DNA from: Isoetes taiwanensis
Taxonomy: Eukaryota > Streptophyta > Lycopodiopsida > Isoetales > Isoetaceae
Direction of reading: 5' to 3'
Assembly: GCA_021234155.1 (NCBI GenBank)
Contig: JAJEKV010000042.1
Coordinates: 979,864-1,043,863 of the forward strand
DNA: 64,000 bases
Of this stretch, positions 1 to 64,000 are shown piece by piece. The first letter of the stretch is position 1, and every line of letters starts with the position of its first letter. The notes beneath the pieces were generated by a model that did not search any database, had not been told where the DNA came from, and saw only the letters and a program-made list of their open reading frames with translations. Made by a program: the position numbers and the translations under genes.

Positions 1-960
1 TTCAGATATGGATTTAGGTGTTACACCTTCCTCAGCTGTTTTTCGAACACATGCCTTGCCATCTTCTATAGCCTGAGACGTGTCCATCTTAGAATATCCC
101 ATCACAAAGGTAGTACATCCACATCCATGGCCTCAGTTAAGTGCTGCACATGCTCAACAACTTTTTCTGTTTGGCTATCAAGTGTACTGCTATTTCCAAG
201 CAATTCCCATTCCAACCCGTGAACTCGAAATTATGGGCTTATTTAAACGTTTTTCGTTAGCTGCGCTCTTATGTGCCTTCTAATTCCAATTCTGCATTTT
301 CAAATTCCTCCATGTTTTCTTCGTCCATGAATTCGCTAGGGGATTTACCTGTCAAAGGAAAAAGATATCAAAGATTTGCTTGCTGATATAGAGGAAGTTT
401 GCACCCCTCCAGGACAGATAAAACATATAAATCGACAAGATAAAGGAAAGGCATTGCTTAATAAAGAGAATATTGCAATACAAGGAATCTTTAGAGATGA
501 GCTTGTAGAGAAGAAATGCACTTTGTTACATGAGTGCTACAATATGCCTTATAGAACTGGCATCATTTTTTTTTTTCAGATCCAAATCATGCTGTAGGTG
601 ACATGAAATTGGGTGAAGAATGGTTAGCTGCTACTATTATGAGCATGTCGCCTATGCCTGAGAAGATTTCTATGCATTGCCAAGCTTGCACAGAAATGCC
701 ACAAATGCATGACTTGGTGAGATGGCAAATAGCATTAGTGCTTATTGAGAGCGTTCCTGTGTCTAGACTAGTTAATGCAGTCAGGTTAATTGGACAGCCT
801 ACCAATTCTCCAGCATATGGCTCGGTGCTTCAACAAAATCATCTTCGGCATGCAAACCAAAGAACCTTACAAATGATGCATTTGTACAGATGTGATGCAT
901 CTGCATAATTTCAATTTCTTTTAACTCAACAGACAAACCAGTTTTGACAAAGAGGAAAAG
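1..960. other. Unassigned sequence with two short ORFs
   Basis: Two plus-strand open stretches (376-597 and 603-908) lie end to end and are separated by a poly-T run, but neither translation shows a domain I recognise. They could be remnants of one coding exon. I see no RNA gene, no repeat and no splice-supported exon here. Confidence 0.2.
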
Positions 961-975
961 TTCTCATAGCATTAC

Positions 976-1080
976 CACATGCCCAAACTCATGAAGGAAT
1001 TTCTCTACTTCAGAATATCGTAGCAAAAATTTGTCCTCCACCGAAGGCATGAAACTGGCAAGTAATGCTGCAACTGGCAT
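976..1080 (-). pseudogene. Orphan exon of an M3 (thimet) oligopeptidase
   Basis: On the minus strand 35 codons sit exactly between an AG acceptor and a GT donor. The translation ends in RYSEVEKFLHEFGHV, matching the M3 metallopeptidase zinc site: HEFGH is the HExxH motif, preceded by the typical LRFSEV-like segment. Thimet and organellar oligopeptidases use this site to cleave short peptides. No other exon of the family is visible within about 1 kb on either side, and the flanks are repeats, so this is most likely a captured or stranded exon rather than a working gene. The splice sites look intact. A complete gene would need further exons left of the window or further upstream, which I cannot see. 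Confidence 0.6.
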
Positions 1081-1202
1081 CTTACAATGATAAAATACAA
1101 TAGCAGTCAGTATATTCATGGACAAGTTGCAAATATATTGAAAATACTTGTTATACAGACCCAAGGGATGTTGGGCTTTTATGAATAATACATCAGATAT
1201 CC

Positions 1203-1560
1203 CCTCGATCCGAGACATCGGATCGCCATTCTAGAATGGGACGAGCATGCATGTCTTGCATGCTTGCGGGCGGCGCATGCCCGTTTTGGTTGGGAGTTCG
1301 CTATTTTAGGCGCATTTCTGCATCAACGTCTCATCGGCGCTTCCTCTTCTCTCTCAGCAGTACCTTATTCTCTTTGAATTATTTCCAGGCAGGGGAGGGG
1401 CTTCTTCCTACTTGGTTTGGCCAATTTGGCGTTTCTTTCTTGGTCCTTTTCCGGCCTTTAGCCATCGTTTTGTGACCTTCGTCCTCGATCCTAGTTTTGT
1501 AAGGAAGTTCTCTGGTATTCGGGCGGTTTGTTGATTTCCTGCGAGTCCCATTCTAGAATC
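1203..1560 (+). repeat. Dispersed repeat R1, short copy
   Basis: The first ~180 bp are almost identical to 1562-1738, and the last ~40 bp (ending at GCGAGTCCCATTC) match the end of the next copy near 2200. It is therefore a shorter copy of the same unit as 1562-2206. The start has an inverted motif (CATTCTAGAATG). Related copies are at about 17930-18690 (minus) and 63608-64000. It has no ORF of its own and resembles a non-autonomous retroelement or an LTR-like unit. Confidence 0.6.
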
Positions 1561-1561
1561 C

Positions 1562-2206
1562 CCTCGATCCGAGACATCGGATCGCCATTCTAGAATGGGA
1601 CGAGCATGCATGTCTTGCATGCATGCGGGCGGCGCATGCCCATTTTGGTTGGGAGTTCGCTATTTTAGGCGCGTTTCTGCATCAACGTCTCATCGGCGCT
1701 TCCTCTTCTCTCTCAGCAGTACCTTATTCTCTTTGAACCCACCCTCCCCCCCTTTTTTGTTTATTATATTTGTCGCATGGCACGCGCGTAATCAGCCCAC
1801 TCTGGGAGGTTTGTTTTGTTTCGTTTTTTTGATGTTGGTGATGTGCAGGTACAGGTTGGCGAGCGGCATCTGTTTCGACTTCTCCATTCGTGGGTTTTGG
1901 AAGTGATTTCTCTGCCTTGCGTTTGTCTAAGCCCCTTGCCGAAGGTTTATCACTAGGGTTTTTCCTCGAAAACCCGAAAGGGCGGGGTTTTTAAATCCCG
2001 GTGATAAGCTTTCGGCAGGTACACCAGCCGAACATCTGTTAGCATTGTATTTTTGGGGTTCAAATGTTATAATTGGATTTTCCCTTTATTTTTCGTGGGT
2101 AGTTCGCATGTGTGCGGCTACCCACTATCCACCATTGTAGAAAATTTGCTGAGATGAATGAGAAGCCTAGTCTAGTCGGCGGTTTGTTGGTTTCCTGCGA
2201 GTCCCA
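1562..2206 (+). repeat. Dispersed repeat R1, long copy
   Basis: This is a longer copy of the repeat at 1203-1560, placed directly behind it. It adds an internal part with the structured motif at 1938-2015 and a hairpin at about 2096-2127 (GTGGGTAG pairing with CTACCCAC). The minus-strand copy at 17.9-18.7 kb keeps an equivalent hairpin with different loop sequence. No protein is encoded. Class is uncertain (TRIM, SINE or LINE 3' region). Confidence 0.55.
1938..2015 (+). other. Structured RNA-like motif, copy 1
   Basis: A closing stem (GCCGAAG...TTATCAC at 1938-1953 with GTGATAA...CTTTCGGC at 2001-2015) encloses a hairpin GGGTTTT/AAAACCC with loop TCCTCG and a second element GGGCGGGG...AAATCCC. 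An 85-nt relative at 58889-58973 (minus) has the same layout with different paired bases, and a partial relative lies at 18061-18115. It is not a tRNA, and I could not fit the hammerhead core. Confidence 0.5.
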
Positions 2207-2933
2207 TTCAGATATGCTACTTTTACCTAGTCATAACTTATGTTCTACACGTTTTGCAGTTATCCTCTTATTTTCCAGTTTATATATGTAGACTCATTTT
2301 TTGAGTTCCTTATATCTATCACCCCATCTGACAGACCCATGTCCCTCTTGCAATGCCATAACTAGGTCATTCACGGGTCTCAGAAATGCCCATCCATAAC
2401 ACCAATTCGGTTTCACAGCATGCGCAAGACATGGTTATTATTCACGACTCGCTTATGCTGACACGCATACACTAGTTTCCAGGTTGCAGTGGGAGGTATC
2501 CATCTTCAAACATATCCATCATTTTGGTGAGAGACTCGTCTGGAGGGGGAAAACCGGCCGATAGATAGGCATATCTTTCATCACAGCAGTGTACAACATT
2601 TTGAAAAAATATCTAAGAAGCACAATTTCATTATAATGGGAAAATTTTTAGTAAACTGGAATTTTTTTATTATGGGGGTTGTATAGACCTTATGCAGGGG
2701 TTGTATACACGGTACCAAGACTGTATCATAGACCTTATGCGGGGTTGTATACACGATACAAGATTACCAGATCATAGACCTTATGGGGTTTAGGACACGG
2801 CAAGCACCGTGTATCATACATACATGAATATTTAGAGAACATAATAACACGGTATCATATACCAACTTCCAAACACAATTATAGAGACAGAAGTATGAAC
2901 TATGTATGTCCCTAGTAACCTTCCCCCAGGTTC
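2207..2933. other. Non-coding stretch with a short tandem repeat
   Basis: No gene is visible. At about 2685-2790 a unit built on GACCTTATG..GGGGTTGTATACACG is repeated about three times with divergence. The rest is AT-rich and unremarkable. Confidence 0.5.
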
Positions 2934-3576
2934 CTAACCCCTTCCCCTTCCCCTGCGAGGTCTAACCCATGCATCTGGGTTAGGAGTCAAGAGCTCACGC
3001 TCCTCCCAGCCTGATTCTTCCCACCATATGGGGTACCTAGTCATTAGAAAAAGTAATTCCACAGGATGATACTCACGGAAGAAGAGCGGACCCAACTCCA
3101 CAAAACCGTTGTACACGTTGTAGTACACCCTAATAAGGCCATACATCTGTCCCTTACAAATTTCATGAATGAACTCTGATATGTATGCATCCAGAGAGTG
3201 TGCTAAATATCCAGCACGAAGAAGAGGCCTCAATTCTTTGTAGCATCTCGGCCCGGATAAGGAGGGGTTCAAGCATTCCCCTCATTGCAAGTCTCCTATA
3301 ACATTCAGATGGATTAATTTCCATCAGTGGCTCATGACCACAATCAAATCGCTCCAGAATGAAGTTGATCAACTCCATTGTAAGCTCCTTGGTGGGACTG
3401 TGGCGCAACCTCCACTCCAAGAAATGGTCCCATAGCTCATCCATTCCAGGCCGCAATGTATCGAATGCATGCTTGCGGTGCCTTCGAGGATTGGGTCCAA
3501 TCATTTGCAAAAGCAAGCAAGGATCACCAACGGAGCAAGGAACACGTAGCAGAGCAAGTAGCAAGTTCAAGAGCAA
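2934..3576 (-). pseudogene. Unrecognised broken ORF
   Basis: Two overlapping minus-strand open frames (3163-3576 and 2934-3272, different frames) look like one coding region with a frame break near 3250. The joined translation is fairly rich in Trp, Tyr and Arg and ends in an Arg/Gly-rich tail. I recognise no domain. Its upstream part runs into the minisatellite at 3480-3965, so the true start cannot be placed. It could be the remnant of a mobile-element protein. Coding status is uncertain. Confidence 0.3.
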
Positions 3577-3965
3577 GCAAGAAGATCAAGTAGCAGGGAG
3601 CACGGGAATGAAGTAGCAAGGAACAAGGATCAAGATCAAGTAGCAAGATGCAATGAACAAGGAAGATCAAGTAGCAAGAAGATCAAGGAACACGGAAGAT
3701 CAAGGAGCAAGAAGCAAGGATCAAGATCAAGTAGCAAGGAACAAGATCAAGTAGCAAGATCAAGAGCAAGGAACAAGATCAAGTAGCAAGGAGCACGGAA
3801 TGAAGTAGCAAGGAACAAGGATCAAGATCAAGTAGCAAGAAGCAATGAACAAGGAAGATCAAGTAGCAAGAAGATCAAGGAACAAGGAAGATCAAGTAGC
3901 AAGAAGATCAAGGAACAAGGAAGATGAAGGAGCAAGAAGCAAGGATCAAGATCAAGTAGCAAGGT
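3480..3965. repeat. Minisatellite of GATCAAGTAGCAAG-type units
   Basis: Imperfect units combining AAGATCAAG, GAACAAGG and AGTAGCAAG are repeated over nearly 500 bp, with higher-order copies (one about 130-bp block recurs). It has strong strand asymmetry, with purines on the plus strand. It is non-coding. Confidence 0.8.
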
Positions 3966-4011
3966 GAAAAGTGAGAAGTGAAAACAAGGTAAAAGAATTT
4001 ATAGCTACGAA

Positions 4012-4133
4012 TCCAATAATGTTGAAGTATAATACCAATAATGTTGAAGTATAATACCAATAATCTTGACGATATAATACCAATAATGCTCACGTATAAT
4101 ACCAATAATGCTGAAGTATTATACCAATAATTC
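4012..4133. repeat. 22-23 bp AT-rich tandem repeat
   Basis: About five and a half copies of a unit like CCAATAATGTTGAAGTATAA lie head to tail, with substitutions increasing to the right. Confidence 0.8.
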
Positions 4134-4812
4134 TACAACGACTATAAAAGCAGCTCCATTCGGTAAGTCATTCATCTCCCATGGCTTATAATATTTATGA
4201 AGATCAGTTTGAGACCATTCTTTGCTCCATGAGCTACAATGATATTAATCATTTGCATACATAAAGGTGTTAATTTGGATCCTTACTTACAATCCAAAGC
4301 AGAAGGTCGTGAGTGTGATTGCCCCGGCCTTACTCGTGTTGTGATCCATCTTCTTTGGGTTCCTGAGTGCCATGCCTACGAGCTAAATGCGATCACAATA
4401 GCAGGGATTGATGATGAGTGAATCATCGACTCTATAATGCCATCAATAATATGTGCATCTAAATTATATGTATGCCATCAATAATGTGTGCATCAGATGT
4501 AATGATGTGTATTAAACACCTATTATAAAAGATGTAAGGATGTTAGTATAAGCATAATGGAAGCTAATTGATGTATCGACAACGTATTAATTGTCCAAAA
4601 TGCTTAAGTATTATAGCAAAAGAAATTACATACATGATTATCGAGAACATGGTGAGATTGAGAGCTTTTAGCTAATGCTATGTCCCCCACATGTCAACAA
4701 TGTATTTTGGAATCTGAGCAGTCTTAGGTCTTTTGCCATTTGCATCCCATGCATAATGTATGGCATCTAACTTCTCATACCTTGATGGATCGATGGATTG
4801 GGTCGCTAACGT
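4134..4812. other. Non-coding or unassigned stretch
   Basis: A 60-codon ORF (4239-4421, plus) ends in GIDDE and has no recognisable domain. A short direct repeat (ATGCCATCAATAAT..GTGCATC) occurs near 4438-4495. Nothing else is supported. Confidence 0.3.
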
Positions 4813-6997
4813 TTAGTTAAGCAACCCTGTATAGTCACGACCAAACGGGCATCCACCATGATACATAAATGTGACCATAATTGGTAGACTCGGATCTAGG
4901 ATGGCATCTTCTTCTCGTAAAGCCCAACCACGTTGGAGTTTCATCGCTCTGTGTCGGACTAAAACAAACATACCTTTCGTAACATGTGCATGAGGATCGA
5001 ACTCATCCATAGGCCTTATTTGGGCGCCCATCTGGCTGGCCCACAATACGTAGGCAAAGGTCTTACAAGCACATCGGGCTTCATCGACCTCTCCGGAGTA
5101 AATGCAGCTTGTAGAGGTTCTTGCCTTGTAATGCAACCAAAAGTTATCATTTTGAGGTCGATCCCCGAGATACATCTTCCAAACACACAAGAATCTCCTT
5201 CCAGTAATCCATAGTTGCTTTGTACTGTCGTGCAAACACACTATCTTCTTGATTTTTGCAGAAGGAATTCCATAATGCTATGTACTTGCTTATGCTGTCT
5301 GCCAGGCCAGGGAGATCTTTCAATGTCTTCCTTGGAGGGATATTTTTAGGCACCCCCGTTGGTAACGTTGGCTCACCATTTTCATCCTCCTTCCACATTC
5401 TTATTCCTTTTTCTGGAATCCACTCTTTATGGGTTGGCCGCATCTTATATTGCATAATGGGCCATATCCCATCCATTTTAAATCGGAATAGCAATGGGTC
5501 GGTATGGCCTGTTAGACGTTGGCCTTTATCAGGGATATATCCCTTGACAAAGCCTTTCCAATCTGGAACTTCATCCACAAAATATGGAACAGGAGACTTT
5601 GCATTGCACTTGCTAAACAAGTAAAGCAAATCAGGCAAAGTTAGAGCATCCGATGAACTCATTAACGTCGAAAAGTTCCCGAACAATGCATCAATATCGT
5701 CATGAGTATGCCCAACCATCATGAAGCCAACCTGAATCTCATCGAATACCTTAACACATATCTATTTTTATTTTGACCCGATGCATTATCCAACTGTAAG
5801 TAGAGATTTCGAGGAAGAGGATTGAAGCCTTCTAAGTTGGCACTAGAAGATGAAGGCATCTTCTCTTGTGTCTGCGCTAGCTTATGCTGAAGTGGTCGAG
5901 TATCTTTTAGGGCTTGCATCAATTTGCAATCTGTAGTTCTGCTTCCACACAGATCACCACACTTGTCTTCTTCCGGCAACTCAAGATAGTGTAGGATCCT
6001 AGAAAGTGATCCAACATGAAAGTTTGAGTCATCCTTCCAAAGATCAAGAGAGAAATGGCCATAAGCCCGTCCACCATGACCATGTGTCAATGCTCCTGTC
6101 AAGCTGCTCTTCAAGCGATCTCCTCTCCAAACAGACTTTGCGAGATGGTGACTTCTTGGTGTGAGTGTTTTGACCTGATCCATCTTATCATGTATTATGC
6201 AAAGGTGACTATCAGGCGAACGATGTGATAATGCACGCCAATGCCAATATTGACTCCTACAGGAACGTTGTTCCAACATATGTGCCCGCCGTTGAATTGA
6301 AAGGTTACGCCTCTCCCTTGTATCTTTTGCAATTTCTGCTTGATGACTACACATATGTTACACTTGGAGAATGCTGTATTTTTTGCTATGTTGACGTCTG
6401 GAAACTCCTTCTTCCAAATATTGTAAAAAGAGGGCAAGGTTACACTCTTTCCTGTCAATTCTTCCACCACGGCACCCACTTCCTTATGTATGCTCTTCTT
6501 ATTAAGAATGGAAGGAAGTTTGCGAACATTCTCCCTTATATCATCCTTCCCTTTTTTGCTTCTATGTGGAATGCTCTCCGCATTCTCACTAATGAAGGTA
6601 TCAAGCACACTTTCTGTAGCTAGTGTCACAGATCTAGGCTTCTTAGAGCCTGTATTACCATGCTCTGCCCGTTTTCCACCTAACTCGAACCTCTTCCTCC
6701 AACTATAAAACGTAGACTGAGCAACTCCTAAAGCCACGCGCCATGCGAATTGACAGCACTCCACTCCAGAGACCACTACTTTCGCCTCCGACTGCCCTGT
6801 ATAAGTTACACTCAACACATCAAAAACAAGCGTAATCCTGGCACTGCTTGATTGAGAATAAAATTCTTTTCTTAAGGCACATACTTGCTCTCGGCTCAGT
6901 TTTTTGACACATTCGTCCTTGCAGCATGTTGATTTTAGAGCACTCTTGATTGACTTGGAAGCGCACATCCTCTCCTCCTTCCTATCCCCCTTTGGTT
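4813..6997 (-). pseudogene. DUF7869-type protein, C-terminal part (broken gene)
   Basis: On the minus strand, successive frames (6195-6968, 5719-6354, 5147-5722, 4813-5241) read as one protein with frame breaks near 6340, 5740 and 5170. Landmarks in order are a Cys/Lys-rich start (STCCKDECVKKLSREQV), a helix-turn-helix-like TFYSWRKRFE, FSKCNICVVIKQ, MDQVKTLTPRSH, QLDNASGQNKNRYV and VGHTHDDIDALF. The DN..NKN and GHTHxDID motifs are the signature of the DUF7869 family, which looks like a DDE-nuclease (transposase-like) fold. About a dozen residues expected between NKNRYV and the next helix are missing, so there is also a small deletion. The gene continues upstream on the far side of the 7007-11041 element. 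It is surely inactive as it stands. Function in the family is not established. Confidence 0.7.
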
Positions 6998-7006
6998 CCC
7001 TCCTGA
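6998..7006. repeat. Target-site duplication, left copy
   Basis: CCCTCCTGA here matches CCCTCTTCA at 11042-11050 in seven of nine positions, directly outside the inverted repeats of the 7007-11041 element. Confidence 0.65.
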
Positions 7007-10000
7007 CATTAGGGCGGATTTGGGGTCTGAAAATGGCCTCCTATCAGCTATTCCACGTCATATTTCCGCTCCTTTTTTCCCATGCCACCTAGGATACCAA
7101 AATCTCATCATTACAGATTTACTTGGAATATTCTCCCGGAATAAGGGGGATTGCGCATTCATGGCGCCATATGTATTTAATTCTGTTGGTTGTCAGACAG
7201 GCTGATGCAACATGTGGCGCTTCTAAAAAGCCACTTGCATTATAGCATACCTGCAACTCATGGCGGTGCCTCTTGGTTTATCAGATACCAAGCGTGCGTG
7301 TCACCGATTCTTGGCGCTTATTTTCATTTAGAGGCCATGGCCATACAAGCTTCCGCCTTCCACATTTCAAAATTTGAATGTAGGTTGAAGCTTTGTATCG
7401 GACTTTTCATTTTGAGGCGCTGCGACTGCGCCTTATGGGTGGTTCACATGGAGAAGTTTAGGCCCTCCGGCTGAGTTCTGGCGCGAGTCAGCACTGATTA
7501 AAAAATTCAGCGGTTGCATCAGCTACGCAAGTTGGATCTTGCAAGGGCTGATTTTCCAAAGCAGGGCTGAATTTTTTACCTCAGCCCAAGTTCAGTGAGG
7601 TTTTAAGCCGCCGCTAGATCGGATCCATGTGAACCCAAAGATTAACCGAGATCTTTACTTCATCCCAATACAGGCTTTCCGCCCCCTACAATTCGAAATT
7701 TGAATTTGCTTAATGTATAAAAGCATGGATTGTAGGAGAATGGACTTTTCGATTTCCATATGCACGTTGCAAATTTCAAAAACGAGGTTAGTACGGACGT
7801 TCGGCTCACACGAAGCGAATTGTGCTGGGGCATACAAATTGTACACCTTCATTTCGCGCCGTGCGATCCACGCAGTATGGAAGCTCCAAATGATGTGTGG
7901 ATAAGGATCCAACTGACTCACGAATATGCTCCAGTCTTCAATCGCAAAAAAAGAGGTCTAAAAAATAAGAACTTAGACCTCGACGTGTTGTGTCTTGCAG
8001 GCTCAAAAAGTGTTGACATCTGGGCGGATGGCAGTTTATATCCATTGGATCCGTTGAGTAGCAAGAAACCGTCATATTAGGACGTTTCAAGTTTAGTCCG
8101 ATTTTGTGGTGACGGTAACTCTGGCCTCCTAGGATATTGTGAGAGATTGAGAGAGGATGAAGGCATTCGGAATCGAATACAGTTCCTTGAGATGAGCTGC
8201 TTCCGATAAGGAAGGGGAAATGTCCGTGAAGATGCTAATAAATGACATTATACTTTGCAATGTGAAGGGTTTATACATTCTTGAAGTACAAAGGTTATGG
8301 TGTTTGTGTTTAGATACCGCTAATACAAGAAGGCTTTGACTACCTTTAACAATAGATTCCTTTAAAACTCTATTGCTATTTAAATTATAGCAAAAATGAG
8401 TCTTGAAACTCTTTAAGTAGTAGAAGAACTCTTTGACTAGTTATCCATTTGATGACCATTTTTTAAGAAAATATGATATGTGACATTCTTATATGCAAAC
8501 ATTCATAAAATTTATGAACATTGAAGGTCAAAGCCATCCTTGTTTAAAGAGGATTCGCCTGGTGTGATCCTTGCGTAAAAAAGTAAATAGAAACACAAAT
8601 ATTCAACTTACAACTTAGCGTAAACAAATAGTATTTTAATAAACCAACACTTTATATACTAACACTTTACACTTTAAATAAGATATTTCTTTCTTTCCTT
8701 TTACTTGAAAGCTATTTTTTTTCAAGATGGATCACACCAAGTGAATAATACATATGCAAAAAAAAAGGGACACACTAAATTCGCATGGTGTGATCCACTT
8801 TCTTATTTGTTGTCAAATTAAAATTAAACACAAGTACTCATTCCTATTTGTATCTAAAATGCTTTACCACACTTAAGTACATAAGTCATTATCCCTTTTC
8901 AAAGAGCATATTATTTTTCAAGAAGGATCACACCAAGCGAATAGTACATATGCAACAAAAATGGAACACACTAAATTCGCATCGTGTGATCCACTTTCTT
9001 ATTTGTTGTCAAATTAAAATTAAACACAAGTACCCCTTCTCATTTAATGCTTTACCACCCCAAGTGCATAAAGTTATTAGTCCTTTTCAAAGAGCATATC
9101 TTTTTTTTAAGAAGGATCACATCAAGCATCCTATTTGCATCTAAAATACTTTACCAACTCTAGTAGTACATAAAGTTATTAGCCCTTTTCAAAAAGCAAA
9201 CACTTTATCAATAAATGAGCACGTCACATATCCACACTTAACTTCAAATAAGACACTTCTATTAAAAGATAATCAAAGTAATTTTACTATAGGAAGTCAT
9301 GTTTTTCCAAAAAGATCACACCAAGCGAATTTTGTATAAGCTAAAAGGTTGGAATATACTAAATTCGCATGGTGTGATCCACTTTCTTGTTTGTTGTCAA
9401 TAGATAATAACACCAAGACCCTCATCAATAGTCTCCCATTTGCATATAAAATATGTATTATTCCAAGTTATATTATGTTTTATGAACTAAACTTTTTCAA
9501 AGAGGGTCCCAAAGCAAAATACAAACACATAATCAATAAGCCAACACTTTACCAACAACCAAAGCTTTATTAAATAAGATTTTTATGTTATTTTATCAAA
9601 CCTAACAATGTTTCCATATGTGACACTTTGAGTTAACTGATCCAAAGGCTCATGAAAGCGACATTTTATACAATATGTCTTTGGAGCTTTTGTGTCGTGG
9701 CATTAGTAAACACCTCTAATGGAGCAAATATTTTGTAACTCATTTTTTCAACAACCCTGGATGCACGTCTTATCAAACATTTCTTCATTGCAAGGACACC
9801 ATTCTCATAAGGCTTGCACAATTCGCTTAAACGAGGTCATGGGACGACTTTCAAGCTCGGCTCCCACAATTTTACAACGTAAAACTAGATGCCCATTGCC
9901 CTGAATGTATATCTTGGAAAAGCATGTCTCTTATGTCCATATGTTAGACAACAACGATGCCAGTAATGCTTTTCCCTAGTCCCAAATCCCCGACATCTGA

Positions 10001-11041
10001 TAAATATAGCCCAAAGAAAAATATTTGATTCAGTGAGTGAATATAAATCAAGAAGAGGGAAGAAAAAGAAGCAAGGATCACATGACGCGAAATCTCACTA
10101 CACATTTACAAAGTGCATATGCATTTTCGCATGGTGTGATCCATGTATTATTGAGGGTGCAAATTTGCAAATATCCTCCTCTTCAAACCCCTTCCCCCCC
10201 TCCCTTCCCTTTTTTTTTTGCAATATACTATCCATAGCATTTATTTTGAACCCTATAGTTCTACCTATTCATTGCGTGTATGAATGTCGCCCGTGATGTA
10301 ACTCCATAGTCATCCTTCGTTAAGGATAGCATTTTCACCCACAAGCCTATGGATAGATATCCTTCCACCATCACGCCTTTTATTGTTTTGTAAGTGATGA
10401 ACTGGCTGGAAGCAATGTAGGAGTACTAGGAGCAATGATGGATGCAATTAGAGATCTGGTCGGTCGTTGAATTGTAAGAATGAATGGCGGGGAGCAATAC
10501 GATTTATGGGAAGAGCTGAAAAGTAGGAAAACCGGAAGAATGAAAATTTGGGTAGTAAAAACATGGCATGTAACGTATGTTTGCTTGTCCGCGACATCGT
10601 CCTCGCCGTTGTTGCTTAACTCTATGCTCGCGCCGAAAAAACACGTGACACTATTGGAGACTTGATTCCAAATGAAGAGCGATATGAGAGGATGCACGTA
10701 AGCGGTGCTAATGTGAACAATGGAAATCTTGGTGCCAAAATTTGAAAAGGTGGTTGGTGCATGTGGGCATGTGCACAGTAGGCGGGAAAAGTAGCCATTA
10801 TTTTGGTCCGCGATACGATTTTCGAAAAATGCGGGCCATTAATGTGGTTGCAATGAATGCACAAACATGTCCTATGAAATTTCGCCATGTGGATGCCAAG
10901 TAAGCCTGCTCCTCTTTCTACTTGCCAACTAATACTGACTTTGGAAAAAAATGCGCAAACATCATTGGTCGCGAGAAACATGACGTGGAATTCTGGCATC
11001 CAAGATAAGGGCCATTTTGAGACCCCAAATCCGCCCTAATG
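7007..11041. mobile_element. MULE-like TIR element inserted in the DUF7869 gene
   Basis: The ends are inverted repeats. About 25 bp from CATTAGGGCGGATTTGGGGT is almost perfect, and similarity continues with gaps to a shared CCACGTCA about 55-60 bp in. Flanking 9-bp direct repeats fit Mutator-like elements. Removing the element plus one 9-bp copy joins ...KYTYVKR (upstream side) to EPKGDRKEER (downstream side) in one open frame, which independently supports the boundaries. I see no transposase inside, so it is non-autonomous. Contents: an unrecognised ORF (7760-8080), AT-rich sequence, and a series of ~60-70 bp hairpins at 8.7-10.1 kb. Confidence 0.75.
8729..10142. repeat. Series of GGATCACACCA hairpins inside the MULE
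   Basis: Four imperfect inverted repeats at 8729-8796, 8935-8992, 9313-9380 and 10075-10142 each start with (G)GATCACACCAAGCGAAT or a variant and end with ATTCGCATGGTGTGATCC. Lone halves occur at 8556-8572 and 9115-9127. Sequence between copies is also partly repeated (TTATTTGTTGTCAA, CCTTTTCAAAGAGCATA). These could be nested MITEs or a local amplification of one hairpin. Confidence 0.7.
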
Positions 11042-11933
11042 CCCTCTTCACATATGTATATTTCCTTTTCCTCTTGAATTGCTTCTCAACATCAGCTTCC
11101 AAGCACTCAACTTCTAAGTCATCCTGTTCGAGAGCAGCTCGAGCTTGTAAATGTTGTGAAACTGTCCTACCATCATGAAGCAAAACATCATGGGTCTCCC
11201 AGGTTACTAGACTGTTAGCTATAGGCCTCTCAGCACAAGCATGACATGACCTGATATTTTGGTTTCCCGTTGGATCTATTATGTTACCCACTGAAAGCCC
11301 GACCTTTGATACACCCAAGAACTCATCGTCTATAGCATCCTGAGGATCACTAAAGACTATATTCGCCTCCGAATATTTAGATCCAATGCAAGAATGGAGA
11401 ATGTAGCATGGCAAACCTAGTAGATCTGTTCTGGAGTAGTAGATCGTCTCATCTTTGAGGCTTAAACAACCCGAGACCAAGGCGGGCAGCTAGATTCTCA
11501 TGACCTCCAATCTCCTCTACTATCTCGCGTCTTCTTCATTTGTTCTTTGTGTTGCTTGGTTCACCACGAGTGGCGATTGAAACCGATGTCCGTGAGACTC
11601 TTGGCACGGATGATGGTGGACTACTAGATGAATCCTCTTCTGAAGAGGGCAAATTGAGGGATCTCGAAGACGTATCTTCACTTGAGGGGAACTCATTTTG
11701 TTTTACATCCCTCTTAGGCCACTGAATGAATGTGCCTACTGCCTCACCAATGTTATCTGCCCCTCTGCAGGGGACTGGAAGCTCGGTCGATGGGATCACG
11801 GACTCCGTGACCTCAATAGCTACATTTGAAGGGTCTATTTCCTTCCCATGAAGAGTGGTTCTATTCAAAATATGTCCCCGGGCAACAATAGTCCTTCCGA
11901 CGAATAGGTTGTACAGGGGAAAATTGAACCTGT
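11041..11933 (-). pseudogene. DUF8039-like N-terminal part of the same broken gene
   Basis: Minus strand. A possible acceptor near 11933 opens a frame reading YNLFVGRTIVARGHILN and then GTFIQWPKRDV, the pattern of the DUF8039-type module found beside plant transposon proteins. An Ser/Glu-rich low-complexity segment follows. An in-frame TGA near 11536 is followed by more readable sequence (RRREIVEEIGGHENLAARL), then the frame shifts into 10962-11480, which runs to KYTYVKR at the MULE boundary. This is the upstream half of the gene whose C-terminal half is at 4813-6997. The stop and the shift mean it was already decaying or decayed after the insertion. Exons further upstream are not visible. 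Confidence 0.55.
11042..11050. repeat. Target-site duplication, right copy
   Basis: CCCTCTTCA directly follows the right inverted repeat of the MULE-like element and matches the left copy (6998-7006) with two mismatches. Confidence 0.65.
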
Positions 11934-12001
11934 TTCAATCAAGCAAGTCGACACTTTTTAGAACATATGAAATAGACGAAAAATAAGCAATAAATAAGCG
12001 A

Positions 12002-12320
12002 AAATGGCGCCATTTAGTACAAAAGAATAAATTTTGGTCTAAACTCGGAGCCAAATGGCGCCATTTGGTCGAAACAGTGCACTTGGATCAAATGGCGCCA
12101 TACCTATGGCACATTCATAGGTGTGAATTTGGATCAAATGGCGCCATGGCGCCATTTGATCCAAGTGCACCATTTCGACCAAATGGCGTCATGGCTCCAT
12201 TTGGCTCCAAATTTACATTCCAACCGTGCACCATGTTCAACCGTAAGGCGCTATGGAGCCATTAAGACCAACACACCATAAGGGTGTATTTGGAATAGAA
12301 TGGCGCCACGGGCCATTTGA
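12002..12320. repeat. GGCGCC palindrome cluster upstream of the ParB-like gene
   Basis: Short palindromes AAATGGCGCCATTT occur at 12002-12015 and 12053-12066. A full double form (arms AAATGGCGCC and GGCGCCATTT around a 2-nt centre) lies at 12136-12157. Degenerate doubles are at 12181-12202 and about 12299-12318. The flanks are themselves part-inverted (GGATCAAATGG...CCATTTGATCC). The same palindrome fills both introns of the gene downstream. Confidence 0.85.
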
Positions 12321-12375
12321 TCCAAGTTGGTCACATGGGGCGATTTGGCTTAGCTCCATCACAAAATCTACACGA

Positions 12376-12451
12376 GGTGCCTATGTTATGCATTCTTGCT
12401 CCCATTGCTGTATATGTGTCAATAAGAGCAGGCATGCATAACATGGGCACC
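12376..12451 (+). ncRNA. Candidate microRNA-like hairpin
   Basis: Two 26-nt arms (12376-12401 and 12426-12451) pair with only three differences, around a 24-nt loop. Arm length, near-perfect pairing and lack of bulges fit a plant pre-miRNA or a small MITE hairpin. It does not match a conserved miRNA that I recognise. Expression is unknown. Confidence 0.35.
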
Positions 12452-12639
12452 CCATGCCAACTTTGCAATTGAAACCAAGGTTCATATCCTAGCAAAGATT
12501 CATATCAAAGATTTGAACACGCTTATACACATGGCAAAGAATAGAACGTAATTCATATCGAAAAAGTGGACTTACTTGATATTAGATAGATCCATAGTGG
12601 TATGTCCCGGAGCAAAAAGATGGAACAGAAAATCAAGTT

Positions 12640-12800
12640 GATCCCAGCCAGAAAAGCGCCAAGAAGAAAGCGCCAAGGATTCGGACAAGAAAGCAGCAAA
12701 GAAGGATTCGCTAAGAAGAATTCGCCAAGAAGAAAGCGCCAAGAATCACCTGGGATTTCGTGAGAGCAAGAAGAAAGCTACCGACAAAGACGCATGCGCC
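12640..12800. repeat. GAAGAAAGCGCCAAG short tandem repeats
   Basis: Several imperfect copies of AAGAAAGCGCCAAG / AAGAATTCGCCAAG are strung together. This is a low-complexity, GCGCC-containing stretch upstream of the ParB-like gene. Confidence 0.6.
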
Positions 12801-13149
12801 TTTGCAAAGTTTTCGCCTATGCGCCCTAAGAAAAGAAGCGCGCTTTATGCGAAGCCGCAAAACGGAGACCTAACAGCGGATTCGAAAAGCGCTGAACCGC
12901 GGCAAGAAAAAACGCTCGCGGCCCGTGGCATGGTCGCATTAAGTGTGAGCCGGGCGACATGGAGCTTTAAATGCAAAGTACATTTTTAAAAGCGGACGAT
13001 TCAAATTTGGGACGGTGGTGATCAAATTTCAATTTCTGGCGGAATTTTGACTTTTATGTTAATTTCGGGCGGGCGGGAATTTTGAATTTTATGTTCAAAT
13101 TTGGGCGGGTGGGCATTAGGGCGGGAAATATTCGAATTTCAAATTTCAA

Positions 13150-13315
13150 ATTGTGGCGGGCATGGGCCGCCACGTGCACGGGCTGGCATAGGCGCCTGGA
13201 CCGCCACGGGCATGGGCGGGCATGGGCGGCTGGGCGGGCATGGGCGCCTGGACCGCCACGGGCATGGGCGGGCATGGGCGGCTGGACGGGCATGGGCGCC
13301 TGGCCAGCCACGGGC
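13150..13315. repeat. GC-rich minisatellite (52-bp unit)
   Basis: A unit containing GGCGCCTGGACCGCCACGGG and GGCATGGGCGGGCATGGGCG is repeated about 2.3 times with a 52-bp period. It lies directly upstream of the first exon of the ParB-like gene and gives open but meaningless frames on both strands. Confidence 0.8.
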
Positions 13316-13365
13316 CGTAGTTGGCCGCCTGTGGTACAGCAGACAGGCAGCGCCCAAAGTTTCTT

Positions 13366-16300
13366 ATGCCTAATTGTTTTTCTGAAGCTTCTCATTCGGT
13401 TTTTTCGTTTTCGATTCCAGCTCCTAGCGCCTCGACCTTAGCCGCCAGCGCCCAGCGCCTAAAGCAACCCTTTTTCGTCCTTTTTTTTCCGTGTTTTCTG
13501 GCGCCATTTCCCCACAGTTCAGCGCCTCAACACATCAAGCTACACACGCGTTTTCGGACCAAATTCAAGGAGCTCGAAATAGAAATCGACAATTCTGGAG
13601 CTCCTCAGAATGTGGAGGCAGCAGCTAGCGCACCTCAAGGGACAGGTATGTCATCTACTTGCATTGTTTTGTTTGGGCTAAATGGCGCCATGGCGCCATT
13701 TGGATGCCTGAGTGCACTTTAGGAGTCTTAGCTTACTTTTGGATGCCTGGTAGATTACTCTAGGGTCTTGTTGTTGGCAAATGGCGCCATGGCGCCATTT
13801 GATGTCTATTAGCTTACCATAGGGCCTTGTTGTTGGCAAATGGCGCCATGGCGCCATTTGATGTGTATTAGCTTACCATAGGGCCTTGTTGTTGACAAAT
13901 TGATGTCTATTAGCTTACCATAGGGCCTTGTTGTTGGCAAATGGCGCCATGCTTACCATAGGGCCGCCATGTGCTTATGCACTGGACTCAGATGCAAATG
14001 GCGCCACGACGCCATTTGCCTACCACAACTGATTGTCTGCCTGCTTGTTAAAACCATTTACTGATGCCTCTTTGTTACTGATGCCCCTTGGTTGCAGCTA
14101 TGTTACGTGCGGAAACACAATTTCAATCCGAACAGACTATGATGTTGATAGACAGGTACTGGTGCATGGAAGTAGTGCGGGTGAGCCCCTCTACTGCTAC
14201 AGGCTCGAAAGGAGACTGCAGAAGAGAGCTCTGCCTCCTTATAAGGGAGACAGACCCAGAAACAGCCGGAATTTACCAGCCAGGTATCTTGGTTAACATG
14301 AAGATGGTTGTCAAGAGCGGTCGCGACGATTGGATCCGGGTGGTCTGTGAGGATATGTTGAAGCAGAGAATAATTGTCTACTATGTGGACTGGAAGTTTT
14401 ATGATCCCACTATAATGTCTGCTAGCATTGCAAATACAGCTGGTTCGGCGAAGAAGCAAGGCTGGGCGCTACCGTCGTACAACTTGAGGGGCTTTATGAT
14501 TCTTCGCAATCGGATGAACGAGTCGAAAAACTCTCCTTCATTCGTTGTCAAGGCATTAGCCCAGCAGAAACTACCCGCCATTGTGGACATGGCCTGGCTA
14601 AAAACTGTTAGCAAGAAGAAGACAAGACAAACTACTAAGGAGACACCTGTAGCCGACAAAGACTCCTCATCTTCTACTGAGGATGTCGGGCAGGAAACTG
14701 AAGGAAAGGCGGCGGGCAAGAGGAAAGTTAAGAGAAAGGATCACAAAGATCCAGATAAGGAAAAGAAGGAAAAGAAGCAAGCGAAGGAAAAGGAAGAGAA
14801 GGAAGAGAGGAAGAGAAGGAAGAGAAAGAAAAGAAAGAAAAGAAAGAAAAGAAGGAAAAGAAAAGGGAAAGAAAACAAAAGGATAGGGAAGGCAAGGGGC
14901 AGAAGGAAGGAAAGGCGAGACAGGAAAAGGAGGGACAGGAAGTGGAGACAGAGGAAATTGATGGGAAAAAGAAGAAGCACAGACTGGAGACCTCTGAGAA
15001 GGAGAGGACACCTAAAAAACAAAGGAGAGCGACTCGGACTCCAAGTCCTGCTGGAAGTCCTAGAAGTGGTGGTGAACCTCCGAGCCCAAGGCATAGCCAG
15101 GAACCTGCGGACACACCGACCAAAAAAGTCCCCATTAAGAAGCCAGAGCCAAAGAAGCTCACATTAAGAATAGCTCAGCACTTGCTAGAGGTGCCTGCAA
15201 ATCTTAAGGTGGAAAGGTCAGAAGAGGAAAAGACGGCAGAGAATACACTGAATAAAATTTACGATCACTGGCATCTGTTTCCTCTGGGTGTCACATTTAC
15301 AAAAAAAATAGATGTGTTCAAACTATATCAAGGGCCAGCAAATCTGACATCTAGACCAAGGAATATGGAGCACGTCAAAACGATAGTGGAGTCTTTTCAG
15401 AGAGACCCACATCCAGTGTTTACTCCCGCTGATGTGATTCCATTCAATCCCCTCACAAACAAACTGGTCGCTTGGAAAACCGAGGATGACCTCATGGGGA
15501 TGCACTATTATATAGTGAATGGCAATCATTCAGTTATGGCTGCTCAGCTTGTATGTAGAAGACTCGGCACAGCAAAGTCCCAAGAGCAAATGTCAAAGAT
15601 TTATCTTCAACGGAATTGCCGAGTGTTATCTGGCACAGTCAACGAACAGGAATGCCTGCAGCTCAGTTGTGAAGTCAATGATATCACTGCGAAGACTATT
15701 TTCAAAGAGCCCTTCATTGATAACATAACCCACCTGCGGCAGCAATATGCTCTATGCGGGAAGCCTGATCCATCGGGACGCGGGCAGTCACGCTCAGAAC
15801 CATACAAGGTACATATTGTAATTGTTGGCAAGATTAGCAAATGGCGCCGCGGCGCCATTTAGTGATTAAATGGCGCCATGGCGCCATTTGCTCATTAAAT
15901 GGCGCCACGGCGCCATTTCTTCACTAAATGGCGCCGCGGCGCCATTTGCTCATTAAATGTCATTCAAGGCTAACTTCTTGTTGTTTCCAGCGTTATCTGG
16001 CTTTGGCTGAAGTTACCATGCGTGGTAAGCATCCAAAAGATTTCAACCAGTGGGTCTTCATGCCAGAGGATATTTTTCAGTTATTCATGTCCCTATGGAA
16101 CTTGTGGAAATCTTGCAAGCTGCAAGATAACAAGGGACAAACTATTACTTGTAACTGGGCAAAAGATCATGACTACTTCAGTCAGACCTACCTGAGGTGC
16201 ATGAGGGGTCTCGACTACGAAGACTGTCGGGTTTTGTTCCAGGAAGTGTTGGATGGGAAGACCTTCGTCAAGGTCACCAGTGATTATACAGGTAAGCAAT

Positions 16301-17603
16301 TCTTCAAGGCAAGGGCAAAGACACTAAGATCCATATCTTTCTTGAAGAAGGAGATTTTTGAATACGTGAAGGATAATTTTCCGAGGAAGTTCAAATCCTT
16401 CACTGATCTCAGTGCTGCCGTGCCGGGCTTCGAGGATACCGACCTCATTTCCATGGCCACCTTGCATAGTAAGTGGGTTGAAACTGGAGTGGGCAAGGAA
16501 GGCGTTTTCGGTAACGTGCCACCAGCCTTGGCAAGATTCATACGCAATCTTTGTCTTGCGCAGAGAGGATATGAAGACTTCCATTGCGGTTGAACTACCG
16601 CATGCCGGGGGCAAGTTGTTTGCACTCCCTGTACAAAGATCCTTGATTGTCCCGGACACTAGAGGCATATTTCCAATGTGGGACAAAACCACACTATCTA
16701 ATTTCTTTAATATACCAGAAAAAGAACACCACGGTGATTCTTTTTCGGATAGTGGTCTTTGCAAGGCCAGAGCATAACTTTTTGATTTCATCTGTGTTGG
16801 ATGATCTGGATTCCAGATCCAGAGTTTTTATTGGCACGTATGAGAACGAATACAAAAATCCGGCTCCTCCAGGAGTTCAGGAGGTCCATGCACTAGTGTA
16901 CGCCACAAAAATTCAGGCCACTGCAGGTGATCCTGTCGATGTAATTGACCTCAAATTCCCCTTCAACGATCATCCTCAAGAACTGCCACCAGTTCCTGTG
17001 CCTAACGATGAAGACGAAGAGGTGGAGACCGAGGCTATGGCAGGAAAGCTCTGCAACAGCAGATTCAGGTACAGCTGGCAAGGCTTGCCAGGGGACATAA
17101 TCATGAGAAACCGGCTGGGGCCTGCCACATGCTCCTACCTCGTGCAGAAAATGGTACCACCAGGAACAGGGGTGTTTGATTACTTCTCCTGTGGTTCTTT
17201 TGGCCGGGCTTCATTGATGAATAAGAGATTCTGCATTGTGTTCGAAAGTGACCCGGTTAAGCAGGAGTGCCTAAGGGGGATTCTTGATAGGCTTGACCGC
17301 CTACTGAATCCTATCATCGCAGCACTTCCTACAGAGACAAAAGGTGCTGTTGTTGAAGAAGTTGTAGATCCACCTAATCCAGAGATGCCCGAAGCTCCAC
17401 CCGATGTGGACTATGATGGGATCAAGAACACACAATTCGATCTGGACTTTCTTAGTGATCCCAATTTCACTGCCACAGCGGTCGAGAGCTTTCAGGGAGA
17501 TCCTATGATTGCTTCTTCTAGCCATGGCCTTGGCAATACGGAACCTGATCCTGATGTGGAACCTGATCCAGATGCGGAACCTGATCCTGATGCAGAACCC
17601 TGA
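13366..17603 (+). CDS. ParB-like / methyltransferase-like gene (three exons, frame breaks)
   Basis: Exon 1 (13366-13645) joins exon 2 (14098-15808) and exon 3 (15991-17603) through GT-AG introns, and both junctions are in frame. Order of parts: a short N-terminal exon; a ~200-residue domain I do not recognise; a long Lys/Glu-rich tract; a ParB/sulfiredoxin-like domain ending in YYIVNGNHSVMAAQLV (the GxHR-like box); a helical linker; and a DNA-methyltransferase-like domain with GTGVFDYFSCGSFGRASL and IVFESDPVKQE at its motif I. The tail is acidic EPDPDAEP repeats. The expected DPPY catalytic motif seems replaced by PDTR, and motif I lacks the GxG glycines, so activity is doubtful. Frame shifts occur in the purine tract near 14800, near 16500 and at an A-run near 16715. 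These are either decay or sequencing errors. ParB-methyltransferase pairs are known from phages and plasmids; a eukaryotic copy with introns suggests old transfer or a mobile element. The start codon is a guess. Confidence 0.55.
13646..14097 (+). repeat. Intron 1 with palindrome tandem array
   Basis: This GT-AG intron (donor GTATGT, acceptor TTGCAG) holds full palindromes at 13680-13701, 13779-13800, 13838-13859 and a variant at 13996-14017, plus a half copy near 13939. The middle part is a tandem repeat with a 59-bp period (GATGTCTATTAGCTTACCAT, then GGGCCTTGTTGTTGGC, then the palindrome). One unit has lost its palindrome cleanly, leaving only GACAAATTGATG. Confidence 0.85.
15809..15990 (+). 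repeat. Intron 2 with four palindromes at exact 29-bp spacing
   Basis: This 182-nt GT-AG intron contains four 22-bp palindromes at 15839-15860, 15868-15889, 15897-15918 and 15926-15947. Each has arms AAATGGCGCC and GGCGCCATTT around a 2-nt centre that varies (GC, AT, AC, GC). Spacers are 7 nt (AGTGATT, GCTCATT, CTTCACT). The arms are invariant. Confidence 0.95.
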
Positions 17604-17930
17604 ATTTTGTGTGATTGTAATTTAAATTGTACAATAATACTTTTGTAAACAGACTCTCTCTTTCGAGTCCTTGCCTGTTGTGGCAAATTTTTTGATATGC
17701 AAATCTATGAATTTGGAATTTTTAACTACTTTTGTGATGTTGTGTTTCTTTAGCTTCTTTATATGCACTGTTAGAATTTTTAATGGCGCCAATAAATGAC
17801 GTTTTAGAGGCATATTTTTTCTAAATGACGCCATAATTGCTCAAAAAATTGGCATAAAATGGACTGAAAAGGATTTTCGTTCCTAATTGGAATCACGAAA
17901 TTTCTCATTTTAATGAAATTGTGCTTTAAG
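17604..17930. other. 3' flank of the ParB-like gene
   Basis: AT-rich 3' flank with possible poly(A) signals (TACAATAATA near 17629). It keeps degenerate half palindromes (AATGGCGCCAA near 17784, AAATGACGCCAT near 17822), so the palindrome-bearing region ends at about 17.85 kb. Confidence 0.5.
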
Positions 17931-18690
17931 GTGGAGGGTAGTCCACCAATTGGGTCTGACTACCCACTAATAATAATAAAGGGGACCTGCCATAGGAACA
18001 ACCCAGGCCCCTTCAAGATGGCGTAAAATAAGAAAGGCAAATAGGAGGCAATGTGCGAAAGTTTATCACCGGGATGAAAAACCCCGCCCTTTCGGGTTTT
18101 CAAGGATTGATGAAGAACTCGAGGAAGCACAAGATGGAGGTCGCAAATCAGACGATGCATCTCAAACTCCATGGGAGAGCCGAACAAAAGAAAGAAATAG
18201 CCATAATCACCTGAAAACTTAGAAGAAAAGAAAACAAACAGAATGCATTAGACGTTAGAAAAGTAACGCAAGAAAGTCGCCATAGGATGAGATGACCTGA
18301 AAAGAAACAACACAAAAAGAAGCAATTAACTCAAAAAATAGAAGTCGTCACACTGGCTCGGCGAAGCCTCCCAAGGGGGTTGGTCCATGACAAATCACAA
18401 TTCTCCAATAAGAGAAGGGGCTGGTCACGCGAGCCACGCGACATAACATCATATCTTAAAACAACATAACCTCTCAAATATAGAGGGGCTGGTCACGCGA
18501 GCCACGCGAAACGAAATCACAAATCAAAATAAAAAACATGAATGCAAACAACTTAGGGTGGGGAGGGAGGGAACTAAGACCCAAAAAAAACCTGCTGTAA
18601 GAAGACGCCGATAATGGAGAAAGAGCTCAAAGACGTATATATAGCCTCTTCTCTCGCCAAAATGGCGATCCGACGGTGTCGAATCGCATG
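17931..18690 (-). repeat. Dispersed repeat R1, minus-strand copy
   Basis: Read on the minus strand it begins near 18690 with a GGATCGCCATT-type start and ends near 17931 with the GGGTAGTC/GACTACCC hairpin, the same order as the 1562-2206 copy. A partial structured motif lies at 18061-18115. At 18418-18510 a ~68-bp piece with GGGGCTGGTCACGCGAGCC is repeated twice. Confidence 0.5.
18061..18115 (-). other. Structured RNA-like motif, copy 2 (partial)
   Basis: The 3' half (AAAACCCGAAAGGGCGGGG, CCCGGTGATAAAC on the minus strand) is almost identical to copy 1, but the 5' strand of the closing stem is diverged, so the full fold is no longer supported. Confidence 0.45.
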
Positions 18691-20100
18691 CATTGTTTGT
18701 ATCAAATCATGACATAAGCAATGCCCACAACCCTCCAATATCAAAATTTTAACCCGTTGCAACAGATGTCCAAAAGCATATTACAGGCAAATGTAAGAAA
18801 TATCATTGCATACTGTCATGTAAAGGCTATCAAGTGCTCAATTCCGAAGTAAGTCACTCATAAGTGTACCTTCCATTTCTTTTCAAGCTTTTTTACTTTA
18901 GTCCCATTCTGCAGAGACTTCCTTTTCATTGGAAATTCAGGTAGCATTTTTCATATGCATAAGCATTGCTTAGCCAATGCGACGAAGGGAGAGTAAAAAG
19001 TTTAGGAAAGACACAAGAACAAGGATGAGTCTCACGGAGGAAGGCAACAGCAGGAGCTATTGAATTCATCACAGACACCAGGTTCAAACAAAATTGGCTG
19101 ATAAAATTGTTGATTCAACAACTTCAACGTTAGGAGCACTTACCACTAGAGAAAACAGAATACCCCAAGGAGACTCAATTAGCACTAGGGAATGGATTTC
19201 TTTTGTCTTTTGTTGAGTTAACAAGTTTTGAAACTCCAAGTCAGAGAGAGCAGTTCTGAAGCTAAAGAAGAAGACGACTTTGCCGCCATAGCCACTTCCT
19301 TGCCATCGCTGCCAATATTATGGAGACCTCCAAGCTTTCTTGACCTTGGCAGAACAGAGTTATCTGACAATATAGTGCACACGTACCTCTTTCAAAGAGC
19401 TTTGCTCTCAGATTCAGTAGAAACAGCAAAAGAATGCATCGAATTTGCTAAACAGATTGTAGATTTCAGCCGGTTAGCCAGTTTGCACAGCGACCGCAGA
19501 TCATCACTGGCAACCGCCAGACAGGGAACAACAAGTTTGGAGCAGTTTTTGGCATATTCTAGGCATATTCCAGCATATACTTAGAATATGCCGAAAACCC
19601 ACATGAGCGAGGGTTACCCCCCCTAGGGGCAACCCAAAAATGCCGCTATATTCACCTGCCCTTCTTGGCGTCTGCCTCAACAATGCGTAACTTGTATAGA
19701 TATACAAATATCCAACAATGCAACTTGGCCTAATACATGTCCAATATGTACCGGCATAATTAGGTATGCATAAAAATTATTGTGCGAGCTATATAGTGAA
19801 ACATTATGTTCGTCTCAAAACAATTGATATATGTACAACAAAGCCATCTACTTAGTCTCCTCATACTACTACAAGTTCATTTAACCAATCACCGGTAGGT
19901 CAAATAGGCCAAACAAAAGAATTTGGAAGGAATCCTCTCCCTACATATTTTACATACCTTGGCATACTTAGGCGACGTTCCCATGCGGACTTGTGACTTC
20001 AAATTATTCTTAAAGTTATTGAAAAATTTACTTCGAGTTTTCCGAAATGGTCAAGGATTTCTGAAAGCTGCAGTTGAGACCTTTGAATTTCGAAGTCCAG
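18691..20100. other. Non-coding stretch with one doubtful ORF
   Basis: One plus-strand ORF (19228-19584, 118 codons) starts with a Glu/Ser-rich segment and shows no known domain. It may be a gene fragment. No splice-supported gene, RNA gene or clear element is visible. Confidence 0.3.
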
Positions 20101-20243
20101 TTACGTACTAGGGAAAGTTCTAGTCGAGGAAATTCCACGAAGGAATTTCTCGAGGCGGAGCCGCCAGACGAGGCGGCGCCCAAGTGGCGAAGCCGCAGCG
20201 CCACCGAGAGAATATTCCAAGACATAGAACTTTCCCTTACGTA
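20101..20243. mobile_element. Small MITE with GGGAAAGTTCTA inverted ends
   Basis: Inverted 12-bp ends at 20111-20122 and 20225-20236 enclose a GC-rich core. TTACGTA flanks both sides (20101-20107 and 20237-20243), which looks like a 7-8 bp target duplication as in hAT-type MITEs. The left end has three extra bases (CTA) before the repeat. Confidence 0.55.
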
Positions 20244-20986
20244 ATGCACACCTAGGCAGAATTACGAACAGAAAAAATTTGCTGAACGGAGGAGAACAGA
20301 GGACCGGAACGGCTATGGCAGAAACTTTTCCCTTGAATAGAGGACCGGATTGGCTATGGCAGAAACTTTTTCCTTGAATGGAGGGCCGGATTGGCTATGG
20401 CAGAAACCTTTCCCTTGAATGGAGGACCGGATTGGCTATGGCAGAAACTTTTCCCTTGAATGGCTATGCCTAAAAAAAAATTGGGTGTCTGGCTGTTAGA
20501 GCTTTGATTTGCAGGTCGGAACGCTTCAGAAATGCCATTGCTACCCTAGATCTACGCTTCTATCATTACCAAAATGCTTCTATCATCGCCATCGGAGCTT
20601 CTAATGCATGCATATAACAGGGAAAAAATGCAGGAACATAAAATCGAAGGCATGAAATGTCACAGAAAAGAAACGAAAGTTAAGAAAGAGATTCGCAAAG
20701 AAACCTCTGGCTTTCCTAAATGAAGCTCTCCAGTTGCTCTCTGGCTCTCTGCTATTCAGACTGCTCTACTTCAAACATCCAGCAAGAGCATCACTTTGGT
20801 TTGCTCTCCTTAGCTATGCTGGCTTCAGAAGAAGAGATTTGAAGGAAGGGTCGCCAGAAGAGCTGATCCGCCATAGTCCGCCATAGCCACAAAGTACTGG
20901 CGGCGTCGCTATACGCAGGCGGAGAGAGAATTGTGGGGGATAAAATCAGCAGAAAAATGCAGTAATTCTGCCTAGGTGTGCATTAC
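20241..20986. mobile_element. 746-bp TIR element with perfect 25-bp inverted ends
   Basis: The first and last 25 bp (20241-20265 and 20962-20986) are perfect reverse complements, built on AATGCACACCTAGGCAGAAT. A clear target duplication is not visible because the left end overlaps the neighbouring MITE flank. Inside is a tandem repeat and no transposase, so it is non-autonomous. Confidence 0.7.
20296..20470. repeat. ~41-51 bp tandem repeat in the TIR element
   Basis: Four near-identical units contain GACCGGATTGGCTATGGCAG and AAACTTTTCCCTTGAATGGA. They sit inside the 20241-20986 element. Confidence 0.8.
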
Positions 20987-21344
20987 ACTAATGGGAACGT
21001 AGGCTTAGGCCACCATGTATAAGGTAACTTTAACCCTTGCTTTAAACTCTTGTGGGCAAGTTCGCTCTTCAACGATAAAACCGCCTTTCCATTTCCATCC
21101 TCTGTCTATCACATCCATTCATCTCCACCCTCTATCTGTAACATGATATTGATGCTGAAGCTATCACAGCCATTAGTCTAGAATAATCCATGGCATATTA
21201 CCCCCCAAACAAATCTAGGCCGTTCGAATGCTCCCCTGGTTGCCTACTACGGGCAACCCGACATCTGGTGCATATGATAATGGGATATTGTACGAGTTGA
21301 AATACTAGGGCAGTCGGAAATGATGCTTGAGCGATGTCGTCCTT

Positions 21345-21417
21345 CCGGCGGCAGCCGCCGGCGGCTGCCATTCTCTGCCCTCCAACTCCGACCTCCACTC
21401 TTATGCTTTTATAAAAG
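21345..21417 (+). promoter_or_regulatory. Promoter of ENOD93 copy A
   Basis: A GC-rich palindromic block (21345-21369, core GGCAGCCGCCGGCGGCTGCC) lies about 100 bp upstream of the start codon, and a TATA box TTTTATAAAAG lies at 21407-21417, about 55 bp before the ATG. The same two parts occur in mirrored order in front of copy B. Confidence 0.55.
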
Positions 21418-21468
21418 ACGAAATGAGGAAATGGGGCTTTCCACCTTCTTTTTCTCATCAAAATCAAA

Positions 21469-22184
21469 ATGGGTATATGGAAACACAATTCTCAAATTCC
21501 TCATCCCTTCTTGCTTCCCTCACCTCTGGAGCTTAATACTCTTAATGAGGAAAGAATCCAACGTGCTCGAGATTGTGCTCAAGGTTCGCAGAAACGTCAA
21601 ACCTGCATTTTGATTAGCATACTTTTTCCTCCTTCATGGAATATTTCTTTTGCTTAAATAGCCATCCTGATCATTGTCATGTGGTTTCTACTTTAGCCAT
21701 GCATAGTGTTTTGATCATTGTTATTACTTGGTTTTTATTTTCGTTTGGTTATGCAGAGGGAATGATAGCTGGACTCAGATCTGCCATAGTAACAGGGGTT
21801 GTAACTGCTGTTCCAGTGGTATGCCAGATTTTTTAGAATAATTAATGCACATAGAGTTTGAAACTAACTCATGCTGATGAATCTCCTATGTTAGTTGCTT
21901 GCTGGGCAGAAGATTGCATGGGTTAAGCGTAATCTAAATTATACAGCACAATCTCTCATTATTTGTGGAGGTAAAGCAATCATCATAATAGATTGTTCCT
22001 GAAAGCTTACTTTTTGTTTCAAGTATTAGTTTCATAATTTGTTTTATTTATTTATGTTTTGAATGTTGCAGCTAGCATGGCTGCATACTACATTGTAAGT
22101 GATCACACTATTCTGAAACGTGCAAGATCCGGCTCATATAGTGCTATAAGAGCTCAAGAAGAGGCTTGTCTATCTCACAAATAA
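21469..22184 (+). CDS. ENOD93: Early nodulin 93-like protein, copy A
   Basis: Four exons: 21469-21583, 21757-21818, 21895-21970 and 22072-22184, all with GT-AG introns and consistent phase, giving 121 residues. The product starts MGIWKHNSQIPH, has EGMIAGLRSAIVTGVV and LLAGQKIAWVKRNLNYTAQS, and ends in SMAAYYIVSDHTILKRARSG, which is the ENOD93 family layout with two hydrophobic segments. ENOD93 is a small membrane protein reported in mitochondria and linked to respiratory complex IV and nitrogen response. The usual stop after RAQEEA is replaced by TGT, so seven codons are added (CLSHK and stop). Exon and intron positions are the same as in copy B at 26.4-27.2 kb, so both come from one inverted duplication. 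It looks intact. Confidence 0.85.
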
Positions 22185-23590
22185 AAGCAAAGCTTTTCTG
22201 TCTATTAGCAAGCTCAATCTATCTGCCTCTGATGGACCTGCAGGTATGCCTGCGCTTATACAAAGTTGGAAATAGCAAAGTTGTTTTGGCCTCATTACTT
22301 TGCATGACTACTTATTATTACTTGTATATCTATGATCCTACGGGAAATAAAGAAAGTTGTTTTTAAACTTCGAAGACAGCGTCAAAAAAACTGTCTGATG
22401 ATTCTCTTTTATATTTATTTATTTGCTTCTGGTGCAATCCCCCTGAATTACAGTATATCTGCATTGATTATGTTGACTTTGATGACCGCAATTCCAAAGG
22501 ATGCTCGTCAAGTGGGGACAAGTTGCAACTTGCAAGATATTGGTAATGATTAAAAAAATAAAAGAGTTGCTACCGTCTGCCACGGTGCCGCCCTGTACAT
22601 AAGCTGGTATTCTTCACACCCTTGGGATTTGTATTTTCTTAGCTGCATTACTGTTCAACTGTTGTCTTGTTCTCCAAGTTGGATGAGGAGAAGCTTCTTA
22701 TCCTTAGGAAGCTGAAAATAAAGTTACCCTTAATCTGATGCGCAACAGTGGCTGTTGATATCTGGGTGCAGCCATTTTTTAGTTGACATCCTGATGCTGA
22801 TGTTAAAATATTTTTAGGTCCATGGGAACAGTAGTATACTCGTGGACAATATGTAATAGTATACTCGTGGACAATATGTAATGCTTATTTTATCTATGGT
22901 ATTTGGATCTATGACTTATCAGCTCCCTTCTGTTCTCTTGTATGACATAAATAGACTTCGCATCTTGTATGACATAAATATTTGTTGGAGATTTTGGTGA
23001 CCATCCATGAAGGTGGCCAAATTTTGTCCCCAATCCAAAGATGAAAACTTAGCTCAAACATCATACTGAAATATGGAATATGGCATGAGCTTCATCTTCA
23101 ATGCCACCATGAGGACAACAAGCTTGACGATCTTCAAGTCGTGAAATATGGAATATGGCATGAGCTTCATCTTCAATGCCACCATGAGGACAACAAGCTT
23201 GACGATCTTCAAGTAGTATACTGTTCCATCTGTAAGTTTTCACATGCAAATGATGAGAGCTCATTTGTGTCCGTGCCAAGCGTGCACCATCTATATGGGA
23301 ATTTATGAAGAAGATATGCTAGAGAAGCTCAAGAGGGTAAGCTAGAGAATCAGCATGGTTTTGCTTCCTCAGACATTTTGTAAAATTACTCCGATAGCTT
23401 GCAACATCAGCCTCTTTGCGTCCTCACACATCCTCATATTTTGATGCTTATTACTCTTATATCTCAAGAGGAAGACGTCCACTTTCCAACAACATAATGC
23501 TACAAAGCATGTTCTCTTTTGCACCTAGCACGAGCACCTTTGTTTTTTGCAGACCTTCAAATGGTGTCTCCTCATGGCATCCATACAATA
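22185..23590. other. 3' flank and tandem duplications
   Basis: The 3' flank of ENOD93 copy A keeps inverted homology to 26110-26165 up to about 22.6 kb. Local direct repeats follow: a ~26-bp unit twice at 22832-22882, and a ~75-bp unit twice at about 23066-23213. No gene is supported. Confidence 0.5.
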
Positions 23591-23593
23591 CCA

Positions 23594-24450
23594 CTACGGG
23601 TATGACCAATATAAGTTGAAGAGAAGCTTAATTGAAGGCCATCTTTGAATAGACCAAAAATTGATGATTATAACGTAGAGGGCCTTAGACCTAAGGAATG
23701 AATTGTAAATTTGCACAATGCAACATGATCGAGGGTGTTTGATTTCAACTCCCAAATATTTGTAAGATTCATTTGTTCTTGATTGAAGTATCCAATACCA
23801 TGATATTTGTTTTAGTTTGATTTCAACTCCCAAATATTTATAAGATTCATTTGTTATTGATTGAAGTATCCAATACCATGATATTTGTTTTACTTCGATT
23901 AACGAATAGTCCAAACAAGTCACAAATCTTTTGCAAAATATTGAAATGCCTTTGTAACTACATTTGATGTGAAGATGAAAGTTGTGCAATTGTTTCATAT
24001 AAATATACCACGCAAAAAAGAGTAGCAATGGTTGTGGTAAATTCTAACAAAAGATTTAATTTATGCAGACTCTTGACAAGCTTTTTGCAAGGAATTATAT
24101 CAAAAGCCATTTGGAAGTCTACAAAAAAAATGATATAGTCTTCTCCCATGAGTTTGTGCCTGCTTATTAGAGTAATTAAATGGCTTGTTTTGGAATGGTG
24201 TGGCCGCAATCCATTTAAATGGTGTGGAGATGGGCCGATTTCTTTTTTGGTGCTGCTAGTTTGCCAAATCAACCCAATCTTTAAATTTTGACTCGTCAAT
24301 ACAATTTCCCCATATGAAAGGAAGACAGAAAGGTACATGGGTATTTTGAGAATTGTATCAAGGATAATAAAAATTGTACTAAAAGCATTTTGAGCATGTC
24401 GTTTTATTACCAAGATATATAATTTAAATGATATGGCTCGGCCTTGCCCA
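23594..24450 (-). pseudogene. Degraded LINE reverse transcriptase fragment
   Basis: Minus-strand frames contain IIFFVDFQMAFDIIP (reverse transcriptase box with catalytic D, FxDFxKAFD-like) and further on SYKYLGVEI, the usual YLG box after the YADD motif. Stops and shifts are frequent, and a ~78-bp stretch is tandemly duplicated at about 23740-23895. It lies in the spacer between the two ENOD93 arms, so it is a dead non-LTR retrotransposon fragment. Confidence 0.6.
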
Positions 24451-26100
24451 TTGATCCATGAAATATTCTCACAAAACAAAAGCCAACTCACAGCTCAAAA
24501 GTGAGATGGGGCCAATGGACATTTCCACATCATCCCATAGTTAAACAACCAACTATAAGAGGTCACTACTCAGATGGACCAATTCCCCACATATAAAACA
24601 TTGAGAAAACAAACGAAGAAAGAGGAGGCAAAGGGAATTGGACTCTCTTGTAAGCAAAGTGGTTCCATATTACTTCACCCCAGCGGCTAATTCCAGCACA
24701 GACATGCATATGCAGCAGCAAGTTCTTTTCTCTTTCACTTTTTTCTACATTCAAATGTTCCACCAGTTCCTACAATGTAAGACATCATTATAAATAAGCA
24801 TAAATTTATAGACAAAATCTTTATTGTGGATCCTCAATATGCGGTTGCGTTTATGGGTTCCTGGAGACCTAGGTTCAACCACTCCATAAAACATTGTAGA
24901 TAATGTTGTTGAGGAAGATATGACAAGAGGGACCATGTGGAAGAAATAGGCAATGGAAAAATACTGTTGTGCACCAAATAGTTGCTGAGATAAGCCCATC
25001 CTAGGTATCAAAGAAGCATGCATTAGCTATAAAGCTGTCGAGTGGGGCATTTGTGGATTTGATCAACCCAAAATGTCTTTCTTATGATTCCTGTGTTATC
25101 TATAAGATACACGCCCCAACTAAAGTTGTGGCATGCACATATCTTTTGAAAATTGATAAGAAAATACCATTTATAAAATCGATGGTGAATGTTATGTAGA
25201 AAATTCTGGGTCCATAGGCTAATTGATTTCAGTGGACGATAAAAATCATTCATTCATTCGTTCTTTCTTTTCTAGAGCATCTCTTGAATTGAAACAATTG
25301 CCTAAATATCTGGATAACGATGTCAAAAATCAAGTTCTAAACCCTTTTCAATGTAGTGCCCAACAGAAATAACAAAACAAGGTTTTGCCCCCAATCATCC
25401 TTCTTATTAATTTTCATAGCTTCCTGTTCAAGAGAATAAAATAGAGTTGTGGCATGGTTCGAAAATAGGAGGTTTGTTGGCCCTGAAAAATCTGCCCATC
25501 CTTAAAATTTTCCGATCAGATAAAAAAAACTTCAGGCAATTTTCGGTCATTTTTGCAAAAAAATCCAAAGAAATCAGGAAAATAGGCTTCAAAAATTCTG
25601 GAAATCCGGTAATATAGAAAATATCAAATGTGGGCCGCATTTTTCCCACTTCGGGTGGGCCACTAAATTCGAGCCGGGAACCCTGGATAAAAGCAAAAGC
25701 ATACGTTATCACAACTCACAAAAGAATCATATCATATTATCATCCATCGGATTGATTTCTTGGGAGCATTCTTGATGAGACTCTTTTATTACTCGGGAAC
25801 AATTTGAAGGGATGATCCCGACAAAGCGTGGAAACTTTGGTTTTATCGACAAGATTGCAATGGACTGGGCGACTGGCATTGGGTCAATTAATCCGGCAGG
25901 ATCAATTGCATAAAAAGTTTCTGGGAAATGAGAATGTCACACATTTTTCCAGAACTAATGTTTCGGTTTTATCAACCATCACTGACACACCACCATCTGG
26001 GATCCAACATTCACCGCAACCTTCTACTCAGCCCACTTGCAGCAGATATTATATTGTAACTGCAGATATTGTAGAATCAGATAAGTATTTAGACTAGTCC
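24451..26100. other. Non-coding stretch
   Basis: I see no gene, splice-supported exon or RNA gene. The ORFs here are short, and none shows a family motif. Confidence 0.4.
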
Positions 26101-26435
26101 AGGGGCAGTGGCATGGCAGTTTTTTTATTTTTAATCATTAACAATATCTTGCAAGTTGCCCGCACTCATTAATGAATCGAGACTTCTGCTACATATCTCA
26201 GTCAGATTGCATCAGAAGGAAATAAGTAAATAAATGAAACACCATTCACATGATAAAAACAACTTTGCTTATCTCACATAGATAGGTTATAGATACAGAG
26301 GAGAAAACTAAACAAGTGGGCGAGGCAAACTATTGTCACCAGAACAGTTGCCCTTTCCCAACTTTATGTATATATTATATGCAGGCAGCCCAGGAGCTCC
26401 ATAGTAAAAACTTTAGCTTTCACTTGTGGGACGGA

Positions 26436-27219
26436 TTAAGCCTCTTGTTGAGCTCTTATAGCATTATATGAGCCTGATCTCGCACGTTCCATAATAGTAT
26501 GGTCACTCACTATATAGTATGCTGCCATGCTAGCTGCAGCATAACCAAAAAAAAAAAACAAGTTAAAAGCTAATTTTTGACACAAAATAACAATGTGTCC
26601 TTGTGAGATGAGTTTACCAGAACAAATAATGAGAGCTTGTGCTGTATAATTAACATTACGCTTAACCCATGCAATCTTCTGTCCAGCAAGCAACTGCCCA
26701 CACAACAAGATAGAATTGTCAACAAGAATCTCTTGAGCTAATGAGTGCACATTATTTGTAAAATATCAACTACTAACACATACCACTGGAAGAGCAGTTG
26801 CAACCCCTGCTACTGCTGCAGATCTGAGTCCTGCGATCAATCCCTCTGCATAAAAACAATGATCTTAGCACAAATGCATAAAAACAAGAACCCTCTGCAT
26901 AAAAACAAGAACCAAGAGACAGAAAACAAAGCACAGAGATCAAAGTGATGAAGATGATGAGTATAAAGAGAGAATGGCTAATATGTTAAAGCAAAAAAAT
27001 GAAATGCAGAGTGATCTTTGGGATGATGAGCATGAAGAGAGAATGGCTAATATTTCAAAGCAGCAAAACAAAATGCAGAGTGATCTTTATTTGTGTGTGC
27101 CAACCTTGAGCAGAGTCTCGAGCACGTTGGAGTCTGTCATCATCTTGCTTGCTAAGCTCCAGAGGCGAAGGCACCAGAAAGGAGAGGGGCTTCTCAGCAT
27201 TTTGTTTCCATATACCCAT
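26436..27219 (-). CDS. ENOD93: Early nodulin 93-like protein, copy B
   Basis: Four minus-strand exons: 27105-27219, 26784-26845, 26618-26693 and 26436-26533. The first three have exactly the lengths of copy A, and the last ends at the normal stop after RAQQEA. The product is 116 residues, begins MGIWKQNAEKPLS, and has EGLIAGLRSAAVAG, LLAGQKIAWVKRNVNYTAQA and SMAAYYIVSDHTIMERARSG. Family and role are as for copy A: a small membrane protein with two hydrophobic segments, probably mitochondrial. It is oriented towards copy A (convergent), with about 4.25 kb between the stop codons. Substitutions between the copies are mostly conservative, which suggests selection on both. It looks intact. Confidence 0.85.
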
Positions 27220-27265
27220 TTTGGTGAGAGAAAAAAGAAGGCGTAAGTTGTGTGGTATGGCGATG

Positions 27266-27340
27266 GGTTATAAAGGAAGAAAACAAAGGACACGTGGCGG
27301 TTACATGGACCCGGGGCCGCCGGCGGCTGCCGCCGGCAGG
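27266..27340 (-). promoter_or_regulatory. Promoter of ENOD93 copy B
   Basis: On the minus strand a TATA-like CTTTATAACC (27266-27275) lies about 50 bp before the ATG, and the GC-rich block at 27316-27340 mirrors the one of copy A (GGCGGCAGCCGCCGGCGGC). Sequence between the two parts has diverged more than the block itself. Confidence 0.5.
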
Positions 27341-29353
27341 TTGATATCCGACTCCGTCCTTTGGAATTTTGGATCGGAGACCGTGTTAATTTTGTTTGTT
27401 AAACTAAACCAATGCTTTAATCTTTTGCTTTGTTACATCAGACACCCATTACAAAAATTTAAAACTTCAATTCCATTGAATATTGACGACAAAATATGCA
27501 ATATACGCCCAGCCTTATACGCATCATATCCATGCTTTATAATGCTTCTTCATGCACGCGCCCATGTTGGCGACGTAGAAATTCTTGGTCATAGCAACAA
27601 ATCTTGTATTGCCCTAAACCTAGTGGGGAGATCTTGCAAGATTCTGCACAAATGAGAACATATGGAAAAGAATACTAAAACCGATTGTCAAGGACATCAA
27701 ATGTCAAGAACGACCTTTGCTTCTTCAGCTTCATGTCGATTTAGATGGTGATGGATCAGCTGGACGTAGTGCAATAGAAGAAGGTGAAGCCGAAAACAGA
27801 GGAAGAGAGAAAATTGCAGCGAAAATAAACAGAACCCTAGAAAAAACAAAATCCTAGAGGTGAAAGATCCCGGCCTTTAAATTAGGATCGGAAGATCTGA
27901 GCCGTCCAAATTAGGGCATGGTCCATTACAGACTTGCACTAAACATTTTATATAAAATTATGTATGTGTTTTTTGGTGACGTGGCAAGAGAAGGTGACGT
28001 GTATGAGGGAATTAATTCCACATCAGATTGAGATGGAGGGCCAGGATTTATTTAGGTAAAGTAGGGGTTGGGCCATTCCGGCAAGGTGTGGAGCTCCGCT
28101 TTGAGTCCTGACTGCTGGTTGTGCATGTACATCGGCGTTTTGGCGTCGGTATGTCTGTTCTTTCAGCACCCGAATTCTTGCAGCTTCTCGCTAAACAGGG
28201 CTATGCAATTCGCTGGAGCCTTAGGTGCAAAATAAAACCCAGAAGTTCTGTATTGGCTAAGCATAGCTTTCTTATTTGTCTGAATTCATCCAACAGCAGA
28301 AAAACGCAGAGTTCTATTTGTTCTCTTTCGCAGAGTTGCATTTAACTTTTCTCCATAAACTTGCGCATAAGAACATCGGTGGAAAGCAACTGCTTGCAAA
28401 ACCGGTCAAAAATCTTGCTATTGAGCAATCGAATTAGAAAAGTATTGATTCTGAACAATTTAGATTTGGGAAATCTTGGCCTGGAATTCACAGATAATTG
28501 TCTCCGAAATCAAGGTCGTCATGATGGGGTAAGGATTTTGCAGCCTTAGATTTGCATCTGGAGCACGAGACTGTGCTATGGTAACGTTATAAGATTAAAT
28601 CAAGCGGATGAAGATCTTAAAGCTGCCAGAGCTTCCCCTGCCATAATACTGGGCCGCATTTCTCAGACGCTCGATCCTAGTTTGGGGCTTGCTTTAATCG
28701 GATTGTTAGTTTTGCCTTCAAAGATATATATTCTGGGCCAGAAATCATTCTAATTAAGCCATCTCTTAGAAGTTTAGTTGTTTCAAGGAACTTCCCCGTT
28801 TTAGCAATTCATCAAAGCCCCTGGCAATTCATTCGAGATAGCACTGTAGATATGTCAGTGGAACTAAATTTGTATTTATTGAAGAGGAAGTCAATGCCGA
28901 AAATGATTTATGACAGATACACAAAGTTAGAGAATTTGTACTCAATTTAAGAAGTGGAATCTGTCTGAGGTCTCAGTCACGAATTAAGGATATGGAGCCA
29001 CTGTGATATGATCGCTAAGGCCAAAACAGAGGAAGAAGAGAAAAAAAAGGGAGAAAGAAGCCCGCAGCAGAAGGCAGGGCATGGCCGGTGGCATTTCTCG
29101 ATTCTCTGCTGAAGCTTTCAAATCGAAGAACAAAGCTTAGCTTCCTTGGACACGAACGAATTTAACACTTCTTGGACAAGCTTCAGCTCAATTCCTTATT
29201 TTGTACAATGCCTGGCAACAAACACTACCGATGTGGCCGACAGATTCCAAATCAGAAGCGATCGTAATGTGCGCAGCAGATTTCAATTTCATTTTCATGC
29301 CGATTAATACATGCAAAGACACCGACTTTCAAGCAAATAGTTTTGGTTTCCTC
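27341..29353. other. Intergenic stretch
   Basis: No gene is supported. ORFs at 28121-28345 and 28361-28549 are short and have no recognisable domain. The right part resembles untranslated or decayed genic sequence but gives no usable match. Confidence 0.35.
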
Positions 29354-29367
29354 TTCTATGCATGTAT

Positions 29368-29370
<3 letters not shown>
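29354..29370. repeat. LINE target-site duplication, left copy
   Basis: TTCTATGCATGTATTCT here is identical to 33973-33989. It lies directly outside the poly(T) that marks the 3' end of the minus-strand LINE. Confidence 0.9.
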
Positions 29371-29398
<28 letters not shown>

Positions 29399-30609
29399 GA
29401 AGGACGTCAAGCTTTATTCACCAACTAGAAACCAGAGCAACATAAATGCAAAAGGCAGGATTATAACCCGATTGGACAAACCGATCCAACCGAAAGCACA
29501 ACCACCGCCTATGCAAAAGAATGAATCAAGGTAAGTATGCCGGATCGGTACTTTCTTCTCTTGATCAAGAGAAGAACAATTGTAAGCCATAACAATTTTA
29601 TCTTGCATAGCCCAATGAAGAACAACCTCATCTGATATCTATGCCCTTAAAGATAAACAACCTCCTTCTCTTCGGATTGACCATAAAAGCCGACCACATG
29701 CGAGATGAAAAGCTTCGTTCCGTTGTTTGGGCCAAGCATCGGGATAAATAGCAAGCAAAATTTCTTTGGCTAGATCGAGACGATGCCAAAAAGGGTCAAC
29801 AACCAAGACCATGCCCCAAGAAGCCTCTCACACAAGAAAAACAATGCTCAATACTCTCAACCCTTTCTTTGGCATAAAGGGCGAGCTCTCACGAAATCCG
29901 ATTATCCATTTTATGGACTAACCGTTGACTCGAGGCATCTATGGATCACTTGCCACCACAAAACTACTACTTTGGGGTGAAGCGACTTATCCCATACCCA
30001 TATCCAAACACTCTTCCATTGTGGTGAGGGACACGAAGATGCCATCTATTAGATGGAGGCGAGGATTTCAGAATGCACAAGCAATTTATACCACGAAGAC
30101 ACAAACCGCCTCGGGCCGGATATCCCGATGGCAACCCCATATGACTACCTCAATCTGTGGACCCGGAATCCTGTGGCAACAATGCAAACAATATGATTCA
30201 GTTACTCGTCCCATCGTACAACAAGAACTTTGTTCTAAATGCTTCCCATGACATGAGATGATCGGACTCATACCAAGCTGCAATAGTATTGATACCACCG
30301 CTACCCATCGTCGTTGTGTCTTTGGATGAACAACCACACTTAGAGGCACATTCTCCGGAGTGTCCCGCAAAGGAATCCACCAAAGATGGAGTGGACAATC
30401 GAAGACATGCCTCGGGATTAATATGGAAAAGAGACCGACAGTTGTCCCAAGCCGCCAAGCAACCCCTTTAGAAAGGGAGAAGCATTAGGATACGGATGCA
30501 TATGATAAAGCAAAGCCCAAGGAAGGAGGGGCTTAATGGAGGCCTTATGAAATGGGAGACAATCTTTGAATCGATTGCACCAACAACCTCAAAGGCCGGA
30601 GAATCATCC

Positions 30610-32190
30610 TTACCAATGAAAATCCTCCAAACGAACTTTGATATCATCACCTTGCTTTGGAGGTGAAAATCCAACATACCAAGCCCCCACCGGTGCCTTA
30701 GGTCTAATGCATTTCGCCCAAGCTACCTTGACCATCGCTCCTAACTCATTTCCACCCCAAATAAAATTTCGGACGATACGCACAATCTCCTCCATCTTAC
30801 ATCATGGAGCTAGTAAAGCGACGCCATGTAGACATGAGTATTACTAAGAACACATTTAGCCACGGTGATTCTAGGGCATGGACGGTTTAGTCAGATTCCA
30901 CCAAAACAAGTGCTTACAAGAACCCACTAATGATTTCATCCCAAGCATCCAAGCGAGACATGAATTCCAACCGGGATACCAAGCAACTTTGTGGTATTGC
31001 CATGCGTAAGAATCTTCCAAGGATAGTCCAAAATACTGAGGAGGGATGGGACCGTCCAACGCCCACAAAGCTGTACACTTTTGCCACCCTACAAGAACTC
31101 TCGATGCTAAGGAGAATGTGTCTAATAATAGCTTAGCATTACGAAGATTCTCGGCCTCGGCAATTAGGAACAAAAAGTGTCATCGGCATATTGGTTACAT
31201 ACCTCTTGAGAACCATCGTCCATTGGGAGGCCTTGAATAACGCCATCTTGGGTAGCCACGGAGAAGAGCTGGGACAAGACTTACGCCACAATTGTGAAAA
31301 GCAAGGGTGCTAAGGGACAACCCTCGTCAATTCCTCTACCCACTACAAAAAATATCCGATGGCTCGCATCGAAAAGGACAAGAGATCGGCTGATGTATGG
31401 AGCTTCATGACATTCCTTGTGAATGACTCCCCAAACCCAAGTGCAAGAAGACACTTCTCCAAGAAGCCCCAATCAACACTATCGTAGGCTTTAGCAAAAT
31501 CAAGCTTAAGATACACCGCTCTATGACCCATGAACGGGCCCAATATATTCCTTCATATCAAAGCAGCCCACGTTATTGAGAATACAACGACGAGGAAGAA
31601 AGCCGGATTGTGTTGACGAGATAGCGTCGACCAAGATGTCTCGGACTCTTTTTCGCCAATGTCTTAGCAAAGATCTTGTACCTGAGAGGAAAGCAATGTA
31701 ATAGGTCGCCCGGTCGAGAGAAATAGTCTTGGGTTCCTTGTTCTTTGGAATGAGAGAGATACAACTGTATTCAAAATCTTATCAAGGCTCCTAAATCTAC
31801 GAAACTCACAAAAGGCATCATATATGTCATCCTCCAACCCGGTCCCAAAGACTTCGAAAGAATTCAATAGGAAAGCCATCAAGACCGGGCATTTATCCCT
31901 TTTCAAGAGAGCCCAGGCTGCTTTTAAGTCCTCCTTCACAATATTAGACTCAAGAAGCAACCCTCGCTCTTGAGAAACAATGCAACGACGACCTTAGTCA
32001 ACTGACCAATTGCATGTCCTTACGAAAGGGCAATGGGTGTCGTGCAAAGAATGAAGAAAAGTGATGATGAAGATCTTGCTTAAGATTCACCGGATCGGAG
32101 ATAAGAGCACCATCCGGCAGCACCAAAGAATGTATAGAAGTGGCGAAGTTTCCTTCTTCTTGCAGCCGCAAAAAGAACGGGTACATCTAT
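30610..32190 (-). pseudogene. LINE reverse transcriptase domain
   Basis: Frames carry, in order, a region typical of the part between endonuclease and RT (31998-32186), SLSFQRTRNPRLF with GRPITLLSS (31664-31960; the KK..P..YRPISL equivalent), KLDFAKAYDSVDW, GIDEGCPLAPLLF and FIWGGNELGAMVKVAW. The order is right for a plant LINE, but each box is in a different frame, so the element is dead. Confidence 0.75.
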
Positions 32191-33011
32191 CACCGCCCTT
32201 GAACCATCGCAACCCTCGCCTTCACTTTGGCTTCAAGAACTTTTACGGTTTCTATAGCCTTGATCCGAGATAATAACTCCTTTTCTCGACTCCATTAGTA
32301 TGGCCACGAGCGCTGAGTACTTCTAATTCTGGTACAATGCGGTCAATAGCCCTCTAGCTTCAGTGACTCGACTCTCCCATATTCTTTTGCAAATGACTTC
32401 ACTGCAGACAACGCCGCAACAACCCCGCACATGCCCCCACGAGGTGAGAAGGCCCGAGACCAAGCCCGACTACTGACCAACTTTGAACTCATCATCCTCC
32501 GTGTACTTGCAATTAAGCTTTTAAAGTAGGTCCCGGTAGGTCGATGACAATTAGCCACATCATTAGTTAGAAGTTGTGGATTATGATCGCATTACGAGCT
32601 ATCCGTAAGATTTGAGCTTGATTTAAAATCCGCTTAGCCGAAAGCAAACTGCACAAGTATTAAAGTATCCTCTATCATGCCTTGCATAAGCTCGCCGCTC
32701 TGTCCAACCATTACACCACGTAAAGGACTGATCACCATCAATCTCCATGTTTCGACCATCATGTAAAAGGCGTGAGCCATTGCTCTCGCTTCGAATCCTT
32801 GCACCACTTTGAGCCGCGACCACTTCTATCTCTTTCCAACTCGACCATATTGAAGTCGCCAACGAGCAACCATGCAACATTTTGTCCAAGCGGGAGAACT
32901 TTACTCCTCGAGTTGCCCACAAAGCACCACACCGACGAGGTCTATTATGAGCATACACATTTATCAAACCCCATTCTTGGCCCTTATCTTTCCATTTGAT
33001 TATTATCCACC

Positions 33012-33278
33012 TTAGAACCTATCTGTTTGAGTAAAAGTGACATCCACAGATGACTTCCATGCAGTAAGCACACCAGCCTTAGATGCATCAGCAGCAGACA
33101 CCAAGACATTATAGTCCCGTCCAAATACATTAGCTACTTTATGTACATCACCGCGGCGGCATTTATGCTCTTGGAGGCAACAAAAGGTCGTAGAAAACTT
33201 AGACAGGTAAAGAGACAACCTGCTTCTTTTACTTGGGGAAGAAGCCACTCCCCTCACATTCCAAGACAACAGGTTCAT
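33012..33278 (-). pseudogene. LINE endonuclease domain (start)
   Basis: It begins with MNLLSWNVRG, the AP-endonuclease start with its metal-binding Asn, followed by TFCCLQEHKC with the conserved Glu. The domain continues in other frames down to about 32620 (FTWCNGW, CSLATSIW). Frame breaks inactivate it. Confidence 0.8.
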
Positions 33279-33279
33279 G

Positions 33280-33972
33280 TGGCCAAAATATTATGCTCCA
33301 CCTCCATACCAATAGAGCCAGCCTCAACCATGTCCATCTCGCATGGTTCTGAAGGGAGGTCAGCCCACCTCGTCCTGGAAATTGGCAAGGGGGAGCCTCC
33401 TCTCTGTTCCACCCTTCCATTGTTTTGTTCAAGACTTGGTGGGAGAGCCTCCTCCTCTGCTCTACCCCCCATTATTTTGTTGGGTGGCGGCAGGGAGAGC
33501 CTCCTCTCGCTCCACCCTTCCATGCAAATTATCAGAATCGCTCATGACAAGTGACACATGTTGACTAGCCTTATTGCGTGCAGCTCTTTTCCAATTAACA
33601 TTTGTCCATCCCTCTTGGGCATTTTCATGATGTTCTTGAACACTTTCATGCCGCTCTTGCAATTCCCCGGATCTTCGGAACTTAGCCCTAGCATCCTCTT
33701 CAAAAGCGGGAGTATGCACAATCTTCTGTGGGATAGTGGTTTTAGCAGCAGATGGAGTAGCAACAACAGAGGTCGCAGTAGCATTGGCAGAAGGGACAAC
33801 AGAGGGTAATGGAGACACAACAGAGGTAGGAGGCACAGAGGAAGAAGGGACCATTGCAGGGCGATCTCTTTTAGCACGAAAATTTGCAAATAAAGCAAGT
33901 TGAGGAAATAAATCAGCAAGCTGAGGGCCATTGAGCAACTGCAAAGCATACTTCAGAAAGATAGGGCCACTT
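33280..33972 (-). pseudogene. LINE ORF1 remnant
   Basis: The open frame 33462-33944 is rich in Ser, Pro, Val and Ala and then charged, as in the linker part of plant LINE ORF1 proteins. The upstream zinc-knuckle or RRM portion is missing because the insertion is 5'-truncated. Near 33270-33500 a short GGGAGAGCCTCCTC-containing unit is repeated three times. Confidence 0.45.
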
Positions 33973-33989
33973 TTCTATGCATGTATTCT
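33973..33989. repeat. LINE target-site duplication, right copy
   Basis: Identical to 29354-29370 over 17 bp. It marks the 5' end of the inserted LINE. Confidence 0.9.
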
Positions 33990-34813
33990 CTACAGTGTTG
34001 CTAAAAGCCAATTTAATGAAGTCCTCAGATGATTAATAGCAAGACGTCATTTCTTGAATTCACATAGTTCGAGCAAATCCGAACCAATCTTGCAAGACGT
34101 TAATATCACTGTAACCAAAAGATAAAACCTTGCAGACTTAATCTGCAACAAATATGACAATAAGATGAAACTTCCTTTAAGATTCTGGCAAGAGCATTGG
34201 GAGATCTGAAATCGATGCCATAGATATGTTGATAATAGGAATGCTTGGCAGTGCACTGGATATTCTGATTATGTTTTAAAAGAGTAGTAGTTGTTAAGTC
34301 GAATAAAATTGTTAGTTAAGGCAAGAGCATTAGAATACATCATATTTGTAAAAACTATTCCAAGATTTCACGCAAATGTTAGAAATTCCTTCTGACTAAG
34401 GAAGGACTACTGAGCTAAAACACATTAGAGTTTTTTTGAGATGTAGACTCATCCCCGTAAGAGAATTATAGATATTTAAGTAATTATAAATTTTATATTA
34501 TAATGTAGTGCAACCACCCCTCAACAACCTCTCTCACCAACGTTCCTAAGTTTATGGTCCCCTATTTTACCTCAACCACCTACCTTTTTTTAAATGAAAA
34601 TTCAAAATCGAAATTGTACCTCTTTTTTTTTAACGTGGCTCCATTGATTTAGGAAAACCGGTGGCTCCATTGATTTAGGAAAACCGATTTCACAACGGGG
34701 CTTCCCAACTAAAATTATGCCACTCCAACGGCCTGTCTTCCGACCAAGCCCAGGATGGAAGACCACGTCATCAATCCGCTTTCAATTTTTCAAAACCGAA
34801 GCTTACATAGAAA
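33990..34813. other. Non-coding stretch with short direct repeat
   Basis: AT-rich and without a gene. GTGGCTCCATTGATTTAGGA is repeated in tandem at about 34635-34687 (period about 29 bp), shortly upstream of the transposase-like gene. It could be part of an element end. Confidence 0.4.
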
Positions 34814-34828
34814 GTGATACTTCGCGCC

Positions 34829-37504
34829 ATGGAGTTCCCGGGTCCTATGAATTATAGAAAGAATTTACAGGTATGTTCTTATTTTATCTCTGAGATATGC
34901 AATTACTTCTGTAAGAAGATGACAACAGAGATCAGAATTGTCTTACCTGAAGAATATGCAGTTACTTGGAACAAAAAACGTGGAGGCTTCAAGGCTAGAG
35001 TAAACGAAGCTTTGCTGAGGTCTCAAGGAGCTAAGAATGCCGATTTGTGGACACGTGGAGATATTTATCGTAAGGATCCAATTACCGGTAAGCTCCCCGA
35101 CTTTAATTCTGTTACGAGTTTGGTTAAATTCGTATGTGAAGGGAGAAATGGCTTGTTGGGCTATTGTGAGAATATGAAGAGATATATAGATCAGCTTTGT
35201 TGCATAATTGGACGTTATAAACATGAAATTGAGTCTATGAGATCTGATATAAAGCAGTCATCAATAGATAAGTGTTCACTGGTAAAAGAAATTGAATGCT
35301 TGAAGAAAACTTTAGTCCAAATGCAAAATGAAGATACGTTGAAAAATTTTGTCATTAAGCAAACAGAGAATGAGAGGTGTCATATCCAGAATGGTTTGAT
35401 GCGGGCAGAGTCCTCAGTGAAAGTTCTAGAAGCTCGTTTGAAGAGATTTAAGAAGACTGCAATGGGAATGCGTGAGAGAAAGAAAAATTTGAAACCCATA
35501 CATGCATTAGCACCAAAAGGGGGAGCAGCAAGAAGGAGAGTTTATGCAATTAATCAAGTTCTGAACACAAAAAAAAGGAAAGGGGTTGTAAGAAAAAATA
35601 TGGGAAACTTTTTACTTAACATGGCTTCACGAGATGAGATTCTTGCTCTACTAAACGAGCCATGCAACATAGCATTGAAGAGAGATGTACTAGACATGGT
35701 AATAAAGGAAATATATTCAAATATGGATGCAAATGAGGTTCAAACCACTTGCGATACCATTGGATTAAGCAGACAAGGATATAGAAGCCTATTCAAACCC
35801 TTTCATGCCGCATTAAAATCTTTAGGCACTAAGAAAGTTATAATTCCGCGTCCATATACAGTTGAGAACATTAGAAGAGAAAGGAATATGAAAGTTGAGG
35901 AGGTTCTTGGAGGTATGCATTCAATTCAATGCGGAGTCTCAAGCATTTCAAAAAAAAATGGCACTGAATGTGATGTGATCGGTCTTAACGAGAAAAACAA
36001 CATTTGGTTTGATTTAGAAACTATTCTCAAACTCATGGTTGTGTTTTATAATTTGCGGTCTTCTGAGGTGGAACAATTGGATATCTGCATTAAGCTCGAC
36101 GAGATGGAGCTTACGAGCAAGGCAAAGTATGAAAGAGTCTCTTTAGTTCTTATGAACTATGCCATGGGACCAAGTTATGGAGCACAACTATGCCTGCCCA
36201 AGAAGAAGAGAAATCCTGAGTTTTTTTCCGTACAATCTGAGGAACATACTTGGTGGCTTGGTATGTTTCAAGTTCAGAAAGAGAACTTTTCAGTCCTAAA
36301 GTGGGTGTTTGACCGTGGTGATATCCCAAGGATTATTAGTTTGTATGAATCTGGTGAATTATTGCAGGTTGATGGCTTAGGATCATTTAAGGTGAGATTT
36401 CATTTGGCTTCCGATTTAAAAACAGAGAAAGCTATGTATAATGTTGCTAATACAGCTGCTCAAACTTGCAGTAATTGTATATTTTGTATGTATAAACTAA
36501 AAGAAAAAAAAAAGGAAAGAGTTCTAGTACTATGTCTTGCAAAGGGATACTGACTCGGATAGACACTTAAAGGGCCGAAAACTTTGAGCCAATTTTGCCA
36601 ATTCCACTACTGTGAGTTCATTTTCGTACTTTTTACATGCTATGGTTAGAATAGTGGAGAAAATGATACATCATAGTTGTATGTTTGTATGGAATTTTAA
36701 AAGCGAGAAGAAGGACGGGGGAAAGAAGGGATTTACGGGGGTTGAAAGTGTTATCGGAAATTTGGGCTTCATGGTGGTAATGTAAAACTTGAAAAGGATT
36801 TGAAGAAATCAGTAAAAAGCTCTGTACCATGCAAGGTGTCCTTGGGTGGTGATAAGGCAAGACACTTTTTGAAAAATGTGGATTCAAAGAGAAAGGGAAC
36901 ATTTGACTTTGGTAAGAGGCTAGTTGAGGCTGAAAGGGATAGGACGGATAGAGCCAATGCCACTGTAAGGAAACTAGATGCATGGAATGCATTTTCCAAT
37001 CTAAATGTACTACTGCAAAAACATACATTCACCAATGCAGATAAGGTGGAATTTAAACAGCTCGTCATAAAGTTTACAGATGCCTACATCAAAGCGTGGG
37101 GCGAAAATGAGGTCACTCACTATATTCACATTTTGTATGCACATGGACCTTGGTTTGTCAAGGAATATGGTAGTCTTGCTGTGTGGAATACTCAAGGCAT
37201 GGAAAAGTCCCATAAACAGGCCAAACTAGCATTTCATCGTGCTACACAGAGAGGAGGATCTTCACTTGCATCAAGGCCACTCAATCAGCTTGGAACCTGG
37301 TTTTATAGAAGGCTGCTAGCAAGGCATGACATGAATGTTAAAAGAAGAACAAGTCCACAACTAGATAGTGCATTGAGAGATGCTATCCGCAAGCGCAAAA
37401 GAGAACTATGGGAGAAGTCCACCGCTAAGGAAACACAAAGACAGTGGAGAAACAAGCGGGTGAGGATTGGGAAAAAATATGCCATCAGCACATTAAATCT
37501 GTAA
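34829..37504 (+). pseudogene. DDE transposase-like gene, unassigned family
   Basis: A 579-codon frame (from 34814; first good ATG 34829, or 34919 after a possible intron) is followed by a second frame (36800-37504). The first part has a coiled coil (about residues 130-220), a basic stretch, and then ICIKLDEMELTSKAKYERVS and HLASDLKTEKAMYNV ending in a Cys pair (CSNCIFC). The second part has HYIHILYAHGPWFVKEYG and NTQGMEKSHKQAKLAFHR. Spaced acidic residues (LDEM, SDLK, GMEK) with the CxxC are the pattern of a DDE-type transposase; I cannot name the superfamily. The frame is lost in an A-rich run near 36505 and again near 36770, with readable HAMVRIVEKMI between, so it is broken or has an unseen intron. 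Terminal repeats were not found. Confidence 0.6.
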
Positions 37505-37917
37505 GTGCCATTGTCCTTGTTTATTTGATTTAATCATCTAATATTGAGATTTTTTACTGAATTTAGTCATTTCACTAAGAGTTACATGCTATTATTGCAG
37601 CTAGGTTTCACTTTGTTGTCTGGTTAATTTCTGTCTACAAAATATCCAACTGTAAGCTCTTGAAGATTTTCTTATCTTAATGTGTTTCCATACTCTATCA
37701 TATTCTGAAATGTAGCATAGGAGCCGCAAATAGCATAGGATGGTGCTGCCCCTGTACTCCTTCATCCTACATGAGTTGTGGTAGGTGGAGCTGAGGGACG
37801 TGGTGATCTATATGTTTACAGAGGTCTGCTCATATTGCACTAATAATATAGGCATGCATCACATTTATGAAAGGATGGTGTTCATAAAGTAGAAAAAGGA
37901 GAGTTCATCCAAGTTGA
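37505..37917. other. Junction between transposase and deacetylase relic
   Basis: No coding exon is supported. This would be the place for the 5' exons of the deacetylase, but no convincing match to its N-terminal half is visible. Confidence 0.4.
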
Positions 37918-39275
37918 TTATTCCTTGAATGTTCCATTGAATGATGGAATTGATGATGAGAGTTATCAGTCATTGTTTAAGCCCCTTATAACAAAGGTCA
38001 TGGAGGTTTTCCAACCTGGGGCTGTTATTCTTCAATGTGGGGCGTTGAGCTTGATGATAAAATGCCTTTCAATGAATTTTATGAATATTTTGGTCCAGAC
38101 TACACGCTGCATGTGGCTCCCAGTAACATGGAAAACCAAAATTCGGCACCATATCTTGATAACATAAGGTAAGTTCTAATTTTCTCCCTTGTTAGACATA
38201 TACGAAAATGCCAGATATATAGTCAAACAATTATCTGATACATTTGCAACAGAACTAGGCTGTTGGAGAACTTGTCAAAGCTGCAACATGTGCCCAGTGT
38301 ACAGTTTCATGAAAGACCTCCAGATACAGAGATTGGTGATGAGGTATGTTGTATTCCATATATTAGCTGTTTTATGGATTCTTCTTAGAATAGCTTTGAC
38401 AGGAATAAGAGGATATAGAAGGACATGGAAAGGCCCGGATTTGGGATGGTGAATTGTCAGATTCAGAGTCTGAAGATGAGCCCAGGAGACGTAACACAGA
38501 AAATTCTAATGATATCAATCATTCAAGGTAATTGGACTGGATAATGTGATTGAACTTATTAGGAACTTAATGAGCGATTTTGTTGTTGTTTGAAGCTTAA
38601 GCAATTATGATTGCTGAGTCTATAGAGATGGTATATTGCATCTTCATCCCTATAGCTGGAAGTGTTGCAGGAGACAATCGCCAGCACATAAAGATGACAG
38701 ATCTTCTAAAAGGGTGAAGCCGGAACCGACAGAAGCAACTTCTATGGTTAGTTGTCAAATATTATGTCATGATTTGGTTTTCATGGAAATGTCTTAAGTC
38801 CGAAATGGTTTGCTTTTTAGGATGAGGAAAGCGAAGTTGAGGAAGATACAGCCAAGCCTGCAGAAACACTCAAAGCATTGGTTTGTCCACTTGCTGTCCA
38901 TTTTGCATCTCTTTTTCTGCCTACAATGTTACTGCATATTCTCTTGAAAATTTGGTTTTTTCTATAGCTTGCTAGATTTATGAATTTATTTCCCTTTTCA
39001 GCCTCCTGAACTTGAAATGGAGCAGGCCGATGAGGAAATGAAAAGATACTGGAACAACCGGATCGACAAAAGGTGGTTTAGCATTGGTTCCAACCAAGGA
39101 AACAGTTCACACTTCTAGTGCATCATCAGCAGGGAAGCATGATCAGGAGACTACAAGTGCCGGGGGCGGTCCATGGCCACCAAGCATCCCCACTTATACT
39201 TGTATGGACAGGCCAAATGAAGTCCAGATAACTCGTTATAACCATAATTCTTATTGCACTGAAACATCCACATGA
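37918..39275 (+). pseudogene. HDA6-like class I histone deacetylase, 3' part with internal deletion
   Basis: Exon a (about 37918-38168) reads [20 protein letters not shown] and [15 protein letters not shown], then jumps with a frame change at about 38043 to [20 protein letters not shown] and [18 protein letters not shown]. Exons b (38253-38343), c (about 38402-38527), d (38671-38746), e (38821-38880) and f (from 39002) follow with GT-AG sites and give TRLLENLSKLQHVPSVQFHE, ARIWDGELSDSESEDEP and acidic, Lys-rich tails. The IWxG...SESxDE tail resembles Arabidopsis HDA6. Between LQCGA and LDDKMP about 60 residues are absent, including the conserved GGGGY catalytic tyrosine loop, and the first half of the protein is missing. 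Shifts also occur in exons c and f. Such enzymes remove acetyl groups from histone tails; this copy cannot. Confidence 0.8.
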
Positions 39276-39424
39276 ACTGCACATTCCATTATCGTGAAGC
39301 ACCAGTATATTCCAACAAATGTTGTTCCAAACAGCACAAATCCAAACGAAATTTGTATTCTGTCCTTCACCAGGCTTATCTGAATGTGAATGTTCTTTCC
39401 AGTTTCAAAGGCAACTAAACTAAC

Positions 39425-39545
39425 ACATGCCAGGAAACCAGATCATGCTGGGGCATTTTGTCAAAGACCCAACGTGCATGCTCCATGCTACCACATCTAG
39501 CATAAGCATCCACCATTGCACTTGCCACAAAGATGTCCTCATTTT
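39425..39545 (-). pseudogene. PPR repeat fragment
   Basis: Minus-strand translation reads DIFVASAMVDAYARCGSMEH and ARWVFDKMPQHDLVSW, the L and S motif pattern of plant PLS-class pentatricopeptide repeat proteins, which bind organellar RNA. Only about one repeat is left. Confidence 0.75.
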
Positions 39546-40286
39546 CACAATGCAGCCACACTAACGGACAATTACCATGATCTTTGGACAAGTTTTGTAA
39601 ATTCGTGAAAATTCAAACAATGAGGCAGTTGTAAGATCCTAAAATGAAAATAGCAACCTCAACGATGGGAAGAACTACAAAAATGAGAAAACCTTACACC
39701 AGGTGTCAAACTTATTGGCATTTGGCACCCACCTGATGTTAACTGAGTTCATGAAATTGATAAGTCAAAGAGACATGAGAAGCTAGAAACTCAAACAATC
39801 CAATCACTCTATAGATATTTAGATTTCTGCATTTCATGAACTTTTCTATACAATCCAGAGGTGGTTTTCCAGAACACCTCAATCATTTCCACTAACAATA
39901 ACCCGTTCTGATTTTAACCCTGTAAATGCAAAGCACGAAGTACCATTACAAAACTTATGGACGATGAAGCAAAAAGTTTCCATTTTGGAGTACGTTTACC
40001 TGATCTTAGAAGAGAGCTCCATTGGAGAGCCTGATTGCTTTCGATCATTTATCATTTCCAGTGATAATACAACTATGGCAGCCAAGCTTATATGTTAGCC
40101 CCTACTCCAAAGTGAAGAGCAGCTTCAAGCCATCATTCAGCTTCTGTACCAGTCGTTCCAAGACATGGAACACCACCTTATGATGCTAGCAATGGCAAAG
40201 CATATGCTATTCGGTGATGTCAGAACAAAAAGGACCAAGCGCAATAGATAATACATTCAAAAGGAAGTGTATATCTTCTTCTACAT

Positions 40287-40514
40287 TTATAAGCCCTGCA
40301 GTGGTTGGCTAATCTCGTAGCTTTTCTCTATGCCATTAAAGCCTTCTCTTTGCATGTGTACAAATAATTGAAGAGCGTACTCACTTTCCTTACTCTCTGC
40401 ATACCCAAATACCAGAGCATTCCAAGACACCAGATCATGTTTGGGCATCTTCCAAAACATCCGACAAGCATGTTCCATGTTGATAACTGATATCAACGTT
40501 TGGTATGAAATCAT
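40287..40514 (-). pseudogene. PPR repeat fragment
   Basis: Minus-strand frame with NMEHACRMFWKMPKHDLVSW and NALVFGYAESKESEYALQLF, again PLS-class PPR. It is probably part of the same decayed gene as 39425-39545, with degraded repeat sequence between (around 40100-40200). No start, no complete array and no E/DYW tail were found. Confidence 0.75.
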
Positions 40515-40875
40515 ATATACATCATAACTGAATGAAATGTCTATATACCAGAAATCACAATAGCAGCAACGTCTTCTTGACTCAACTCCGACAAAAAGCT
40601 AGAGAGCTCATTTGTCTTCAAAACAGAAAGGTCACCAAGAGGAACTCAATAACAACTTCCAGGAACAAAAGGGAGCCAAGCAGGAGCTGTCATAATGTAA
40701 GAATTACCAAACATGGCTAAAATATGTACCTAAACAAACATGATGAACTCTGTATCTACAAGAACTATAAAACAATGAATATACAGTACGTTAGGATCTT
40801 AAGATGATTCTTTGGGAATCGAACCCAAATTATGCCAGGAGAACCTTTGTTTTATTTTTTTCCTTCCTAAGTACA

Positions 40876-42127
40876 TCAATTATTATGACCAATCCTCAGG
40901 ATATGAGGAGGGATACAATCCTTGCATCTGATTGTGTACTCTCTTCTATATCCTACCTTCTTGTCATCCACCAGGAAATAAAATTCAGAAACTCCAGTTA
41001 GAGACTCTAATAACCTTCTACATTCAACTAGTGTCCATACTTCTTCCACATTCAATATATGAATACAATCATTCTCCATATGCACTTTCAATTCAATTGA
41101 AGGAGCCCTAATGCAATGTTCCTCCACTGCTTTCCAACACAATTGACCATTTTCTCGCTGCCTCTTTTTTCTTTGAACAAAGAAATTGCAGTACAAGGTT
41201 TGTTTTGGTAACCTATACCTGAAATAAATTGTTTCATATTATGTACTTGAAAACCAGCAATCACAACAAAAAACCTCATGGTTACCTGAATGTGCAACTG
41301 CTCGAGTCAACCTCACAAACAGTTGTTTGTCCACCTGTCTCATGGATCCGTTTTCTCCATTCTCCATGGAAAATATGCTCGAGGGAGGTTTCACTAACAC
41401 CTTGAAAGGTGTATGTCTGTGGTGCAACCTTTAACGTCTGTACATCCTTAAACAAGAATGCAAATATGCTTATTGGGACAAAGGCTTTTGCAGCAGCTCG
41501 AACCCCACCTCTTTCTGTCAGTAATTTTTGTACTTCTCTTGCTAATAAGCATCGAAAGGCCATAACAATATGCATATCACTAATGCCTTTAGAGATCTGA
41601 GCTAGTGTAGGTGAATCTACCAATGTCAACTTACCCAGCTTGCCATCTGATTTCGTGTAATGGTATTTGTGGAACCAAACACCTTGATCCCTAAGAGTAG
41701 ACAAGGAAATGTCAGAAAATAATAATTGCCCAATCGCATGATGATGGACCTCCAACACGCTTGTGATGCTCTGTGCTGGAACTTTATTCTTGAACTCAGA
41801 GGAACACAGACAATTCAGTTCAAGCTTTGGAAATGTAGGACTCTTTGAAATATCCTCCTTCATCATATCTTGAGGTCCATACGCATGTGCAACAACAATC
41901 TCATCTACACTTTTACGACCTTGACTAATCACAAATCCAAGAACACGCGCTTTCCAATGTGCAGTCAAATGATTGAGCTTTCGTTTTTTTACTGCATGGT
42001 CACCACGCTGTGCAGGCCTCATAGTCACCCAAGAACCCACTGAAATATTTAAATCGATCCATTCTCCATTCTCATCCTTTGCATTCCTAAGTGTAATTTG
42101 ACTAATTTCAGATCGCTTAGAAGCCAT
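40876..42127 (-). CDS. Unknown two-exon gene, 394 aa
   Basis: Exon 1 (41286-42127) and exon 2 (40876-41218) are joined by a 67-nt intron with GTAACC donor and TTTATTTCAG acceptor, and the joined frame is open from ATG to TGA. The product starts MASKRSEISQITLRNAKDEN. It has a possible small-barrel segment (DLNISVGSWVTMRPAQRGDH), a middle part with ALLAREV-like helices, and a C-terminal part with CNFFVQRKKRQRENGQLCW and EVWTLVECRRLLESLTGV. I recognise no family. No stops or shifts interrupt it, unlike nearly all neighbours, so it may be functional or a recent copy. The DIRS-order element is inserted about 240 bp upstream of its start codon and could affect its promoter. It could also be a second gene of a mobile element. 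Confidence 0.6.
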
Positions 42128-42363
42128 TCTTATCTCTGCAAAACATCAATACATTATTCAATTATAAAACCACTGAACATAATACAATAGAGCCAAAAGA
42201 ACTTACAATTTCTCGTCAACGACTGCCAACTCATAACCTCAAGAGAGCAATCTGCGAAATATTATGAAAATTCTCAATCATTCTATTTTAGATCAAAATA
42301 AAAATATTACAAATCTCTATAATCTTACCTGAACGGAAGACACCCAATGAACCAAGAATGCCA
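42128..42363. other. Upstream region of the 394-aa gene
   Basis: AT-rich short interval between the start codon of the minus-strand gene and the left end of the DIRS-order element. It may hold a 5' non-coding exon. Confidence 0.3.
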
Positions 42364-42515
42364 CGGTTCTATTGCGATAGCAATAGAACCGTCATTCCTT
42401 GGATGGGGACGCCCCATCTCCTCGCCCTCCTACTTATAGATCAGTTTTCCACATTATTGGCCATCGGCGTTCTCTTGGGCTTTGCTTTGGTCGCTTGCAC
42501 CTCTACCTAGCTTCC
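42364..42515 (+). repeat. A1 split direct repeat
   Basis: It matches A2 (49421-49569) over about 150 bp with a few small differences. It begins with a perfect 12-bp inverted repeat (CGGTTCTATTGC, loop GATA, GCAATAGAACCG). Confidence 0.9.
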
Positions 42516-43800
42516 CAGCACCCCACGCCAGCCAGAGCCATCCACACCAAGACAAGCTTCATCCACACCAAGACGAGCTTGTGGTGGTCGCCCCTGATCG
42601 CTCTTCATCCCTACCTGCTTTCCACGTCCGGTTGCTGCATCCTCTAAGGTAAGTCTGTTATTTTCTTTACGGTTTTAATCTCTCCCTTTGCTTGAATCCA
42701 TGTGCCACGCTCTGTGGATGCTGCGAGTAAGTGAGTTTCGACAGCGGTCTTGGTTAGTCTCGTGGTGCTTTATCTGGTTTTTATGCATTGAACACGTTTC
42801 TGTTATGTGGTTTCTTTCTCTGTCGGTTTATTCTTCGGTTTATTCTGGTTGTTTTTTGTTGGTTTGATCGGTTTCCTCTGGTTGTTTTTGTTGGTTTGAT
42901 CGGCCCTCAGCCCGCTTGGGCAAACTTGCCCCGGTTTGCCGTCTGCCGGATCGATTGGCGTGGGGCATCAACCCGTCTGTTTTTGTCCGTCGGCATAAAT
43001 CGGCCGGGGGCGTTATGGCTTCCACCGGATCCTTCCGTTAAGCTCCTCCTTTTTCCTATGTTCGGCCGATTATCCCTATATCGTGTTTGTTGGTTCAATT
43101 ACTTGGGCCTGCATTTTTGGTAAATCCCTTTGGTTTGATCGCCCACGGCTTTGCTTGAGCAAGATCGCCCCGGTTTGCCGTCTGCGGATTGATTGGCGGT
43201 GGGGCATCGAGCCGGATCGGCCTGGTCCGATCGGCTGGTTCGGTGCTAGGCGTAGAGATTTAATCAATTTCTTCCGGGTGTACCATAGATAGGCGGTTCG
43301 TTCTTTTTTCTCCCGCCGGGCCGATTCTTCAAGATAAATTTTCTTCAATACAGGCCGATTACGTTGTTCTCTTTTCTATTATCGGCGATTCTCTACCTCT
43401 GTTCTTTTCGGCCCCCGCTTTATGGCTCTGATCACCACCTCAGGTTTCGACCCCCTTTTTTGTTTGTTTTACGGGTTACGTTTTTATTGTTTCAGGCACG
43501 CCGCCGCCCCGCCTCCGCCTTCTTTTAATGGGGGATACGGGTTCGATCCCCCGTTTTTTCTGGGGATGCCCGGCCGGGTTCTCTGGCGTTAGCTCCTCTT
43601 TTTTTGTCGTTGGGCGTTGCCTATCTTCTCCTCTTCTCTCAAGTTCACTATCTTCTCCTCTTCTCTCAAGTTTGTTTTGAGTTTTTTCGGGTTTCAAGGT
43701 TCGTTGGATAGCTCTATGATTTTGTGATTACCCCTTGTTCCTAGGGGTTCTTTATGATGTTTGTTCGGTAGTAGTCGTCCGTTTTTTGTTATATGGGCTC

Positions 43801-44420
43801 TAGTTTGCTCTCTCCTTGGGCATATGATTGGTTATAGCGACCCCATGATTATTTTATTTTGCTCTATAAATTTGGTATTTTGCTTGCATATTTCCGGTTT
43901 ATGGTCATTAGTATCACCTTTAGGATCTTTCATATGATTGCTTTCACCTTTAGTTTGCTCTCTCCTTGGGCATATGATTGGTTATAACGACCCCATGGTT
44001 GTTTTATTTTTGCTCTATAAATTTGGTATTTTGCTTGCATATTTCCAGGTTTATGGTCATTGTTTCCCTAGTATCACTTTTAGGATCGTCATATGATTGC
44101 TTTCACCTTTAGTTTGCTCTCTCCTTGGGCATATGATTGGTTATAACAACCCCATGGTTATTTTAATTTTTGCTCTATAAATTTGATAGTTTGCTTGCAT
44201 ATGTCCGGTTTATGGTCATTGTTTCCCCAGCATCACCTTTAGGATCTCTTCATATGATTGCTTTCACCTTTAGTTTGATATCTCCTTGGGCATATGATTG
44301 GTTATAACGTCACTATGGTTATTTTATTTTTTGCTCTATAAATTTGGTATTTTGCCCGCATATTTCGGTTTTATGGTCATTGTTTCCCCAGTATCACCTT
44401 TTGGATCTTTCATATCGTCT
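43801..44420. repeat. ~150-160 bp minisatellite in the DIRS element leader
   Basis: Four copies start near 43801, 43951, 44110 and 44270. Each contains CTCCTTGGGCATATGATTGG and GCTCTATAAATTTGGTATTT. They lie between A1 and the gag region. Confidence 0.85.
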
Positions 44421-45199
44421 AGGGTCACCTCGACTATATTTTCCCTTGCATTTTTTCTAGGCTGCTAAGGTTTTGTCTCGTGGTCATTAGTTGTCTTTCC
44501 CCTCAGGTGTGTTGTGACGATATCTACGTTTGTGTTGTTGTGGTTCCGTGCATCGTCCATCCTTTTTATTTTTCTCTCCCCATGCGTTGTATGTCTTTTA
44601 TCGTTTGTTGTTTGTCTCGTTCTAATGCGTGCGACTTGCTGTTACTAGACTTTTTCTGACATGGCGGATCGGGCTCTCCGGCACATCTCGGGCTTCTTCA
44701 CGAGCCCGGCCGGTGAAGCGGGTTGCTATCGATGCCGCCCCTTCTACCCCTTTGTCCGGCGTTACGCGCCATTTGCGATTTCTATTGCACCTGAGGTGCC
44801 CTCCATACACTCCTCTGCTGCTTCTGTTGAACCTGCCATGCCCGCGATCCCTCCTGTCAGATGCACGAGCATGACTTCTCACTTGGGTTCGGCCGGTCCA
44901 TCTCGGGTTGTCTCTTCTGTTTCTTTTGCCCCGATTTCGCCCCGTTTTTTCTCACGGCCCCGGCCGAGGTCCTTCTATAGGGCTTAACCATTCCTTGCCG
45001 ACCGCGGGCCCATCCATTCCTTCTCCATCTTTGGATATGGTGCCTCGGTGCTGCGCAGACCCTCCGACTTCGGATAGCGCAGATCTGAGCCGCCGATCCT
45101 CACCCCGGCCGACGCTTACGTGCATGGCGATTGAAGTGCTTAGCCCGGGAGGTTTGAGAGCGGGCGTCTCGGTGCGTTCCCAACTTTAAGAGGGAATCA

Positions 45200-46012
45200 T
45201 CGGCGCCACCAATATGAGTTCCTTTGTGCCACGGAGTCAAGATTCCGGGAGCTTCATGCCCGTTTGACAGCTTTGTCCCCTCGGGTGCCCGACACGATTC
45301 TTCAGATTATTGAGGAAGGTAAGGCTGCCACTCTGCAGAGGATGAAGTTTTTGATTATTGCTGATCGCGAAGGCTATGATGTCGCCTTGGATTTTGATGA
45401 CCATCGGGCCCCGCTTTATCTGGCGATGATTCGAAAATTGAAGCTAGCTTCGGCAAATGCACCGTGATCGGCCCCTACGCTTCAAAACCCTCTCCCTCCA
45501 GCGGCTCTTCCTTCTCTGCTGCGCCTCCGTCCCAGTTCTCTTCATCTAGATCCGGTTCTCGTCCTTTTTGTACTTTTTGTGGTCGTCTTGGCCATCGTAT
45601 TGAAACTTGCCATGCTCGCGCTAATGCCGGATCTCCTAGCACTCCTCTGCCACTTTTGATTCCACCCCGGGGTCCTTTGGTGCGGCCCAGACTCCATTTT
45701 TTCCTCGACCCGGTCCATGATTCATGTTCCCCCCCCGATTTTTCTGGTTTGGAGGTTAAAGCAACACTATTATGTATGGTATTCATTGAATATTGTTGGC
45801 TCGTCCCATTCTTTGTTAGCTCACGTTTGTTGTTCTTAGGTTTGAGTTTGTTGGTTACCATTATTTTATGGTTACAACGTGTTAGGCTGATAGTCAGATT
45901 ATTGTTGGGGTGGTGTTGGATGAATTGGGGGCGGTACCTTCCCCCAATGTGGGGCATGCGGTTTGAAATGTTGTTTAAGTATGTGTTGTGCTTGCCTCGA
46001 AAGTTTTTCTAG
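45200..46012 (+). pseudogene. DIRS element gag-like region with zinc knuckle
   Basis: The first frame (about 45206-45467) reads FRELHARLTALSPRVPDTI and GKAATLQRMKFLIIADREGY, a typical gag helix and IADREGW-type box of DIRS-order elements. The next frame (45464-46012) has PFCTFCGRLGHRIETCHA, a CCHC nucleic-acid-binding knuckle with correct spacing (C-x2-C-x4-H-x4-C). The two frames were probably one protein before a frame change near 45465. Confidence 0.7.
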
Positions 46013-46399
46013 TATTCGTGGAATTTTTTTCTCCACGGGTTAAAGGTTGCATGTGGGTTATATTTTTTATGCTTGAGGTTTTAGGTTTGAGCTTGTGTTG
46101 GTTTAACTTCGGCGTCTTGCGGGGTTATAGGCTTGCATGGTGCTACATGGATCCGTTGCCTACTTGGTTTGATGTTTTCCATTTGTTGCTAGGTTGTTTA
46201 CTTACGGTTTGTGGCCTCTTTTGAGAATGTGCTCCGTTCACATCGGTCATCCCTCATCTTGGCATCGACCCCTCCCGGCCGGATGGTTTGGCTTCTTTGC
46301 TATAGTCTGGACCGCCTCCATCGTCCCTTCCTTTTGGCAATCCATTTGCTCCTCACAGCAGGTGTTGAGTTGGATCTGATTTGGTTATCGCCTTCCTTG

Positions 46400-46980
46400 G
46401 TCATCCGCGTGTCCGTCATTTGCTTTCGCCGCCTCAAACCACTTTCGTCAGGTAATGCGCCCCACCTAGACTTTGCTCACTCTGCTATAGCCCGATCTCT
46501 TGCGCCCGCAGTGCCGCTTCCCGATCTCCTCTCGTCCTTTCTTACATTTCCCCTTGGGGGGTCGTCCCCAAAGGCCTAAACAAATTTCGTCTCATCTTGG
46601 ATGCGCTATCTGAACTCCTTCTTGACTATCCCTCTTTTTGGGTATGAGTCCCTCGAACTGTTGTCACATTTGAGTTTGCCCAGCGACTTTCTCTTTCTTT
46701 GTCGACCTCAAATCCGGCTATCACCATGTCACGATCTGGCCTCCTCATGGGTTTTGGTCTTGATGGTCAGTTCTATGTCTTTAATGTCCTCCCCTTTGGT
46801 CTAGCTTCAGCCCCCTTTGTCTTTACCAAATTAGTCAGACAGATAGTTCGGTTTTGGCGAGGTCAGGGCATCCGTTGCCTACCCTACGTTGATGATATTC
46901 TATTCTTGTGCCGATCCGTCCGAGTTTTCTGCAGATTCGCGTCATTTCGGACTTGCAGCAGGCCGGTTTTCTCCTAGCTT
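46400..46980 (+). pseudogene. DIRS element reverse transcriptase
   Basis: Readable boxes are PLGGSSPK (the PLGVVPK equivalent), KFRLILDALSELL, GFGLDGQFYVFNVLPFGLAS, APFVFTKLVRQIVRFW and LPYVDDILFLC. The YVDD active site is intact, but the region is broken over at least three frames. LPFGL.SAPF.FTK is characteristic of DIRS-order RTs. Confidence 0.8.
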
Positions 46981-47279
46981 GGAAGAAGTGTCGGTTTCGT
47001 CTCTCCCATCGCACAATCTTCTTAGGTTTCATAGTGGATGCTCATGAGGGTTTCTTTTCGTATTTTCGGGCTAAGAAGGAGCGGGTTACGTCTCGTGCTC
47101 TTCTCGTTATCTTCCCAAAATGTCACTCCTCGCTGATTGCCCGTTTCCTTGGCTTTATCCAATCCCTACGCTTGGTCTTGGGTCATCTTTGTCTTTGCCT
47201 TATCTTGTGGCCTTCATGCTGATCTGCGTCGGCCGACCTTTGGGATACCCCCTTCTACTATCTCCCCTTGCAAAGCAGG

Positions 47280-47850
47280 GAGGTCCGGCTTTGGCAAACC
47301 CCGATTTATCGGTTCGTGAGCCCCTTTGTGGCGCTTATACGTGGTCGAGGTCTACCTTGGGTTTTGATGCGGTGATGAGGGATGGGGTGGTTGGCTTTCC
47401 GCGTCCGGGTTACGAACTTCTTTCTTTTTACGGGGACTTCTCGGCGGATGCCGCCTCAATCATCCACTTGGCGTGAACTTTTTGCTCTTTTCCGGATCCT
47501 GCGGCGGTGTGTCTCGTTGCTAACTAACTCACGGGTGATAGCTTCGTGGGGACAATCGAGAATGTGTTCTTTTTATTGCGAGAATGGCGGTTCGCGATCT
47601 CATTCTTCATTTTTGCTTTGTTGGAAGTACTAATTTTTGCTATCGGCACCATATTGATTGGATCGGTTTGGGTTCCACGCTTGGAGAATGAGTGGGCTGA
47701 TTATCTTTCCAAGATCCGGGCCTTTGACGAATTTTCTCTGTCTCCTTCAGTTTTTTGCCTCTTGGATGAGCGTTGGGGACCTCATCATGTGGATCGCTTT
47801 GCTAGCCCTTCCAACACCCTCTGCCAGTTTTCAACACCAAGGATTATTAC
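47280..47850 (+). pseudogene. DIRS element RNase H and linker
   Basis: SSTWRELFALFRILRR is the WRE box of RNase H in this order. ENEWADYLSKIRAFDEFSL is the ADxLSR box, followed by RWGPHHVDRFASPSN, the conserved WGPHTVDLFAS segment. Frames change between boxes. Confidence 0.75.
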
Positions 47851-48335
47851 CCTCGTCCGGATCGCTTTTTTGGCGCCTTTTCTTATATGACCGGCATTTG
47901 TTCAACAACTCTTTGCTTTTCCTCCACCTTCCTTGGTTCCAGGGTTTTGCATCATGCTCGCATTTGCAGGGCTCGCCTTACACTTCTTGTTTTCTCATGG
48001 CCTTCTGCCCCTTGGTGGCCACTGCTTGCTGTTGACTCCTCCACTTGGCAATCTTTTGTTCGAGACGCAGTTTTCTTTCATGAATTTTCCCATGCCTTAC
48101 TCCCATCACCTTCTTCCCGCCTTGCGGGTTTCCGTCGTCATACGGCTTTGTTTGCCTTACGTTGTGATTTTTCTGATACTTAAAATTGTCTTTTCTCACG
48201 TCATTCTTCTGGTCCGACGTGATTCTTCTTACGAGTTTTTATCTTTATCGTAATATAAGGTTGTTCTTCAGTTGTTTGTTCGCTTGTGTTTGGCTTCTGG
48301 GTTGTTGGTCGGTTTGGTATGGCTTAGAGTAGTAC

Positions 48336-49360
48336 ATGGTGATGTTATCCTGTTTTTTGTTAGCTGATATTAACACTTGTTTATCCCCTTGTTCCAGATA
48401 TCTTGCCTTTTCTGACGGTCCCTCTTTGCCCTTCTTTGCCTCGGCTATGGCATCTGTCCTCCACTCCCGCAAGCCCCTCGACCTTGCTTTCGGTTATTCT
48501 TCCGCTTTGGCTACAATTTTAAATCGTTGGTGTCATTCTCAGCAGCTTACGTCCTTGCCTGCTTCCTCTTTGCATGTTGCTGCATTCTTTTCCTCCTTGA
48601 TTTCCACCCATCGTAGTCCTACTTCTATAGGGATTGCGTCTGCCGCAATTACCTTCTTTCATAGCTTGGTCAACCTCCCATCTCCTTGTTCGGCCCCCCT
48701 TCCTGCTTTGGTCCGCCAAGCCGCTCCTCGTACCCACACTTCTTCACGGCGGCATTTACCTCTTACCGCGTCTCACGTCCGCCAGGTCATCTCCCTTCTC
48801 GCCCCCGCAAGAGCCGATTGGCGCAGCCTCATGAAAGCATGCCTTGTCACTATCTGCTTTGCTGGTTTTCTCCGCATCTCTGAGGCGTTGCACTTGAATT
48901 GGCGCGACCTATCTTTTTTCCCCGACTACGTCCAGTTGCATATCCGCAGGTCTAAGTGCGACCAGTCTGCCGCTGGCCAGGAGGTCCTCATAGCCCGCAC
49001 ATTCTCCCCCTTTTGCCCGGTCATGTTATTGCAGCGTCTATTGTCCCTTTCTTTGTTTTCGCACCCTCGACCCACGAGGGAGGTCCTCTCTTTCGCTCAT
49101 CCTTGTCCTCCTTGGCGCCCTTTGTCTTATCTTTGCACTTTGTTCTTGGTGGTTTGAGGCCCTGCGTCTTATCGGTTTGGAGCCTCGCGATTTTGGCACC
49201 CATGCGGTGGTAGAGGCGGTGCCACCACCATTTCTGCGCCGCGTCTGTCCCCGACATTGTCCGCTCTCATGGGCGTTGGCGCTCTGCTGCTTCCCACTCA
49301 CGCTACATTCTACCCGATATTCAGGGGGCGTCTCCTTTGTTTCGCCATCGGGTCTTTGAG
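48336..49360 (+). pseudogene. DIRS element tyrosine recombinase
   Basis: An open frame to 49157 carries CLVTICFAGFLRISEALHL with the first catalytic Arg and VQLHIRRSKCDQSAAGQEV with the catalytic Lys. The C-terminal part continues in shifted frames: FGTHA and GRGGATTIS (HxxR box, damaged), VRSHGRWRSAASHSRYILPD with the H/W and the nucleophile Tyr. It would cut and join the circular element DNA. At least two single-base breaks near 49215-49250 disable it. Confidence 0.85.
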
Positions 49361-49378
49361 GTAGGTTCCTCTTCTTTC

Positions 49379-49415
49379 GGCCACTTGTGTGTAGATCGGG
49401 ACCCATCCTAGGAAT
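49379..49415 (+). repeat. B1 split direct repeat
   Basis: It matches B2 (50167-50203) over 37 bp with one difference. It directly precedes A2, as expected for the B1-A2 joint. Confidence 0.88.
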
Positions 49416-49420
49416 ACCCG

Positions 49421-49569
49421 CGGTTCTATTGCGATAGCAATAGAACCGTCATTCCTGGATGGGGGCGCATCTCCTCGCCCTCCTACTTATAGATCAGGTT
49501 TTCCACATTATTGGCCATCGGCGTTCTCTTGGGCTTTGCTTTGGTCGCTTGCACCTCTACCTAGCTTCC
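49421..49569 (+). repeat. A2 split direct repeat
   Basis: Second copy of A1, with the same 12-bp inverted repeat at 49421-49448. It is followed by about 600 bp of element-internal sequence up to B2, with an unrecognised ORF (49536-49904). Confidence 0.9.
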
Positions 49570-50166
49570 GCCCTTCCCCAGCTTTTTGTCCTTCATTGGA
49601 TGAGAGTGCGTTTTCACTTGTTCGGTTGGGTTCCTTAGGTTTGTTGGGGTCCTTGGGGCATGTGTATAGATATTTTTCTTCTTCTCTCGGCGTGGCGATG
49701 TTGCCTCGAGGCGGTACCAACCAAGCCGATCCTAGTAATGTTTTAGGTTGGTGCATCAGTAGCTTTCTCGGCGTAGCCCCGTGGCTTCGAGATTGTTTTT
49801 TCTCTCTGTCTTCAGGGCGTCGTTCCTCGCCTACTATGGAACTTCTAACGACTAATGGGTTCTCTCTTTCCAGATTCTCTCCCTCTAATTCGTCTTTTCG
49901 GTGACAGGGTATGCAGTCCACGGACGCTCCTCAACTCAGGGGGGCAACGTTCACGTCGGCTCCACAACAAGCAATTTGCACTCGATGGGGACGCATTTTT
50001 CGGCTTTGGCCAGACTCCTTGGACTCAAATCGAACTTGACAGATTACATGCTCTCGAGGATTGTCTATATTTCGGGGCATATAGTATTAAGCATTGTTTC
50101 ATCCACCGTACGGGGGCTCTTTGTACTCAAAATTTTTCCAAAGCTCAATGAGAACACCACTTCACT

Positions 50167-50203
50167 GGCCACTTGTGTGTAGATCAGGACCCATCCTAGG
50201 AAT
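50167..50203 (+). repeat. B2 split direct repeat (right end of the element)
   Basis: Second copy of B1, ending in CATCCTAGGAAT. Flanking host sequence GCATGCAAG follows. Confidence 0.88.
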
Positions 50204-51850
50204 GCATGCAAGCTATTCTATCCAAAAAAACCTGCAAGAAAACCAAACGCCATTGCACTTCATTTTCCTGTGCAACTGCACATCCAAAATGCTTCCTCAT
50301 TTATCCTACAGCTAACCTGCATTTTTTTGCAGCCAAGTAAGCATGCCACATCTTCCCTAACATGCCACATCCTTCCCATAAACTTTACCGTTAAACTCAG
50401 AGAGCTTCCATCATCGATACATCTATCTACAGCCGAACTAGTTGCAGTAGCACCAACAGCCACAAAACCTATGATTTCATGCTGCCCTATTCTCTGATTT
50501 CATTCATGCCATGTAGGACCAACAATACAGCATACTAACAGCCCCTATATCAAGCTAAGCTATCTTATCTAACAGCCAAAGAACTAGAGCACTATCATAC
50601 CATCTATTTAGGCACAAGCAAGTCACATAATAACGTACCAGCACTTCTTCACCATAAGCAAATTATACAACGACAACAGCTTAGCCACAATACATTCAAG
50701 GCCACCTCAAAGAAAAAGAGACATCCATGCCATACTAACCTAGCCCCTGATCAACACAATGATGCATGTAGCATGCATGTAGCAGCAACTAACTCAGCAA
50801 GCCAAGCCTCAACTATAAAGCATGCAAATCTGAAACTAGGCATGTTCTGACCACTGCAACCTATACCTCAGCTACCCTGGATTATTTATTATCATTTTCC
50901 AACCACATGGATCTTGTTCAGACTAGATCCTTATTTCCTACAAAATTAGTTTCTATAATACATAGTCTAGTTAATCCAAGTTAACCCAGACTAAGCCAAA
51001 GTATTGTATGCCCTGTAGATTATTCCGCCTCCTTAACCAACACCGTATGAACTACAAAAATTAAGCAATATTTTTGCAATCCTATGCTTTCAATTTCAAT
51101 TTGCCCCTGTTATAGCAACACCTACAGCCCATGTACTCCTAGCAACTAAATCTAGCACAACATCAAGACATCATTGCTGTAGCAGACCCTAAAACTGACT
51201 TGAAACCTAGCATGAATACATGAATGAATAGCTACCATATTCATGCATGAAAACTTCAAATTCGTCCTCAACAGCCAGCCAAAATCTTTCAAACACGAAG
51301 GACTTCCAATCCACTATCCTCATATTTAACCTGTTATTGCCTTAGACCATAGAGGTTGCAGCTATAACACATGCAAACAATAGTGTCACTGTGAACCCTT
51401 GGAGAACAGTAATTTAGGGTCTATGTTTATATGAGTATATTGGACCCATCATACGAGCCTCTCCAATGTCTATTGGTGAAGCGTTTGGCATTATATCTTC
51501 TTGGCAGAAAAGCAGTCATATTTAATGCAGGTTACTACTACGAACAATATTGTTTGAGATCATCAGAAACTTTATAAGCGCAATCAGCAATGAATGACAC
51601 AATGAGTGGCAGAAGCAACCAGCATTGGGAATAATGAGCAATAATTGTATCAAAGTGTTCACAGAATGATGCTTCACAGACAAATCTTTGCTGTATAGCA
51701 TGTATAGCAGTGCCAAAGCAGTGCAACTTGTTGGGAAGATTTGTTGACTTTTGAGGGGCAAACGTTTGATACATACTGCACTGCACTGCACTTGATAGAA
51801 CATGTCAAAGAGGCATTCACGGTTATGGGCCACAAAGTACACATTTAAGC
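50204..51850. other. Non-coding stretch
   Basis: AT-rich with many short words but no gene, tandem array or RNA gene that I can support. Antisense ORFs at 51522-51842 show no known domain. Confidence 0.4.
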
Positions 51851-51859
51851 CTTGAGCAC

Positions 51860-52790
51860 ATGGAAATGTCCAGCAAACCCGTACCTAGAAGACAGCCTAG
51901 TAGAAGTGTCACCACCAGGGCTTCTAAGACAAATGAGTATGAGCCAGACCCTTGGGATAATTTTGCGGAAGGGAAGAGAGAATCAGCTATCAATGGGAGC
52001 ATACACGAGATAGCTGGAGGCAAGAGGAATATTGAAGGCCCCAGAGATTTGCAGTCACAAAATAGATTAAATTTTTATGATGCAAATTCAAAAGAGTCAA
52101 CTGGTTATGAGGAGAAGGAAATTCTTGATTCTGAGAATGTTAATACTGCTAGAACCCACATAGCATCTAATGTCAGCACACTAAATGGTGGAGGAATGAA
52201 TAAAAAGAACGATGATATAAGTAACCTGTCACGTGTTGTTATCTGTGGAAGATGAGAAGGTCATGAACAGCCAGAAGCGGGATAGTAATACACTGCAGCT
52301 AAGGTCAAGTTTGGTAAAACGTTACAGTGATGAAGCTAAGGAGAAGGAAAACAGGAGCATGAGCAAATTTCGAAGTGGTAGATCTATAAATATTACACAA
52401 GGGAAAACTGGCCAGAATATCTCAAATTTAAAAGGAGAAGAGTTTGAGAAACTTTTGGAAGAAGGTGATTCTCTCCTTAATGAGGGAGAGCAAGCATTGA
52501 GTGGGAAGCTTGAAGCAGGTCTTGCAGAATTCTTCATGCAGGATCAAGGAGATTGCAGAACAGAAAGTATTGTTGTTAAGACATGCAGCATATAGCAACA
52601 ACAACAGACTCGATTTGCTGCCAATCACTACAGGCTCTAATGGAGGAACGCTTGAAGTTTGCAACTGAGACTTTGTATGCAGCAAATGCATCGAACATGA
52701 GTTTTAATTTCAGTTATCAGCACAAAGGAGACAAAATACCACAATTGGGCACATTCAAATCCTACTCCAGTATCTATATGCTCTTCATCT
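51860..52790 (+). pseudogene. Unrecognised gene relic without introns
   Basis: Frames 51860-52255 and 52233-52595 read as one protein with a 1-base break near 52235. A further shift near 52545 leads to EQKVLLLRHAAYSNNNRLDL and then a stop. The product begins with VPRRQPSRSVTTRASKTNEY and EPDPWDNFAEGKRES and later has FEKLLEEGDSLLNEGEQALS. I do not recognise the family. The compact intronless reading with breaks suggests a processed or decayed gene. Confidence 0.45.
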
Positions 52791-54157
52791 GATCTATTAG
52801 GATTTGTAAGATATTAACCTGATTGTTTTCGCCTCCAGTTCCAACATTTTGCCATTGCTGCTTTGTAGAATTTCCTTGACGTTTTCTAAAACCTTGCACT
52901 AGCCCAACATGCAAAACTAAAATCTGTAACAATTATGAAGAAGTGTAAATATACCATATATAAGGAATATACAAATATATCTAAAGAGTACAACAGGAAA
53001 ATGGAGGTAAAATTTTGATGCTTTCTTCAGAAAGAAAAATTTAACTTTGCTTTTTTCTAACAAGAAATTCATAGATAGCATACAAATATGCATTGATGAA
53101 ACAAAATAGAAAAGTCCACTATACAAAAATGCACTGATGAAATACAATTAGAAAAATATAGGATGAATACAACACCTTACTTTTGTTCTAGACTTGATGC
53201 TGCATTATATGGTAAATTAGCTTCCAGCAATTTCACTGAAATAAATGCAACAAATGTAAAGTATACTTAAAGTGAAAACATTCACAAATAAAAGAATAGA
53301 ATAGAATAGGTTTTTAGCGTCCTCGGAGACCAAAAGTGAAAACATTCACAAATAAAAGAATAGAATAGAATAGGTTTTTAGCGTCCTCGGAGACCAATTG
53401 GCCTCGGAGAAAACTGATTAAATGTGACCTTCAAGATGTGAATAAAACTAGCACATTTCCTGACCTAGATCACACTAAACCTGTACAATTTGATCCTTTC
53501 ACAGGCGTGTTTGACACTCTGAAAAAGCTAGCCCACCTTTATTTCAAATAAGATTCTGCCGTTGTGACAAATTATCCGTCATACAAGTCCAAAAGCTGGA
53601 CTTCTGCAGCCAAGAACTCGGACTTTTGGGTAATGCCATGATGTCATTTCTGATCTTATAGTTCTGAAATGCTTGCCGTAAACATCCTTGGAACTGTAAG
53701 ATGGAACTTATACTATTGGATTTCTATCTGACAGTGCACAGTATTCGCTTGCTTAATGCCAAAATTGTTTAGTACCAATTATTGGCAACAGAGATTGATG
53801 AGTATTCGACTTGCAGCCATAAAATGAATCAACAATCATATTTAGTGGTTCCAGTACGCACCTTTAATAGGCTTGCAACGGATTCAGAAATTTTGGGCTG
53901 AGAGGCATAGAATTTTGGCTGCAAGGGATTCAGAATTTTGAGCCGAGAGCCAGAGGATTTCAACTGCCTAGCGTTTTCGGTAGCTTGCTTTTTTTTTCCT
54001 CTAGGTTTTTCGATAGCTTGCCTATGTTTTTCGCGCTCAATTTGCAAAGTTTCAGGCGAGAACCTCTGAGAGAGGCTGCATTAATTTTCCCATTCATTTA
54101 ATATTCATTTAATGTAGTGTTTGGTGCCATTAAATGCACGAATATTAACTCCAAAAA
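52791..54157. other. Non-coding stretch with two LINE-like tails
   Basis: No gene is supported. A minus-strand element tail is duplicated here (see 53296-53410). The Lys-rich ORF at 53829-54047 has no known domain. Confidence 0.4.
53296..53410 (-). repeat. Duplicated short LINE/SINE 3' tail
   Basis: Twice in tandem (about 65 bp apart), AATAGAATAGAATAGG is followed by TTTTTAGCGTCCTCGGAGAC. On the minus strand this is a GTCTCCGAGGACGCTAAAAA end followed by a (TATTC)n tail. The same end occurs at 58817-58860 and in related form at 62830-62872. Confidence 0.6.
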
Positions 54158-56478
54158 ATGCCACGCAATACTGGTATAAAAACTATAGCACCTCCTCTAC
54201 TATTGGCTTATTCTACATGCCCACGTGGAATTTCAAGGGTTTTTTATTGGGATATTTTGAGATCCCAAAAAAACTCTAATGTATCCGTCAGGGCACCTTA
54301 TCATTTTCTTCAACATATAACTAACAACATTCTAATCCCAAGTTCCACCTGTTGATTTGGCCTACTACAAAAAACCCGTCGAAGTATAGCGGCGGCAACG
54401 CCGCCGCATTACCATCTTGTATAATATAAGATAAGATAAGATTATCAAGCTTATTGTTCTTTCTCGACATTTTGGGCCTTGATCGTTAATATTTAATAGG
54501 AATTCACTGGGCTTTCTTGACTTGATACTCTCATCCTTAAACTTCTTTTGTTCCACTTGAGAGGATGGTCGGTCTAATATCCCTATGTGTTGTAACCATG
54601 TTACTGTGATCCTCCCAGAATCTATACGATGTTCCCATCGTACAAATACGGGAATTCCCCTCCCATGGCGACTACATCACCATGGTCGAGCCCTCCGTCA
54701 TACTCGGACCACTTGGGATGGCCAAGTGTCCGGGCGAGGAACATGGAGGTGTCATTCGTCCCACGTCCTCTATGGGAATCCTATACAACGGAAGCGACAT
54801 ACATGTTAGCATATATCAACCATGCTCAAAATAGTATACCACCACGAAGGGTGGCCCATCCATTATCATCAACGAAATGACACTACAAGCATAATTAACA
54901 CAAGTAACACACGATGACAAGGGCGCTACCCTGGGCTCAGACTCCATGGGGTCAACTGACAGTCAGGGCCTCAAGGTGTCAGCAGACGGAAGTATAACAT
55001 GGCGTTGGCTACGGTAGTCCACTCCATCCGCCTCTCATGTGCACACTTTGCAGATAGGCTGAAACAGGCTATGGCGTGATTATAGCCTTTCAGAGACGCA
55101 ATCTCGGGGAATTACCCTATGAGACTACTTTGGGTTACATCTCCCTGGTCCGATGAGGCAGGTCAGAGAAGTGTCTCCGCCCCGAATATAATGGATCCCT
55201 GGGTGTGCTAGAGAATACGTGCCACTAGGTGCACACGCAGCCTTATCCGACTTGAACCCCCCAAAATCCATGGACCGCCAAGAGCGCCCATCAAGCCCAG
55301 GCACGTTTCTTGCGATCCTTCATTCGGTACTCAACCCACTTACGACACCATAGACCAAACTTCTGTATAACCATAATGTATAATTATTCCATTTACTTGT
55401 CTGTTTGGGCATTATGCCAAATGTAACCTTACGTCTATCTTAATATCAATCACTTTTGTATCAAGGGATTTGTGGCCAATCATGTGACATGTTGTGTCAT
55501 TTATATTTTAGACGGTGCATGTCCCCCTCCGTGGGCGACACCAGTGCAACCTGGTCGTCTTACGCCAGTGCAGGAACCCATTCTTATGAAGCGCCAACTC
55601 ACGGAGCTTCAAGCATATGTGTTGCATCCCAATCCACCACCGGCACCCCAAGAATATGGGCCTGAGGTTGCTGTTTTGCCAAACCAGCAGCGACTGCCAC
55701 CTGCACCAGTACCTACTCCAGTTATAGCCAGCCGCTCAAAGCGTACACGGAGCAGCTCATCGTCTGATGCCACTTCTAAGTCCTCCGAATCATTAGAGTT
55801 TTCTAAGTCAGAGGGTGACATTAGAGATAATATGGGGTCTCCAAAGGGCTCCGCAAGAAAATATAAAATGTTATTATTGTATTTTTTTTGTAAAATATAA
55901 TATGAAGGCTTTAGTCAATTTGACATTAATATGCCAAATTCAGGAAAATCTCTCTATATATATTTTATAGTAGGTATTGAAATATATGAAGATGCCACAC
56001 GTTTGAAGGCTTCGTATTAAATGTGAAGATATTTGCCACATGTTTGAAGGCTTTGCATTAAATTAGGTGTATATTATGGATCCACGTTTTGAGTCTTGAG
56101 ATAAAAGACACATTTGATGATCCACATAGAATTAAATTCGGGATTGGTACTCGGCTATTACAATTTACCTTATGATCAGAAGGGGTCCTAGTAAGACTCC
56201 ATTGGATTTATGCATGGATCAGAAGGGATCCGAGTAAGACTCCATCGAATGGACTTCATGATAGCATATCATGGTCCATCTCCAAGGAAACGGAAAGCAA
56301 GTGTAAGTGTATCGGTGGGTCTTATTCAAGCAGATGCCGAATCACAGAGATCTTCGCTGACTAAATAATTGTAACAGAATGGGTGCTTCTATTGCAATGA
56401 ATAAGAAATTCATTTTCTTCATTTATCTTTATGATCTATTGTATATTGTCTCATGCACTTATACATTACTGCAGAAAC
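54158..56478. other. Unassigned stretch with short ORFs
   Basis: ORFs at 54629-54880 and 55472-55900 are Pro- and Ser-rich (the second has RSKRTRSSSSSDATSK) and may be exons of a decayed gene, but no family is recognised. At 54361-54410 there is a GCGGCGGCAACGCCGCCGC hairpin. A ~47-bp unit with AAGACTCCAT is repeated twice at 56166-56250. The part 54900-55440 contains nothing I can name. Confidence 0.3.
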
Positions 56479-58807
56479 CACTACAAGAAAATGGGGCCTC
56501 TAGTGTCTAGTATATTGGCAAAAATTTTGACACTAACCTTCAATATTTCTAAAATGGTCAAAATCCCGACACTATACTAGACGTCATCATTGGTCACTGG
56601 GGTGACCACCATTCAGTCAAGATTGTTACAAAAAAAGTTGGACACTAATAGAGTTTCCAACAAGCTTGCAACTTGTACTGTGACAAATTAGCATCACATA
56701 TAATAGCAGTTTAGTGTCAAGAATATCAACAAGCATTTTGTTGAATTCCACAACAGTTTATGACAAGCTTACATCAAGTTTTATGATTTGTGCCAAAACT
56801 ACAAATATATAGTGACAAGCTTTGAATTATATATTGTGTCAAAATTACACCAAGGTAATAGAACACTTACAACAGCACCAGTTGTGTAATAGTATCAACT
56901 TAGCAACAAAACTTTGTGAAGAATTAACAAGCACCATTCTCAAGATAGTGACAATCTAGCACCAAAACATTGTCAAGAAAATACCAATACAAACTAATTG
57001 CACCTTACAACAATAAAATTTCAAAAATGGGAAAAGTAATAACTTTGATAATTGAAGACAAAATAACCAATTTCATTATCTAATAAGAATTGGAATACAA
57101 CAAAGAAATTGAGCATTCACTTCATGCTTCTCATAATACATTTCAAATGTGCCAACGACCTCTAACGTCAAGTACAAAAGTTCAGTCCTCTTGACTTTCA
57201 AAGTCATCTATATTTGTTCAAGTTCGTTTCTTTTGCCTTCATGATTGTCCTCCTCCTAAATAGTTCGATATAGAAATTAGCTCTGATTGAAGGAATTCAA
57301 TGCAATGAAAAATGCTTTAAAACGTATGAAACAATAAAACTTCATACCCGTTCTTTATAGCAAATGTTCTGCATGTAGAATATACAAAATCTAAGGTTAA
57401 TTTGCATTGAAAGAAACCACAGATATCACATGAAATATACATACTGTATTCATAACTTCTTTCTCCTTCTTCGATTTCATCTCAAAGATGATACCTAGGG
57501 TTGTCCATTAACATAGTCCAAGGCTTTAAGCTCATTTAAAACTAGAATAATAAATTCTGAGAAATGAACATTTGGCTGCAACAAAAATTGAAGCATTTAA
57601 AGCTGCGATATCAACTGCAATAGTCATGTCTGCCCTGCATATTATTACATCATATTGAGGGAGATATGATAGGTACTGCCCTGCATATTATTAGATCATA
57701 AGTTTATGAGTTTATAAGAATTTTGCTTTACTAGCTTATTTCTTTGCAATTCTCTGAGGATTTTACGGGAGGTTCTCCATCTGCTTGCATCTATATGGCA
57801 AAATGGTGCAGAATACTTGGCCATAATAGTACACCTTAGAAATAAACCTGGATTTTGAAAGCTTGTTACGTCTTGCATATTATATTGATGCCAATGGTAG
57901 GGAGCATTTAGATATAGATGGAGACAATCATGCAGCAAGCCCACAAGTATGCTTGCCAAGCATTTTCACTGCAGATTATGGCAATGATATTCTTTTGCAT
58001 CGTTTTATTCATACACTATATATAAATTCTATATGGAATAAGGATTATGGTTCACTCTAAATCGTACAGGAGTGGAATGAAAAGTCAGAGCTCAAAAACT
58101 CTGCACAAATCTGAATGTTTTCTATAAAACAAGCCATGTGCATTGTTTAAAGGTTCATGGTGACACAAGAAATAAAAAATGTACACCAGCTAAAGAATTA
58201 GCAGGAATCAGAAATGTCCATCAGCTAAGAATTTGTGAAGCAGCTAAGGATTTAATACAACAGCTAATTTATAAATGCAGTGGCTAAAGAATTTATACAA
58301 CAGCTAATTCATGAGTGTACAGCAGCTAAAGTGGTGTATTTCAAAGGAAGACAGTGTATTTCAGTGCATGGCACTGATTTAAAGCAAAATCAACCTTTTT
58401 GGGCACAAAGACTTTTGCGATCATCTTCCTTCTCCATGCTTCATACCCGCCTTTCTCGCTATAATTTCCTTCGTTAGCATGGACCCCCAATCAGTGCTCA
58501 AATTTGAAGGCTACCCATAATTTTCTTATGACAGGCAAAAAAAATTTACGCCTTTCGCATGACAGGAAGTCTTTCAATTTTAACCTTTCAAATGCAAGAC
58601 AAAAATTCCAAATGACAAAAACTATTTCTTATGTAAAAAAAAAAAAAGAACAAATTATAAAGTCTATTATAAACTCGTAATAATATAACCAAGCTTTTAA
58701 TGTACATCAACAATAGGTATATTCTACTGTACACTTCTATAATTTCTATGGTCTCCTAAAGAACTATGTCGGGCTGCTGCTGCGTTTGAGAGCCTGAGCT
58801 TGCAACT

Positions 58808-58860
58808 ATGCTATTAGAATAGAATAGAATAGATTTTTTAGCGTCCACGGAGACCAATTG
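58808..58860 (-). repeat. LINE/SINE 3' tail
   Basis: On the minus strand, CCAATTGGTCTCCGTGGACG then CTAAAAAATC and a (TATTC)n tail. It follows the structured motif, so both belong to one retroelement copy running from about 59.0 to 58.81 kb. Confidence 0.6.
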
Positions 58861-58888
58861 GCCTATGGGACCCAAACAAAAAAGAGAG

Positions 58889-58973
58889 CAGCAAGCGTAT
58901 TACTGACAGGATTAAAAAATCCCCGCCCCAAAGGTTTTTCGAGGGAAAAACCTTAGCAGTAATAAGTATGCTG
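58889..58973 (-). other. Structured RNA-like motif, copy 3
   Basis: 17-nt arms (58889-58905 and 58957-58973) pair in 14 positions and enclose the hairpin AAGGTTTTT/AAAAACCTT with loop CCCTCG and a GGGGCGGGGATT..AATCC element (minus strand). Arms differ in sequence from copy 1 but keep the pairing. Confidence 0.5.
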
Positions 58974-59460
58974 GCACGCTGTACAATTGTATAGGACAGT
59001 TCAATATCGTCCCGGAGGACACAACTGAGTCCGTGCATCCATAACCTCCTGGATACTCTGCTCACCAATTGCTGCTCGTTGCCTCTGCTCTGTGCCCTGC
59101 TGCCAGAACTAAAGAAGAAAGATGGTGCGATCAAGAGCCAAATTAACCGGTACATCCAATGATTTTTGCACATGCATTCTTCAGATTATCAAAGAAGATT
59201 TGACAGAGCCAGCAAAAAGATCAAGGAAGGAAAGGATCCTTTCGTGACCAAGAGTGGTCCAGCTTGTATTTTCTGAAGTACTTGAAGGCAGTGGCACATC
59301 TTTTCGTGACCACAGACTGCTGAGTAATTTGCCATAGCAAAGCCTTTCTACCATCGCCAAACTGCCATGTCTTCTGCCTTTGCATGCCATAGCTTTCTCT
59401 TAATCCTCTGCTCTGAGATTCATATTTTCGCCAGCCATCTGTGACAAAAGCAGAACAAAA

Positions 59461-60120
59461 ATGAAAGAGAAGCCTATTTTGTCGCCATCTCTGCCACTAT
59501 GCTTCCACCCTCTGCCATTACATTTGCCAAGCCCTTTCCCTGTTTCATGCTTCACAGATCCGCCATGCCAATCTGCAAGAACCGATCAAGAAGCTATCTG
59601 TTTGCCGCCATACCCTGCCGTTGATTTTTTCTTTGCCCTCTTCTGGATGATAACAGCTGCCATTATTAGCCTTCTTCCATCCTCCTTTTTTGCCTTTTTG
59701 TTGCCACATTTTTTCTTTACCATATCCCATTCCATATGCTATATTTCACCTTTTTTTTATCCACCTTATTTTTTAGCAGGGTTGTCTAACCTAGATGCAC
59801 ACTTTGCTGCAATTCTAGCCATACCACGTGTCCTGCCATTTATTTCCATCTCAACCATAAATCTTTTAACTTTTGCATCCAACTGCCAGGAAAATTAGAA
59901 AAAGCCAAGAAAATTATCTTTATGCATCCTTCTTCAGGGCGGATCTTGAAGAGCAGGTGCGATGGCAGCGGCAAGAAAATAGGGGAGGCACGGCGCCTCA
60001 GATGGGCGATGGCGGCGGCCCTTGTAGTGTATATTCTCGTAAATTCCTATGCTGCAGCATCAGGTGATGGAGCTATGGAGCTATGGAGCAATTTTCCCTT
60101 TCGAGCACCTTTCGTCTAGC
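59461..60120 (+). other. Unplaced ORFs inside the CACTA-like element
   Basis: An ORF at 59461-59898 is hydrophobic. Another frame at 59922-60119 includes MAAALVVYILVNSYAAASG, which looks like a signal or membrane segment. Neither is recognised, and both may be captured exon pieces or chance. Confidence 0.25.
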
Positions 60121-61664
60121 CCTTGGTAATTAGGATCGTCTATGTGCAGAGGCATCGGATCACTCTGAAGCTGCTAATCTACCGTTTAATCTCTGTTCCT
60201 TTTTTTTCAAAGTTTTGCTCAAGCGCGAAGGCTTGGTGAGCATTCCCACAAGGTAAGCTTTTCCAGGCATTTTGGCCAGATTTTATCACCTGCTATTTGC
60301 CTGGGGTCTAGAAAGAAACCTAGTCGGTGTTACAAATGGTGGTTCTACCTTGAGGCTAGCCAGAATATCTCGGAGGGTTCTGGAAATGGGAAAAAATTTA
60401 TTGTCGCCAGTTCATTTGGCTACTGGAACAGCCAGGTTAGAACATATTATAACTAGCAACTAAGTTACTCAGGGCATGCATTGGATTTGGTTGCAGGAAA
60501 TCACATCTTATTTTTGCATCCATGATTTGAATAATGCTTGTCGATTTCGTTGTTATATGCACCATTTAGCTTTTTTAAGCATAGTTTGTATTTTTCCATG
60601 AAATCTTGCAAAAGAATTGTTTGTCTAACATGATTATTTTTTATCTTGGATCTATGTTTTTTTTTTAACAATCCATTCAATTGTTTTAGGAATATAGTCT
60701 GTGGTTTCAGGAATTGTCAATTCTACATCCACGTCAAATCCCTCTGGAACAACATGTTATTGTGCTACATATTGATGTTGAGTGTGGCCCTTCTAAATTT
60801 GTCATCTCTAAGCCACTAAATTCCTTGTAGACCTTGAGAACCTAGAGGCCCCTCTTCTTGCCACTCGTCCTCTGAGTTCATCCTTCAAGGGGAAGCACCC
60901 ATCCGTTGAGATACAACCTACAAGAGGTATCTAGATTAGAGTGGCATTTGTTTGCACCTTTTTGCAATTCAATGAATTCATTTATTTGTCATATAAAGAG
61001 TAGTTCCTAGAGTTTCGATATATATGTTATGTACATTACAAGTATTTCGTATTTGATGAGCCTTGCCTTCCTAATAGGTTTTCTCCTTTGTTCACATTGT
61101 CAAGTACCCTTCACCATTTACTATTCCCCTTCATCCAACTAGTTCTTAGATATCCAAATCATTCTTCAATTGTATCAAATAATATCCCTTGGTGTAGTAA
61201 TATATCTTATGTATGAATACACAACATAATTTTGTTAATACTAGACACAAAGTTGGATGGCATTCTGTTATAAGTCTTAAGAAAATGTTGTAGCTACTTA
61301 GTTATAATGTTGTTTAAAAATTTTTGCAACAACCCACTTACATTAGACAAATGCTCCTCACAATTTAGTTGAAATATTAGATAAAGAATTGGATACCGTT
61401 TTGTTACAAGTCTTAAGAAAAGGTTGTTACATCTTAGTTATAATATTGTTCAAAAGTCGTTGCAATAACCCACTTAAATTGCGATAAAAAAGTTGACAAA
61501 AGGATGTCATTGCATTGGACGGGATATTTGACACTATGCACCACACATAAATTTGACACAACACAAGCACTTTGTGTCAAGATAGTAGCAGTCGACACAA
61601 AATTGTCACTAGGACTACGGCTTGTCACAAGGGTTGACACTATACCCCCCATCCTCTTGTATAG

Positions 61665-62165
61665 ATGAATAGACATAGAATACAGATAATGTACAAGGTG
61701 CGAAACCCTACAGGGATGCACACATGTTGTATTGCACTGCACCAAGGCTTGTTCAAAGTAGAGCTACTAGTATCAGATTGTCTACTAATGGTGTACTAAT
61801 GGTGTACAATGGTGCAAGAATTTCCATTGTTTGACTTACCAGATGACTTGAAAGGATTCTGATGAGCTATAAACTAGGATAGGAACAAGCACCACAAGCA
61901 CCACAGAGAGGCTTGTACAGCCTTGCTAAAAGGTTTGGAAATGTCTCATCTATGCTAGGCTTAAGAACCTCTGCATATCTCAGAACTATGCATGTCAATG
62001 TTAATGTTTACATGAACATGAACCATTGCTGAAATAGTGGAACATGATAAGCATCCCTTATGATGATTTCTTGCCGTTCAATTTTGGAGATGACTTAAGT
62101 TGCATTATGACAATCCATACATACACGAAGGTTTTTTGTTGCTCGAATAGTTGTGCCTTGAGGTG
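61665..62165. other. Non-coding stretch
   Basis: No gene or element boundary is visible between the CACTA-like element and the LINE copy. Confidence 0.4.
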
Positions 62166-62199
62166 TGCTTATAAGCCCATAGGCAACTGCCAATTTCTC

Positions 62200-62875
62200 A
62201 CAGTGGCCACATAAAGCATCTTCCTTGTAGACAGGAGACAGGCTGCCTCAGTATCTTCTGTTACTAGGAGCCTGAACTTGCGTATTAGAGGGGTTGCAGA
62301 GGCAGAAGATGATGCCCTTTCTGATATGGATGCTGCTTTGCATTTTTTCACTGATGTCATGCATGTGAAGGCTGATGGAGTTGTCTCCGCTACTAGGGTG
62401 GGAGCGGCAAGACTTGATCGTCCTCGCCATCTTTTGGTCCAGTTTCAAGACACTCTTAGCCGCTTACATGTTCTTCAGCATGGAAACCATCTCAGAGGAA
62501 CTAGTTTCTCAGTACAGGAGGACCTCTCCCCTCTTCAATTGTGTAACCGTAAGGAGGAGCTCTGCAAGGTGAGGGCAGCCCGCCTGCAAAAGAAATGGGC
62601 AGTGTACAGGGGAGGCGCAGCAATTATTCTAGATCAATGGCCTTCCAATCCTTGGACTGGCTATGTCTAGATAATTTTAGAAGCATCAGTTTACCACTAG
62701 CATTAGCATTATCTTATCTTATTCTTGATAGCCTTTTAATATTTGGTTATTGTGTTTGGTGATGGGGCCTAGTCCCCAGGTTTTAGATGGGTTGTTGCCC
62801 TTGCATGTGCCGTCCCATAACCCGTTGGGTTCCCGTGGACGTAAAAATTTCTTATCTTATCTTATCTTATCTTCA
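62200..62875 (+). mobile_element. ORF1-only LINE copy (HAL1-like)
   Basis: The frame 62278-62670 reads RIRGVAEAEDDALSDMDAAL, RPRHLLVQF, LRGTSFSVQEDLSPLQL and KKWAVYRGGAAII. This is the RRM and C-terminal domain order of an L1-type ORF1 (Transposase_22-like) RNA-binding protein. Only about 200 bp after its stop comes a LINE 3' end (GGGTTCCCGTGGACGTAAAA) with a (TTATC)n tail. No endonuclease or reverse transcriptase lies between, so the element has lost ORF2 or never had it, as in half-L1 elements. The 5' boundary is not visible and no target duplication was found. Confidence 0.65.
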
Positions 62876-63607
62876 CAATCAGATCAAGTTTTAGCAAATA
62901 TCCTGCCTCCTTTATTTTACTGCTTAATGTCTTCAACATCTTATAAATTTCCTTACAACAACAGAAGTCTGAAGGCCAGGCTTTGTTATCTTATCATGAA
63001 AGGTGTTGGTTCGAAGCTAGAACAACGAACTTCATCAGCCTTACTCATCATATGTTTGAATTCCACAAACTTACTCATTACACGTTTGAATTCTATGTTT
63101 CTAGACAAATTCATGTCACAGTATTTAGACCAAATCAACCAACTTCATGGACCTTACCTAACAGCCGTAAGTCTATATAAAGTATGTCTAACATGTTGGC
63201 CATTTAAAAAAGGAAAAAACAATAGTGAATTCAAGCCAGCAACAAAACTCTGAACCCAACATTTTCTATGTGTACAATCCAAGCTCTTATACCAAATATA
63301 AATACAAAGCTTGAGATTGGAGAAGAGCATCTGTTGTCAACACTCCAGCGCAAGAACAAATAACTACAGCTAAATGAATGTTTTTTTATTTACCACTGCA
63401 AAAAACCAACTTTACTCAAGAGGTCCAATCCTCCAAGAAAATTTTCAGATTAAACTTTATTCTTGTAAAAATACCTTCCAATTGAGTTGAATCCCTCAAT
63501 GAAACCTTTCTTTTTCATATGCTTCCAACTATCATTGCCTTTGCTAATGTCAACTTCCATAGGCAGTTTTATTTTTATATGTTTGTCACAAATAGCCATG
63601 AAATGCA
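62876..63607. other. Non-coding stretch
   Basis: An ORF spans the LINE tail (62750-63253) but is not a recognisable protein. A short direct repeat (TTACTCATTACACGTTTGAATTC-like) is at 63040-63090. Nothing else is seen. Confidence 0.35.
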
Positions 63608-64000
63608 GATCGATCCGACGGATCGCGATTCTCGAGCCAGACGAGCATGCAAGAGTTGCATGCGTTGCCTGCATGCATTGCATGCATTTCGGGCCTCTCA
63701 TCCGGTTAGGGGATCGCTATTTCTTCCTGCATTCGCCTTCAGCTTCTCATCGGCGCTTTCTCTTCGCCCAGCAGTGTTTCAGGTTATGTTCTATGCTCTC
63801 ATGCAGAGGAGGGGCTTCCTCTTGCATGGGTTGACCTTTCGTGGCATTTCCTATCATTCTTGTTTCTCTTCGACCTGACCTTTCCTGGCGTATCCCTTCA
63901 CGGCGTTTCTTATGGTTCTCGGTTCTCTTCTACCTTGGCTGCGTTGACCTTTCTGGGCATCCCTTCTGGCGTTTCCTATCTTTTCGTATCTCTTCCTATC
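63608..64000 (+). repeat. Dispersed repeat R1-related copy, cut by the window end
   Basis: It starts GATCGATCCGACGGATCGCG and runs through a GCATGC-rich part and TCTCATCGGCGCTTTCTCTT, in the same order as the copies at 1203 and 1562 but more diverged. It then continues with GGCGTTTCCTATC-type repeats to the edge. Confidence 0.5.

Follow-up and report, generated by a model that had tools for sequence, protein, structure and literature searches.

The window, a 64,000-nucleotide stretch of the genome of the aquatic quillwort Isoetes taiwanensis, contains a DNA transposon of the cut-and-paste type that carries a DUF7869 transposase gene and is flanked by target duplications (TSDs) of 4 bp, and the gene at 13366-17603 is the accessory gene of this element (Table 1). 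What an earlier note had described as a plant gene at a single locus is therefore one gene of a multicopy element, and the same note's suspicion of a mobile module is supported by the TIRs, the TSDs, the DUF7869 transposase and the presence of at least 138 scored copies in the genome, with candidates numbering in the thousands. This number of scored copies indicates that the window gene is not a chance occurrence and, together with the TIRs and TSDs, rules out a single-copy or domesticated host gene.

Table 1. Features of the transposon and its accessory gene in the window.
Feature	Position	Strand	Basis or remark
TSD TAAG	2614..2617 (left), 17927-17930 (right)	+ (left)	Flanks transposon ends
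Whole DNA transposon	2618..17926		Ends common to other copies, flanks differ
Left TIR AAGCACAATTTCATTATAATGGGAA, 25 bp	2618..2642	+	23/25 positions match inverted right end
Small ORF	3163..3585	-	Conserved in copy B (225 aa)
Transposase gene remnant, DUF7869 (PF25273)	5147..7040	-	PF25273 profile match
Nested insertion of about 4 kb, inverted ends CATTAGGGCGGATTTGGGGTCT...	7003..11041		Missing from other copies
Further coding remnants	10962..11934	-	Upstream of transposase, with nested insertion between; ORFs conserved in copy B
AAATGGCGC palindromes/half-sites	12002..12157		Between the two divergent genes
Accessory-gene exon 1	13366..13645	+	Frame and donor site; least certain exon, possibly part leader
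Palindrome array	13680..14005		Intron 1
Exon 2: N-terminal region, Lys/Glu-rich linker, ParB-like region	14098..15808	+	Frame broken near 14793
ParB-like region	15128..15808	+	Alignment of window family; profile match to canonical copy L065
Four 22-bp palindromes AAATGGCGC-N4-GCGCCATTT, 29-bp spacing	15839..15947		Most of intron 2
Exon 3: helical region and beta-class methyltransferase-like domain	15991..17603	+	Frame broken, two indel clusters
Motif IV place, DTRG for DPPY	16655..16666	+	Alignment of methyltransferase-like region
Motif I region VFDYFSCGSFGRASL	17172..17216	+	No FxGxG; loop shorter by one residue relative to canonical family
Right TIR, 25 bp	17902..17926	-	Terminal position identical, 7/7 copies

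Excluding the nested insertion, the window element is about 11.3 kb long; the uninterrupted copies B and C measure 11,628 and 11,716 bp, respectively, and are likewise flanked by 4-bp TSDs (AATC/AATC and AAAT/AAAT), bringing to three the copies with such duplications, the TAAG-flanked window copy included. Pieces of the window transposase match the PF25273 profile with E values of 9e-21 and 5e-13, and the match in copy B reaches 4e-34. The accessory gene, on the plus strand, is divergent from this minus-strand gene. Pfam searches yielded no convincing match for the small minus-strand ORF and none for the further minus-strand remnants.

Target duplications of 4 bp are a trait of Sola elements, and among DNA transposons the Isoetes element appears most like Sola-1, with which it shares the 4-bp TSDs, the large size and a ParB-methyltransferase gene on the strand opposite the transposase; this likeness is judged from descriptions of Sola-1, the properties measured in Isoetes being the TIR sequence and the DUF7869 label. 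An endogenous virus was rejected, as no viral gene was seen and the ParB-like region had no relative among the viral contigs searched. Recent bacterial transfer or contamination was rejected on account of the introns, the eukaryotic transposon context, the many copies and the lack of a relative among the genome contigs searched.

Accessory gene structure and selection

The in-frame, three-exon structure predicted in the earlier note stands as far as its junctions are concerned: both (13645|14098 and 15808|15991) have GT/AG borders, keep the frame and recur in sibling copies. The exons of the window copy do not fully conform to it, however, as exon 2 carries a +14-nt indel near 14793 that breaks the frame, and the stop-to-stop frames of exon 3 shift within two clusters of indels, around 16548-16596 and 16718-16745. 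In sibling copy L023, exon 2 lies within a 581-aa and exon 3 within a 564-aa open frame; the corresponding frames in copy L062 span 532 and 531 aa, and exon 3 is open in copies L021-L024. The window copy is a decayed, frameshifted member of its family, with intact copies elsewhere in the genome. Comparison of copies A-D gave dN/dS values of 0.115 for the ParB-like and 0.27 for the methyltransferase-like region, and comparison of these four copies with L034/L036 gave values of about 0.1, revealing that the window-family accessory gene is under purifying selection (dN/dS about 0.1-0.3).

ParB-like and methyltransferase-like regions in two transposon families

A second abundant family of DUF7869 transposons in the same genome (the sister, or canonical, family) has the same ParB-like plus methyltransferase architecture. 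Its ParB-like exon lies upstream of the methyltransferase on the same strand in all 43 close pairs, and its ParB-methyltransferase gene is divergent from DUF7869 in 20 of 20 cases; shift controls gave 0 for both arrangements. The canonical methyltransferase matches PF01555 (E 1.1e-17), phrog_67 (2.6e-25) and CcrM (1e-9), matches the methyltransferase of a phage or bacterial ParB_N + N6_N4_Mtase fusion (L071) at E 1e-7, and has three weak matches among viral contigs, all of them in phage-like contigs. With its DLPY and FSGSG motifs preserved, the sister family appears to keep an intact methyltransferase.

The box YYIVNGNHSVMAAQLV, which the earlier note had designated as ParB-type, is encoded at 15506-15553 inside the ParB-like region of the window copy, and the motif I region VFDYFSCGSFGRASL is followed by FESD in the translation from 17172, as described there. 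The profile check envisaged for these regions identified neither ParBc PF02195 nor N6_N4_Mtase PF01555 in the window copy, and PF02195 had no match in sibling copies or anywhere else in the genome. Searches of Pfam, NCBIfam and PDB with the window family returned no significant match for the ParB-like region or for the window copy, and direct profile comparison of the window-family region with phage ParB domains was not significant (E 0.2-0.3). The window-family alignment of this region does match canonical copy L065 (hhalign E 2.7e-5, reversed control 0.75, hhalign E values here referring to single pairwise comparisons and not to database searches), and the L065 region in turn matches a ParB-like PHROG at just E 0.026. 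Given the silence of PF02195 and the non-significant phage comparison, the ParB label rests on the paralogue and the shared architecture. Single-sequence AlphaFold2 models of the accessory protein were poor, with pLDDT values of 37 (the model considered for a ParB/Srx fold) and 35.

For the methyltransferase-like domain, four of seven sibling copies match the DNA methyltransferase family phrog_3008 (best E 3e-4), one sibling copy matches PF01555 (E 1.2e-3), and DNA methyltransferases account for four of the six PHROG families matched by members of the alignment. The window-family and canonical-family alignments are collinear (E 4.5e-4, reversed control 0.27, again as a single hhalign pair), the order of motifs is permuted, with motif IV before motif I, and the best PDB line for the window-family region is the beta-class enzyme RsrI, aligned at motif I with E 0.42. 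The sibling-copy matches and a canonical paralogous family that aligns in both domains provide indirect support for a ParB-like plus beta-class N6/N4 methyltransferase-like architecture in the window family, upholding the pairing with a class I methyltransferase domain that the earlier note had suggested. None of the window-family members presents [DNS]PP[YFW] at the motif IV place, where the residues are DTRG, DARQ or DLRA, and motif I reads FSCGS or FSGGA in place of FxGxG. Since motif IV and FxGxG are absent from every window-family copy examined, the domain is probably catalytically dead throughout this family.

Palindrome arrays and a possible role of the accessory protein

Exact AAATGGCGCC half-sites occur 24 times in the window, all of them at 12002-15947 inside the element, against an expectation of 0.12. 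Genome-wide, AAATGGCGC-N4-GCGCCATTT is present as 2,385 perfect 22-mers (reversed control 0), and its arms are kept in copies A-D and in L061-L064, whose ParB-like regions are about 53-60% identical, with a variable 4-bp centre. The sister family has a palindrome different from that of the window family, AAGTGTATTC-N2-GAATACACTT, with 3,039 genomic sites (reversed control 0), located in an intron upstream of the methyltransferase exon. In L060, whose motif I is more divergent than that of any other copy, the 7 kb examined contained no GGCGCC.

We infer palindrome binding and its outcome, and consider it most likely that the accessory protein recognizes specific sequences and serves in regulation or anti-silencing; the DNA-binding role guessed at in the earlier note gains support, with the palindromes as candidate sites. 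In the overall model, which we favor with moderate confidence, the accessory protein, probably as a dimer, would bind AAATGGCGC-N4-GCGCCATTT between the genes and in its own introns, and this binding would mark or protect the element's own copies. The outcome may be control of the divergent promoters or a VANC-like counteracting of host silencing, and the window-family protein would not itself methylate DNA. More tentatively, plant transposons may have turned a phage-type ParB-methyltransferase into sequence-specific factors, each matched to a palindromic array of its own, by which an element marks or protects itself; with one clade lacking methylation and keeping recognition only, writer and reader-only versions would then coexist in one genome.

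It is also conceivable, if rather unlikely, that the palindromes are sites for the DUF7869 transposase, with or without the accessory protein, which would then be a transposition helper and not an epigenetic factor. Plant DNA transposons commonly depend on repeats, internal or subterminal, to which their own proteins bind, in copies A-D single GGCGCC sites are found no more than about 170 bp from the right end, and the N-terminal side of the transposase contains a helix-turn-helix-like stretch with weak matches. The arrays, however, are mainly intergenic or intronic, far from the left end and not subterminal at both ends; toward the left, the window element has a single GGCGCC, at 5023. Less probable still is that the palindromes act as RNA, folding into hairpins with 9-bp stems and 4-nt loops that from within introns could affect splicing or feed small-RNA pathways: conserved arms around a variable centre are as compatible with a hairpin loop as with a dimer site, and arrays are present in introns 1 and 2, but a further array precedes both genes at 12002-12157, where no coding exon is predicted, and the 2-nt centre of the sister-family palindrome would make a poor loop.

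We find it quite improbable that the accessory protein actively methylates adenine or cytosine in its own element, as proposed for algal ParB-methyltransferases (PMC12477816). Besides this precedent, the intact DLPY and FSGSG of the sister family would fit such activity, but the window family lacks motif IV and FxGxG throughout and has a motif I loop one residue shorter. A chance likeness of the domains in an unrelated, transposon-specific protein, which would accord with the absence of significant Pfam hits from the window copy and with the non-significant phage ParB comparison, is very hard to credit, as the two regions can be aligned, their order unchanged, with a paralogue of indisputable ParB-like/beta-class methyltransferase type in the same transposon type, with negative reversed controls, and sibling copies match DNA methyltransferase families.

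Known systems and significance

The nearest precedent in the literature is Sola1-1_Ec32 of Ectocarpus, which encodes a 1104-aa accessory protein combining a ParB-like domain with an N4/N6 DNA methyltransferase, and similar proteins are cited for green and red algal transposons (PMC12477816); our literature search found no report of ParB with plant transposons. As in the algal elements, the Isoetes protein unites both domains, belongs to a large DNA transposon and is encoded on the strand opposite the transposase. Judged by description, Isoetes differs in being a vascular plant with hundreds to thousands of copies, in having a clade (that of the window) without catalytic motifs and in the element-specific palindrome arrays seen there. 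Phage and bacterial ParB_N + N6_N4_Mtase fusions (for example L071 2488-3699, 403 aa) likewise place ParB before a beta-class methyltransferase with motif IV ahead of motif I, but they have active motifs and neither introns nor a transposase, and the window family has no direct match to L071. The actinobacteriophage "DNA methylases" L154 and L157, considered for comparison, carry no ParB.

By analogy, and with no homology claimed, the Isoetes element resembles Arabidopsis VANDAL transposons, whose VANC proteins are element-encoded anti-silencing factors associated with dense, family-specific arrays of short motifs in non-coding parts (PMC5735166), in pairing an element-encoded accessory protein with non-coding, element-specific motif arrays. 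Within the VANC arrays the motifs all point the same way, whereas those of Isoetes are palindromes. Mobile elements carrying a DNA methyltransferase also include dinoflagellate and charophyte retrotransposons that encode cytosine-5 methyltransferases (PMC5890265); those are active C5-cytosine enzymes, in contrast to the amino-methyltransferase-like, beta-class domain of the Isoetes DNA transposon, which is degenerate in the window family.

New, as far as searched, are the occurrence in a vascular plant, the coexistence of a probably dead clade with one that looks intact, and the candidate cognate sites. Transposon ParB-methyltransferase accessory proteins have only recently been noted, in algae, and no tested function for them was found in the literature. 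Here, intact-looking and degenerate forms are abundant in a vascular plant and each form has a candidate palindromic target of its own, which makes their function testable. The finding is relevant to how host silencing may be evaded or rewired by transposons, and to whether land plants have any 6mA/4mC.

The accessory gene and its transposon

Queried with the last 282 residues of the accessory-gene product, the Isoetes taiwanensis genome (1,658,258,908 bases) yielded 2,538 candidates, of which at least 138 were scored as copies; the ParB-like region as query gave 4,973, with at least 150 scored. Aligned copies share sharp ends, where AAGCACAATTTCATTAWAATG forms inverted repeats that border on 4-bp duplications (TAAG in the window, AATC in copy B and AAAT in copy C); uninterrupted, the element measures 11,628 bp and 11,716 bp (copies B and C). 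The left half holds a DUF7869 (PF25273) gene on the minus strand, matched at E 4e-34 in copy B and, in the window, at 9e-21 and 5e-13. The accessory gene is a gene of a DNA transposon, and the earlier note's proposal of a mobile module is borne out by the copy number, the inverted ends, the duplications and the DUF7869 gene. The 4-bp duplications, the element size and the published algal parallel point to a putative Sola-1 type. A genome-wide DUF7869 search gave 9,910 first-look candidates, a good number of them in long open frames, which suggests a transposon class of great abundance and, in part, of recent age in this genome.

The same note had described an in-frame gene of three exons. The exons stand, their GT/AG borders being seen again in sibling copies, but the window-copy reading frame is interrupted near 14793 in exon 2 and near 16548-16596 and 16718-16745 in exon 3, and the accessory gene is therefore a pseudogene copy here. 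Siblings such as L023 and L062 carry exons 2 and 3 in long open frames. A family search with the small open frame of the element was without match. Outside the element, the strand-asymmetric stretch of the window resembles a tyrosine-recombinase element, of the DIRS/Ngaro type or another.

Features of the window element and of the surrounding sequence
Feature	Position	Strand	Observation
Small open frame	3163-3585	-	225 aa in copy B; near left-end GGGGTTGTATA repeats
Nested insertion	7003-11041		~4 kb; ~39-bp imperfect inverted ends (CATTAGGGCGGATTTGGGGTCT...); tandem-like repeats inside; none in sibling copies
AAATGGCGCC sites	12002-15947		24 occurrences
Second repeat theme, 5' of accessory gene	13020-13335		GGGCGGG...ATTCAAATTT and 52-bp GGGCATGGGCGG units
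Accessory gene exon 1	13366-13645		GT/AG border, recurring in sibling copies
Accessory gene exon 2	14098-15808		GT/AG borders, recurring in sibling copies
Accessory gene exon 3	15991-17603		GT/AG border, recurring in sibling copies
41-bp tandem unit (GAATAGAGGACCGGATTGGCTATGGCAGAAACTTTTCCCTT)	20294-20498		at least 4 copies
Strong strand asymmetry	42000-50000		AT skew -0.32 to -0.44 over 8 kb
Zinc-knuckle-like frame	45464-46012		
Tyrosine-recombinase-like open frame	48336-49157		PF00589 E 7e-4 (below cut-off)

Domain identity and loss of catalytic motifs

A PF01555 search of the same genome returned at least 150 matches above the curated cut-off (1,444 candidates), four of which (L065-L068), members of a second, canonical family, were read. 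All four encode motif IV as ADLPYGF and motif I as VLDAFSGSGTT, and their profile matched CcrM at 1e-9; the methyltransferase region of L065 matches PF01555 at 1.1e-17 and phrog_67 at 2.6e-25, and the region upstream of it contains YVLGGNHSFKARR. In all 43 close pairs (1.6-2.5 kb) the ParB-like exon is upstream of the methyltransferase and shares its strand; in all 20 close pairs with a DUF7869 gene (3.1-4.5 kb) the two genes are divergent. Shift controls were 0 in both cases. Because of this pair order and the divergent DUF7869 gene, the canonical family is the same kind of transposon as the window family.

The earlier identification of ParB and methyltransferase domains holds in part. Neither a Pfam search of the window copy nor a PF02195 search of the whole genome gave a significant match, but in an alignment of the methyltransferase-like region from siblings, members hit PHROG families of DNA methyltransferases (phrog_3008 in 4/7; best E 3e-4) and one matches PF01555 (E 1.2e-3). 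Both parts also align with the canonical family by hhalign, in a single comparison each: E 2.7e-5 for the ParB-like region (reversed control 0.75) and 4.5e-4 for the methyltransferase region (reversed control 0.27). Direct profile comparison of the window-family ParB-like region with phage ParB domains was not significant, and, given these null results, the putative label "ParB-like" draws on the canonical paralogue and the architecture.

At the place of motif IV the window family has DTRG, DARQ or DLRA, not DPPY, and at motif I FSCGS or FSGGA, not FxGxG, in a loop shorter by one residue. As judged from these motifs, the family is catalytically degenerate; the loss is common to sub-families that share only ~45-65% identity here, and is therefore an inherited state rather than decay of the window copy. 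Purifying selection still acts on the protein: between copies A and D, dN/dS is 0.115 for the ParB-like and 0.27 for the methyltransferase-like region, and in comparisons with sub-families further removed, in which synonymous sites approach saturation, it is ~0.1.

Family-specific palindrome arrays

All 24 AAATGGCGCC occurrences in the window (expected 0.12) fall within the element, where they make up 22-bp palindromes, AAATGGCGC-N4-GCGCCATTT, placed between the two divergent genes and in introns 1 and 2; four, at 29-bp spacing, fill most of intron 2. The centre is variable, with 17 versions in the 50 sites listed. Copies A-D also have the arrays, and related arrays are present in L061-L064, whose ParB-like regions share only ~53-60% identity with that of the window; GGCGCC was absent from the 7 kb read of the sibling L060. 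Exact 22-mers number 2,385 genome-wide (reversed control 0).

In the intron upstream of the methyltransferase exon, the canonical copy L066 carries tandem copies of another palindrome, CAAAGTGTATTCCGGAATACACTTTG, spaced ~42 bp apart. Genome-wide, AAGTGTATTC-N2-GAATACACTT occurs 3,039 times (reversed control 0), including, among the sites listed, C23:66875-69589, 1-4 kb from the canonical methyltransferase match at C23:65562. The second repeat theme of the window element is also present in distant sub-families (L061 1111-1346, L063 1354-1508).

Known systems and proposed function

This kind of accessory gene is already known from algal transposons. In Ectocarpus Sola1-1 a ParB + N4/N6-MTase gene lies opposite to the transposase, and binding and modification of the transposon that encodes them has been proposed for algal ParB-MTase proteins (PMC12477816); the same paper cites such genes from transposons of green and red algae. 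The gene kind and its orientation are those seen in Isoetes taiwanensis. Phage proteins that are exactly ParB_N + N6_N4_Mtase are also known, for example L071 (PF02195 5.5e-6, PF01555 1.2e-28). What appears new is the high-copy occurrence in a land plant, a lycophyte, the presence of an intact-looking clade beside a degenerate one in one genome, and the cognate-looking palindrome arrays as candidate sites; among open-licence papers we found none on these three points.

Arabidopsis VANC proteins of VANDAL elements bind dense, element-specific motif arrays in non-coding regions and cause loss of DNA methylation (PMC5735166); they are the working analogy for the window-family protein, given the element-specific arrays in non-coding parts. 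That each of two related families has palindromes of its own in or near its ParB-like/methyltransferase-like gene suggests family-specific recognition of the element by a protein it encodes, and palindromes with a variable centre would suit binding by a dimer. The window-family protein would recognise the palindromes of its own element without methylating them, with regulation of the divergent promoters, counter-silencing or both as possible outcomes. Since the window clade has no usable methyltransferase motifs, recognition without methylation is most likely its remaining function.
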